From Nereocystis luetkeana (taxonomy: Eukaryota; Sar; Phaeophyceae; Laminariales; Laminariaceae), in the NCBI GenBank assembly GCA_031213475.1, contig JARUPZ010000004.1:868001-932000 (forward strand): a stretch of DNA of 64,000 nucleotides, given 5' to 3'. The notes under the pieces are model-generated. The model worked only from the letters and a program-made list of their open reading frames with translations. It did no database searches and was not told where the DNA came from. Shown one piece after another: positions 1-64,000 of this stretch. The first letter of the stretch is position 1. Each line of letters begins with the position of its first letter. The position numbers and the translations under genes were made by a program.

Positions 1-701
1 ACCACCCACGCTCCAGGCATGAACGGAGGCTTTCCTGCACCGTTTTCCGGACCACCACCACCACCACCACCATCACCACCATCACCACCATCACCACCCG
101 TCCCACCCCCCTTCACCATCACCACCAAAGCCACCATCACCAGCACCAGAAGCGATAGAGTTCGTTGTCAGGAAAATGTTGTGGACGGGGAGGGGCGGGG
201 GGGGGGGGCGTTGTTCCATCACCTTGACTCCCTCCACCTCACACGACACCCTAACCATGCATAAAAACATACAAACACATGACAACTACACTCAGGTGCA
301 GCGGGCGGCAAAACACGCGCTGAAAAAAAGCGCCAGGAAATTCATGTATGTACTACTCGACGTATACCGACAGCGAAAAGAACAGAAAAATTACAGAACA
401 CCAAAAAAGTTACCTTCAAAGCACCAGTAACAACAAAATTGTACACTGGACGATGAAAAAAACGCCTACACCGACAACAACACCGCGCCGGGAACAAAAC
501 GCTACAACCAAAGTCTAAACCGGTCGTAGTAGGGAGGAGTCTACACCTACAGATCATTAAAAACAAAAAAAGCTAAGCGTTCCGCGCCCTCTTTCTCTCG
601 TCGTGCGCCTGCGAGATATATTTTTGGGATAAATGCGTTCAGTTTCTAGTCGCGGGCGGCACTGGTGGCGTAGCAGTGTTATTATACCGCGGTTCACACT
701 A
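1..701. other. Spacer downstream of the poly-Q gene
   Basis: Starts with CCA/CAC repeats (48-130) and a G-run (199-210). Proline-rich or histidine-like frames here come from the triplet repeats. No gene supported. Confidence 0.5.
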
Positions 702-780
702 TCACTGCAGCTGCTGCTGCTGCTGCTGCTGCTGCGGTTGCTGCTGCTGATATGGTTGATGCGCATGTTGGAGGTGCGGA

Positions 781-826
<46 letters not shown>

Positions 827-1060
827 GCTGCTGCTGCAGCGGGGGCGGGGCGTATTGCACGGAGTACAACTGCTGCTGCTGCTGCTGCTGTTGCTGTGGT
901 ACAAGCAGAGGGGCGGGGGCAAAGAGAGGGGGGGGTTGCTGCAGCTGCTGCATCTGCAATGGATGCTGTTGCTGCTGCTGGAAGCGGGGCGGGGGTGGCG
1001 GTGGGGGTGGTAGGAGCCCGGTCGGCGCCTGGTGTAGTTGAGAAAGAGGGACATGTTGCA

Positions 1061-1100
<40 letters not shown>

Positions 1101-4100
1101 ATGTTGTGGCTGCTGCTGCTGCTGTTGCTGCGCCTGCACCTGCTGTTGCGCCTGCTGCTGCTGCTGCGCTTGCTGCTGCTGCTGCTGACGTTTCTGTTCC
1201 TGCTCCTGCTCCTCCTGCTGCTGCACCTGCTTCTGCTTCTTCAGGGTATGTCGATGTCGCTGGTGCGCCGCGATCGTGTAGGGAGTTTTGGACGGATGTA
1301 GCGGCTGCAAAAACGCCACCACATCATCCTTACCCTGCATCGCTGCCAAATCCACCGGAAGATTACCGTGCGAATCTTTCACCGTGGGATCTGCTTTCCT
1401 ACGAGAAAGATCCTTCACAAGCGCCATTGCGCCGCAGTAAGCCGCGGCGTGGAGGCACGTCTCACCCGCCGGACGCTTGAAATCCGGCGACACTCCGGCC
1501 CTGATAAGGCCTACTATGGGCTCTGTGCCATTTCCGCGGATTGCGTCATAGATGGCACGCTCCATTCGCTTCTCGAGCACTCCCATACCGTCAGTATTCC
1601 TATTAGGCAGTTTAGCAGAGGCGGAGATGCAGCCAAGAACAAAATAACGCAATGCCAACAAAAGCACACGCAAAAGTTTATTCAGTACACGGGCGCCCCA
1701 CGCATGGACCGTGTCGACAATAAAAATAAAATCAAACGGTTAACACAACCGGGGGGGGGTGAGGGGGGGGGGGGGCGAGGGCGGGAGGGAGGTATTAGTT
1801 GTCAGTCGGATATTTCGTCGATCATCGTTTTTTTTCGAGGTATGAATACATACGATAGTGGGACGGGGGGGGGGGGGGGGGGAGTGAGGTGTCTCTGTCA
1901 AAACTACGGATTTCACGAGTACCTACCGTATAATACATGTTTCCCACGCCCAAAAAGGGGGGCACTACGCCCATACAGACACATATATATATACATGCAA
2001 AAATGACGGTACACCAGGGCATATCAGGTACCAGGTATAGCTCAAAGTCCTACAGGACAAGGGGATTATCGCATGCCACCCCCGGTACGCCCCGCCCTTT
2101 CGAAAACGAGAGACCAGTTGACTACTTTCAATACGGGAGGCGTTATTGCTATCCACAAGGATTTCGCGTTTAGAGCTCTGCGCAGTTTCCTACAAAAACA
2201 CACACAAAACAAATCAAGCTACGAGGTACGACATTAATCCTGCGAATTATGTTGCTGCAAAGCAACACAAACCATAAAATCGTGATTCATAATTTGTTCC
2301 GCACACTGCCGCTGTACATTAAATATTAATAGTATGCGTATAGAGCTGCTATACTATTATTAATAATATACTGCAGAGTGGTGCGCCAGAAAAAAACAAG
2401 AGGCTAGCTAATATTAATACCAGTAGGAAGTAAAGCGATCCGAGCAAATCTTCTGCCGCAAAATTTCTGAAATCTCCAAGTATTGTACTCTATAATAGTC
2501 ACACAAATATTCAGTCACGGAACAAAGAAATCGGCAAAAAAATCGGGCACAAGAAAGGCAGGCTAAGGCATGATACCACTCGATTAATAGACCGGCACGT
2601 AAGGACCGCTTTGTTTTCATATTAATGTATAAGCGTTCCTTATATTTCCGTCCAGAGTGCAGGAATAAATACTACTATTACCGGGGACCATAGTAAATAC
2701 CAGGTACGACCTACGGTATACACAAAAACCTATACTGGTACACTTTACTATTTCTGCTAACGATATGTGGTTCTATATACTATGGTCCCCCGTAATATAA
2801 TAATACTACTGTACTACGAAATTCGGGAGTCGTTGTAATACTGACTTGAGCGTAAATAGAAGGTACTGTTGTACGACGCACTCCTTTTCGAATACTAAAC
2901 TATAAGGAACCTATCAAGAGAGCCTGGCCGGCTATTCCTCTTTCTTCCTGGTACTATCACACCATCACACGACAGAAGGTGTGCTGTACTGCTGTATATA
3001 CCGGTGTACAGTACCAGCTGGACGGTAATGTAAGGACCGTTTGCTCTTGAGATTTATTCCCCAGCGGTCCTTACATTCCCGCCAAGAGTGGTGATACAGC
3101 ACAAGTGCCGGTCCCTCCGTAGCGCCGGCATACGAGTAATTTTTTGTTTGTTTATTTTTCGAAATTGTGCATGAATCCACGCCACTGTACAGTATGAGCA
3201 GTGATGATGTAGCTGACTTTACGTCGGGGGCTGAAGTTATGTTTGCTTCATACATACCCTCGTGTATATGAAAACAAAGCACAATACCTGGTGAAAGATT
3301 ATCGGAAAAAAAACAATTGTTGGGAAACAAACTTGGAAAACGGAAGACAGTAAACGAAACAACACGAAACGCCCGAAGAACAGACCCGAAAAAAGAAGAA
3401 AGAAGGAAGAAGGAAGAAACCGAAACGAAACAAAACAAGCACTAGCACTATCATAGCATCATATCACGCACGAGCACGACCACACGGCGAGAGAGGCGGC
3501 AACCGCAACGCGACCGCTCTCATCCATCGCTCTCTTTGTCAACCATGGCCTATTCCCACCACGACAGCACAGCACGGCACCTCCCTCAACACGCTCTCAT
3601 GCCCTAGCTGGCAGGGGGGGGGGGGGAGTGCCCGCCATGTATGCACGTGACCCCGGATCTGAGGAAACGAACGGGACGGAACTGGAATAGAAGTATTAGG
3701 GCAAAGATAATACCAGGTAAACGGAAAGGGGGAAAATAAATTAATAAAAAATGCGAGGTCAAACTAACCTCGTCATTGTCTTGGGGTACTCCGGCCACTC
3801 TCGAGCGCTTGGCTCCTCCTCCTCCATCAGCGACAGCGCCTGCAGGGGTGGCGGTGACTGTCGCCGCTCCGTCGCCGCCCCCTCCGCCCCCTCGACGCAC
3901 TCCCTGTTGCCCCCGCGAAAGCAGTCTATGCACTTCCCACACGCGATGCAGATCCGCACGAAGTCCTTGCTGCAGACGGTGCACTTCCTGCCTCGAAGCT
4001 GAGGCCTGAACTTGAAGACGTGGGGCCACTCCCCGCGCATGTCCTTGCCGGTACCGGCAACCTTGCCGCCCCCTGCGGTAGAAGCATCCTCCTCGTCCGA

Positions 4101-4627
4101 CGAAAAAACAACAGGGTCCTGGAATGCGGGCGGCTCGTCCGACACACGAACGCGCTTCTTGGAAGTCAGCGGCGACCGCGCGGGCTGCTTCAAACAACTC
4201 CGGAGGGTGCCGGGAGCGGGTACCGGTACCCCCTCCCCCGCGGCACCGCCCGGCTGCGGAGAAGTTCCAGATAGAAAAGGCGGTAGGCTTGCTACCGACG
4301 TCGGCGCTGCTGCTGCCGCGGGTGGTTCCGGTACCGTTGGTGCTGCCACTGTTTCGCGCGCCGCCGAAGAAGAGGATGGTGGCAAAGGAGACGATGGTGA
4401 AGGTGATGGCGACGGCGAACAAGACGACGATGACGGCGCCGGGGCTGGAGCCACGGGTGCTAACGCCGGGTGAGGTGAGCTCAGCGAACCAGTCCCCACC
4501 CCCAATCCCACCCCAAGTAATACTCCGGAGGGGACCTCTGGCACCACCGGAGGTACGAGGAGTTGCTGCGGCTGCGGCTGCTGCGGTTGCTGCTGCTGCG
4601 GTTGCTGCTGCTGCGGTTGCTGCTGCG

Positions 4628-4668
<41 letters not shown>

Positions 4669-4914
4669 ATTGGGGGTGGCGACTGCTGCTGCTGGGGCTG
4701 CTGATGCATTTGTGGCGGCGACTGCTGCAACTGCGACAGTGGCTGTTGCAGCAGCTGGTGCTGGTGCTGATGCTGAAGCATCGGTTGCTGAAGCTGCGGC
4801 TGCTGATACACCGGCTGTTGCAGCTGCTGCTGCTGCTGCTGCTGATACACCGGCGGCGGCGGCTGCAGCAGCTGCTGCTGATACACCGGCTGCTGCAGCT
4901 GCTGCAGCCGCGGC

Positions 4915-4946
<32 letters not shown>

Positions 4947-7271
4947 CCGAGGAGGAGGCACCACCACCACCGCCGCCGCCGCCGCGGGAGGCGCGCGGGC
5001 AGCTTCGGCGGCCAGATGATGCGAGGGGGCGACAAGACCACGAGGCGGCGGTGAACCCCTCCGAGGCGAGGAAGAGGAGGAACACGACGACGAGGCGGAC
5101 GAAGGAGCAGGTACCCGTGACGATGCAACGTCAGCCGCGGCGACGGGCTGCGACGGCGGTCTCCGGTCCTGCCCCACCGACGGACTCCGAGAGCGGTCGC
5201 GCTTTTTACTCTCGCCCGCCTGCCTTCGTCCTGAACCCGTGGCTGCGGTAGGGCGGGCCCCCCGAGGGTCCCGGGGGTCCCGAGACCTAGCGGCGGCTAC
5301 GGTACTGCCACCGGGAGTATCGTCACGGTCATGCCTCGCGGCATACTTCACTGGTCCGTTCTGAGGAGATAAGCTGGACTCTTCCCGGCCCCTCTTCCCG
5401 CTCTCGCTAAAGCGAGCTGACGGTCGAGCATCATCACTCCGATTACTGCTATTACTACTACTACTACTACTACCACCGTCTTGCCCCATCGAGAGAGAGT
5501 CGACGGCGCCGTTTCCGTCGTAAAGCAACTGTCCGTCCTCCTGGTCGACGCTGCCGTTCTCGCTGCCGCTGCCGCTTCCGTCGCTATCCGTCTCGTGGTC
5601 CGTCCCGAGCGTCTCGCCCTCTATCTCGGCCGAGGGAGGCGTTTGCCAGCACCACTCCCGCGAGTCTCGATCGCCTGCGGACCACTCCGCTTGGCTAACG
5701 GCTTGGCTAACAGGTTGGCTAACAACCGGCTGGCTAAAATGTTGGGGAACCGGCTGGAAAACCGGATGGCTAACCGGCTGGAAAACCGGCTGGTTATCAG
5801 GCTGGCTAACCGGCTGCGGCTGAGAAACAGGTCGGCTAACCGGCTGGCTTACAGGTCGGGTAGCCGGCTTGTTAACAGGTCGGCTATCAGGCTTGTTTGC
5901 CGGTTGGCTATCAGGCTTGCTTTCAGGTTGGCTAACAGGCTTGCTTTCAGGTTGGCTAGTAGGCTTGCTTTCAGGTTGGCTAGCAGGCTCGCTCACTATA
6001 ACTGGTCGGCCAACAGGTCGACTAACGGGCGGGCTAACCGCGTGGTTCACCCTGCTACCCCTTCCCGCGAAACCAGTGCTAGCCCACCGACCACTAAACC
6101 GCCCCCGCCCGGGGTATATCCTGCCTCCCCTCCCCATCGAGAACCCTCTCCCCCCTGTGATCACCGGCCCCCTCCCCGCCTTCACCTGGCTGCTGGTGCT
6201 GCTGGTACCGCTGCCGCTGCTTCCACTGCTTCCGCTGCCGTTACTATCGCTATCTCGCTCGGGATTTCTTTTTAAAAACTCGGCGGCGCCACCGCGGGCT
6301 AACAATGCAGCTGCTGCTTCCGCCGACGCTGTACGTCGCGGCGGGGCGGCAGAGTCCGACCGCCCCCCCCTCCCCCTCCCCCTGCCCCCCCCTCCCCTCC
6401 CCCATCTGGCGTCACTCGACGATGCCCGCGCTGAACCGGAACCCAAACCGGAACCGGAACTGCGCGACTTTATTTCTCCCTCCGACGACCCCCCGCCCCC
6501 CGCTGCCGCCGCTTTCGCCCAGTCGTCTGACGCTGACACCACCCCCCCCCCTCCTCCTCCTCCTCCTGCTGGTGGTGGTGTTGATGGTGACGGGGATTTC
6601 GGATAGCCGTGGGTAGCGCTGAAGGACAAGGTACCACTTCCGGCACCGCCGCTGCTGCCGCCACCGCCGCGGGCGCGACCGCCGCGGCCGCCACGACCGC
6701 CACGGCCGCCACGGCCGCCACCACCGCCACCGCCACCACCACCGCCGTCGAGTCGAACATCGTCGACAATCACTAACGGGTGACGCGCAGAGCCATCGGG
6801 ACTGCCTAACCTCGGAGAGGAATAATCTACCCGCCCACCCGAACGCGCTCGGCTGTCTGTAAATTTCCCAGCCGTCGCTGCCCCTGATGCTGCTGCTACT
6901 CCCGTTCCCGAAGAAAAAGAAGAAGAATTCCCGGAAAGCGCGGACGGGTCTCCATGAACCGACGAACGCCTCCTGTCAGAACTCCCGCCCCCCCCACCCC
7001 CGGCGGTGGAGGACGTGGCTTCCGCCGAGGGCGGCGGAGCTATCCGCACCTCAACGAAACGCGTCGACAACCCATGCCCGTTTGCTACGGCGTCAACCCC
7101 ACCCCCGCCTCCTCCTCCTGCGTCCCAAGGAGAGTGCTCGAAGCGTGGGGAGTGGTACGGGTCCCAGTGGGCATCGTCACCTTGAGCGCCGGCTCCGGTG
7201 TTGGTGGTGGTGGAGTGCCCTCGGCGGGCTGCGCTCGCATCAGCGGCAGCAGCGGAGACGAAGCTCTGCAT
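702..7271 (-). CDS. Gln/Ser-rich Cys-cluster protein, proposed to splice to an ankyrin/poly-Q terminal exon
   Basis: I do not recognise this gene. Exon 1 (7271-3769) starts at an ATG preceded in frame by a stop and encodes about 1168 aa. It is Gly/Ser-rich at the N-terminus, has SQPV/KPxSQPE tetrad repeats around residues 415-535, poly-Pro and poly-Gln around 780-960, then near residue 1115 a cluster C-x2-C-x7-C-x2-C-x2-C-x2-C-x7-C that looks zinc-binding. It ends at a donor (GAG then GTTAGT) with two bases of a codon left. Exon 2 (1599-702) has an acceptor TAATAG and supplies the one missing base, so the frame is kept. It encodes about 298 aa: two or three ankyrin repeats (GETCLHAAAYCGA, HGNLPVDLAAMQGKDDV), then poly-Gln/Pro to a TGA stop. 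The 2.17-kb intron holds only repeats. The alternative is two genes: the second would start at 1673, where the first 20 residues resemble a signal peptide (LGCISASA). Function is unknown. The exons are convincing; the fusion is inference. Confidence 0.5.
1600..3768. other. Repeat-filled proposed intron
   Basis: No coding sequence recognised. It contains G-runs at 1750-1780 and 1865-1883, the micro-palindromes TACCAGGTA near 2030, 2698 and 3712 and TATTAATA near 2326 and 2412, a TA-flanked MITE (2676-2797), and two decayed copies of the CCACTCTGTCC family (about 2560-2665 and 3020-3100). It ends in G-rich sequence near 3616. Confidence 0.5.
2676..2797. mobile_element. MITE-A copy
   Basis: Inverted-repeat element, TA-flanked, ends TTACCGGGGACC and GGTCCCCCGTAA. 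Carries TACCAGGTA at 2697-2705, which the 24060 copy lacks. Confidence 0.75.
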
Positions 7272-10200
7272 TGAGGACGATTCCTCTTCCTCCTGCTAGG
7301 ATTCGCTCTCGGGCAGCTTCGAGCCCACAATGTATTTTACCTGCGTGGGAGGGGTGTGCGTGTGTACATACAGGGCATACAGAGGCTACGTAAGTCTGGC
7401 AGTCTCCGAACGACTGACGAATTCGCGCCTTATTATACTGGCGGGATTATGGAGTACACATACAGCACTATTTTAGGGAGTCGATGACCGAAGCACGAAA
7501 AAATACAAGTCGACATCAAATGAAAAAAGGCGAGTCAAAAGTACTCGGAAATATACACCACGTAACCCTCTGGTCGAAAATGTAAGTATCTTCCGTGTAT
7601 TAATATCGAGTAAAACCACTCCTTATATTTTCGGACACTCTGTCCGAAATTTTAAGGGTCATTGTGGTATTTACATGTAGCAAAAATGACCCTTACTTTT
7701 ACGGACAGACTCTGTAGTACAGCAAGGCAACACCCAAGAAGCAGCAGCAGCAGAATCTGTTTTCAAGACACGTTTTGGTGAAAGCGTCGCCCTCTCTCGA
7801 CGAGGGCGGCGATACTCTAGGCACTCGTCAGTAGGATAGAAGGCCGTGGGATAGGTTCGTGAGGGGGTACGAGCGGCTCTCTTCTCAGACAGGGTCTTGG
7901 AGTATACTCGTGCTGCTGTGGCTGGGTGAAGGAGGGTCATCGAAAAAATCAGTCAAAAATTAAATAGGAGCCTATCTACCAGGTACGTTGTACAAGCGAC
8001 GAGGGGAAACACCTGGGGAGCCGAGAAACAACGATCCCCACAATTGGGGGCTGATGGGGGAACTCTCGCGTAGTGGGGCACGCTATCCTAGGTCACCGCA
8101 CCACTCGTTGCAGGCGCTTTGGGCGCTCAAGCCCGTCGTCCTGCCGTCGCCGTCGCTTCTTCGCTTTTAGTTCGGGTATCGCGCTGGAGCACGCAAGCCC
8201 CTGCCCCCTGCCCCGCTTCTCGCTTGCACGCGAAACAGCTACGAAGGAGTAGTTCACAGCAAGGGTCTCGCGTATGGAACTCGAAAATTCGATAAGACGC
8301 TTGACAGATACGCCGCGAAAACACGGGCGCGGCGCTAGCCCACCGGGGAGAATATCTGGTTAGACCTGGGGGGGGGGCTGCGCCTCGCTGTCGCGGGCCG
8401 CGCTACGTGGTGCGAGGGGTAGTTGCTGGCTGACTGCTGTGGCTCGAGGCTTGAGAAGACGGACTACAGAAAACATAAAAGGTTCGGGAAAATACCATGT
8501 CCCTGCCCCCTAGAAAGTACGGCCTACCTATCAATTTTGTTGGATTCTACCAGGTACCAGAGACACATCCATTTTCTGATTTCCGATTTCCAATTTCCGA
8601 TTCTATCAGATTCGGGGGATTTCGGACGTTTCGATTCGGGGTGTTCCTCAGTTTCCTCAATCTCGGTTCTCTGTGCTTTTGGATCCTTCGTGTTTTTTTG
8701 TGTGTACCCCTGGTATTGAGAGTACAACAGCAACGGCATCAGCAGCAACAACATCACAGCAGCAGCAGAACACCAGTGCAGAGTACAGCAAATGAGGTAG
8801 TACCGGTACCTAGGCGTTGCCATCCAGCCCCCAGGCCCCTGCCCACAAGCTCACTCCGACCGCCGACATGAAATTGAGAGTGAACTTGAGAGCGACGAAA
8901 CCGATAATCAAAAGTAAATGGAAGAACAGGCAAGAAAGAAGAGGAAAAACAAACGCGGGAACGGTTATCACGCAGATTGAAAAGTAGATTATCAGCCGAT
9001 CGGGTGAACTCACAGCTGAGGTGCTCCTTATTTTACAACTCAAATACTGGTACCAGGTCGTACGAAAGTACTATTAATATTAATTAAATAGGGATCGTTT
9101 CGACGTACTGCCTACGTATACTGATGTATACTGCTGTACTAAAGTACCGCCACATAGTAAATGTAATGAATGAGGGGAGAAGCGACGACACCTGTGACCA
9201 CGTTTTGTCCAAATTCTGAAGATCGCCGAGGGTAAAAACCTCCTGCAAAAAAAGTGAAAGCGAGATCAAGGTGTTGAGGTTGGAAGAAAACAAAATTATT
9301 TTTAAAAAACGAGACACTGCTGCTAGCATTGTCCGGAAATGTTTGGACCGATTTGACATACGCGTAGGCACAATAAGCAGCAGTATACAAACGAAAAGGA
9401 ATGATGGTTTTCGGGAAAGATCTTGCATCACTCGTTATCTACTGGTATGAAGTATGTACATATATATATATATATATGTCTATGTTTGCCCTCTCCCCGT
9501 TCTCGAGAAAACAAAAAGCGTTGGACAATAATCGTCCGAGGGGGGTTGCCAGTGTGCCACCGTGTCATCTTGCGTGGGTTTCATATCCACCATCTGTACA
9601 GTTAGCGCATTATCATTGTTGTTGGTATAGCCCCGTGTCCCATAGACGAAGTGAGAGAGAGATTACCGTGGACGTGTACGTAAGTATATATAGGCGCCCA
9701 CTCATCGTTTTTTATTTGGTTTCCCTCTGTGGGGTGTGTTTACGAGTGAAATACGTTGAAGTATGCGCTGCACAGGTGACAACCAACCGCGATGCAGTAC
9801 GAACTACAGTAACTGCTGTATATAGTTACCCCTTACCGTCACGTACAGTCACACGCAACACGTCAGGAGCACGCATTAGTTTGTTTGCTCTTCCTGCCGA
9901 TCCCCCCCCCCCTCCCTCGGCTCTTCGCCGGGCGAGGTAAATACGATAATCTATATATAGGAAGGATAATAATGTGTGCTCATACAAGAGCAGTACAATC
10001 AGAAAACTGCGGGCACGAAATCCCTTTCTCTGAGGCACAGGATTGCACTTTTCGTGTTGTGCCTCGCCCGTCGACACAGTTTCGCCCGCCCCCCCTCGAT
10101 GGTCATACGACTACGGCCATGCAAGATATCGAGTACATCTCTCCTATCGAGTATACACCCGCCACCCCCGCCCCCCCCCTCCCCCCCGCTGGGGGTGTGG

Positions 10201-12191
10201 CGGCAACTTTTTTGTTCGTGTGCTTCCCGTTTTCAATGATACACTGTCGCACGCCCCCACGGTGCTCCGTCTCGAAAGGGATGCGTGGTCAATCGTAAAA
10301 CGACCATGTCAACCAACCAATGGGTACCCCTGAGGGCCATGCACGACATGATGAGTACACCCCCGGCCCGAGGTAAAAGCCGAGCCCCACCCTTTTCAGA
10401 TATTTGATCGAGCTACATACAGTAGTATTAATAGCATACTGCGGGGGTGTCATATAAATAGTTTTAGAAAATAAATCGGATTTGGTGTTTGCAGAACAGA
10501 TATTCATGAAACCGACGTCCTAAACCTGGATGATAAAACGTTAACAGGCTATAGTTATACCGCTGGAATTATGCAACCGCCTTATATTCCTGAACAGACT
10601 GGTATCAATAGTAATCAGAACCACATACACCACTATCTTTACCCACCTTGTGCTGTGAATAGTACGAATGTTCCCCCGTAATAGTATAATTGGAATAATA
10701 TCAACACTGCCCTTTTAGCCAAAGCACTCCGCACATCACACTGGAGTGAGGGACAACGCAGGGACCGTGAAAAGGGCAAGGTAAATATGGGAGGGGACAC
10801 GCGTGTCCCGAGCACCCTTTGAAACATTTCGCTATGGTGTCGCGAGAGATGTAACATACCAACCCTAGGGGTGCGTGTCGACCCTTTCTCTCTGAGTGAA
10901 CGAACAGCTTCACTTCCGCCATAGCTCAGTGCGAATCTCCAACATAAGCGCAATCTGGAGCAAACTGCTAGCTTGGTGATTACCAGGTTTGCGCATCAGG
11001 TTTGACGCTCACTAACGTCGTCATGGAACGGTCCACACCTCATGCAGTACATGGTCTAGATCATTCAGTTCCTCACCTGCCGTTCTGAGAGGCTGAGCAG
11101 GATTCGCATATTACAAATTCAACCCGGGGAAAATATGGCACGACAATCTCCTTGACTATACGGGTCCCACCCGGCAAGCTGAGCTACAACTGTGCAGATC
11201 GTGCCAAGATCGGGAAAATATCTGCCTTGAAAAATCTAGACCCCCTTCTAGATCATCAACTGGGAATCGAGGATCTGTCCGAGGCGTGGAACGGTCACAA
11301 TAAGTGACGTCACGGAACGCCGGGGAATGCGGTACCGGGGAGACTACGTAGTTGATGGCTCCGGGTGACCGCCAGTACCCTCGCGTCAGCGCTTCAACAG
11401 CTAGCTATTAATAGCTCCACATCCAATAACGATACCTTTTCCAGCATCCAACGTTTCAGCCAGTTTCTGCAAACATTCCACACAACCAAGGACCCCAGCA
11501 TCAAATAGTTGCTGCACGCTACAATACACCACTCTGTCCGAGAATGCAGGGACTTTATAATACAAATATAGAAACTCAGGCGGTCCTCGTATTTCCACTC
11601 CAAAGCGATACGGACGAAGCCGTGACATTGGCCAACGACCATATCCGAGAGCAAAAAAAAGCGGTTGGATATAGTTCACCCAACCGACAGATACATCTCC
11701 AACGGCTATCTCACTACCGTAGGTGCGATGCCCCATATCTACCATACGGAGCTTCATCGCCTGCTGTCAGTCCTTCCTTCGGCCGTTCTCTCCACCGTGC
11801 CTGAGGCCGTGTAATGCGGGCGATTCAGTGTCCTGCTCGGTCCCCCAAACCCCAAAACGGGCTCTGGAGTATGACGCTCTCAAGCGCCTGTGCCGCGGCT
11901 ACGACTTCGACAGCTTACACGCAAGATGTTTTACGCCCCAAGGGTCTGTGACACCGCTACGATTGTGACCACATACACGCAAACCCTATTTCCTAACACC
12001 TGGTCTTGAAACTACTGCACACACCCTAGAGGAAGACGAGGTACAACAAAAAAGAAACCTAAGCGAGTCGCTCTTCCGTACTATTAATAGTTGGTCGCAC
12101 GGCACGCTGTGGATTGCTCTCAAACTGCTCTTAAACTGCCATAATACTGTCTGTAGATTGCTTCGCGGTGAGACCTCCCCCAAGTCCTCTC
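7272..12191. other. Intergenic spacer, repeat-rich
   Basis: Between the 5' end of the poly-Q gene and the stop of guanylate kinase. Contains a decayed MITE-C-like arm near 7617, TACCAGGTA at 7978, 8549 and elsewhere, satellite units at 10090-10360, Repeat F at 11056. The frame at 11757-11401 (minus, 118 aa) looks somewhat protein-like but matches no family I know. Confidence 0.5.
11056..11290 (+). repeat. Repeat F (GATC-rich), diverged copy
   Basis: TTCCTCACCTGCCGTTCTGAG, CCCACCCGGCAAGCTGAGCT and GGGAATCGAGGATCTGTCC match the copy at 24484. Confidence 0.6.
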
Positions 12192-15100
12192 TCATCGCTT
12201 CTTGTCGTCTCCACCATCACCACCGACCAGGTGCTCCGCAGGATCAATCTTAGGAAACCATTCCCGAAGGCAGTCGCTCAGCTCGCCCACAGCGCGATCC
12301 AAATCATCATTTTCGATCACCACATCAAAGTTCCCCTGTACACCGGTCCATCCAGTTCGTTCAAGAAATCGACCAATGGCAGAATTAAGTCGTCCGCCAG
12401 ACGGTGTTCAAATGGAAATCGGCAACAACAGCAACAGCAACAACAACAACAACAACAACAAGAGGCGAGAGGGAGCGGAGGGGGGTGGGAAGCGAGAGCG
12501 CTTTTATTGTCACAAATCATGGAACGTGCCCGTACGTACAGAGTTGTTTTCTCGAGGTTGTTTATTCTTACCACCACACTGCTGTATCAAGTATTACTAG
12601 TGTTCGAGTCCGTCTTGTGAGGACGGAGAGTTAACGTAAGAGCAGCAAGGATAAGGGCAATGGATACATGCTACAGCAGAGCTAGTTGCACCTACTTTTT
12701 TCTATAAAAGTATGAAATACGCCAGCTGTGAGTTCGACTGATTAAATAGTTGATAATCAGCTTTGCAAGCTGCGTAATACTTGTTTGTAAGGATCTTGAC
12801 TTGAGGACCTCTATATTATAACGAAGCCAAAACTGATTTTGAGATAAAAAGAAAACAACGTAGACTCAGTGAACAATTCTGTGGCCTAAATAGGTGAATC
12901 ACGAGCAATATCGCAAAACACTAGCGGTGTTCCAACGATAAGGCATGCTTGATTCGATAAGGCTCATGCGATATTGGGTACCAGGTAGTTCCTTAGTGCC
13001 CCTAAGGAGCCTATTAACAGTCAGTCACAAATAGTTTGGCCGACACTTGTCACCTAGGACTGGGCACTGGCTGACTCAGTCAGTAGCGATTATACACTGT
13101 CGTCAAAAATAATCAGTGTTCTGGACTGCAGCAGTATACTGTCTCTCGTCTCTACTCTCTCTTCCCGAAGCGCATTTAGTGGGTTCCCGTACTGTAATAT
13201 GGCGTGTTTCTTGGGTGTACGTGAGATAAAAGCTATTGGCGAATATACTGGCCAGGTCAATCAGTAGATTACAACCGGCAGGAAAGTACTACTGCCAGTA
13301 TATACTGTTCCAGTGCCCAATCTTGGTCTAACCCCTATCTTGCGGCACCTCAAAGACAACGATGACATCTCCCGAATAATGACAGTATCGGGCACCCCCC
13401 CTTCGTTTTTAGTTTTTTTTTTTGCGATTTGGACATTCGTGGAAGGCGTCAGTATTTCACGTGCTGCGCCGCTCGCGCACCCTGGTTGCGCAGCAAGCAT
13501 CATACCTAAACGCTATACATCACAATTTCATACCTGGGTACACAGCAAAACTCTACGTATTTCATGCTGGTGCCCAGCATGAGGTTCGTGTACAGCAAGC
13601 AGTGCACAGCATGCGGTTGTCGACGTCACTCTGGAACTACTGCACTTCATACACGGTACACGGTGCCATACTACAGCATGCTGTGGACACTGACTACTAG
13701 ACTTTGGCGATAAGTTAATGTAAGAACAGCAACATACTGGTGCATCTACAGCCGGTCGCCTCGGTGGTTCAAGTGGTCAACCTCGAATTGTACTTGTGTT
13801 TGAGTCCTGGGTTCGAGCCCCAGGTGGGTCGGACATTTGACTTTATTTGCAAAAATAAAAAATAAAAAAGGATTCAATTGTTGAGAGCGCCTTGCAGCGT
13901 GGGTAGGCACAATTCGATGCGAGTCGACGAGGGAAGAAAATGCTGAAATCTTCTCGCGATAAAAATGAAGGCACGTATTGTAGCGGGAAGGGGGTAGAAG
14001 AGCCTGCTATGTGACCCCGGATCTGAGTTACGAGTTGGAAGGAGAGAGAGAAGACGTGCGAAGATAATGAATGGGATGAGCAAAAAAAAAAAAAAAAACA
14101 GCACAAGGATACTACTGTAGTGTCAATCTGGAACAACAACAAAAAGTGCCGACCTCAAGGCCGCCGGGAACCCGTCGAACAACAAATTTTTCGCCCATCT
14201 TGAAGCATCCTGGAAACCCAACCGGCAATGGTGTTGGGTATGTACCAGTATTCGTTTACTTACCTCTGTCTTTCCGTAGTTGATTTCCTCGCCGGCATTA
14301 AGCAAACGTACGGATATCGATTCCGGTGTCTCAGTTCCTCGATCTCTCAGTCGCGATCCCAGCACCTGGGGGAGGGGTGGGGGGGTGGGGGGAGGGGTTA
14401 CTCATTTGTTGCTTGCCTTAGTCGTTTGCCCATTGACCACGCATCCCTACAACGCCGGGACGGAGCACGTCGGGTTTCACTGACCAGGCAGACATTGCTT
14501 GCACCAAGCGCGAAGCGCCGTGAGGTGTTGGGAGAGGCGCATAAAGGGTGAGCTGCATCCTACCAAGAACCGCTTTAGAGGCGGATTTTCTGGCATTTGG
14601 ACGACAGCATTAATGAATTGATTTAATTTCTGGTATGGACACTTCCAGAGACCTGGGGGGGGGGGGGGGGGGGGGGGGGGTTGGGCCCGACTTGAAAAAA
14701 AATAATGAAGATGCCTCAGCTGCGAGATCGAGGATTTCGTCGAAAATCGCATTTGCAGTACGATTGCAATACGATACCACTATGCACCGAGATACAGGGA
14801 CGGTTTGCACATTATTATTGAATCAAAGCGTTCCTTATACTTAGGGACAGAGACAAGAAACACGCCACCTGAACAAATAGAGGGGAAAGGGGGATACCGT
14901 GACATAGCTGCGTGTGATACGTTCTGGGGCCGCGAATGGGAGCGAAAGCTCGAGTGAAATATACGTCTACTAAGTCGGCCAAGTCGATCCTATTATTTTG
15001 ATAAATCGACTCTCTGAATTTGGAGTGATATCACCCCTCCCCACCGCTGGTGATGGGGGGCAGTATAATAGTCGGCGAAGAGACGTTATGACATCGTAAT

Positions 15101-18100
15101 ATTCAAATTGGATGAATCGGCTGCGATTCACAGCCCTATACGTATACCGATTTAATCATTTTTCGCCAGAAAGCCTTTCCCCCACGGATGGGTGCATACA
15201 ACGAAGAGTGAGGAAAACACGGAGAACCTTCTCATACTTTTCTGTCAAATATCTCACGAAAACCCCGGGGCGGCCTTCACGTACGCATATATGTATATAT
15301 TTATCAGAATTTTCTGACAAAGGAATCTCATATACCGCCGACACAACCAGTGTTGTATACCTGGTACACCATTTCGCCCAGTTTTCGACAAAATAGTTGA
15401 TAGCCCAAACTAACTCCTCAGTACGTCTTCAATCCGATAATTTTCCCGGACCGTCCGGCTTAGAGAGTATACTTCAATTACTTTGCCCAACCTGGGCCAA
15501 ACCGTGTACAGCCCTCGAAATGACCCTGACTGTTTACCCTTTTAGGACCGCAGTCCCGTTTTAGGGACAAACTACTTAGAATTAGAGTGGGTTGTCCCCA
15601 AAACGGGACTGCAGCTCTGAAGGGGTTATAACCGCTTTCGGACCCCGAGACAGCGACCGAAATTGTTAATAGGAGGTATCACCCTGTTCCTAAACACAAG
15701 GATCGATTTCATTCAGTATTGCTATACAAAATATCATTATACTTGGGGACAGAGTACCATAATATAAGTGTTACCGTCTACAAGCAGCGTGAACGCCTAG
15801 AGGTAGGGGTAGGATCATGTTGCGCCCGTGATCTAGGTCTCCCTTCATTGTAACTCGGCAATCACGCAGTGGCCGTCGCTGTAATCATACCAAGATTAGT
15901 AGTCACTTTTTGTCGCCAATTTTCCCCTCCGAAATCTAAAGAGTCATCAAAGAGTGCCCAACGACTCAAAAACTGCTCAAGAGAGGAGTTCACTACTACT
16001 ACTATTACGGGGGGCCATAGTTAACAGGACCAAATATTGTTAGTAAAAATGGTTAAACATATAGGTTTTTATGTATACCATAGGTCCTGTTAACTATGGT
16101 CCCCCGTAATATTAATAACACTACTACTACTACTACTATTACGGGGGGGCATAGTAAATAGAACCAAATACGGTGAGGAAAAATAGACAAATATGATGGC
16201 TTTTGTATGTACCATAGGTCCTACCAGGTATTAACTATGGTCCTCCGTAATAGTCAAAGGTTATCCAAGTACTACTTACACCAAGTCGTGTACAGCCCTC
16301 GAAACAAAATTGTTAAGGTACGAGTGTAAGTCCCACTGGGCTAGTAGGTTATCCAACTGCCCACCCGAAGCAACCCTTAATAGCATTGGCAGCACCAGTA
16401 GCACTATAGCACCAATACCACTACTAGGTAATATAATTAATAGCACTAATGAACGGCGGCAAAACATTGAAGCGGAACATCGACTGCCGAATCAGAATGA
16501 CGCAGACCTGTTCACGGGTCGGGTCAAACCTCGCGGGTCGGGTCGGGTCGGGTCGGAAAACTCTGACCGGACCCGACCCGACCCATGAGACCAATTACCT
16601 ACCCGACGTCAGATGTATTTAGAACTTACCTCCATGCTCGGGGGAGCGATGAAGACGTATTTAGGGCGCAGCGAGGAGCCTTTTACCGCCTTGACGCCCT
16701 GAACATCGATGTCTAGAAGGCACACCTTACAAAACGGGCCAGGATAAATGAAAGGGGGGCATGATGGCAGGGGGGACGCGGGCGGGGGTGTGCTCATTGT
16801 CATGCATGGTCGTTGTCATAATAGTAATATGATCATAAGCTCTCGCACTTCTACAATGGCGGGACGGATCACGTCGGGTTCCGAAGGGGGGGGGGGGGGG
16901 TACTCATTTGTTATTTGCCTTTCTCTTATGACCATTGACCACGCATACCTTTGAGGGGGGAGGGGGGGGGTACTCATTGCCGTGCTTAGCCGTAGCCTCA
17001 AGACCATAGACCCTCGAATGCCTACAATAGCCGCACGGGGGAGGGTAGAGTACTCATGCCATGCGCGGACAAAATCGTATGACCACAGACCCTTGCATCT
17101 TTACAATGCCGGGACGGGGCACGTCGGGTTTCACCGACAAGGCGATGGAGGGGGGGGGGGTGTCCTCATTGGCATGCATAGCCGTAGTCGTGGGACCATT
17201 GGCCCTCGCATCCTTACAATGCCGGGACCGAAGGGTGTACGTGTTGGGAGGATGTACTCATGACCTGCATGGCCGAAGTCGTATGACCGTAGACCCTCGC
17301 ATCTCTGCGATGCCGGGACGGAGCACGTCGGGTTTTCACCGACCAGGCAGACAATGCTTGGACCAAGCGCGAGGCGCCGTGAGGTGTTCGGCGAGTCACA
17401 TGAAGGGTGAGCTGCATCCTATGTGCCAATAACCGCTTGTGAGGCGGACTTTCTCGCATATGGATAACAGCTTCGAATCAATTGGTATCAGCAGAGACTG
17501 GGTGAGGGTTCGTTGCCTCGACGGTAAGAGCTTCCAGCGTAAACCGCGCACAAAAGTTGCTACGGCAGTACGAATGTACCAGCGTTGGACTTGAAACGAA
17601 AATAATACCTGGTATGTCGGAATCACATGCCGACCAAACCAATGGCCACTTGAAGCAACTCGAGTAGCCCGGGCTGCTAGGCTAGGGGGGGTGTCCCAAG
17701 CGCTGCACGTGCACTGCCTGCACTTATACACGACATCCACACCTCATTTCTGACGTATATTTTGTTTTATTTTGAAACATCAGCTCTGTGAGATCGAGGA
17801 TGTCGTCGAAGCTCATCTTTTCAAGGAAGCTGTGTGTGATACAAGTGATGGTGATACTGTGATCGTCGGGAGTACAGGTTACTATTAACCCCTTCAACAC
17901 CGCAGTCCCGTTTTGGGGACAAACTACTCGGAATTTGAGTGGTGTGTCCCCAAAAACGGGACTGCGGTTCTAAAAGGGTTAAAAATATATCATATTCATA
18001 TATTAAAAAACAACAGCTGTGAGGCTGGGTCTTATGCGATTTTTTTTCAATGATTGAAAAAGGCAGGAAGTCGGATTTTCCTACGGCAAAAAGCCACACC

Positions 18101-19705
18101 AGGTCGGTGCGCCATGTGCCGTCTTATCGTGATTTTGGTTTTATTTCATGCGAGAACTAAAAAAACAGAACACAACCGACATTTTGAACTCCACGTGGAC
18201 CACGACACGAACGAGAGTCGCTCACGCCGGGTTGGGCGATCAACCTTCACCACCAGCTCCTCGAAGGAAGCAGCGGAATGTGGAACCCCCTGGGGAGCTG
18301 TGTAAGGGGTTTGCTAGTCGCTGGACCAGCAAGGAGCTCTCGCCTTCGCGGAGCATGAGCTGCTTGCGGCGGTCGTAGTCAGAAAAAATACCGTTTGATT
18401 GTTTTGATACTGCTGCTGTAGTCTCGTCCTATTCGTTTCCAAAGTTGTTTTGCCTAGAGCAGCTGCAGTTGGGCGGCCGCAAGGGACACGATGGTGGCCA
18501 AGGTACTGATGCCCTCCCTCTCCGAGGTGGCCGATGCACAAGTGTTGGAGCCCAGCTGTGTACAAGCGTAACCAAGCATGTAGCGTCGTGACCCGTCATG
18601 AACCCAGTCTATCACCTAAACAAAATTGTATGATGCCACCGAGGTCTTCTGCAAAGCCAAATTTTATCACTTTCAGAGTTGATCAGAAAAGGCTGCCAAA
18701 AAAATCATTTCATGGAATTTCAGGAGTGATAAAATCTCGGAGGAACATTTTTTCCACCAAACAGGCCCCATATGACGTGATTTTGATAAAATCTGATCAG
18801 ATATGGGACCAGATACCCCGAAGCCTCCGTAAACAGTCATATAATCACCTTAAAAAAAAATGCATAAGATCCGGCCTGAGATCGAGGATTTCGTCGAAAC
18901 TCATATTTGCAAGCTGTGTGTGATAGATACTTCGATCGTGCATACTACGGCTTTTATATGGCCTCATGCAGGAAATAAAGCAGTCCGTATACTTCGTATG
19001 AGGAAGACAGAATCTGAAGATGCAGAGTTGAAGGAGTGGGTGTATCCATGTACAGGGGAAAAAATATCAATGATGTACCGGGTATATTACATCATCCAGG
19101 ATAAACTGGTATGTGACCCTCAACAACGGCTGTGTAAGTTGTACGTTTATCCCGATGACCCAAGTCTACAACGGAATTTACCCTAAAGAGCGAAGACCGT
19201 TGAGTTCGCACATGGGCAGGGATGCCATCGTTTTCAGCGCTCTTATTTTCCGGCAAGGGAAGGCTGCCAATATTACCGAACAACGACCTTTGAATTTTCG
19301 GAAAATGTCTGATCGACGCCTTCCGAAACTGTATGTGTTCGACTTCAGCACCCTTTCCGTTGTCGAGAAAACTATCAATAGCATCCTATATGACTACTAC
19401 TACTGCTGCTACTACTAATACTACTATTAATATTACTACCATAAATACCATTAATACTACTAGCAATCAGAAAACTGCGGGCACGTACGTCTTTCTCTCT
19501 TCTGGGGCTTCTCAATTTAGGAGCTGCTCTGGTACGATGTACCCAATATCATTTATTTTTTGGAGATCACTCTAGTAGTATTAATAGTAGTACTTCGTAG
19601 TAGAAGTATGCTAGTAGTAGAAGGAGTTGTAGTCGTAATAGTAGTAAAAGTAGTAGTAGCAGTAGTAGTAGTAGCAGTAGTAGTAGTAGTAGTAGTAGTA
19701 GTAGC

Positions 19706-19778
<73 letters not shown>

Positions 19779-19792
19779 ATAGTAGTAGCAGC

Positions 19793-19835
<43 letters not shown>

Positions 19836-22800
19836 TTACGGGGGGACCATAGTTAATAGGACCTATGGGATACATAACAACCTATATATTTAATCATTTT
19901 TACTAACAATGTTTGGTCCTTTTAACTATGGTCCCCCGTAATAGTAGTAGTAGTAGTAGTAGTAGCAATAGCAGTAGTAGCAGTAGCAGTGGGTTTAGTA
20001 TTATTAGTAGCAATAGTATGGACACATGCTAGGGTAGGGGTGCACGGTGCAACCCCACATCATGCGTGATACCTGGTATGTTCTGAGGCATATACATAAA
20101 ACAAACCTGGTACATCTGCAACCCAGTTGGTTTGACAATCCCGGGTGTACAGTATTGATAGTGGTCCTCTACAGTGCCGGCTGCCCGCTATAGCGCCTAT
20201 GGAATCGCTTGGCACAGATTATCAAGGGCGGCAGTGTGCTACTAACAGTGCCGGTTGCCGCTATAGTGCCGGCATTGTACGCTGGCGTATACAGGTACCA
20301 TAGAGGGACCACTGCCGAAGCTGTATGAACACTATGATATACCGGTACCAGGTACCGAACTTCCCCAGTTAGGGGTTAGCCAGAACATTTCACCCAACAA
20401 TACTCGTACATCGGAGCGATTTAAGCCGGAATCGGCAAATCGGAACGATCTTTTTTTACCGGCAAAACATCGGCAAAACATCGTCCCGATTGGCATGATT
20501 AAATTACGGTAGGATTCACTCGCATTTTATCATAAAATAAGGATTCCAGGATTCACTCGCACGCCGCCCCGGATTCGCCGATATACGTACGAAGTGTCGG
20601 ATATAGTCTGCGCCGAAAACCGATGTTTTAAAAATCGGTAATAAACACAGCCGACTCACTGCCCTACAAACTACCAGGTACGAGGTATGCTATGTTATAC
20701 TATCGTAGCACGCGTCCAACTGCTCATAAATATCATCATCCAGTAAAAACATGTGCCTATCGTATCGTACTACGCGTCACCAGCATCCACCATCTATCAT
20801 ACAGGGAATGCTACAATCGCACAACACGTTGCATGATACATCGATCGGTGAGTGGCCGCGCGACATCCCTCCGCGCTTCACCACCCTTCACCTGGTCCCT
20901 CCGCGTCACATCTGTCACCGCCGCCACGCTCGTCCCGTACAGGTTGCCGTGTACCTCAACAAGCGAGCGAAGCAAAACGGGGGTATAAAACAACTCGTTA
21001 CAGGTAATCGTACGCATGAATCATGCAAAAAAACAAAAACGGGGATGGTATCCAGGCACCCCCTTGGCCACCCCGGGGAATTGTTGACGCCCCCCCCCCC
21101 CCCCCCGCCCCCCAAAAAATGCTGTCTGCACTATTTTAATATCTGCATGCTTGTAGCTCACCTGATTCACCTCATAACGACGTCTTTCAAAAGTTGATGA
21201 TATGTATGTACACCACAGTCTTAAAGGGTACTTGCTACCTCGTACGGAATACCAGTATGGCACCAATAATTGTATATTGACTGCTTCGAGGTACCGCTGT
21301 ACAATGCTGTGTACTACTGCAAAGCTTTTCCCACACTTATTCCCGACATGTTTTCAGTTGGGAAATTGTGTGCAGTCAGCCATGTGGAGGGGTTGAACAC
21401 GCCGGGGTGAGAATTGCGGACATCCTATCAGTAGGCAAGTAAAAAAGGCTGGTCGAAGCTACGTATCGCTACTCGTACGGCATTCAGCGGCAGACGCGTA
21501 TGGCCACTGAAAAATGACCGTTAGATGTGAAACGACTACTGCTGTACGAGTAACTGCTGCTGCAAACGTATTTTCGTAGCATGTCGTACTCGAATGGAAT
21601 ACTACTACTGTATACCGCAGAATATGAGCGTTGGTAATGACCGTTGGATGTGAACAACTCCTGTACCTGTTCCTGTAGTATGCGTTCACCCAGCATACCG
21701 TACTCGTAGGGGTATCGCGAATGGGGTACTGTCCAATAACACTATCACACTATCACACTATCACACTAGGGTGATGAGATAACGCACCCCCTCGGAGGAA
21801 TTTCCAAGCCGATTTGCTCGACAACGGTGAATGCGCAAAATAGCGCCGAGCGACGATGCTTCTACCGAATGGAAAGGTCTCGGCGAGACCCTTTCCAACA
21901 CCAGCATTCCGGTTGCGTGTGCCCCCCCTTGTTTGTACAAAATCGGCTGGGAAGTTCATCCTACTATTACGGGGGACCATAGTTAATAGGACCGAATATT
22001 GTGAGTAAAAATGGTTTAATATATAGGTTTTTATGTGTATCATAGGTCCTGTTAACTATGGCCCCCCGTAATACAGTCTGTACCTGTTACTGTGTATAGG
22101 GGGGGTGTTGCCTGACCACTTCACACACGTTATACGGCGAAAATAATGCTCACATTAGTCGAAATAGTGGTCACCTCGGTGCGCTCGTGGTACCCTCGAA
22201 AGCTGCTATTAATATAGGAGTTGATGCTGGACTTCGAATCTCACGTGGGTCGAACTTTTGAGTTTATTTGCAAGAAAAAAAACGGAACCAACCCCTGAGA
22301 GCACCTACAGAGAGTAGGTTTTGCAATCTGGGAGAAGGGATCTTTAGGGGTGTTTTTGACTTGTTTTTGACTTGAAAATTGCGTGGCGCGGGCTGCACGA
22401 ATCGTCGTCCGCAATTCCAAATTTTCCCGGATCGATGCAAACGCGGCGCAGCCGCCTTATGGCCAGTTTGGCCCGTTTTGGCTGCGGTTTGGGGTTAGGG
22501 TTAGAGTCAGGGGTTGGGTTGGGTCTTCGCCCGTACCTTGATCCCAGCAGGAACCAAATACCTAAACAGCCTACCAACCAGGAACCAAAATACCTAAACA
22601 GCCTACCAACCTAAAGATCCTCTCCCAGATTTGTTTTTAATTAGTGTTGTACACTATTAATAGTGTAGTTTAGTTAGACCTTTGCCAATGGGAAGGCCAA
22701 CGATCAACAAAAAGTTTGAACTTTAAAAATACTCGTCAAAAATGTTTAGAACACGCTTCCTATGGACACGTTTAGAAAAAAAAAGTTCCAAACTTTGGGA

Positions 22801-25800
22801 AAATCCCGAAAAGAGAAAATCTGGGGCCGATGTTGGGCCAAGATCGGCTTGAGAAAAACTCAGGCGGATGCTTGGATCGAAGAGGCGAGATTCCGAATCC
22901 TTGACAGACATCGATCGACAAAACCAACGACTGCGTCATGAATTCTGAACGGAGTGCGCTCGTTAGGGGCTCCGACCCACCCTAGGGTTCACGTCTTCAC
23001 ACCATGGCCAGTGTCATGTGGCGGGAGCTGACCAGGCGTATTATAAAAAAACAATTGGCCGCTGGTGTGCACAAAACGGAAGACAAAAATTCTCCATCCG
23101 CCTCCACTGGCAAAAAATAGTTTTTCTTTCAGGTTTGGGAGGATACCGTAGGACGCCGCCGGCAAGCTCTCGCTCCCTAGATCATGGATCCACCTGAAAT
23201 ATTCAAGGCCGTCATCTATACCCGTTGGCCTGGCCGGACACCGAGCGGGTTGGCCGTGGGCTGAGTCTATGTTGAGATCAAGCGTCGATCGTTGCACGAG
23301 CTGAATTTTATCAGGGTGTTGAAAATTTGCAACCAGAAAAAACAAATCGCGCCGCCTGCAGCCGTTGGGGAAAAAACAAAAACAAAAACAGTTCTTCTCT
23401 TTTTTCCAACAGCGGCGGTACGAGGAAATCGGCTGTTCTATGAAAGCAATAGTTTGAAAGAAAAAAAACGGACTTGGCGTTTACATTGGTATAAGGTCTT
23501 ATACTGCCATACATCTGATATGTTCTTCATTTTTGTTGTACACTATGCAGTTTTGGCTAGGATGGGATAGCACCTAAGGCCATGGGACTATGCCTTTTAC
23601 TGTAGTACTGCACCGCACAGAAACATACCAGGTAAATGTGACTACCAGCTGGTGACTACTCCACAGGAATTTGTCCCCAAAATGTGTCCAAAATGGGAGT
23701 GGCATTTCTAAAGGGAGTAAAAGCCTTATTATTTTCTCAAGGTCAATTCTGAGTGGCCTACTAATATGTTAATAGTAATAATACATTAGTAAGAGTATGG
23801 AGCTCCTTAACCCTTTTAGAACCGCTGTCCCGTTTTGGGGACACACTACTTGATATTTGAGTGGTTTGTCCCCAAAACGGGACTGCGGTTCTGAAGGGGT
23901 TAATCCTTCTAGGGCAAACTGCAGTCCCGTTATGGGACAAGCCTCTCAAGTCTGAAGTAGTCTGTCCCCTAAACCAGGCAAATAAAAGGGGCAAGTGAGG
24001 AGTCTCGGAAAAACTACGGGCTACGTCGTATGGGCGTCCCCTACAATAGCACGGGTTATTATTACGGGGGACCATAGTAATTAGGACCTACGGTACACAC
24101 AAAGACCTGTGTACTCCCTATTGTTGCTAACAATTTTTTGTCCTATTTTACTATGGTCCTCCGTAATACTAGTACTCAAGGCTACCGACCCAAGAGCCCG
24201 CAAGCACCACAACTACCGTAAGGACACCTCCGCGTGCTCGATGAAGTCTCCCTTTGCCACCCCGGTCTTCATGGAGTCCATCGTGGCGAAGTGGTAGTGG
24301 ACCCCTTCCTTCTCACCGTGGCGTCTAGCTCTCGTCGTGTGGCTGCAGCTGAAACCGAACTGGAAACAATAAACCCATCCAAACGAGGAAAAACAACCGT
24401 GGCGACAGAAGCAAAGTGAGCGCTTTTCCAACACCTACAGCAGGACAATATCATGATCTATCTATACATCATCTACAGTATCGATAATAGATCATCTCGT
24501 TCCTCACCTGCCTTCGTGAGAGGCTGTGCAGGATCTGCATATCGTACTGCTGTGGTACAGATCCAACGCAGGCATCTTGTGCTAGATCATGCAGACTACA
24601 CCGCTCCCACCCGGCGACACGAGCTAGATCATACAGATCATACAGATCATCTACCCTATAAGGTCTACTGTGTGTAAATCATGACGTGGGAATCGATGAT
24701 CTGCCCAAGGGGTGGGCATTTCAGGAGATTACGAGATAACGTTTGGGTTTTTGCCAGAAACAGGTGTACCTGGCCCATTTTGGACCAGAAACAGGTACAC
24801 ACCAAAAACAAGTAAAATCACACGCCAGGAGCAGTGCGATTGGCCAGCCTCACATGGTGTACCTGATTTTGGCATGAATGGGCCAGGCACACCTAAATCT
24901 GTTTATAACGTCAACTGTTTTTGCAGAATTTCGAACCAATCAGACTTCATATGTAAACTGCATCCCATACGCCCTACACGAACACATCACCATACTACGT
25001 CCATAAGAGCGCCACATCGACATCATACGCTAGTGTACAGCACGGTTGATAACGGACTGCAGTTCGTCTGCCGCCGCCCCCGTCGACGTGAGCTCAGTTT
25101 TGGTGCAGCAAACGAACTTCGTGCCGCCGTGTGCAAGCGGTTCCTCGAGGATGGTAGAGGCTTCAAAGCTGGCAACGGGGGGGGGGGCGCCAGAAGAAGT
25201 TCTCTCGCTATGGCGCGCGGGGTCTCTTGCCATTTACATACTCGTATGTACTGCTGTTGCATGCTGGAACGGTATAGGTAACGAGCAGTTTTATATCAAG
25301 TTAAGCCCAATACCACTTACTGCTGTAGTCGTTCCGTCCGTATGGCAACCACGTGGCTAGTGCGCAGGACGAGTGAGCGTGATCACGATAACAATCGAAG
25401 CATTCACATGGTACTGCATATTTATACGTCGTATCCAGTGTGCTGAAATGGCATTGCATTGTCTACTACCAGGTACTGTGGTTACTGCATACCTGGTACC
25501 TGGTATGTAACGGCGTAGTATCTCTGTGGCGTAGTTTTTGTGACCACATAACTTGTACCGGTATCTCTCTACTCGTAGGATTGAAGAATCGGCACGGACA
25601 CTGGTTGTGCCGGATGTCGACGGGTAGAAAGAACGGTTTTTTAATGTGAAGAATACGACACAGCAGTCGTTGCAAGCGAAGCGGTAAATGAGCCTCGCAA
25701 GGAGATGAAACACAACCACAAAGGAGTGAAAACACATCGTTCTTCGCAAAATGCGCCCACAGCAGTCAAGAGCAGCAGCAGCAGTATTCATTGCAAGCGA

Positions 25801-28800
25801 AACCAAGGAATGGGCCTCGCCAGCAGTGCGAAGTAGAAGGCATTTTCTTTGCAACAAACGACCACAAAACAGCAGCAGAGCAGTGGTAGTCGATGCAACC
25901 AACCCAAGGAATGAACCCCACCAGAAACCGGGACACATATTTACGAAAGATCGCCCATAACACACCGCAGTCGTTGCACGAAAATCAAGAAAACATTTAA
26001 AAGTGATGAGAAAGTGAAGCAGATGCAACCATTTTGGCAAAATCCACCCACAAAGAACAGTCGTTGCAAAAAAAACAAGAAATGAGCGTTCCCGGACGAG
26101 CGAAACAAAACTATGTCCGCAGTGCACCCACAACAAAGAGCGGTAGTAGTCGTTGCAAGCTAAACAATTCGATGCGAGTCGACGAGGGAAGAAAATGCTG
26201 AAATCTTCTCGCGATAAAAATGAAGGCACGTACCGTAGCGGGAAGGGGGGAGAAGAGCCTACTTTGTGACCCCGGATTTGAGTTACGAGTTGGAAGGAGA
26301 GAGAGAAGATGTGGGAAGATAATAAATGGGATGAGAAAACAAAAAAAAAAAAAAAAAAAAACGAGACATTGCGCCTATGAGGCAATGAAGTGAAACACAA
26401 CTTTCTTCGAACCCCATGACAACCGTCAACCAAAAAACAACAAGTGAGCCCAACCAAAAAGTGAAGTAAAAAGCGACACCACGTAGTAACCACATAGCCA
26501 CCTCGTTTGCACTACCGATGACCGAAGGTGGGAGGAGACGGCGTTTTCGACCTCTGAAAGTACACCAGTAGTTTAGTGTGGAGAGCTAACCCTTTGTTAA
26601 CAAGATTTTCGTCTCTCTAATTCGTTACATACCAGGTACCGGGTAGTATTTTCCATCCCATTTATTATCTATCCTGCTTCTCCAGCTCCCTCCCTTTCGC
26701 AACCCTGATATATTATCGGTACATAGCAGGCACCCCATGCCTAGTGGAATGCACTCCTTAACATTTATCGCGGACAGAGTAGAGCAGCTTCTTCCCTCGT
26801 CAACTCGCGTCGAATCGTTCATCGTGCATCGTTCATACACACGCTGCTGCGAGTAGGCGCTATATATTTTCTTCTGTCATTTTTGGCTTCAGAAAAAAGT
26901 CCATTGGCGGGTTTCGAACACACGCAATCGACCTTAGTAGTCACGGGGCGACCGGCTAAAGAGAGCGATCGAAGATCGAAGTGCAATCTTCGGGACATCC
27001 AGTCATCCGCCAGAGCCACAGAGCGACATAACAACCGGTCGCCGGTCGCCCCGGTGTTCCATTAACAGAGTGGTTAACGTCAAACACTACTAGCGTTGAC
27101 ACTACTAGCGTTGATGTCGAGGGTTCGATTCTCCGTATGGAGTTTTTATTTCTCAAATGGCACCAATTGTCGAGAGCGCCTAGCGTGGGTAAGCACAATC
27201 AGACCCGAGTCGACGAGGGAAAAAACTTATGAACCCTGGTCTCGATAAAAAAGCACAACGCGTACCGTAGTGGTGGTTGGGGGGGTGTACTCGATAGGAG
27301 ATGTGCACTCGATCTCATGCATGGCCGTAGTCAAATGACCATAGACCCTCGCATCCCTACAATGCCGGGACGGAGCATGCCGGGTTTTCGCCGACCAGGC
27401 AGGCATTGCTTGGACCAAGCGCGAAGCGCCGTGAGGTGTCTGGGGAGTCACATGAGGGGTGAGCTGCATCCTACTAAGAACGGCCAGTGAGGCGGACCTG
27501 CATATGGATGACAGCTTCAATGAGTTGATTGGGGGGGGGGGGGGCTACTATGTCACCCTCGATCTGAGTTAGGACTATTGGAGGGAGAGAGCAGGAGAAT
27601 GAAGGGCGAAGAGAATAATGGGATGGAAAAAAGGTAAATAAGACAAATGCCACTATGCCTAATGTGCTGTCTCTAAAAGGAGGGTGGGTGCGGATGTAAG
27701 GGTTTGAACAAAAAGGCCGTCCGCCAAACGCGAGTCGAAAGCAAACCAAGGAAGAAGAAGGCGGCCGTTCGGTTACAGCCTTACAGCCTAACTCGGAGGT
27801 AGAATCCCACCTTTTGCGGAAACCTCTCCATCAGCTTTCGGATGATGGTGCCTTTCCCTGCTCCACTTGGACCGGCCACCACCACCGCGTCGACGCTGGG
27901 CAATCGGAAGAGGGTAGTCAAGAGAGGATATTAGGGAGAGACCAATCACGAGAGTCCAGTCAGAAGAGACGAATCAGGAGAGACCAACCATAAGAGACCA
28001 GTCAAAAGAGACCAATAGGACAAGACCAACCAAGAAAGACCAATCAGAAGACGTCAATCAAGAGAGACCAATCAGGATAGACCACTTACTTACTGTAAGG
28101 ACAAACCAACCAGGATAAATCAACCAGGAGAGATCTATAAAATAAACTAATCAGAAACGACCAACCAGGAGAGACCAATGAGGATATACCAATCAGGAAA
28201 TATGGTAAAATCCGAATCCCAACCTCAACAGCTCCCACGTACGTACGCATTCGAAAAAAAACAAATGTAGGAGGCTCTGAATCTCGATTGCCGCGTTTTT
28301 TTTTGCAATTTACGCGCACCTGTCCCGATTCCCGGCGAAGTGATGCTTCGCAAACTCGAAAACGTCGGCGGGCTTTCGTTCGACGACCGCCCGGATGAAG
28401 CCGTTGAGCAAGGAGGCTATCTCCGGATGCTGCCGAAGGTAACTCTCTTGGTCGGCTCTGATTCGATCCTGCTCGTCACCAAACACAAAAAAAAAACAGC
28501 AACAGACATGTCGTTACACTGGACACCACAATTATAATAAGCCGTTGAAGAGAGAGCAGATAGGATGTATCGGGTTCAGGTACTCGGTCGGACTCCAACA
28601 AGAATACAGTGTTGAAAGCAGAGATGAGACGGTTGACTCCGATACTACTTGAGGCCGTTTGAAAGACACGTTATATTTTTTAATTAATCATCACTTTTAC
28701 TTTCCAGCCTAACTCGTAGGAGGTTTTACCCTCACCGGTCTTCTTTTGTACAAGCCGTGGTCACAGGTGTCGTCCCTTCTCCCCCCCGGTACCTGCCTTC

Positions 28801-31141
28801 ATTTTGTATGGCGCAAGGGGTTCAACATTCCCACTGCTCGTCGACTTTCATCGAATGTAGCTATCTCACGCTTTCGAGCTTTCCGCTAATCAATTTTTAT
28901 ACGAGAAAAAGTCCTTACGAGTATGCGCTCGGTGAGACTTGAACCCACGAATTTGATCTTAGTAGGCACGCGAACTACCTACCAAGCCACGGGGGAAGTA
29001 CTCAGGAAGCATTTTTGTCAAATTATATTTTTTTTGGCGAAATTGGCAAGTTGATGGAAATTTGGACTTGCCATCAGCACGCTTTTTTGCCAACTTCATC
29101 TAGTTTCCGTAGTCCTTCCTTCCAACTTTTTTCTTGTTTTGGTTAGGGTTCGGGTAAGGCAAGTTTATGGACACATTTATTTGCCTCTTTTTACTTGGAC
29201 TTTTGCTTAATCGACTTACTAGAATCAAATTTTTCCAAAAACTCGCAAAAAGGCAAGTTTTTCGCGTTATAAACGGTCCTTATGGGTCGAACAAAAATAC
29301 AATATAAGGCGTTGCGGAAGGGGGTTCCGACTGGCGGTGCTACCTCTGGTGGCGATGTTTAGGTCGCTGGTTTTGCTGGTGGCGGCGGCGTCGGCTGCGA
29401 GTCCAGCAGAGGCCGTGGCGACAGGTGGTAGGGTAAGTATCTCCGCCATTGAGGACGGTCGAAACGGTCAGATTTGGGGTGGTGTTTTTGGTAAGGAGGG
29501 GTGTGAGGGGAGGGAGTGGGTCGCAAGGCTTATAGCCTTCAACGAGAGGAGAGGTCGAGGTATTTGATGGGATAAAAAAATGCTGGACACGACTACCGCT
29601 GGTGCACTGCTGCATGCTGCCCGTGTCAGGGGCTGAGTACGGCGGCAATGATGCCAACTCGTTCGGATTCGGTAAAAGGTACCTGGTATGAAGTAGAAGG
29701 TGCATATTGCTATTAGGATGGTCTTTGTATCCAACACCATTGGTGGGCACGACTACCGGTGGTGCACTGCTGCTGTCTCGTTCTGGTGATTAATACAGCA
29801 CTGACAATGACACGGATTTCTTCGGAACTCGAACAGGTACGAAATGCGAAGGTGCACGCTGCACGCCGCGAAGTTATTAATAGTGCATGTTGCTGACAAT
29901 TGTAGCGTTGCTGCCTGGAGAAGTCCCTCTATCCAACGCCACCATTGCTCAACGCGCCTACAGTCTGTACCTGGTACAAACAGCTGGTGCGCTATACCGG
30001 GTACAGTCAGTATCAATAGCAATACCTATGCTGCTGCCTGTGTCAGATGTCAGGTGTTGAGTAATATGATGGTTGCATCTGCGCGTCAATGGTATGATAA
30101 CACGTTCATAGGAGGTATTTCGTACCTGGTACCAGCAACCTGGTACGGATTATATACCTGGCAGTACGAAGGTACTCGTAGTCGTTGCTGTCTGGAGTAC
30201 CCTCTGTATCCAACGCCACCAACGCTACTATCAACGGTGTTTTTTAGACACGACTATTACTGTACACCGCTTGCTGCCTGTGTCAAAGGTTGAGTAGGTC
30301 GACAATGCAACCTACCGTACAAACTATAGTACCTGGCAATGCTGGTTGAATGATACCTGGTACCAACACACAGCAGTTCCAACATACCTGGTATTGTTAT
30401 TAATACCAACGTAATTCGTGCCGGCACAAAGGTAGGTATTTTGCTCCAAAATGTTTCAATGTTTATACGATATATGTTTAGTGTTTAGACTATCATAACA
30501 TTTGTTACGCATAGTCAAACGGCAAGCCCCAAAGCGGCCAGGGAGCAGGGAACAGCAACAGGACACCGGTAGTACCGATTCACTCCTTCTTACAAAAGGT
30601 TCCGAGGTAAGTCCATCGACGTTCCTCCTGTCTCCATGTTGACTCAGCCTCCCGTCTCCGTGCGCTGCGCTCTCTACGGCTCTCGGCTATACTGGTATTG
30701 ATAGCTACTGCTGTCGGCTCTGGCCTTGTAGGGCAAGTTCTGCGCAGCGATTGCTCCGATCTTTCTTGAGCCTCTCACAAAAAAAACGCGGCCTATCTTC
30801 CGCAGTTCTAATATTAATAGCATGCGCCCGCGACACTCGAGGCGAATGGACAAAGTTCCCGTGTGCTACTACGCTGCGACCCCTCAGGAAAGGGTAGATC
30901 GGTGGTCACGAGAGCCGCCAAAGTTGGACTGCCAGCACCTTGTAGTTAAGGTATCCGGCCCTGGAGATGAAGGCTATCCCTAGAACATCGGGTATATACT
31001 TCGTGTATAACCCAAAGGTTATTTTCTCTATTTTCGGAATTTCCTTCTCACCCTCAAGCCATCCAGCCTGGCTATCTCCTCCAGGACAGAACTGTCTGCA
31101 TCCGCGGAGTACGAGAGCGGATCGACTTGCTTGCCCTCCAT
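12192..31141 (-). CDS. RIIa docking domain-guanylate kinase fusion, 8 exons, 286 aa
   Basis: Guanylate kinase transfers phosphate from ATP to GMP. Exons: 31141-31052, 28468-28320, 27895-27811, 24359-24228, 20954-20892, 16725-16630, 14365-14264, 12335-12192. All have GT donors and AG acceptors and the phases match throughout. Residues 31-79 (YLRQHPEIASLLNGF, KPADVFEFAKHHF) are an RIIa/DPY-30-like dimerisation-docking helix pair, typical of AKAP-bound axonemal proteins. Kinase: P-loop GPSGAGKG (88-95), GMP site SHTTR plus R121, Y130, FIE149, HGNLYGTS (154-161), LLDIDVQG (176-183), lid RDRGTET (212-218), and ENDDLD near residue 248. All catalytic residues I know for yeast GUK1 are present, so it should be active. 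The C-terminus is a short acidic-basic tail (GGDGGDDKKR). Family knowledge plus the neighbouring dynein-docking gene suggest a ciliary GTP-supply role (inference). The start is the least certain point: the frame stays open seven codons before the ATG to a TAA, so an upstream exon is possible. Confidence 0.88.
12421..12462. repeat. CAA/CAG microsatellite
   Basis: Short CAACAGCAA...CAACAAC tract in the last guanylate kinase intron, about 90 bp from the terminal exon. Confidence 0.85.
13754..14099 (+). mobile_element. SINE-1, full length
   Basis: tRNA-like head: A-box GGTGGTTCAAGTGG and a perfect T-arm CTGGGTTCGAGCCCCAG (B-box). The body contains TTGCAGCGTGGGTAGGCAC and GATGCGAGTCGACGAGGG; the tail is a long A-run. 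Typical RNA polymerase III-transcribed retroposon. It lies in the last intron of the guanylate kinase gene. Confidence 0.85.
14355..14600 (+). repeat. Poly-G satellite unit
   Basis: Starts in the G-run next to the guanylate kinase exon acceptor at 14366, TACTCATTTGTTGCTTGCC, then the common core to GGCGGATTTTCTGG. The G/C-rich sequence forms the pyrimidine tract of that acceptor on the minus strand. Confidence 0.75.
14655..14680. repeat. Poly-G run
   Basis: Uninterrupted run of about 26 G. Comparable runs: 50258-50282 (C), 51379-51399 (G), 57491-57514 (G). Confidence 0.95.
15534..15630. mobile_element. MITE-B copy (piggyBac-like, TTAA target)
   Basis: Hairpin of about 92 bp: CCCTTTTAGGACCGCAGTCC and its near-complement GGACTGCAGCTCTGAAGGGG. 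Flanking TTAA is degraded (TTTA/TATAA). Confidence 0.7.
15677..15759. mobile_element. MITE-C copy
   Basis: TATCACCCTGTTCCTAAAC to ACTTGGGGACAGAGTACCA; about 80 bp, TA-bounded imperfect hairpin. Confidence 0.6.
16003..16111. mobile_element. MITE-A copy
   Basis: TA-flanked, TTACGGGGGGCCATAG at one end and its complement at the other; 105-bp hairpin. Lies in the guanylate kinase intron, in a run of TAC triplets, 25 bp from the next copy. Confidence 0.85.
16137..16252. mobile_element. MITE-A copy with an internal TACCAGGTA
   Basis: Same ends and TA flanks as the 16003 copy. The right arm reads GTCCTACCAGGTATTAAC where relatives read GTCCTATTTTAC or GTCCTGTTAAC, i.e. CCAGGTA added at a TA. Confidence 0.85.
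16745..17460 (+). repeat. Poly-G satellite array
   Basis: Five or more units, each a G-run followed by TACTCATT and GCATGCATGGCCGTAGTC, then GACCATAGACCCTCGCATC, CTACAATGCCGGGACGG, CACGTCGGGTTTTCACCGAC. The last unit runs into CCAAGCGCGAGGCGCCGTGAG and a short downstream block also found at 14500 and 27410. Confidence 0.8.
17885..17982. mobile_element. MITE-B copy with intact TTAA flanks
   Basis: TTAA, CCCCTTCAACACCGCAGTCC, loop, GGACTGCGGTTCTAAAAGGG reading outward, TTAA. TTAA duplication with C-rich ends is the piggyBac signature; no transposase is present. Confidence 0.8.
19572..20020. repeat. GTA triplet microsatellite
   Basis: About 260 bp of (GTA)n with few interruptions, cut by MITE-A at 19834-19943 and continuing for about 75 bp. 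Confidence 0.95.
19834..19943. mobile_element. MITE-A inserted in a GTA microsatellite
   Basis: The triplet array is cut by TTACGGGGGGACC...GGTCCCCCGTAA and resumes in register on the far side, with TA present on both sides. This defines the TA target-site duplication of the family. Confidence 0.9.
20370..20660 (-). repeat. Repeat E, copy 1
   Basis: Contains ATCGGTAATAAACACAGCCG and ATCGTCCCGATT; the inverse of these lies at 35515-35790 in the opposite orientation. Nature unknown. Confidence 0.6.
21738..21960. repeat. TATCACACTAGGGTGATA-ended repeat, copy 1
   Basis: Three CTATCACACT repeats, then CACTAGGGTGATGAGATAA, CACCCCCTCGGAGGA and a 3' part ending AAATCGGCTGGGAAG. Shares CACCCCCTCGGA, TTTCCAAGC/TTTCGAAGC and AAATCGGCT with the copy at 52595. 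Non-autonomous DNA element likely. Confidence 0.55.
21965..22073. mobile_element. MITE-A copy
   Basis: TA-flanked, TTACGGGGGACC ends; near-identical in the core to the 16003 and 56826 copies. Confidence 0.85.
22169..22318 (+). mobile_element. SINE-1, old and truncated
   Basis: GGTCACCTCGGTG head, CTTCGAATCTCACGTGGGTC T-arm region, TTTATTTGCAAGAAAAA, then GAGAGCACC. A TATTAATA palindrome interrupts the anticodon-side region. Confidence 0.6.
23807..23903. mobile_element. MITE-B copy with intact TTAA flanks
   Basis: TTAACCCTTTTAGAACCGC to GCGGTTCTGAAGGGGTTAA. A second, decayed copy (about 23900-23984) abuts it and shares the TTAA. Confidence 0.85.
24060..24168. mobile_element. MITE-A copy (scar-free subfamily member)
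   Basis: TA-flanked. Reads AATTAGGACCTACGG where the 2676 and 40409 copies have a CCAGGTA addition. Lies 59 bp from the guanylate kinase exon 24359-24228. Confidence 0.8.
24484..24715 (+). repeat. Repeat F (GATC-rich)
   Basis: TTCCTCACCTGCCTTCGTGA, TCCCACCCGGCGACACGAGC, then CATACAGAT triplication and GATCTGCCC. Confidence 0.65.
25030..25168 (-). other. Exon-like island inside the guanylate kinase gene
   Basis: After a C-run and acceptor GTTGCCAG the frame reads FEASTILEEPLAHGGTKFV, then CCTKTELTSTGAAADEL, then QSVINRAVH and a stop; codon use looks coding. It lies in the intron between the P-loop exon and the SHTTR exon. It begins with one base of a split codon, compatible with the phase left by the RIIa exon (28320), so it could be an alternative terminal exon giving an RIIa-only isoform. 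No family recognised; chance cannot be excluded. Confidence 0.3.
25380..25660 (+). repeat. Repeat D, copy 1
   Basis: Shares TCTGTGGCGTAG, GTGACCACATAACTTGTA, GGACACTGGTTGTG and GATGTCGACGGGTAGAAA with 37745-37965 and (inverted) 31612-31815. This copy is longer because it carries extra TACCAGGTA, TACCTGGTACCTGGTA, TACCGGTA and TACTCGTA. Confidence 0.75.
25660..26500. repeat. Diverged tandem array of about 100-bp units, split by a SINE
   Basis: Units share AGTCGTTGCAAGCGAAAC, GGAATGAGCCTCGC and CAAAATGCGCCCACAG; at least five are recognisable, several shortened. SINE-1 at 26165-26361 interrupts it. The long minus-strand open frame here is a by-product of the array. Confidence 0.65.
26165..26361 (+). 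mobile_element. SINE-1, 5' truncated
   Basis: Starts in the body at AATTCGATGCGAGTCGACG and runs to a 20-base A-run. It interrupts a diverged tandem array (25660-26500). Confidence 0.85.
26650..26985 (-). mobile_element. Diverged SINE related to SINE-1
   Basis: On the minus strand a B-box-like GTGTTCGAAACCCGCC, then body motifs matching SINE-1 (GACGCGAGTTGACGAGGG, CATAGCAGG on the plus strand) ending near ATAATAAATGGGATGGA. Clearly related in the 3' half, with a different head. Confidence 0.55.
27044..27270 (+). mobile_element. SINE-1 variant, head and body
   Basis: Begins GGTCGCCCCGGTG; the head contains an internal duplication of ACACTACTAGCGTTG; T-arm GAGGGTTCGATTCTC; body GAGAGCGCCTAGCGTGGG. 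The 3' part is replaced by poly-G satellite units at 27280; a further SINE tail fragment occurs at 27545-27632. Confidence 0.7.
27275..27520 (+). repeat. Poly-G satellite unit
   Basis: GGTTGGGGGGGTGTACTCG, GACCATAGACCCTCGCATC, GGGACGGAGCATGCCGGG, then the same downstream block. Confidence 0.75.
28690..28998 (-). mobile_element. SINE-2 with tRNA-like head
   Basis: On the minus strand: GTGGCTTGGTAGGTAGTTCG (A-box region) and GTGGGTTCAAGTCTCAC (a five-pair T-arm with B-box). The acceptor stem does not pair, so it is not a tRNA gene. The body ends in a short AT-rich tail near 28690, and the 3' half recurs at 47800-47960. Confidence 0.65.
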
Positions 31142-31611
31142 GTTTGGCACTTCTATCGCTTATTTTCACCGAGGACCAGCGCACACAGAAGTTGGGACGT
31201 ACTACAACTGTGAGGAGACGTGGAGAGTGGAGATACGCGGAAACAAAAAAAAAGAATCTACGTTTCGCGGAGTTCCAACTGCCGAAGGCGGTTGAGGTCC
31301 GTACGTAAGTACGTACGTCAAATACCAGTTCATACCTGGTATTAATAGTTCATAACGCACATTTTGACGCAGCTGTGCAGCGGCAGCCTGCCATTGGAGT
31401 GTGTGCCCCGGGGGTATCATAGAGCTGCGTTATTCAGGGTCTTATGGTTGACGTTTGCAGTATATCCACTATTTCTGTTGGTACATCAATACTGCTGCTG
31501 TATCGCTTTCGAAATAAGTGTATGTATGTGGTTGATGTAATGAATACGTGCGAGTGAGTACTTCAGGTACTTGTTGACAATAAGTGGTGAATGTGTGTGT
31601 GTGTGTGTGTG

Positions 31612-31815
31612 TGTTCTTCACATTAAACCGTTCTTTCTACCCGTCGACATCCAGCACAACCAGTGTCCGTGCCGATTCTTCCATCCTAGAAGAGATACAA
31701 GTTCTGTGGTCACAAAGCTACGCCACAGAGATACTACGTTGCCACGTGTGCAGTGTGAACTGCAGTGGGCAATGCAAAAAGCCATGTCATCATACTAGAT
31801 ACGACAGGCACGACA
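31612..31815 (-). repeat. Repeat D, copy 2
   Basis: Inverted relative to the other two copies; plain CTTGTATCTCTTCTAGG where copy 1 is expanded. Preceded by a GT microsatellite (31590-31614). Confidence 0.75.
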
Positions 31816-32484
31816 TACGCAATCTATGAAATAGTGAAACGAAAAGAAACAATCAAAGAGAAAACAAAAACAAGGTAGACAAGTCGAAAGAGAAAAAGAA
31901 GAAAAATGAAAGCAAAATCTAAGAGAAACAATCTGTCGTGCCCCCCCCCCCGCAGGCGAGGTGGCCTACACTTGAAAAAGAACGAGCTGGAAAAAAGAAG
32001 AAATAACAAAAGACACCACTGCTTGTGAACAGAGTAAGACAAAGAACCAAGGAGAAAGTAACAAGGAAAAATAACAAAGGGGAAATAACAGGCAGACCAA
32101 AGCCCAAAGCACCTTCTAGGTGGCGGCAGCAGCTTGTGGTACGAGTAGTATAGCCAGGTTCTCCCTGCTAATCCGCCTGGTACCTTGCTACCCAGACTGC
32201 CGTCTCCGCCCTGCGTTCGTCGACTATGCCCAGCCCCTTGGCGTCAGACAATACGAGCCGAGCAGAGCAGGTTCGTCTTCCAACCACGCCACACGGCTCC
32301 TTGAGTACGGCTTATCAATCAGAAAAGGAAGAGGAAGAGAAAAAATGAAATGAAAATCACGGAGAGTCAGCGCAAGAAAGAAAAAAAAAAAAAAAAACGA
32401 AACTAAAAGAGAAGACAAGGGAAGACCACGTTCGAGCCAGCTGCACCAGTTGGTAGCACTAGTAGTATGGTCATATTCTACTTC

Positions 32485-33429
32485 CTAGTCGACTTGGTGC
32501 CTTGCTACCCTGTCTGCCATCTCCTTCCTACTTTCGTCTACCGCCGTTTCCCTTCTACCCCTCCTGTTCCCCCCCCTCTCCGCATTCACTCGGTCGGGCT
32601 TTATGCCACTTCTCCTGTTGCCCCCTCCCCCCCCGTTCCTTTGGGCACCATCCACGGCGGATGCGCGGCGCTGTCTACTCATCTCAGCCTCAGCCTCGTG
32701 CCACCTCACCATGAACCGTTCGGCTGCTTCAAGGATCCCCCGGTACCACTTCCCCACCTTTTTGGCTGCAGTGGACCACAACGCGGTCTCAACTCCAAAC
32801 ACCAAGGGGGCAACTTCCGTTGACCCTTCGGTGGCTCGGAACTCCCTAAGGTCTTCGACTATGCATCTATGCCAAGTCTTACACTGTCCGCCTGGTCTCG
32901 GGTTCTCCCCACCAGCTATCGTCCCGAGCATTACCCGATTGGGTAATCGCTCCTTGCTTTGCCGTGCCACGCCCCCCGCAAAGAAGAGCCGCCGTTTGCG
33001 AATGGTCGTTTCGATGCTCTCGCAACGTGTCATCTTGAGGGCCTTCGCGTACGAGAGGGTGGCATGGTCAGTACGAAGTCGGCGCTGGAAGCCAATGACT
33101 CGCAACAGGACTTGGTGGTGAGCCGTTCGAAGCTTGGCAAAGTGTTCCGCTCTGAGGGTCCACGTCACACACCCGTACAGCAGGGTCTCAATCACCTCGG
33201 CCTTCAGCATTCGGACTTTAAGGCTAAGGGGGGCGGTCGTCCTATCATACAACTCCGGGCCGAACCGTTTGAAGCATGCTCGCATGAGGCGGATCCGTCG
33301 GTCGATTTCGAGCGAGAGGTCAGGGATGTTCTCGCACTTGGTGCATTCAAGAAGTGAAGTGCTGGCTGGCTCACCACGACTTCTGTGCGCAACAGAGGAG
33401 AGCAGCTCTGTTTCTTGAACAATGGTCAT
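32485..33429 (-). mobile_element. LINE reverse-transcriptase 3' fragment (type 1)
   Basis: A 314-aa open frame matches the region after the palm of non-LTR reverse transcriptases: SLEIDRRIRLMRACFKRFG, KVRMLKAEVIETLLYGCVTW, then HHQVLLRVIGFQRR and a C-terminal block ending in a basic tail. The catalytic palm and endonuclease are absent, so the copy is 5' truncated. It lies in the spacer between the guanylate kinase and uL4m genes. The frame is intact over 945 bp, which suggests fairly recent insertion or a consensus-like copy. Confidence 0.8.
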
Positions 33430-33714
33430 ATAAGCGGCCGGGTGTGTGTGAAGATCTATAACGGTGATATATGCACAGTACTCGTAGTATTTAGGGTTTT
33501 ACTGAATCAGATGATGAAATCGTCATTTTTAACGTCACTTATTTCTCGTGAATTCCCAAAGGGTCGACAGGGCAAGCTATACCATGGGGTGCTTCCTCGA
33601 GCACATCCAGCAGCAGCGACAACGCATACCTGGTACTGAGCGTGTAGCGCAACCCTATACTACAGGGTGCTTCCTAACTCTTACGAGATCGCATCAATAT
33701 ACCTGTATTATCCT

Positions 33715-34046
33715 GGTCGCCCCGGTGGTTCAAGTGGTTAACCTCGAATTCTTCTTGTTTGAGTCCTGGGTTCGAGCCCCAGGTGGGTCGGACTTCGACT
33801 TTATTTGCAAAAATAAAAAAGGAATCAATTGTTGAGAGCGCCTTGCAGCGTGGGTAGGCACAATTCGATGCGAGTCGACGAGGGAAGAAAAGGCTGAAAT
33901 CTTCTCGCGATGAAAATGAAGGCACGTACCGTAGCGGGAAGGGGGGAGAAGAGCCTGCTATGTGACCCCGGATCTGAGTTACGAGTTGGAAGGAGAGAGA
34001 GAAGATGTGCAAAGATAATGAATGGGATGAGAAAAAAAAAAAAAAA
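33715..34046 (+). mobile_element. SINE-1, full length
   Basis: Closest match to the copy at 13754: same head, T-arm CTGGGTTCGAGCCCCAG, same body, A-run tail of about 15. Lies in the spacer between the guanylate kinase and uL4m genes. Confidence 0.85.
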
Positions 34047-35123
34047 CGTATTACCCTGGGTATATATCTCTGGGTGTAAAAACCGTCATGACACTAAATC
34101 ACGCGCCCCAGAGTGCCCGCACCGCGCCCAAACCTCGATCGATATGCGTCCGGACGAGCTTCCCGTGTCGACCTCGTCAGCGTGTTGTCGGAAAATACTC
34201 GTCCGAAGAGACATGCCCGAACAGAGCCGAAAACTTTGCAAAGATAACTTCACGCATGAAACGGAAAACCTGACGATCAGCTTGAATCAAAGATATCAGG
34301 AGACATGCCAATGTTCGTACTGTCTTGTCTGCCTAGGCTGTCAAGGCAAATCCATTTGAGCACTGCAGCAAGCAGCAAAAACTGCACTACCTATTACTAC
34401 TGCTGCTGTACTTCATACAGCAACGCACGCTATGCTACCGGCATGAACGGGCTCTATTTTTTACCAGTACCGGCGGTAGTACCACGATCCGTAGGAACAA
34501 CACCGCTGTCACTGCTTGCTGCTGTCGCCTGATTGAGGGTTGTTGTATACCTGGTACCTGCTAACTGCAGTCCATGGTGTATATACGGTACTTTGCCCCA
34601 GCTTCGACCGAAAGGTTTGAATTGGTTTTACCCAACACACTATAATAACACCAACCATCAACTCCGACCACCAGGAGGATTTCTCGGAATGCAAAGGGTA
34701 TGGGGAGCTACAGCAAGTAGCAGTGTTACTAATAGTGGACCATTTGAAGAAATCGGCCCAAGACGTACGCACCTACCAGTTGAGCACTCTGGAGGCTTGG
34801 GGCCCATAACCCTAACCCAAACACAACCGCCTGGGAAACTTCTCGGGATGAAAAAGGTTGATTTAATGAGGGATTAGTGTGGGCTACCAACCGCTCTGTC
34901 GAAGCTGCCAGGGGCCAGGACGCGCGTGAACACTAACTGCTGTCCAAGGCAGGCTCAATCAGTAGATAGCTACTGCCAGTAGATACTTGGCAGGCTGGAT
35001 CAGTACGTAGCTACTGGCAGAGTAGAAACTGGCCGGCTCAATCAAAAAGCTACCTGGTATCTTGGCAGTATATACTGTTTGTTGCCAGGGCCCAGTCCTA
35101 CTTCCGCTACTGCTGCTTGGAGA

Positions 35124-38100
35124 CTACTTGGCCTCAAGAAAGTTCTCCAAATGAGTCACCGCATCTTCCGTCAACACTAGGCTCGGTCGCTTGATGATGT
35201 CGTACACGTTGGCCCCCTGTGAAACCAGCCACGGACACATGCAACAACGGGGTAAAGCAAGACAAGCGGTCCGAAAGAACGTCAACGAATGCACGCGTCG
35301 AATAGTCCACGCAAGAGAACAAGCATCAGGATTACCTACAGCCTCTATTTACCAATGTGCTCAAGAGGCGTATCGTACACAGGTCATCCGGCAAACGAAT
35401 GCGGAAGAGCCGTGTCATGTACACATATTTCACCACCCAGCACACATCATGTGCGGTAGATCGTGCAGATCATGCAATCCAGATACCGAATCTACCGGGC
35501 CCGAAATATCTCAGGGTTTTGAATCGGCTGTGTTTATTACCGATACTAGAAGCATCAGTTTTCGGCGCAGACGATATCCGATAAATCGACGAATCGGCGT
35601 GTGAGGGAATCCTTGTTCCGAATCCTTGTTTTGCGACAAGTGTGAGTGAATCCTATAAATAACTGTTGTCATGCAAAATCGGAACGATGTTCAAACGAGG
35701 TTTTGCCGGTGTTTTGAAGGGGCAAATAATCGTCCCGATTTGCCGATTCCGATGTAACTCGATCCGATTAATAGGAATCGGCTCCGATTCACACCCCTGC
35801 AGTAAAATGTCTACAGCACGGGGAATATGTTCTGACCCACGTGTGAACAGATGGATGCAGAAGCTGAGAGCATAAAGCCGACCGATCCTTACGGCAGCCC
35901 ATACAGGCTTGCGGCAGCCAACACAGGCACAATATGCCAGGAATTCGGATAGGTACATCTACATCTACAATGTCGCAGCACTGCTGTTCTGTCGCACAGA
36001 AATCCGCGAAAGCGCGCGGATATTTTTGTTTTTGCCGCAACACCCAAATTGGACGCCGCAATATACTTCGTCGCAGGGCAAAGAAATGTTGCGGGTTTGC
36101 CGCGTTGGACAGGGATTCAGAAAGGCCGGAGGTGCGTGTTGTGCATCCCTCAGGGGGGGGGCGAAGGGTCCCCAGTGGCGCCCGGAGGTCGGTGCCCGTG
36201 GAGGGCCACAGCCCCGTAGGAGCCTTTGGAGGCAAAAAAATGCGATATAAGCGCAAACGTACACCCGGAAAACACTTCACAATACGCACTTAGGCCGGCT
36301 TACCCTCTATTTATTCGGTGATCCAAATCAGTGTACTGTTTCCGACATATTTCCTCGGAAATGACGGTGTACAGCTCTAAAGGGACTGAACCTTGGTCAC
36401 AGGTCACAAGGTGTGACTAATGTTAAAGTTAGGGTAAAAACCGAACCTATCTTGAAACGTTTAAACCTTAAAATCATAAATCGGGTGATACTCGAGATTT
36501 GAGCACGTACTCCTTGCTTGCCGCTTGCTTGCTTCCCGAATTAGAGAACGAAATATATTGTGTACGTTGTACAAGGCGCTTCGCTCCGCGGGCGGCCTAC
36601 GCCGCCCGCTACGCTCGCTTAGGATGGAAAAAAGCTAAAAGTACAAAATATGCGAAGCGAACAGAGGTCCACGATTGAGTTTAGTGTTTTCAAGGATCGT
36701 AATTGCAAACCGGCGACTTGATAATGCCAAGAGTCCCGCCGCCATGCTTCAGGAAAAAACAGCTCCGACGTCAGCTTGGATGCCACATACGTATACGCTT
36801 CGCGTCGCGGATGTCGTACGTACGTACATACACCCCAGGTAGGGTACTACTGTCTGTACATATTTTCTTCTTTCGATATGCTCTAGGTCTGTACTGTATG
36901 TACGAAGAAAGCGCAAGCACAGCACGGCACAGCAGCAAAAACAATGAAAAAGAAACCGAAAACTCGGAAAGGAAAAAAAATCCCCGCCCCCTCTCGTGTA
37001 ATATTTTTCTGCCTGATTGGAACACCTTACACCCGGTCGAAAAGAAGAAAAGAAAAAATCGCACAGAAGAGCTTCTCTCTCAGCCTCGTACGCCGCCCGC
37101 CCCTCTCGCGACCACCTCGCTACCGATTCGGTCCGGGTAAAGCTTTTATCACTCTCTGCCACAATCACCCCCGTCGCCCGCCCCGCGTGAAGCCCAGTGC
37201 TCACCGTGGCCGTCGTTCGCCAGCTCGATAACGTTGGTGTTCAAACTGCACACCTCCCTCTTTCAACTTCAGCGTGGTCGCAAAAATAAGCACCGCTTGA
37301 ATATTATCTTGCTCTCCCGAACGATCTTTATAAACTCGTACATACTCATATCAACAATCATGAATCGAAGCCAGACAAAGCCCATTCATGCATCCCTCGT
37401 GTCTCGAGGCACACGCGATGCCTAGGCACGAAAGCGGCGACCGCGCTCCTTGCGACCCCCCCTCTATCCGCTAGCACCCGCTGGCACCCGCGACGGTGCC
37501 GGGTCCTCCCGCGATGCCGTGCTCGGAGAACACGCACGCACATGAAACGAAAGAAGAAAAAAGGAAGAAATGACCGAGAAAACAAAGAACTGCTGGAAAG
37601 GTCCGACAAGTAATGAAAGGAGGCGGTTTGGAAGTGGGAGCTCTGAGAGGCCAGGGATGCACCAACCGAGCACGCTCAGGGGTTGTGATCTAAGTATGTA
37701 GTTCTATAATATATTAATACCTACCTGTTTCGTTTCTCTTTTCAATAGAATATGTATGTCGTGCCTGTCGTTCTAGTATGATGACATGGCATAGCATTGC
37801 CCACTGCTGCGCTTACTGCAAACGTGGCAACGTATTATCTCTGTGGCGTAGCTTTGTGACCACATAACTTGTATCTCTTCTAGGATTGAAGAATCGCCAC
37901 GGACACTGGTTGTGCTGGATGTCGACGGGTAGAAATAACGGTTTAATGTGGAGAACACACACGTGGTAGTTAGCACCAGGTGAATAATCTGTCTAGACTA
38001 CGACAAAATACTTTTGAAGCGTGAGGTTGAGAGAGGTGAACGTGCTTCCTACTTACCTTGGCCGCCAAGACTTTCACGCCGACGATGTTTCTGGCGGATC

Positions 38101-41100
38101 GCACGAACTCTGCCTGGGGTTTGTCCCCAACGATCAGAGTCACGTTGCCGTCGAGGCCCCTTGCCTGGCCAAACACAAAGACACAAAAGACAATTACAGC
38201 AGTAGATTTACATCCCATGAACCGCATTAGACTAGGTTAGACTGCCAACACAGAAAAATAGACTATTAATACGACGTTTTCAGTAGTAGATTCACAGAGG
38301 ACTAGGTCAGCCTGGGCACACAGAAAGACAAACAGACGGTAACAGCAGTAGATTCACAAACATACTATTTAATAGCACTCTGTCTCAAAAGAGAAGGGGT
38401 ATCTTGTATAAAATTATTTAATCACAACAACAGTTCTTACATTTGGGAACAGCGGGGAAGAGACCGGTCTTTTCAGGCGCGTCAAGACCTATTTTGGCCT
38501 TTAGTATGCTAGTTTCAGTGTTGGCCTTTAGTATGCTGGTTTTAATGTTGTCCTTTAGTATACTGGTTTCAGTGTTGTTCTTTAGTATGTTGGTTTGAGT
38601 GTGACACGGTACAGGCGTGCTACGATAGGGGTAGCACTCTTTGGATAAACTATTCATGCCTCGCCTGGCTTAACCCTTTTAGGGCAAACTGCAGTCCCAT
38701 TTGGGGACAAACTACTCAGACTTTGAGTGGCTTGTCCCCAAAATGGGACTGCAGCTTGCCCTCAAATGGTTGACCCATTGACGTTGAAAATCTATTAATA
38801 ATAGTGATTTGAATCGCGGATAATTCATCACATACCTATATAGACTGTGGGCTTCGAGACTGACTGCTCATCGGGTTGCACTTCAAGCTTTTCTCTAAAT
38901 CAGTTTTTGGCAGAGATAGAGATCTCTTATACTGTAATCAAGTCAGGAGCCTAAAAAAAGCAGGTGCTGACCCCCTAGGCTCCGATACAATATATAATCA
39001 AGTCAGGAGCCTCACAAAAACTAAGAGCTACCCCTGTAAGGCAAGCACGCGTCGGCAGTCAGCCAAGGAATCATACCACGGTCTAATACTGTATGAAGCA
39101 TATACCGGTATCTGTTTATAAACAGTAGACAAAGTTAAAGTCGTCGCAAGCGTCGCGGTGGGCGTTTTGGTGCCAATCAATACTGCTGTGAGGTCAGCAC
39201 AAGGTTTGTAGATTGAGAACGCCCCGAGCAACAACAGCAAAGGAGCACGCTACCAGTTGATCCTTTTAGGGCGGCAGTCGCGCTTTCGGGACAAGCCACT
39301 CATATTTCAAGTATTTCTTCCCCAAAGCGGGACTGCAGTCCTACAAAGGTCAATAGAGCAACGCGTGCTTGTCCGACTCATATCACTATCTCGTATGAAA
39401 ACAAAAAAGGAAGGCGTTCTTCACCATGCGCTACAAATTGAACTTATATATCAGTACATTATATGCCTGATGTTTCAAAACACACTATTTTCGTCGGGTG
39501 GTCGCGAGTGCCGTGCGCGTGTCAACCCCTTTGATCAGGCGGGCGTGCAAAGCTGCACGCCTTGACTGTCTGTCTGCAAGCGTCGAACGTCGAGCTATCA
39601 TGATGTAGGAGTCAGAAGTCAAGAGTGGCCATAAAAGTATAGCGTACCTACAAAAGCTCTCACTAGGATCTCGCGCTGTCACAGGGGATCATACAGGAGT
39701 AATCATATCCAAATACGGTGTGTACACGTAGAGGGATATCTAGTTTTTAATGCCCACAGTCGGTTCTGATTACTACCTGGTATGTATTATTAATCCTATG
39801 TAATATTATGTACCGCTATGTCACTACGCAATATTGGATACATTTGCAAGTGTCGTCAAGCATCGTCAACTGTATGCGCTGCTGGAAGGCGGTAAACAAA
39901 CAAAAAAACGGAGGTTGGGTGTAGTTCCAAACCTTGAGAGTCTTGCGCACCGCCGAGGTGCTAAACGCGTCGGACTTCAGTTCGTCCACCACCGTCAGCT
40001 GGCCCTCACGAAGCCTCGCCGACAGGGCCACCTGACAAAGCAACGGGGGTGGTACGAGTGTATACCTTCGGCTGTTTCTTGACCCTCTTTTAGTCTAACC
40101 AAACTTCGAAACGTCGTCTTTCCATTGTCATCGGTTTGAGGGGGTCCAAATTTGCCACAAACAAACAAAAAACGGAACAAAAAATCATGCAGACAAGCAA
40201 AACAAAAAACGTTCGGTCAGGTGTTCGGTGTTCGTAAGGACTCGAAGACGACGTGTGTAAAAAATCAGTCTGACTCGAAAAAGCGGCTTGGGCCTTGGCC
40301 GGGGAATGAGTTCCCGTCGTTCAACTAGAAGCAGCCTGCGCCACTTTTTGACCGAACCGTCACTGGGACTGACCGCGCTCCCCAACCCAATATCGTCGCA
40401 ATGCCCCTAATAACGGGGGGCATAATAAATGCCAGGTAGGACCTACGGTACGCACGAAAACCTGTATATTCCCCCTATTTTTACTAACAACCTTTGGTCC
40501 TATATACTATTATGGTGCCCCGTAATAGCGTTTTACAGCGTTATTCGTGGAATGCTTACATAGACTACGAGTATAGGTTTTGGGATTGGTCATCGCGTTG
40601 CGCTCTTGAAGCATTTATCAAAATCACTATTTTTGGGTGAGACATAGAGCGTCTATACTATTATACGATCAAGTGAGGGGCCTCAGAAAATCTACGTGCT
40701 ACTGGTACCGGTATACCACTCTGTCCCGGTTTAAAAGGAACGTTTCAACACTAAAATAAAGTAAAAACAATATCTATATTTAGGGACAGTGGAATACTAT
40801 ACTTCAGTATACACCTACTGTAGTACGTGCCCACCAGTAAGGAATAGCCACAACCCGACGAGTCCCGGCAGGCGCACCGCAATCAATCGCGCCACGTACA
40901 AACTCACCTTAAGGCCGAGTTTGACGAATTTCTTGTTGAGCTTGAAGGAGAAATCGCGCGTCCTCGGTCCATGGGCCTTAGCACCACCTCGCCAGTGAGG
41001 TGGGCGGCTGTGTCCCGCCCGCGCGCTTCCCCCTCCCTTTTGCGGGCGGACCTTCCGCCCTGACCCGCTAATCTCCCCTATCCGCTTCGTCTAATTGGCC

Positions 41101-44100
41101 GAAGGGTTAGGCCGACAGGCGGGAGATACCGGAGGGGGGGGGGATACGTCAGGGGCGGCAGTTTTTACCTGTAACGGACGGCGGTCTAGACATAACACAC
41201 TAGTTTTAGTGTGGGAGCTCCTGACGACGCCCAAAACTGCCTTTTCCGATATTTTTTCCTGTGGGGGGGGGAGGGGGTGGCGTACTAATCCCTTTCGAGG
41301 CGGAGCACCGTTTCTACTCCTAATAGAGACACCTTCCAACAGTTGGGCGCTCATTAAGTTGTTTCCATATATTCTACAGCGTTGTCTAGCTAATCTTATC
41401 CCCTTCCTGTTTCGCCGCCTGTGGCCACCATGTGTCTTCGAGGATAACGATCGTTTTCTCGCTGCTATCTAGTGTACCCCATGTCACATTCGTCTATTTC
41501 CCTCATCTCTTCTTCTGACATGCCGTTCCTCCTTGTACAATTCACATTCTCCTACTATTTGTGTTGTACTCTGTATTGCTTTGCCACACGGGCACATCTG
41601 TGCATATATTTCCTCCTCCTCCCGACTACTGATGCACATCTTTCTTCTTTCTGGCAGGTCCAGGTCACCCACACAAAATCGCAGTTTCCGCGTTTTCGCG
41701 AAGTCCAATGGGCCGTGCAAATACGTTTTCATTCCTATCCCTTCGCTTAATCGCCCGCATATCCCCAAGTGTTTCTTCGATCCCACCTTGTTTCTTAGCG
41801 CTAGCCGTTCTCTTCTTTCCATATTTTCTTCTACTTCTGCCTTGTACCTCCCAAACTTCTCTGCGGACATCAGCTCTCCTCGGTTGCCTCCTACCAGGTG
41901 TACCTTTCTCTATACTTTCTCAACTACGTTATCCCACCTTGTTCCAGCTCGCCTTTTGATACTTTCTCCCATACAGCTCTATCAATTATGGCTGGCAACC
42001 CCTTTTTGGGCATGTTCCGTACTTTATATTGCCACTTCAACTTTTTCATGTCTCCATTTGTCTTGAGTGGGTACAATCCTAGTTTTGCTCTTAATACTTT
42101 ATTACGAGTCGGACTTGAGCATCTTGAATTATTTTTTGCTTCTGTCCTCTGTACTGTTTCCAACTGTATTAAGAACTTCGCGTTCCCTTCCCACACTTCT
42201 CCTGCATATTCTAGCTACTCATACATTCATCAGGGTACATCTCTTCATCCTGGTGTCAAGGTGCGAGTCTGTCAGGATCTCATCCATCTTGCCTACGTGT
42301 GCTTTACCCTTTCGTATTGCTCATGCTATGTGTGTATCCCAAGAGTAGTCTTCAGAGATATCTACGCCAAGGTACGGATACTGGTCTGGTTCACCTTATC
42401 TTCGTTACATACAACTACTGCGCACTTCTTGACGTTCGCCGTCACCCTTCATTTCCTAGTGTATTCTAGCGCCTTCTCTGTTTGTTTCTGCAATCCTTCG
42501 GGTGTTTCTGATATCCCCACGAAGTCATCCGCAGACTTCATTTCCGACACCGACAGCAGTACAGACAGCACTACCGACAGCAATACAGACAGCCCTGCCG
42601 AAAACAATACAGACAGCATTACCAACACCACAGACAGCATTGCAGACAACACTACCGACAGCGATACAAATGCCGATCACGTAGTAGAACCCCCAGCAAA
42701 CCCCTCACATTGCCGTTGCCGCTCCTGCGCTTGGCCAGCTGCCACCGGATCACGTCGTGCACCACGTCTCGGCGCACGGGAACTCCGAACACGCTCGGCT
42801 CCAGCGACCGCATGCCCACCGCCGACCCGTCCGCCCAAGACGTGACCTGGACCTCGGTGCCAGCAAAAGCAGGAATATCCAGCAGGGACTTGATCGCATC
42901 TAGGTCTTCTGCCGACAGAGAGTGGTCTTCATCTTCTTCTTGTTCCCCGTCTTGCGAGGAGAAACCTGAATAATCTTCCGATTCCGAATCGGAATCCTCT
43001 GCCGAAAATTCTGCAATGCGGGTTGACGGGGCGTTGGTGGCAAGTGGGAATATATAGGGTTGACGGGAGATGGACACGAAAGAGGCGTTTTTCGGGAAAA
43101 CGGCTTAAAGCAGAAAATAAAACAAAAAAGGTCCAGATCATCGATTTCCACCTCATGATCTAAATATTTCAGAGCAGATCTATCTATCTATTTATCTGTT
43201 ATATCTGCCCATGTTGCTGGGTGGGAGCCGTGTAATCTGCATGATCTACAAGGGCATGTTTCCTGGGTTGGATCTGTACTGTACAGATCCTATACAGCAC
43301 CTCATAACGGCAGGTTAGGATCTACAGTGGTAGTGTAGATAATCTAGATGATGTATCTGATCTGTCCGACGGATGAAAGCTTCGTCCCCACCAGGTACTG
43401 TAGTATAGAAAAAGGCGAATATCGCCCGGGAAAGGTCCTTTCGACAGTTGATACTCGACACCAGGTACTGTATAGACTTACCTATGAGTGCCAGGAATCC
43501 TGAGCGGCAGTCAGTGTTTTATATGCACGTGCCAGATGTTTCGTGCTTGGAAATCTACATGTGTACGCGTACTTGTATACCTGGTACCAGTATGTTTTAG
43601 ATTTACGTACGCATGTACACGATCACTGCGTTCAGCAAGAATTTGTAGATATCTTGGTGCTAAGCTTCGGCAGTCAAAAAGCTGCTGATACACCAGTCTG
43701 TGTTCTAGGAAGATCAGCGGGAGAGCGACGAAGCACTTCCTACTATCTGCTGCTGTGGCTTGTGCTATGCATCATATGATACAAGCACAAGAGGACGAGT
43801 ACAGCTCGTTCAGGCGAAAAACAATACGTGTGTTTCCAGGCGTAGACACGATTGCGGGCCTATCTTTTTTTCAGTACGAGTTGATACGAGTAGTTGTTCC
43901 GTCATTTTTGTGATGAGTGCAACACATGATCTTTTATCTTTACGTTCCGCTTTCTCCCACCCGCTCCCGCCTAAAACCGCGGCAGCCACGCGCTCTCGGG
44001 CATTAACGACGCGAACCAGATCCCTTCTTAGGCAAGGCTGTGGACATGGCCTATGATTTTCTTTTTTATCCCACAACTGGTATCTAATTTCGTCGAGTCT

Positions 44101-44384
44101 AAAATATCAACAACATCATCCACCATCTAGCAACGTGCACAGGTTGACGACAGTTACTCGTATGAACATCCTGCTGCGCGAGTTCCTAGCGATAGCTGAT
44201 ACTGTCTGACTGTTAATAGTACTGGCTGTAGCCAAACAAGCAAGGCATAATGTGACGGGTCATGATGACATGTCATACCTGGTACTTCTGTGTATGGCGG
44301 TATGGCGGTGTTGGGTACTCGTGGTGCTGTGCTACACTACGATGCGCGCGTATTATTAATAGCAGCAGTTGTTTGTGGGCATAT

Positions 44385-44426
<42 letters not shown>

Positions 44427-46679
44427 CTCACATTAACTCACAATACAATGCAGTCCGTGGTCGCAGGACAGGCTCCAATAACTCTGGAGTGGAAGAAATA
44501 CCTCAAGTAAAACAGAGGCAAAAACAAAAAACAAGCATACCCACTCCACCACTGCGGACACCAGGGAAGCAAAAAGGAGACTATTTATAGCAGACAAAAA
44601 CCTAAAAAACAAGATGAAGCGAAGCGAAAAAAAACAAAACAAAACAGAAACAGAAGCAGATAGCAAAACGCAAAAAAGGCATAACGGACCATACTAACAA
44701 AGACACAAAGAGGTACTAAGGGGAATGAAAGAAAATGAAAAAAAGAAGGGACAAAAAAGCGAAAATCACGGGCGGGGGGGAAAGAAAATACGAAAGGCAG
44801 GCACTGGAGCATACAGACACGCAAAGTTGCCCAGGTGGCACCATGCTAGTTACTTGGGTCCCAAAGAAGGGATATGTATTTACCTGGTACTCCTGTACAC
44901 CGCTGATAAATTGAGCTAGAAAGTGTAAAGAAAGAAACGGATCCAGCCAGTGTACAGCGCCGCCAGGCTCTGGAAAAGGAGTCCAGAGATTTACAGGAGC
45001 AAACAAGAACTTCTTTTTAGAACTGTCTGTATCATCGTTCACGTATTGGAACAACGATACGTACAACTGTTTTTTTGTTTTTTTGTTTTTTTGTTTTTCC
45101 ATCCCATTCATTATCTTCGCACATCTTCTTCTCTCTCTCCTTCCAACTCGTAACTCAGATCCGGGGTCACATAGCAGGCTCTTCTCCCCCCTTCCCGCTA
45201 CGGTACGTGCCTTCATTTTTATCGCGAGAAGATTTCAGCCTTTTCTTCCCTCGTCGACTCGCATCGAATTGTGCCTACATATAGGAGTATATTGATTTCG
45301 TATACAGTACAAGTCAAACTGCCGCTGTGCGGTATTGTGCACGATATGCATCGTACATATCCAACTCAAGACAAATGGCCTAAATATTGCAGATTATGCA
45401 GCTCCCATCCGGCAACATGAGCTAGATCAAACAGATCAAACAGACCATACAGATCAGGAATGCATGTACGAAGTATCTGCCCTGAAAGAGCTAGATCAAG
45501 TAGGAATAGTATGCCCGAGGTTTTAGGTGACCAATGACCAAGTACGGCAGTACCGGACACAGACATCAGCAGTGTACCAGGTATACGAGTAAACACCACC
45601 TATTCTGGAGGGGACGGCGCCGTTACTCCTGGCAATGATCCGATTGCGATATTACGATATTACAGGCACCCTGCCGCACACGTCGGACAGATACTGGGCT
45701 GGAACACATGTTATACGTACAGATCAGTGTGCTGGGACACATGTTATACGTACAAATCCTGCAGATGATCACGTGGGAACGTGTACGTACGCATCACACA
45801 GGTCGTACCAGGTACCAGACAAGAAGAGCAAAAACCTGCCTGCAAACAGAGGCAAACGTACGAGTATGATGACGTGACCGCACATTGTGAACGCTATTAC
45901 GGGAAAGCGTAAAACGTATACTGTGTCCTCGGGTAGAGTACTCAGATCCTGTAGATCGACACCGTAGAAACTGGTGCAGATGATGCAGATCCGTGAAAAT
46001 CATCTGTGTGTTCTGATCTGTCGGACATGTGACTGCCGTTGTATACGTAGTACATTCCTGTACCTCGCTCGTACTCGCACGACGTGCACTGGTGTGGTGT
46101 ACACCAGTAAGACAGCACACAACAGTACGAGGATAGCAGTAGTACTCATACAGGATCATCGGGTCATAAGGCATAAAGAGAACACATGCCGGAAGCCAGC
46201 ACAGTGCCAACGCCGCGACCAGGCAGAAAAACACCCGTCTCACATAGGACACGCATGTACTCACCATCGCCCTCCTCCACCTCCTCGTCAAGCCCCTGAG
46301 AAGAAGACGCTTCCACCGCAAGCTTCAGGTTCGACGGCAGCTTTTGTTTCCCGCTCAGGATGGGAGCCACTGACCGTCTTTCATCCTCCCACCCAAGAGA
46401 GGTCCTGCCAGTCTTCCAGGGGTTATCTAGTCTATTCGCAGCCACCCACGAGCTCATGCATCGTGCCACTAGCAGCTGCGTTGCTGCTGGCAAGGGCAGT
46501 GCCTGCAAGGATGATTGCCTCCCAGGCGCGTGTGTTGTCTTTGACCTCCATTGTTGAATGGGTTGGTTTGCTCTCACGTTGAGGATGCCGCCAGTGGACG
46601 CCGTCACATCGCTACGCGATGTTCGGCAGGCCGACCGGCAGGCCGAGCGAGAGACGGCGCGAAGCATGATTGCACGCAA
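35124..46679 (-). CDS. MRPL4: Mitochondrial large-subunit ribosomal protein uL4m, 6 exons, 399 aa
   Basis: uL4 is an early-assembling protein of the mitoribosome that lines the exit tunnel with an extended loop. Exons: 46679-46265, 43010-42709, 41090-40908, 40031-39933, 38164-38057, 35216-35124. Exon 1 leaves one base and exon 2 supplies two (GAA, Glu); the other junctions are phase 0. Residues 1-25 are Arg/Ser/Ala-rich without acids (MRAIMLRAVSRSACRSACR), a mitochondrial targeting peptide. Residues 126-180 are acidic and serine-rich. The uL4 core begins near residue 190: SLEPSVFGVPVRRDVVHDV, RWQLAKRRSGNGN, ISGSGRKVRPQKGGG, PHWRGGAKAHGPRTRDFSF, LSARLREGQLTVVDELK, GLDGNVTLIVGDKP, SARNIVGVKVLAAK, GANVYDIIKRPSLVLTED. 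The protein closely follows bacterial-type uL4, with a long N-terminal extension. The intron between exons 2 and 3 holds a LINE in the same orientation. Confidence 0.93.
35510..35795 (+). repeat. Repeat E, copy 2
   Basis: AATCGGCTGTGTTTATTACC ... GCAAAATCGGAACGATGTT ... AATCGTCCCGATTTGCC; inverted relative to 20370-20660. Confidence 0.6.
37745..37965 (+). repeat. Repeat D, copy 3
   Basis: Collinear with copy 1 without the added palindromes. Lies in the last uL4m intron. Confidence 0.75.
38670..38773. mobile_element. MITE-B copy
   Basis: TTAACCCTTTTAGGGCAAAC to GCTTGCCCTCAAATGGTTGA; diverged arms but clear inverted repeat around GCAGTCCCATTTGGGGAC. Confidence 0.75.
39257..39353. mobile_element. 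MITE-B copy, diverged
   Basis: TTGATCCTTTTAGGGCGGC to GCAGTCCTACAAAGGTCAA; the hairpin is still evident. Confidence 0.65.
40409..40527. mobile_element. MITE-A copy
   Basis: Ends TAACGGGGGGC and GCCCCGTAA with a TA flank. Contains TGCCAGGTA at the same internal site as the 2676 copy. Confidence 0.75.
40714..40795. mobile_element. MITE-C copy
   Basis: TACCACTCTGTCCCGG to TTTAGGGACAGTGGAATA; AT-rich centre. The left flank contains TACCGGTA. Confidence 0.65.
41240..42545 (-). mobile_element. LINE fragment (type 2) with RT motif and C-terminus
   Basis: Minus-strand frames read ADDFVGISETPEGLQ (the RT catalytic AxDD motif), KWRVTANVKKCAVVVCNEDK, EYAGEVWEGNAKF, LGLYPLKTNGDMKKLKWQYK, and a cysteine motif MCPCGKAIQSTTQIVGECEL, then the 3' end EGVSIRSRNGAPPRKG. 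The frame is interrupted by several stops and shifts, so it is a dead, 5' truncated copy. It sits in the uL4m intron between exons 43010-42709 and 41090-40908, in the gene's own orientation; its 3' end is about 150 bp from the exon acceptor at 41091. Confidence 0.8.
42540..42668. repeat. ACAGACAGC minisatellite
   Basis: Ten or so 12-bp-scale units (ACCGACAGCAATACAGACAG) between the LINE RT motif and the uL4m exon donor at 42708. Confidence 0.85.
43145..43372 (-). repeat. Repeat F (GATC-rich)
   Basis: Inverse orientation: GGGTGGGAGCCGTGTAATC, GGGTTGGATCTGTAC, ACGGCAGGTTAGGATC, ATCTGATCTGTCCGACGG. Confidence 0.65.
44386..44427. repeat. GTT microsatellite
   Basis: Fourteen uninterrupted GTT units. 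Confidence 0.95.
45070..45279 (-). mobile_element. SINE-1, 5' truncated
   Basis: Reverse-oriented body and tail; the T-rich 45070-45098 stretch is the A-tail, interrupted by G. Lies in the uL4m intron between exons 46679-46265 and 43010-42709. Confidence 0.85.
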
Positions 46680-47799
46680 CCGTACAACTCTGTCCTAGAG
46701 CGCAACGAGAGCGCAACGAGAGCGTGTGTTCGGTTGCTGGTTGGTTTGCGGTGGGTCTTCGCTGTTCTTCTTGTCCCTGCCCCCCTGACGAACTCCACTT
46801 TGGGATGTTTGAAAGTTGAAACGGCTGGAATGTCTGCGAAACGGCTGTCGAAACGTCGAAAAACGAAAAAAAAAACTACGTACCTGGTACGTATGTAAAA
46901 AAAATAGCGTTTCGTGTACTATTAATAGGTACCGGTACGTACGAAGAAGGTTGTGTAGGAGGTAGGAGTATACCAGTAGACAAGACGACACTGCGAAGTT
47001 ACTTTGTACAGAGTACAGAGTAGGCATATGCGCAGCGAACACCCATGAACCAGATATCGGTCGGAGATTATGACGGAGTCGAAATCCAACACGGCAGCAG
47101 GATTGCACAGGAGACCTCAGACCCTCGACAAAAAAAAACACTGCTTGATGTCACCGTGTAAAGCCGCCGCAGGAGTCTGTTCCTCTCTGCTACAAAACCT
47201 GACCTCGACAAGGTAATAAACGACCTAAACTGGAAGTACGGTTGTTGTACTTGTACTATAGTGGAGTACAGTTGTATAGTACTACTGTAGTACAGCAACT
47301 GAACGGTGTTCAGCCAATCGCCTGGAACAATCATACCAGTAGTTATTATCTTTGCCCCGCCGTTATGTCGTCGATGAGAGTTCGTGCCAAGTTACTGACT
47401 TACTGATGATGTACTACAGAAAGCTTGATACACGTATTGCATGTGTCAAGTGATCCCGCGATACCCAAGACAATCGCAGTATAACCACGCGCGATACAGG
47501 GCATACTCGCGCAGGATCACATAGCAGAGTTTGATGCAATGCATGTCATCCGATGCCCGAAGAGCAACAATAATGCCTACATACGATTCGGGGACGAAAC
47601 AACGGTACACAGACAAGACAGCAGTAGTACCCGACGTGACCCCGTCAGGTCGTTCAGAGCTCGAAGACACTCAGGGCTGGCAGTCGGCAGTCGGCAAATA
47701 TCATTTATTATTACTGGCCTGGCTTGTTTTCGCGCTGCTACGTATGAACTGGTATGTGCTTCGAAGTACGGTATTATACGGTTTGCAAGATATGTATGC

Positions 47800-47960
47800 T
47801 TGTATTTTTATTTTTTTTATTTTTTATCATTACTTCCACTTTCCAGCCTAACTCGTAGGAGGTTTTTACCCTCGACGACCTTCTGGGCAAGCCGTGGTCA
47901 CAGGTGTCTACCCTTCTCCCCCCCGGTGCGTGCCTTTATTTTTTGTCTGTGGTTATTCAT
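47800..47960 (-). mobile_element. SINE-2, 3' fragment
   Basis: Shares CAGCCTAACTCGTAGGAGG, GCAAGCCGTGGTCACAGGTG and CCCTTCTCCCCCCCGGT with 28700-28800. The tRNA-like head is missing. Confidence 0.65.
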
Positions 47961-49704
47961 TTTCGTCGAGGCTTACTTCTTCGGCTGCCGTCTACTACAA
48001 ACACTACAGGTAGGTGCCACTTAATTGAATAAACGTACCACAGGTGGCCCGGACCCCTCTTGCACGGTGTTGGCGAAAAAAAACATTGTTGTGGAGACAT
48101 TGCAGAATGCTCTGTAGCATAGCCTTAGGAATGCCGAAATGAGAGGTTGTCGACACCTTCTAGGGTTGTCTACAGTGTACAACTTGTCCACAATGATGTT
48201 TTTACGCCCACGTCGTGCAAGGGGGGGGGTTCAACCACCTGTGTACCCCGAGGGCGCCCAGAAATAAATGCATGACCAACATTACCCCCCCCCCCATCTT
48301 TCTCGAAAAGGATGGGTTGTCAATGGTCAAATTACCGAGGCAAGCAATACATGAGTGCACCCCCCCCCTCTCCCCCCCGCAGGACCGATTTTTTTCGACA
48401 CATTGCCTCAAAGCAGTATCATGCACTTTCACAGACACTAATAAATGTGAAGCACTGCAGTACCCGTTCAGACATCTATAAATACAACGAAGTTTATCTA
48501 AAAGTTACCGAGCACCGATTTCATCTGAGGCAATGAAGCGAGCCACTTGTTCAGGATTCGGTCTGATTGGCTTTGGGGTCAGGGCTAGGGTTGGTCTGAT
48601 TGGTTTGGGTGTTAGGGGCAGTTCTATATCGTCTCGTACACACAAGTGTGCGAACCATTTTCTCGCCTAAGTGGTAAGCTACCCTCATTTGAGGCGAATA
48701 ATTCAAGAATTTGGCCCTCCAACGGCCGAAAGAAAATGCGCTGTCGGGTTCTACAGAAATCGCGAGGCGCTCGTGGGGGGGGGGTGGATATGAGCCCCCT
48801 CCTATTCAGCGTATCGCTTGATGTTGGCGTCGCTGACCGAAGGCCGGATCTGAAAAAAGGAGAGTATGGTGGACACAATTTACTTTTTGCTGGGCGCCCC
48901 TGTTTGGTTGTTGGGATATGTCTACACGGACTGGCGCAGGCGAGCAGTATTGGGGGCTGCCATTGAGACCGGCCAGGAAGCGGAACGTGTTCGAAACGGC
49001 GGGAAAACGCCTCTTCCATAGAGGACGGTCGGCGATACCCAGCGCAGCCCTTTTACCACTGCAGAAACGACCTAATTTTATACGTGATTCCTAGAAAATT
49101 CTCCCAAAAACATAGGTACGGTCAACTAGCAGGCAGGGCGCCGCTTAAACCGATGCAGCCGTCCCTCAAATGACACGAAATTGCGAAAATGCCAAACAAC
49201 GTACGTACTACCTGATACCTCGTATGACACTGCTGCTAGTGGTATCGACGCCCAACACGGCTCCCCATGGGAACACTAAGCTTTCAAGTGGAGGGTGCAA
49301 TGTTTACAAACCACCAGCGATAGAGTTCCACAGAATTGTCATAAACTACGTAGCGCCCTATATACCTATGTATGTGCAGAAAGGTCGGAGTGCTCGCCAT
49401 TATATACACAAAACACTCAGCGGCCTCTTGTTGTGTTTTTTTACAGCTTTCTAGGAAGTAAAAGGGGCCCTTCGCCGGCGAGTCACCTCGCAGCATGCGA
49501 AGTTCTCTGCTTGGTTCTGGCAGCCTGCCGGTTGATAGAACGTGGGAACCAACAGAGGCGGCGGACGCAAAGCAAGGTGCGATAAGTTGATTGGATCGGA
49601 TCTCGTTTCTTTCCTCTCGACGGAAAAGGTTCACACCTCGGAGAGATCATCGACTCCTACTTCATGGTCTACGCCTTTTAGGGCAGATGTAGTCCTGACC
49701 AATA

Positions 49705-49865
49705 TGTTTTAGCTCATGCTGAGGGGTGGGAGTCGTATCTGCACGATCTAGCACATGTTTTCTGCGTTGGACCTGTACTATGTAGATCCTGCACAACCTC
49801 TCACAACTACAGGTTTGGATGTAGATGATCTATCTGTAGATGATTTATCTGCAGATGATGTGTCC
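49705..49865 (-). repeat. Repeat F (GATC-rich)
   Basis: GTAGATCCTGCACAACCTC and a triplicated GTAGATGATCTATCT block. Confidence 0.65.
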
Positions 49866-51014
49866 GGGGTGCGGAACGTTGGGTGCTTGTCGTTGCTTCT
49901 GCTTGTTTGGTTATGCTGGATCGATATGGAACAAGCCCCTTCCCACACTGCGCACTACAAAACAAAGTCTAAAGCAATTGTGTTGGGGAGCTCATGCACT
50001 TTCTGCATTTTCGGTGGAAAACACATTGGACAAGCTGCGAAGTACAAACTAAGAGTGCAATTAATATCTTACATACATAGCTTCGCTCCGAGGACGAAAA
50101 CTAAAAAGAAATATGCCACGCTGCATTCGGGCATACATACTCTTACGCCAGATTGTGAAATGTTTTGTGAAAAACCGTTCGAATATTATTCCGCTGAGGC
50201 TCTCCGTTCCCATCTTTCCGTATTCGAGCTTGTTGCCCCTAAAGCCGACCTCGTGCACCCCCCCCCCCCCCCCCCCCCCCCCGCCCCTCGAATGTTCCCA
50301 CTCCCTCGTTACATACTAACTCCGTTCGAAACTTAGAAAAAAAGAGGAGGCCACGCTGCATTCTGATACGTATAGTTCACTCTATAAAAAAACGTCGTAC
50401 GCGCGATTGAAGCACCACAAGCAGCTACTGTAACAAAGACTAGTTTCGACGAAATCGCCCATCTCGCAGCAAAGGTTTTTGGGTAAAGTTCAATGTTATC
50501 TACTCCTTCGCCCAATGGTGGCGTTGCCTGTTGAGTTACCGGGGTAAACGATCGACCACCTACCCGAACCAGGTAAGCCTTGTGTATCAAAGCCTAATCA
50601 ACCTTGCGATAATCCAGCCCGTGTAGGAAGGCCTAATCAGCCTTTTACAGTTATCCAGCCGAGGGCAAGCCTTGTATCAGACAGTCTAAGACAGGACGCG
50701 TGCTACGATGGGTGTAGCCTTTTTTGCCATATAGGGCAATATATCTGGGTGACGGGGGGGCGTGTCCACGGCCACTGCAACTGAGCAGCTAAATACACGA
50801 TACCGAACGTAACGGCATCGGTGTTTTTCACTATGCTTCAATACACACCTGGACCATGCCGTTGCTTATCGGTATGCATTTTCATGTTTCTTAAGGCCAG
50901 CTAATAGTGATTTTGGGTGGGGTTTCACAGTGGAGTAGAGCCCCTGAAGTGAGGAGCCTCAGCTTTTCTTCGTATGCACCCTTGTTGTAGCTTGCCTTAA
51001 GGGCTTATCAAAGG

Positions 51015-54000
51015 CTAATCAACCCTACCAATCCCACGGGTGGCGTTCCCGGTTATCACCTTTCCATCTTTGGCCTTGTTGACTCCACCACCGACCCCGC
51101 TCACGCCCCCCCCCCGCACCCCGACCACTCCCACCGCCCCACCGCTCCCGCCGCTCGTGTTTCCCCCTCGCAGCGCTTTGCGCTTCAGCTCCTCTCGTGT
51201 TAACGGCCTCTCGTCGTCTTCTTGGTCCGAGTCCTCGCCCGAGCTGAAGTCGTCCCATGCGGGGGGTTGTACGTTGAGCCGAGGCGGTACCGATCTCGCC
51301 GCATCTACGTCACCGTCTTCCAAGGAGCTTGGGAAGCCCTGGTGGTCGAATGGGATCGCGCAGGAGGAAGGGGGGGTCGGGGGGGGGGGGGGGGGGGGGT
51401 TAGTAGGGGAGTAGGAAGGGGAGGTACGTTTGGGCCAATTTATTTTTGACAGACGAGGGGGGTGTACTCGATACCTGGTATCATGCATGGATGTAGTCGT
51501 ACGACCACAGACCGGGGAGGTTCCTGGAGCGAGTAGTTGCCCATTGTGCCTTGAAGAGCCCTTCTACGGCAGGAGGTGTACTCATGATCATGATCATGGA
51601 TGGCCACGGTCGTGCGACCATAGGCTCCTCGTATCCCTACAATGCCGGGACGGAGTACGTCGGGTTTTCACCGACCGGGCAGACATTGCTCGCACCAAGC
51701 GCAAGCCTCCGTGGGGTGTTCGGCGGTGGAGGCGGAGAGGGTGCGTACGTACGGTGGATGGTGTCGATGTGGGGTTACCGCCTACTGGTAACTTGGCAAA
51801 CACGCAAGGCGATACTTTCTCCACCGATTTCCGACAAGATTTCCTCCAAAACATTCAAACAACGGAAATCGTGGTTTTGGACAACCCTTTGGGGCCATAT
51901 TTTCTCTAAAACAAGGGGGGGCGGGGCACACACAACAACTAAACATGGTGGATTTGGAAATATCTTGTCGAGATATTTCTATGGACGCTTCGATCGGCGC
52001 TTGCACTCTCCCCCTTGTCACGAAAATCAGCCCGGAAATTCCGGGTGTGTGTGTTATTTTATCACCCTAGTGTGATATATTATCACACGTGTGATAGCAA
52101 GGAAAAAATGAGGACACCTGAGTGCAACACTATAGAAGTGGAAACGACCAAGACTGTGATGAGGGAGGTACCCCCCTGTTCACTGTTTCGGCTCCATGAA
52201 TACAAAATAGCGTGAAATAAGAGCTAAAATATCACTTTTGGGGAAACGTTTCGAAGAAATTGGAAGAAAAAATCGTGCTCAGCTGCGATCGCTGCCATAC
52301 CTGGTACCAGGTTCCAGGTACCATGGTATATAATACGGATGGGGTCACGATACGGTTATGAGGTTTGCTAACAGTAGGCGTTTCTCGTAGGCGGGTCCAT
52401 ACTGCATCCCTATCAATAGGCCACTCGCTTGGGTGGACAAGTACCTTGCGCAAACAACGACTTCGAAAAATGCTGTTGGCGCAGCTTAACAAACGTTTCT
52501 ATAGCGGTCAAAAGCGTACCGGCCTGACCGGTAAGATAGGCTCAGTTTGACGTTTATGTTATATTTCAAACGTGGATTATATTTTCGTCCATAATATCAC
52601 ACTAGGGTGATAAGATAATACACCCCCTCGGACGATTTTCGAAGCTGTTTTTCTCCACAACGAGGAGAATGCAAACGCGGGGAGACTGCAAACCTCGAGC
52701 GATGCGCCTGCCTTGTTTAGGAGAAATCGGCTCGAGACATAATCCCAGGGGGTGGGGGTGTTAAGTTATCACCCTAGGGTGATACGGTATCGCGAAACGA
52801 AAGACGCCAAATATTAACACTGCAAAAACGTGCATAGGGTAGCCGTTCGCGCGAGTGGGTCTGAGCCGCTGAATAAAAAAAGAGCCGTCTCGAAAGGGAT
52901 GCGTGGTCAATGGTCAAATGACTAAGGCAGGCAGCACACGAGTACGCCCCCCCCCCTCTATACGTAGCCTAGATCGAATAGAAATACGCCGATACCAGCA
53001 TGATATGCAGTCGATGACAAAATCCGGCATCGAACCAGCTCGACGCTGCCTGTAATTCTGTTTTTAGCTTCGCTGTTTTGCGTGGAACTGGCTGCTAACT
53101 TCACTACGTACGGTGGCGCGGTATGGTACTCACCGAGGTGGTGCAATGTGATCCTACTGTGACTATGGTGGTGCATGATACCACAGAAGCAATGGTGGTG
53201 TAGTATCATACTACTGTGTCTAAGATGGAGCAGTATGATACTATTAATACGGTGACTACGGTGGTGTACGACAGTAGCTATGATGGTGTACTATGAAACT
53301 ATTAAAAACTATGGTGGTGCTGTATGGTACGAGCTGTACGGTGTGGGGTTGTCATACATGAACAGAGGCCTCCACCGGTTCCGAAAGGAACCTGGCGTAT
53401 TCTAGTACCTGTGTTTCCACTGCCTGTGTCATCTGTTGCGACGCTGCGTACGCCTGCAGTATCTCGCTCGTCCTCTGCTCGATGATGCCCAGGTACTGCA
53501 TCATGTTGGATTCCGTGACGCCCTGATTACCCAGCATCTCTTCCACCGACGAGTTGCTCCCGGCTCTGATTGTCGGACCAGGTCATCAGTTTATCACGCG
53601 CAAGCAGACACGGTGATACCAGTTACGGGCAGAGCTGTTATCTCCTCGAATACAGCGTTTTACCCCTCGGATGGCAGATCAGATAGATCATCTACATATC
53701 ATTCCGAAAGTTCATCATCTAGATCCAACACGGCAGATATGAATAAATCATCTATTCCCGATCTTGTATGATCTACAGCTCACGTTGCCGGTTGAGACCC
53801 GTATAATTTAACGATCTAGTGTATGTAGAACATGTTTCATGGATTGGATCTTCTCTATAAGGCAAATCCTGCACAACCTCTCACAACGGTAGGTGAGGAA
53901 CTAGATGATCTATCTGTATACAGATCAGATAGATAGATCATTACCCGCCCTACAGTACTGTGTGAAACATTTCGATCCACCACATGTATAGTGCAGTACT

Positions 54001-57000
54001 CATGTAGGTTTCGATGCCACCACATGCAGCTGACGCGCGTATGCGTCACAATTGACGCATGGCAAATGAAACAAACGCAGTAATCACTACAAAGCGTATC
54101 AACTAAGGAAGCTGGAATATTCCAGGAATTTCCGATGCCTCCGTACCCGATTCTGCTGAAGATGCCGTGTATGCCGGTCTTGAGTTGGTTGATAGTCTTC
54201 ATGGCCGTCTGGTACCGGCCCTCGTAGTCGTCCGCCTTGCTCTGCAGCAGAAAACACCACGCAGTCAAGTTCATCTTTGAGATAGTTTGAGATCGCAACG
54301 CCTACCAGGTACTATTAATAGTAGATATCACACGTTTAGTAGAGTTTACAGGTATCGCTTATCCGAGACGATGGTTGGCGAACGCTGTGGACGAGATGAA
54401 GAGGGCTTTCTTCAGATTTCTCCCTTTCGCAACTTTCATGTATTAGAGCCACATAGCAGGCACTTGCTTGCCCCTCCCACGACACAGGAAGGGGATAAGA
54501 TTAGCTAAAAGTTTCTACGTAATATATGGAAACCGTAATGTGCGCCCAACTGTAGGAGGTGTCTCTATTAGGAGTAGGAATGGTGCTCCGTCTCGAAAGG
54601 GATGCGTGGTCAATGCTCGAGCGATGAAGGCAGGCAACAGATGAGCACATGAGTACGCGCCCCCCTCTCCCCCTGCTCCGTCTCGAAAGGGATGCGTAGT
54701 CAATGGTCAAGTGGCTAAGGTAAGCAACTAATGAGTACGCCATCCCGTCCCCGTCCCCCCCTCAGGGTCTATGGTCATACGACTACGGCCATGCATGATC
54801 CTGAGTCCACCCCCCCCCCTCCCTCTACGCTTTCGTGTAGGTGACCTGGACCAGCCAGAAAGAAGAAAGAGGTGTACCAGGAGCCGGGAGGAGGAGGCAA
54901 TAGAGGCACAGATGTGCCCGTGTGGCGAAGCAATAGAGAGTAGAACTCACAAAGTAGGAGAATGTGAAATATACAAGGAGGAACGGGATGTGTTAGAAGA
55001 GGAGAGGAGGGAATTTAGACGAATGTGACATGGAGGAGTTTGATACACTAGATAGCAGCGAGAAAACGATCGCTATCCAAGGAGATAGATGGTGGCCACA
55101 GGCGGCCAGGCAGGAAGGGGATAAGAGTAGCACAAAGTTTCTATTAATATGTAATATATGGAAACAACATAATGAGCGCCCAATTGTTGGAAGTGTTCTA
55201 CTGGGTGTAGGAACGGTGCTGTATCTCGAAAGGCATGCGTGGTCGAGGGTCAAATGACTAAGGCAAGCAACAAATAAGTACCCCCCCCCTCCCCCCCCTC
55301 TGCGGTCATACGACTACGGCCATGCATGAGATCGAGTTCATCTTTCCTACCGAGTACACCCCCCCCCCCCTCTATGGTCATACGACTACGGCCATACATG
55401 AGATCGAGTTAATCTTTCCTATCGAGTACACCCACCCCCCCCTCTATGGCGAAACGACTACGGCCATACATGAGATCGAGTACATATCTCCTATCGAGTA
55501 CACCCCCCCCCCCCTCCCTACGACGGTGCACGCCTCCATTCTTAGCACCTGAAGAGCTCTAAATTGCCTTGGGAGAAAAAAAATATCGCGATGAAGACCA
55601 TCAACCATGGCCTAGGCATACAACGAACAAGCATGGGTGGCACCTTTTGCCAAACAATGGTCGGCAACCATGTAGGAGCAGCACGGGTAGGATCATCTTG
55701 CGCCCGCGCCGTCACGACTCCCTGCACCGTAACTCGGACACCAACCATTTGTATCGTGTTCCCATCACGCGGTGGCCACAATGGTTGCCGTAGTCGTCGC
55801 CTTTTTTTTTATCGTCATTCTCCTCCTCGGAAGTCCCAAGAGGGTTCGTTTTGCTGAGCACCTCATATAAAATCATGCGTGCTACGGTAGCGCCTCAATA
55901 ACCTGAGCACGTCTTCACCTGCGGTATTCTTCCTCTCTGCTGCGGATAACTTTATTAACGTAAATATTGGACTCCTACGCCGACAGAGGGTCCTCGCCGG
56001 TGGATATACCATCCTCACTAAGGGTGCCTCGGCCGAGATTCGTAGATGCCTTCAGCGCGGCAGTATTTCCTGGAAATGATCGCAACTACTTGAAAAAATA
56101 CTTAGTGGAGGGTGGGTGGGATGGTCTGAAGTCTTTCACTCGTTCGTCGTGTTTTTCCTCGAGGCTCACGGGAAAAACGTTTTTAATTCCCCCCCCCCTT
56201 CGTACAGGTCTCCAGTTAAGTTCATCAAAGGTGTGGTTCCAGCCTGCGTTCCTAATTGTGGAACCACCTTTTTGGATGCGAGTATTGCTGTGGTATTCTT
56301 CCTTCCTGCGCCGGCCGAGCGTCCCACCCGAACCTACTGGTATCTCTCCCATACTGATCACTGACCCGGAGTCATGTTTCCTCCCATCACCCAAACTTAC
56401 GTTGTTAATAGCAATATCTCCGTGCGCCCGAAAACTGAGCCCAGCCTAGGGTAATCCTTCAAACATAGTCCCATGGCTGAGATATACAACGAATCGTATT
56501 GTAAAACAATGATGAGGTTCCAACGACCAGGCATGCCTTATTGCGTATAGAACTCCTCTGCAGAGGACCGACCCCCAGTCAGCCACAAAATGTTTTGGAC
56601 ACACAAATTGTTTTTGGACACAAAAAGTGGTGTAAGCTATATGTATGGCATTTGAGGCAAATAGGCATGCCTATATCGTAGTACGCGTCTAGTATCGGAA
56701 TACAATAATGGGAATTCGACAATGCTGGATGCTTCCTCAGTCCGATCTATGTTGGCCAAAAAGGGTTTATATTAAGACCCCTATTGTAGCATTTGTCTCT
56801 GTTAAGGTCAGCGTTATGTTGATGCTATTACGGGGGGCCATAGTTAACAGGACCAAACATTGTTAGTAAAAATGGTTAAATATATAGGTTTTTATGTACT
56901 CCATAGGTCCTGTTAAATAGGGTCCCCCGTAATACTAATGGTATTAATCTGTATTGCGTCACAAATGACACGGTAGAGGTCGCCTTTCATGCCTTCTGAG

Positions 57001-60000
57001 GCAATATTCTCTGACCGGTTGAGCTCCTGACTTGATGAACTATCGGTTAGTATTAATAGTATACTTTACTACAGTAGCATCTTTGTTTTTAGTGTTTTAC
57101 CTATTAGCACAAAGAGTTGTTGGCAGGATTGCGCGAACAAACTTCTTCCTTGTCATGTTTCGGAAGAGATTTTGAGCTCCTTATGTGAGGCAGTAGCTCA
57201 GAAATAAGACACTACCCCCATAAGGCATTGGTCGTGTACGTTGGACCACACACCTCTGTGGTGGTGAGTTGCTCCTCCAATCCTCGGAGGACCTTCTTCC
57301 TTTGTGTGTCGGTGCTCACCCCTTGCCCCTTGTACTTCTCGATGCTGTTCTTCGCTTCTGCAATCATCAGCTCCAGCCGCTCGATCTCGCTGCGTAGCGG
57401 GGGGTGGGAGGGGTACATAAAAGAGTAACAGCAACAATGTTTTGGCATCATCAGCTCCGGCCGCTCGATCTCGCCACGCCGGCGGGGGGCGGGGGGGGGG
57501 GGGGGGGGGGGGGGTACTCGTTCGTTGCTCGCCTTACTACTGCAGTCATTTGACCATTGACCACGCATCTATTTTGAGGCAGAGCACATACCAGCAACAT
57601 CATCAACAACAACACACAACAACGAACGCATCATGAGCAACAACCTCCATAACAATAACCACCACAACAATAACCACAATAACAATCACGACAACCGCAA
57701 CTACTACAGCAGCGCCTCAACCAGTTCGCTGCAGGAAAGGCAGTTCGTGTCCGGCGGCTGCACGCTTTTTAAACCCTAACTACGTCGCGGAAGGACAAAA
57801 AGATGGTATTTTTTGTCTTGTGTCTGTCGTGCAGGGTTATCGCCCTCCTAGTAGTTGGGGTTCCTCCAAATGTATTTGGTACCACAAGTCACAAAAAGAG
57901 TGAGTTACCAAATACCAGGTACCAATTACGGATTGAACAACATTTTCGCCCGAGGGGTGTTATGGTACTGCTTGGAATGAGGCCGACAGGCCGGGAATTA
58001 CCTGGGTTCTAAAATAAGTCATTAATACTGTTAGTAAGTCAAATGCACCATTTTCGCTTGGGGGGCTCTATACTATAAGTAAGTAGTTTTCACTATTACC
58101 AAGTCACCCAAAAACTGATTTCAAGAAAAACTATTGTAAAACTGCAACCCGATCAACAAATCCCACAGCAGTAGGTACCGTGTTTTTTGTCCCGATTTAT
58201 AAACACCGTTTGGATTAAATCTTCATACACCAAAGTTCCTTATATTATGGAACAGAGTGGCACAGAGGTGCTACCCCTACAGAGGTATCATAAAATGCAA
58301 CCCTTGCTGTGGCGCTTGTCGTCGTGTGTACTGTATGTGTTCGTGTGTTCCTTACCTGTTGAGTTCGTTCACGAAGTTGAAGAGGCTGAAATTTTTCTCT
58401 TCCGCCTGAAGGAAATTGTTGACCATGTCCGACACGTTGCTCATACCCGTGGCCTCCTTGATCTACCACAAATATATGGACCGAGCAACAATGTTTAAGC
58501 AATCTCGGACAAGATACGAGCGAGCTGGAGGAGTACGGTTAATACAATACCAGGTAGATGGTAGATGGGATGGAAAACGAAAAACTGCCCTAACAATATC
58601 TAGAAAATGAAATGGGGATCTGGTCTATCTGATCTATCTGATATGTCCGATGTGTGATCTGGGGATCTGATCGATCCGATCTATCTGATTTGACCGATGT
58701 GTGATAAGGGGATCTGATACATCTCTGATCGTTTTGATCTGTCCGATGTGTGAAAGGGGGGTCTATTTGATGTGCCTGATCTATCTGATCTATCTGCCTT
58801 ATCGTATCTATTTGATATGTCTGGTGTGTGAAAGGGGGATTTATCTAATCTGTCCGATCTGTGAACGGAGATCTGATACGAATATTTGATTTATCTGATT
58901 TGTCCGATGTCTGAAAGGGGGGTCTATCTGATTTGTCCGATATGTACGAAAAGTGATCTGATCTGTCCGATGTGTAAACTGGGCATCTGATCTATCTTAT
59001 CTATCTGATTTGACCGATGTGTAAACTGGGGGTCTGATCTATCTGACCTACCTGACCTACCTGATATATCCGATGTATGTGTGAAACGTTTCCCGTATAC
59101 TGTAGCTCACAAAAAAAAAGTCGATGGCCAGACCTTATTAAACGCAGCCTCGTAGGATTGTTCCGGCTGGCTGAAGGTTGTCTGCTGCCGGTCCTTCGAG
59201 CCGGGCCCCCACTCCTCCCCCCCGCTACCCGACATCAGCCTCTTTTCTTCCGCTCCGTCTCCCGCCGACTCTCCCTCGGCCCTGAAGTAGATTGACAGTA
59301 CCAAAACAGTAGGTACGCGACAGCAGTGAAGAATCTCCTATTTTGGCTATGGCTCGCGGCTTATTGTGATGTCAACGTTGAGCATAGGCTCGCAAAGGCT
59401 GTTAGACAGGATTTAGAAGGGTGCTGTTCCTCGCTGCGCACGAACGCTTAGCCTAAAATATTAAAACGTGAACAAATGCCAGCTTAAAATTCATAAACCC
59501 TCAATTTTTCAACACATATCACGCGCTGTACACACTACTAGGGTATTGTATGAATACAGTGCATTGGTAATAGTAACAGCACTCGAGATACTCGGAGTTA
59601 AGATTGGGGGTTCGGAAGTTTTCACAGATGGGACAGATAGTCGCTAACTTCACGATCTACGGTAGATCTTACAGGGCTGGATTTATTCTTGGAGTTGTAT
59701 GATCTGTATGATCTAGCTCGTGTTTCCGGGTGGGAGCCCGAATCGACCTTCTGAAAAAAAAAAAAACTCGTGCCTCAGCTGGACCGGCAGGATATACATG
59801 TCCTTCAAGAGGTCCTATAAAACTTCGCCACCCAACGAGTAACTATTAATAGTTGGCTTACTTAGCCACCCAACTAATACTGCATGTACCAGGTAGTTGG
59901 TTTACGTCGCCACCCAACGGGTAACTACTGCAGTTGGCTTACTTTGCCACCCAACTAAGAACTACAGTAATTTGCTTACTTCGCCACCCTACTAGAAACT

Positions 60001-61344
60001 AGTTGCTTATGTCGCAACCCAACTAGTAACTAGTTGGCTTACGTCGCCACCCAACGAATAATTACTGTAGTTGGCTTCGCCACCCCATGAATAACAATTT
60101 GGCCTCTCAACGAATAGCTATTAATAGTTATCTTACTTTTTCACCATCCATTTAGAAACGAGTCGGGTTGCTTTTTCGCCACCCAAATAATAACTAGTTG
60201 GCTTGCTTTTTCGCCACCCAACGAACAACTAGTTGGCTTACTTCGCCACCCAACGAATAACTAGTTGGCTTACTTTTTCGCCACCCAACCAACAACTATT
60301 AATAGTCGGCTTACTTCCCCGCTCAACTAGTAAATGGTTGGCTCACGTCGCCACCCAACGAATAGCTAGCCGTCAACGTCAAGTTCAGCCAATTATCAGC
60401 CCTATCGCAACGCTACTAATAGTACTTAACTTCACTCCCGAAAACACAATAAATAGTTTCGATGAAATCTTTGAGCTCACAGCTGATGGTTCAAAACATA
60501 AATACACATAGGCTCATTCTATAGAGGGGCAGGGTGGTAAACGGTGCTTACACCTAAACAAAGCACGACGATGCGCTTGATCTAACGGCACACACCTGAG
60601 ATCTCTGTTACGGTCGAGCTGCCTCTGACGCAGCGTCTCCCTAAGCTTCCTGTCCTGACCAATCAGCCTTCCCAGCTCTTTCCACTCCACGTCGAACTCG
60701 GCACGGTCCTTCTCCGCCTGTCCAGTTGGCGCCGAAGGACCCCGAGGAAGGAAGGCGTGGTAACCTCACGGTGAATACTACTGTACAGCACTTGTGTGTT
60801 CGATATTGAACAATACCATATATTTCGAAAGTTCGACAATTCGATGTATCGAAAAAAGCGATACGGTATCCAACACTACTCCGCTAACCTCAGGCTCGAT
60901 AGATGGGCTATGCCTGGTAAGCGTCAATATTTATTTGTACGAGTGGTGGACCTCGAACAAAACTATACGACATTCAACACTATTAATAGTAATACAACCT
61001 CAGGCTCAGTATGACTTCAGCGTCAACATACTAATATTCGATATCGTCTCCTGAAAAAAAACTAATACGTGAGCATCATCCCTTGAAAGAAATCAAATAC
61101 CCGGCAATACACCTACTTCGAAGTATATCTGTAAGCACGTGAAAAGTTTCATCCTGGCGCCTGCTGTGAAGGTGTTACCTACTACTGGGCTACAGGGATA
61201 CAATATCGATCGATTACCCAGCCCGGGGTAACCCTTAGAACACTCTCCCCTCCTCTGAACGGCGGGATACTTGGAGCGTCGGTACCATCGTAGACGACCG
61301 TACTCAGACCTACCCGCTTCGTTTCAGTACCTGGGGAGCCAGGG

Positions 61345-61376
<32 letters not shown>

Positions 61377-62654
61377 TTAATATATATATATATATAATTA
61401 TATATACCAGGTATATTTTAGGGACGTACGCGCTAGCGCTTCTATAAAAGTACCATTCCAAGTGAGATTCGAACCCGTGTCCTGCCGACGACACTAAATG
61501 TGAAGGTGGTACCCACTGAGCTCCAGGGGTAAGATATCGATCGATTATCCAGCTCAGGGTTATCCTTGCAGGGTTATCCTTATAACACTACCATACCACT
61601 CTGCCCCTGAATAAAATGACCGTTTTGATATAATATTAGTATAGAAAAGGTCATTATGTTCAGGGACGGAGTGGTATATTTATTTCAACAGGTACATATG
61701 TAGTGCCGTCTCTATTACTGGTATGACCTACCGTACGAACGCAGCAGGTTGCTGACTGGCCCTCCGACATTACCATGGAGACAACCTGATTGTTCATTAC
61801 TATCTCTGATGCCGCGGTGAAATTTGGGGCTCCACCCAACGAGAATCAAAATCGAAATCGATGCAATGCAATGCCGATAAACAAGCAACTTATTCGATAT
61901 AACTTCGAGGTTCGATACATCGGGGCTATTAAAAAAAGTAAGCGACACGTCACTTTTTTTTTGAGTCCCAGGCAGGGGGGTGTGATACACCAAACCAAGA
62001 AATAAAATGTTGAAAACAAAGGTCCGTTTTAGAATCCGCCCGACCATTCTGGTTTGTTTATCATCCTGACCTTAGGACGGAGTGTACATCATCAGTAGTA
62101 TTTTAATAGCTCATTTTCTCTTTATTCCGTGCTTTCTCAGATGCACCGAATATTCGTGCAGTAATTACATCACAAAAAAACGTCGGGATGCCAGGAGATG
62201 GGGGGCAAAACTTCGATATTCGATGCAAGTACCGCATATCAAAGCTTCGATATTCGATAAAGCTAAACTTTCGATGCGATACATCGTCTCGTGAAAAAAA
62301 AGAATCATAAACCTTCAACCCCCTCTGTTCTTCCAGCAAATTCATTAAACTTTTTCACCCCCCTCTTTAGACACTAGAGTACGTATTACACCTGTTGTTA
62401 TCGTAACGCCATCATTTCGCCCTGAGCCTTGTCTCGAGCGTGGTAGACGCTATTGCTAACCGCTCGATACGATATACCTGGTACTTGGCACCTGATATCG
62501 AGTAATTTCCTTGTGCATCTATCGCAACTTTCGGTACGATATCCAACAGTATACACAGTATAAATACCTGTTGCCGTAGCGCCATCATTTCACTCTGAGC
62601 CTTGTCTCGAGCGTGGTAGGCGTTATTGCTGTCGCTAATGATCGCCGACATTTC
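51015..62654 (-). CDS. Outer dynein arm docking complex coiled-coil subunit (DC2/ODA1, CCDC114/CCDC63 family), 3' part
   Basis: These proteins form the elongated coiled-coil base that fixes outer dynein arms to doublet microtubules in motile cilia. Exons in the window: 62654-62568, 60717-60596, 59281-59134, 58462-58356, 57389-57254, 54241-54147, 53565-53409, 51338-51015. All eight join in frame (391 aa), including three split codons. Family signatures in order: NNAYHARDKAQSEMMAL; EFDVEWKELGRLIGQDRKLR; SYEAAFNK joined to IKEATGMSNVSDMV; AEEKNFSLFNFVNELN; SEIERLELMIAEAKNSIEKY; DYEGRYQTAMKTINQLKTGI; GVTESNMMQYLGIIEQRTSE; and an acidic C-terminus (FSSGEDSDQEDDERPLTREE) followed by a Gly/Val-rich tail to a TAG stop. 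Homologues have roughly 150-200 more N-terminal residues; I find no such exon between 62655 and 64000, so the 5' end lies outside. Two partial exon copies lie beside real exons in this gene. The 3' limit of the Gly-rich tail is less sure than the coiled coil. Confidence 0.9.
52595..52793. repeat. TATCACACTAGGGTGATA-ended repeat, copy 2
   Basis: Left end TATCACACTAGGGTGATAA, right end TTATCACCCTAGGGTGATA: inverted ends that are themselves palindromic. An end fragment also occurs at 52057-52100. Confidence 0.6.
53680..53950 (-). repeat. Repeat F (GATC-rich)
   Basis: AATCCTGCACAACCTCTCAC, GGTAGGTGAGGAACTAGATG and repeated AGATAGATCAT. Lies in the docking-complex gene between exons 54241-54147 and 53565-53409. 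Confidence 0.65.
54480..54800 (+). mobile_element. LINE type 2 tail plus satellite units
   Basis: From GGGGATAAGATTAGC to GGTGTCTCTATTAGGAG the sequence follows the same LINE 3' end as 55120-55210, then continues into two units of the CTCCGTCTCGAAAGGGATGC satellite and C-runs. Confidence 0.6.
54826..55262 (+). mobile_element. LINE type 2, 3' end copy
   Basis: The frame reads FRVGDLDQPERRKRCTRSR and MCPCGEAIESRTHKVGECEI, the same C-terminal CCHC-like block as the copy at 41240-42545. Beyond it, stops interrupt the homologous tail. It is inserted antisense in the docking-complex gene between exons 57389-57254 and 54241-54147, and runs directly into poly-C satellite units. Confidence 0.8.
55205..55520 (-). 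repeat. Poly-C satellite, four units
   Basis: Three units of TATGGTCATACGACTACGGC plus CATGCATGAGATCGAGT ... CTATCGAGTACAC and C-runs of 8-14, after one CTCGAAAGGCATGCGTGG unit. Directly abuts the LINE 3' end at 54826-55262. Similar units occur at 10090-10360, 48215-48400, 51461-51690, 52880-52965 and 57510-57580. Confidence 0.75.
56826..56934. mobile_element. MITE-A copy
   Basis: TA-flanked, TTACGGGGGGCC and GGTCCCCCGTAA ends. Confidence 0.85.
57446..57485 (-). pseudogene. Partial copy of the adjacent docking-complex exon
   Basis: About 65 bp upstream (transcript sense) of the exon at 57389-57254 sits a roughly 30-base copy of its first codons, reading GEIERPELMM where the exon reads SEIERLELMI. 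The copy is cut off after about ten codons and continues into unrelated sequence. It is bounded on the other side by a G-run and a satellite unit. It looks like a local duplication relic, not an alternative exon. Confidence 0.7.
58612..59085. repeat. GATCTATCTGATCTGTCCGA minisatellite
   Basis: About a dozen irregular units built from GATCTATCTGAT, CTGTCCGATGTGTGA and a G-run (AAAGGGGG or ACTGGGGG). It reads as an expansion of the 3' motif of Repeat F. It fills most of a docking-complex intron. Confidence 0.8.
59836..60372. repeat. 32-bp satellite with TA scars
   Basis: About 16 units of AACGAATAACTAGTTGGC plus TTACTTCGCCACCC. The TA of ACTAGTTG is expanded in seven units: TATTAATA (three), TACTGTA or its TACTGCA variant (two), TACAGTA (one), TACCAGGTA (one). 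The rest are plain or diverged. Lies in a docking-complex intron. Confidence 0.9.
61341..61410. repeat. TA dinucleotide tract
   Basis: About 60 bp of alternating TA with GTA interruptions; followed by ACCAGGTATAT. Confidence 0.9.
61440..61545 (-). mobile_element. tRNA-like SINE head
   Basis: On the minus strand GGAGCTCAGTGGGTACCAC and CGGGTTCGAATCTCACTT resemble A- and B-boxes. There is no complete cloverleaf. A similar B-box fragment lies at 63865-63900. Confidence 0.4.
61595..61676. mobile_element. MITE-C copy, best preserved
   Basis: TACCACTCTGCCCCTGAA and TTCAGGGACGGAGTGGTA are inverted repeats with TA at both outer ends; 82 bp. Related arms occur near 2636, 3070, 7620, 14830, 38384 and 58232. 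Confidence 0.75.
62403..62461 (-). pseudogene. Decayed tandem copy of a docking-complex exon
   Basis: About 110 bp downstream (transcript sense) of exon 62654-62568 lies a diverged copy of its 3' two thirds, reading SNSVYHARDKAQGEMMALR and then a TAA stop where the exon reads NNAYHARDKAQSEMMALRQQ. The donor GTATTT is not kept. The intervening sequence contains a TACCTGGTA palindrome. A failed tandem exon duplication is the simplest reading. Confidence 0.75.
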
Positions 62655-64000
62655 CTGCGAACACAGCAGCAGCAGCAGCCAGTGGTAAAGCAGTATAGAA
62701 CAGAATTGACGTGATGTAGTCCATGCGTATAAAAATGGGGACGTATCTTTCCTTAGGATTATCAGAACAAGTGATCACATCTCCCAAATGAGGTGCATGC
62801 ACAGGGTAGATAAGGGGAACCCAATAATAGTGGTGGTCTGGGTTCCTCTCTGTGTATCACTGGTTGCTACTTCTGCTTTCCCCTTCTGCTTCGGCAACCT
62901 TTCCGTACCTTAGAAAAACTCATGCTCTTCATGGAGACAATTCGACAGCAACGCGGGACTAACATAGTAATGTGATGGACGAGTGTCACGCCTCAGCGCC
63001 GACAAATCTGAGTCCCTAGGAGGCAACTCCTTCTCAAGTATATACCAGGTACCAGCTAGCCAGTAAGACCCCAAGAACAAAAGAGTCACAACGTTGACGC
63101 TCGCCCGAAAAAATAGATATTTACCTGGTATTTGATGCCGCGTACTGACTGTATACAGTACTACATACCAGGTACCAGTACAATGTAGACTCACTGAAAG
63201 AAAACAAACCAGTGAGAAACCAATGCTCGATTTTCTGGGGACGCCAAAAAAAGTTGACCAAGAAATCATCTCGGACCGAACACTAAATCCAAGTGGTATT
63301 CGGTATATACTAGCCTATCACTTAGTACCGAAATATAAGCAACGCCTCTAGATTAATATTTAAACCGAAAGGTTACTATATTTTGGGATAGAGTGGTACA
63401 CAATCGCGCAAGGCTGGCGTCACAATGGGGTTCCAGCCTTGGTCAGGCGTTTCTGATTGGCGCCCACTCGAAAAAACTAGCCAGTAAAGAACTGATGTTC
63501 AGCGGCGGACCGTACACTAACCACCACCTGGTATAGAGCAGTTTACACAATTGCTCGAGGTTGGTGTCACAGCGGGGTTTCGGCCCCGTTAGAGTAGTGT
63601 CATGGCATTCATGATCCCGCTTCCCCTCTATTGTCGAGGAGGCGTGTTTCTGATGAAACGCGCCAAAGACATTATTTGTATAGTCCCCCCCTGCTCTCAG
63701 AACACTCTGACAGCCAGGAAAGTGGGAATCATCAAGAAAAGACATCAAACTCTGCGAGTAACTGCACGCGTCTAGCTCGACCTGCATTACCGTAGTCGGG
63801 CCCGTCCCATACTGTCCCTTTTATTATCCGGTAATCAGCCTATACCCAGGCATACTATCAAACATGGCGTCGTCGGCAGGACACGAACCTACGCGTTAAA
63901 TCACAATGGGTTGGCGGGTCCATACTAGAGGGATGTTTCAAGATTAGGCTTTGGCGGCAAGAACCACCAATGGTTTGGACACTATCAGCTATATGCTTTT
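62655..64000. other. Docking-complex intron or upstream sequence
   Basis: TACCAGGTA-type palindromes near 63043, 63122 and 63169, MITE-C at 63315, a tRNA-like fragment near 63865. I find no exon that would supply the missing N-terminal coiled coil. Confidence 0.5.
63315..63398. mobile_element. MITE-C copy
   Basis: TATCACTTAGTACCGAAATA to ATTTTGGGATAGAGTGGTA. Confidence 0.55.

Follow-up and report, generated by a model that had tools for sequence, protein, structure and literature searches.

Short scars at TA dinucleotides in the Nereocystis luetkeana genome as probable excision sites of Tc1-mariner-type transposons and their MITEs

Introduction

The excision of a DNA transposon is normally invisible afterwards. 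In a satellite of the Nereocystis luetkeana genome, one TA dinucleotide of the repeat unit is plain in some units and carries one of several short insertions in others, which raises the question of what made these insertions and whether they occur beyond the satellite. We analysed the surrounding 64,000 nucleotides (bases 868,001-932,000 of contig 4; the assembly comprises 465 Mb in 1,987 contigs), referred to below as the window, together with related loci fetched from the assembly (L-numbers). From sequence comparison, we conclude that the insertions probably, at about 0.87, mark healed breaks from which DNA transposons of the IS630-Tc1-mariner type, or their MITEs, have excised, and we propose a single rule for how they would have been made.

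Results

One TA of the satellite unit is an insertion hot spot

Splitting the window array at its GCCACC motif gave pieces of 31-44 bp and two more, of 64 and 72 bp, that are two units each. When the array was re-read, the scar counts of an earlier sequence-only reading stood: at the TA of AACTAGTTGG there are three copies of TATTAATA, one each of TACCAGGTA, TACTGTA, TACTGCA and TACAGTA, and at least five plain units (Table 1). Plain CTAGTTG is found in the units starting at 59980, 60013, 60175, 60210 and 60242, and the last unit reads plain CTAGCC. That reading had also placed TACTGCA one transition away from TACTGTA, which is compatible with the array, but TACTGCAGTTGG recurs in three arrays (the window, L017 and L025) and TACTGCA could therefore also reflect shared descent or another joint.

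Table 1. Positions in the window of the satellite array, the scars in its units and the MITE copies
Feature	Position	Strand	Evidence
Satellite array, period ~32 bp, unit GCCACCCAACTAATAACTAGTTGGCTTACTTC	59824..60372	+	sequence; unit alignment over 37 segments
TATTAATA scar (MITE1 type, TTAA filler)	59844..59851	.	array sequence, window word counts
TACCAGGTA scar (MITE2 type, CCWGG filler)	59887..59895	.	array sequence, window word counts
TACTGCA, possibly decayed TACTGTA	59926..59932	.	array sequence; word also in L017 and L025
TACAGTA scar (CAG type)	59963..59969	.	array sequence, window word counts
TACTGTA scar (CAG type)	60063..60069	.	array sequence, window word counts
TATTAATA scar	60119..60126	.	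array sequence, window word counts
TATTAATA scar	60297..60304	.	array sequence, window word counts
MITE1 copy, 122 bp TA to TA, with TACCAGGTA scar at 2698	2676..2797	.	
MITE1 copy, 109 bp, TA|TTACGGGGG..CCCCCGTAA|TA, TTAATA after right TA	16003..16111	.	
MITE1 copy, 116 bp owing to TACCAGGTA scar (16222-16230) at internal TA	16137..16252	.	
MITE1 copy	19834..19943	.	
MITE1 copy	21965..22073	.	
MITE1 copy	24060..24168	.	
MITE1 copy	56826..56934	.	
MITE2 copy, 83 bp TA to TA, TA|CCACTCTGCCCC..GGACGGAGTGG|TA	61594..61676	.	
MITE2 copy, diverged, 83 bp	63316..63398	.	

A DNA search listed 69 satellite matches in the genome (about 36 places by eye), and 35 surrounding stretches were fetched. Several of the arrays inspected have upstream and downstream sequence in common, so the array seems to travel inside a dispersed repeat. 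Units were aligned over 37 array segments and 439 unit-lengths, the window array included; L022 and L043 are the same array sequence. The alignment called 303 insertions, 128 of them of 4-12 bp. The sequence-only reading would have counted scars lying equally at non-TA positions against its proposal; instead, 45 of the 128 fall at the three junctions touching the AACTAGTTGG TA, against 12 expected if they were even over 32 positions, and five of the 45 come from the window's own array. Therefore, this one TA is a hot spot. Not every TA is one, and other kinds of insertion exist: the three junctions at the second unit TA (CAAC-TA-ATAAC) hold 18 of the 128, those at the third (CT-TA-CTTC) only 6, and 59 lie away from the three TAs. 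Repeated use of the TA is deduced from different units, and individual units may owe their scar to copying. In its exact form, the scarred satellite word AACTACCAGGTAGTTGG is present four times in the genome and its reversed control not at all.

The window also contains a LINE-like ORF (32485-33498, minus strand) with 357 relatives; Ectocarpus, the one eukaryote named among the 120 of 357 matches listed, shows 44% identity, in agreement with a brown-algal source.

Scar words are over-represented in the window and the genome

In the window, TACCWGGTA occurs 44 times (0.55-0.75 expected from order-1 and order-3 simulations), TATTAATA 30 times (0.8-1.95), TACWGTA 31 times (8.5-14) and TACCGGTA 7 times (1.0-1.15). 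An order-5 model absorbs the scar words into its own statistics; its expectations are 10.5, 19, 26 and 1.7, respectively. Because chance accounts for a quarter to nearly half of the TACWGTA words in the window, a single TACWGTA proves nothing. The same picture as in the window alone was obtained in 248 kb of window plus fetched loci, which are no random sample: with an order-3 Markov expectation, there were 132 TACCWGGTA (1.9 expected), 113 TACWGTA (34.6) and, for the two palindromes with both strands counted, 138 TATTAATA (13.7) and 38 TACCGGTA (5.2). TA directly follows TACCAGG in 132 of 184 cases in this DNA. Across the whole assembly of 465,085,209 bases, TACCWGGTA occurs 182,395 times, or about once per 2.55 kb, and its reversed control 1,744 times. 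The flanks around TACCAGGTA have no common sequence and weak position preferences only; within the window, this word is scattered in a Poisson-like manner (variance/mean 0.93).

Several other words were high for different reasons. TACCGTA and TAGGACCTA were rejected as scars, being high largely as words within MITE1 and another repeat, as was TACGTA, which is partly microsatellite; TACCATA is high for the same reason as TACCGTA but could also have arisen where CCA ends were joined, and ACTGCAGT is high in part through a piggyBac-like MITE. In 287 kb, the observed and expected counts of such short words were 308/122 for TACGTA, 518/208 for TATATA, 255/125 for TACATA, 71/36 for TACCATA and 78/31 for TACGGTA, with microsatellites and MITE1-internal sequence as partial causes and others or mixtures besides.

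Empty and filled alleles could be paired directly. In a BLAST comparison of homologous copies within the fetched DNA, 1,585 differences of 3-14 bp in length were called, a few sites twice to judge by the examples inspected. TA-duplicating insertions formed the commonest dinucleotide class (108 of the 1,585), the other fifteen dinucleotides having 8-53, with TT next at 53. The commonest TA fillers were a single A (20), C (12), CCAGG (12), TTAA (8) and CAG (6), the single bases A and C probably being ordinary slippage. Such pairs were found inside MITE1, the satellite and other repeats; for example, where other copies of MITE1 read GGTCC-TA-TTAACT, the window copy at 16137-16252 reads GGTCC-TACCAGGTA-TTAACT. 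Sequence is thus inserted at a TA with the TA duplicated, as in IS630-Tc1-mariner footprints.

As a crude measure of decay, words one mismatch away from TACCAGGTA have an excess over expectation of 65.7, compared with 138.8 for the perfect word, which corresponds to about 6% change per site; the other two scar words give about 11-12%, where the background is harder to remove.

Candidate parents for the three joints

MITE1, the candidate source of TATTAATA, has the structure TA|TTACGGGGGACCATAGT...ACTATGGTCCCCCGTAA|TA and usually measures 109 bp from TA to TA; the listing has 34 rows, in which some copies appear twice, once per strand. The sequence-only reading had looked to full elements at the satellite TA. 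The filled state exists, in that a whole MITE1 lies at a satellite-unit TA, clearly in L021 and L030 and less so in L020, but it occupies another TA of the unit and not that of AACTAGTTGG. Removing MITE1 on paper restores a plain unit (in L021, GTCATCCAGC-TA-ATAACTTAGT), and because filled units collapse to a plain TA, the TTA probably belongs to MITE1 and not to the target. With satellite-like sites removed, GT stands outward of the TA (positions +1 and +2) in 39 of 116 TTAA scar flanks (33.6%) and 14 of 41 MITE1 flanks (34.1%), compared with 1,753 of all 28,456 TA flanks (6.2%), while CCWGG scar flanks are at background (17/264). Separation of the motifs is imperfect, since TTAA scars also have TA at +6 and +7 in 20 of 116 flanks (p=0.0015). 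Frequent hits at the satellite TA would follow from its context: AAC-TA-GTT is similar to TAC-TA-GTA, the target of the TTA-ended MITE and, less strongly, of the CAG scars.

Other assignments of the MITEs were rejected. piggyBac duplicates TTAA, which TATTAATA contains, and excises without leaving a footprint, whereas MITE1 duplicates TA and ends in TTACGGGGG; a separate piggyBac-like MITE has the form TTAA|CCCTTTTAG. A PIF/Harbinger origin, with its 3-bp TWA duplication, does not fit flanks of TTA on the left and TAA on the right, in which only TA repeats. Neither MITE1 nor MITE2 is a Stowaway element by its ends (TTACGGGGG and CCACTCTGTCC, not CTCCCTC), their mode of action being Stowaway-like. 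Most of what inverted-repeat scans for TA-TIR pairs turned up was MITE1 or simple repeats. A genome search for DDE_3 transposase gave 0 matches, and no transposase was tied to MITE1 or MITE2.

MITE2, the candidate source of TACCWGGTA, has the structure TA|CCACTCTGTCC...GGACAGAGTGG|TA and a length of 82-83 bp in seven of nine fetched loci, the other two having one end only. Its 13-base end, with a non-A twelfth base before, matches the genome 1,471 times. A second TA at +6/+7 is found in 90 of 264 CCWGG scar flanks (34.1%), compared with 2,380 of all 28,456 TA flanks (8.4%). MITE2 flanks have it in 13 of 50 (p=4e-4 against 9.1%; p=0.24, no difference, against 34.7%), the 50 being the first 100 of the 1,471 matches minus 50 rows that resemble either of two larger repeats; weaker samples of MITE2 ends gave 4/17 and, in a permissive set, 5/33. 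A is avoided at +1 both by CCWGG scars (17/264) and by MITE2 flanks (3/50). The flanks of TACCGGTA have TA at +6/+7 in 9 of 44 and so lean like the CCWGG flanks, suggesting that TACCGGTA is probably a minor joint of the TACCWGGTA family. As a bare count, eight pairs of CCWGG scars have a common TA among 141 scars; such pairs would be expected if TA-CCWGG-TA itself offers a TA-N5-TA target. Since local MITE2 copies have 3-7 mismatches to an approximate 25-base consensus of the end, compared with about 6% per site for the scars, the main maker of TACCWGGTA may be a younger relative of MITE2 with CCA ends. TA|CAGTGTCGTTG was discarded as an element end, as it lies within a larger repeat. A search for parents ending in CCAGG or CCTGG found 100 TACCWGG words without a following TA (52 and 48, in 248 kb) and, by eye, no common continuation; these words look like chance or decayed scars.

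The third candidate parent, at 1852-4463 of L063, measures 2,612 bp from TA to TA and is CAG-ended (TA|CAGTGG..), with TACAGTGGGGGGCCCTATATAGTGCAGG at both ends. Its ORF matches HTH_Tnp_Tc5 (5.6e-5) and most of DDE_1, from 1 to 137 of the 177 profile positions (5.9e-27), which points to a pogo-type element and would predict TACWGTA. A genome search for DDE_1 gave 28 matches; at a second DDE_1 locus, L064, just one side ends like L063. Outward GT is present in 46 of 238 CWG scar flanks, a good part of these words being chance, and is absent from the two flanks of L063, the one complete CAG element. TACWGTA is of the CAG type and keeps the Sleeping Beauty-type label that the sequence-only reading gave it; TATTAATA and TACCWGGTA are not joints of that type and fit MITEs ending in TTA and CCA. 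The underlying proposal, that the scars are TA-transposon footprints, gains support from the TA-filler-TA copies set against plain TA copies, and from candidate parents with the scars' target preference.

A proposed joint rule and mechanism of excision

For each parent end, we tabulated in 287 kb the words formed by TA, the first i and the last j element bases, and TA. MITE2 joints peak at 3+2 and 2+3 (one word on two strands; 141 observed, 2.2 expected), followed by 2+2 (44 and 6.2); MITE1 joints peak at four filler bases (156 and 14.6) and CAG-end joints at three (132 and 39.1). Joints with 4-5 nt of one end show small excesses (MITE2 5/1.4; MITE1 24/15.5 and 9/2.4; CAG 2/0.1 and 2/0.0). The filler is thus two to three terminal element bases per side and rarely more than three, as in a transposon footprint. 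Of three control ends, one has cells in excess (7/1.5, 6/0.6 and 6/0.4) and one matches a MITE1-internal word (25/0.9).

In Tc1/mariner excision, the cut in the non-transferred strand lies a few bases into the element, which leaves 3' overhangs that end joining heals (PMC8151067, in part). From the scars at TA, the paired alleles, the candidate parents and the target motifs, we infer an enzyme, an overhang and end joining that would act as follows. The element would insert at a TA and duplicate it. At exit, the transposase would make staggered cuts, at the TA for the 3' ends and 3 nt further in for the 5' ends. Each flank would then keep the TA and, in a 3' overhang, three terminal bases of the element, and the two overhangs would rejoin in whichever register gives the best pairing. 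CAG ends would overlap by three bases and give TACWGTA, one mismatch being fixed either way; TTA ends would overlap by two and give TATTAATA; and CCA ends would overlap by one and give TACCWGGTA, or TACCGGTA if that base is lost. In this way, 3-nt 3' overhangs rejoined at three, two or one overlapping bases would give all three scars. The CCA ends need a 1-nt register with an A:A mismatch, which is less obvious than the other two.

Discussion

Two explanations of the scars would do without excision. In the one, the scar words are pre-existing preferred targets, with MITE1 inserting at the central TA of TATTAATA and TACCWGGTA being a target or binding motif. The TATTA..TAATA that flanks MITE1 can be parsed either way, and 3 of the 51 well-matched MITE1 ends are GTA and not TTA. 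However, TTA and the outer TA are conserved to a similar degree (41 and 43 of the 51), the filled units of L021 and L030 collapse to a single plain TA if TTA is the element's, and plain TA is the common state of the satellite, with 45 insertions at the AACTAGTTGG TA per 439 unit-lengths. Pre-existing targets would also leave unexplained the roughly 10-fold excess of TATTAATA and the roughly 70- to 100-fold excess of TACCWGGTA, and we consider them improbable. In the other, slippage, hairpin-templated repair or unit-to-unit conversion makes the variants, a proposal to which the nearly palindromic satellite unit (CCAACTAGT/ACTAGTTGG) lends itself and which fits the plausible copying of scarred units within the array. 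The sequence-only reading had itself considered a nested series of this kind. Yet the scar words are found genome-wide in unrelated flanks, so no nested slippage series confined to the array can account for them, and the fillers, TA aside, do not copy neighbouring bases. We regard slippage or conversion as the least probable of the explanations considered here.

A different alternative retains excision and changes the parent: the scars might come mainly from another mariner family with CC(A/T) ends, MITE2 only having the same target preference. That MITE2 copies look older than the scars and that the DDE_3 search of the genome gave no active MITE2 partner would agree with this. Set against it are the terminal CCA and TA duplication of MITE2, its exact ends in 1,471 places with the pattern used, and the same unusual TA-N5-TA target motif in MITE2 and the scars; we find a separate family unlikely, if well worth keeping in view. 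Excision from TA remains our preferred reading of the scars.

If so, a single 9-mer in plain sequence would count transposon excisions here. Our judgement is evenly divided on whether the genome is a readable fossil record, with at least about 180,000 departures from one family, excisions outnumbering residents several-fold, fillers that name the family, and scars that draw in further insertions, TA-CCWGG-TA being a TA-N5-TA target once more. Part of this equally balanced reading is an excision-driven turnover of MITEs in an alga at a rate that we have not seen documented in the literature searched. Should the window be typical, the total over all families would be several hundred thousand, some scars being copies made with duplicated repeats. 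The scars also amount to an abundant natural supply of insertions 5-7 bp long. Were the register rule to hold, an excess of TA-filler-TA words would tell, for any genome, which TA elements have been active, families now extinct included; terminal bases, overhang length and target motif would be readable from the scar words; and the ratio of MITE excision to insertion would be measurable from one assembly.

We found no genome-scale scar census in the literature searched, which included parts of PMC12477816, PMC1925063, PMC8151067, PMC3770610 and PMC4423477, and among the matches listed for TACCAGGTA as a letter string none was on transposons by title. In another brown alga, Ectocarpus, almost 12,000 Mariner-Tc1 copies have been described, most of them non-autonomous (PMC12477816, in part). 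The likeness lies in the kinds of element described, Tc1-mariner elements and TcMar MITEs in a brown alga; the words "footprint" and "excision" have 0 occurrences in the main text of that paper, which has no scar census under those terms.

The scars themselves have known counterparts. Sleeping Beauty and Tc1 target and duplicate TA and leave the CAG terminal triplet through 3' overhangs repaired by NHEJ (PMC8151067, as excerpted). TACWGTA here is the same word, but theirs is an experimental donor-site product and ours a natural record, to which two further joints are added (TTAA and CCWGG), both more over-represented than TACWGTA. In grasses, five different short footprints of Stowaway/mariner MITEs, each keeping 1-4 bp of the TIR, occur at an orthologous TA in one intron (sections of PMC1925063). 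Several different short footprints at one TA are thus seen in both systems, whereas here more than 180,000 sites are of one type and the end is CCACTCTGTCC, not the CTCCCTC terminal repeat that, with a TA duplication, defines a Stowaway MITE (PMC4423477, in part). Among genome-wide mariner movements in rice, the same paper puts insertions above excisions by 2.6-2.8 to 1; here, in contrast, 141 perfect TACCWGGTA stand against 35 recognisable MITE2 ends (18-35 copies) in nearly the same DNA. Altogether, the scars are ordinary in kind, as transposon footprints go, and unusual in their scale, in the several joint types with a candidate family for each, and in their excess over recognisable copies.

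Satellite flanks and other repeats

Several arrays of the satellite, that at window 59824-60372 and others among stretches fetched elsewhere in the assembly (L009-L043), have flanks in common: upstream they share ..TTGTTGATGAAAC..AAGTCAG and downstream GCCGTGAAGTCCAGCC... Because these flanks are common to several arrays, the satellite looks as if it were carried by a dispersed repeat. The TACTGCA-type unit variant, TACTGCAGTTGG, is present in three separate arrays (window 59926-59932, L017 and L025), and may represent either copies of a single decayed scar or a different joint.

Two longer flanks, GCTGTACTGGCA- and CTCGTACGTACC-TACCACTCTGTCC, recur at many exact ends of the 83-bp element MITE2 among the genome matches listed, which suggests that the MITE2 copies or ends so flanked ride inside two larger repeat families. 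Two of the fetched loci with the first kind of flank have one MITE2 end only.

Further features are tabulated below. The recurrent palindrome and its neighbouring sequence are apparently the ends of another repeat. The protein that best matches the LINE-like ORF is assigned by its label to a Parasphingorhabdus MAG, and probably comes from algal DNA within a bacterial bin.

Other features of the window and their occurrence at fetched loci
Feature	Window position	Strand	Fetched loci	Basis or detail
Ankyrin-repeat ORF, then long polyglutamine	702-1739	-		
LINE-like ORF	32485-33498	-		best database match 76%
piggyBac-like MITE	around 17981, 23807, 38670		L011, L013, L020, L023, L027, L030	TTAA flanks, ends like CCCTTTTAGAACCGCAGTCCCGTTTTGGGGACA
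Recurrent palindrome TATCACCCTAGGGTGATA	52059-52784 and 21758		L011, L013, L022, L028	adjoins ..AACACACCCCC..
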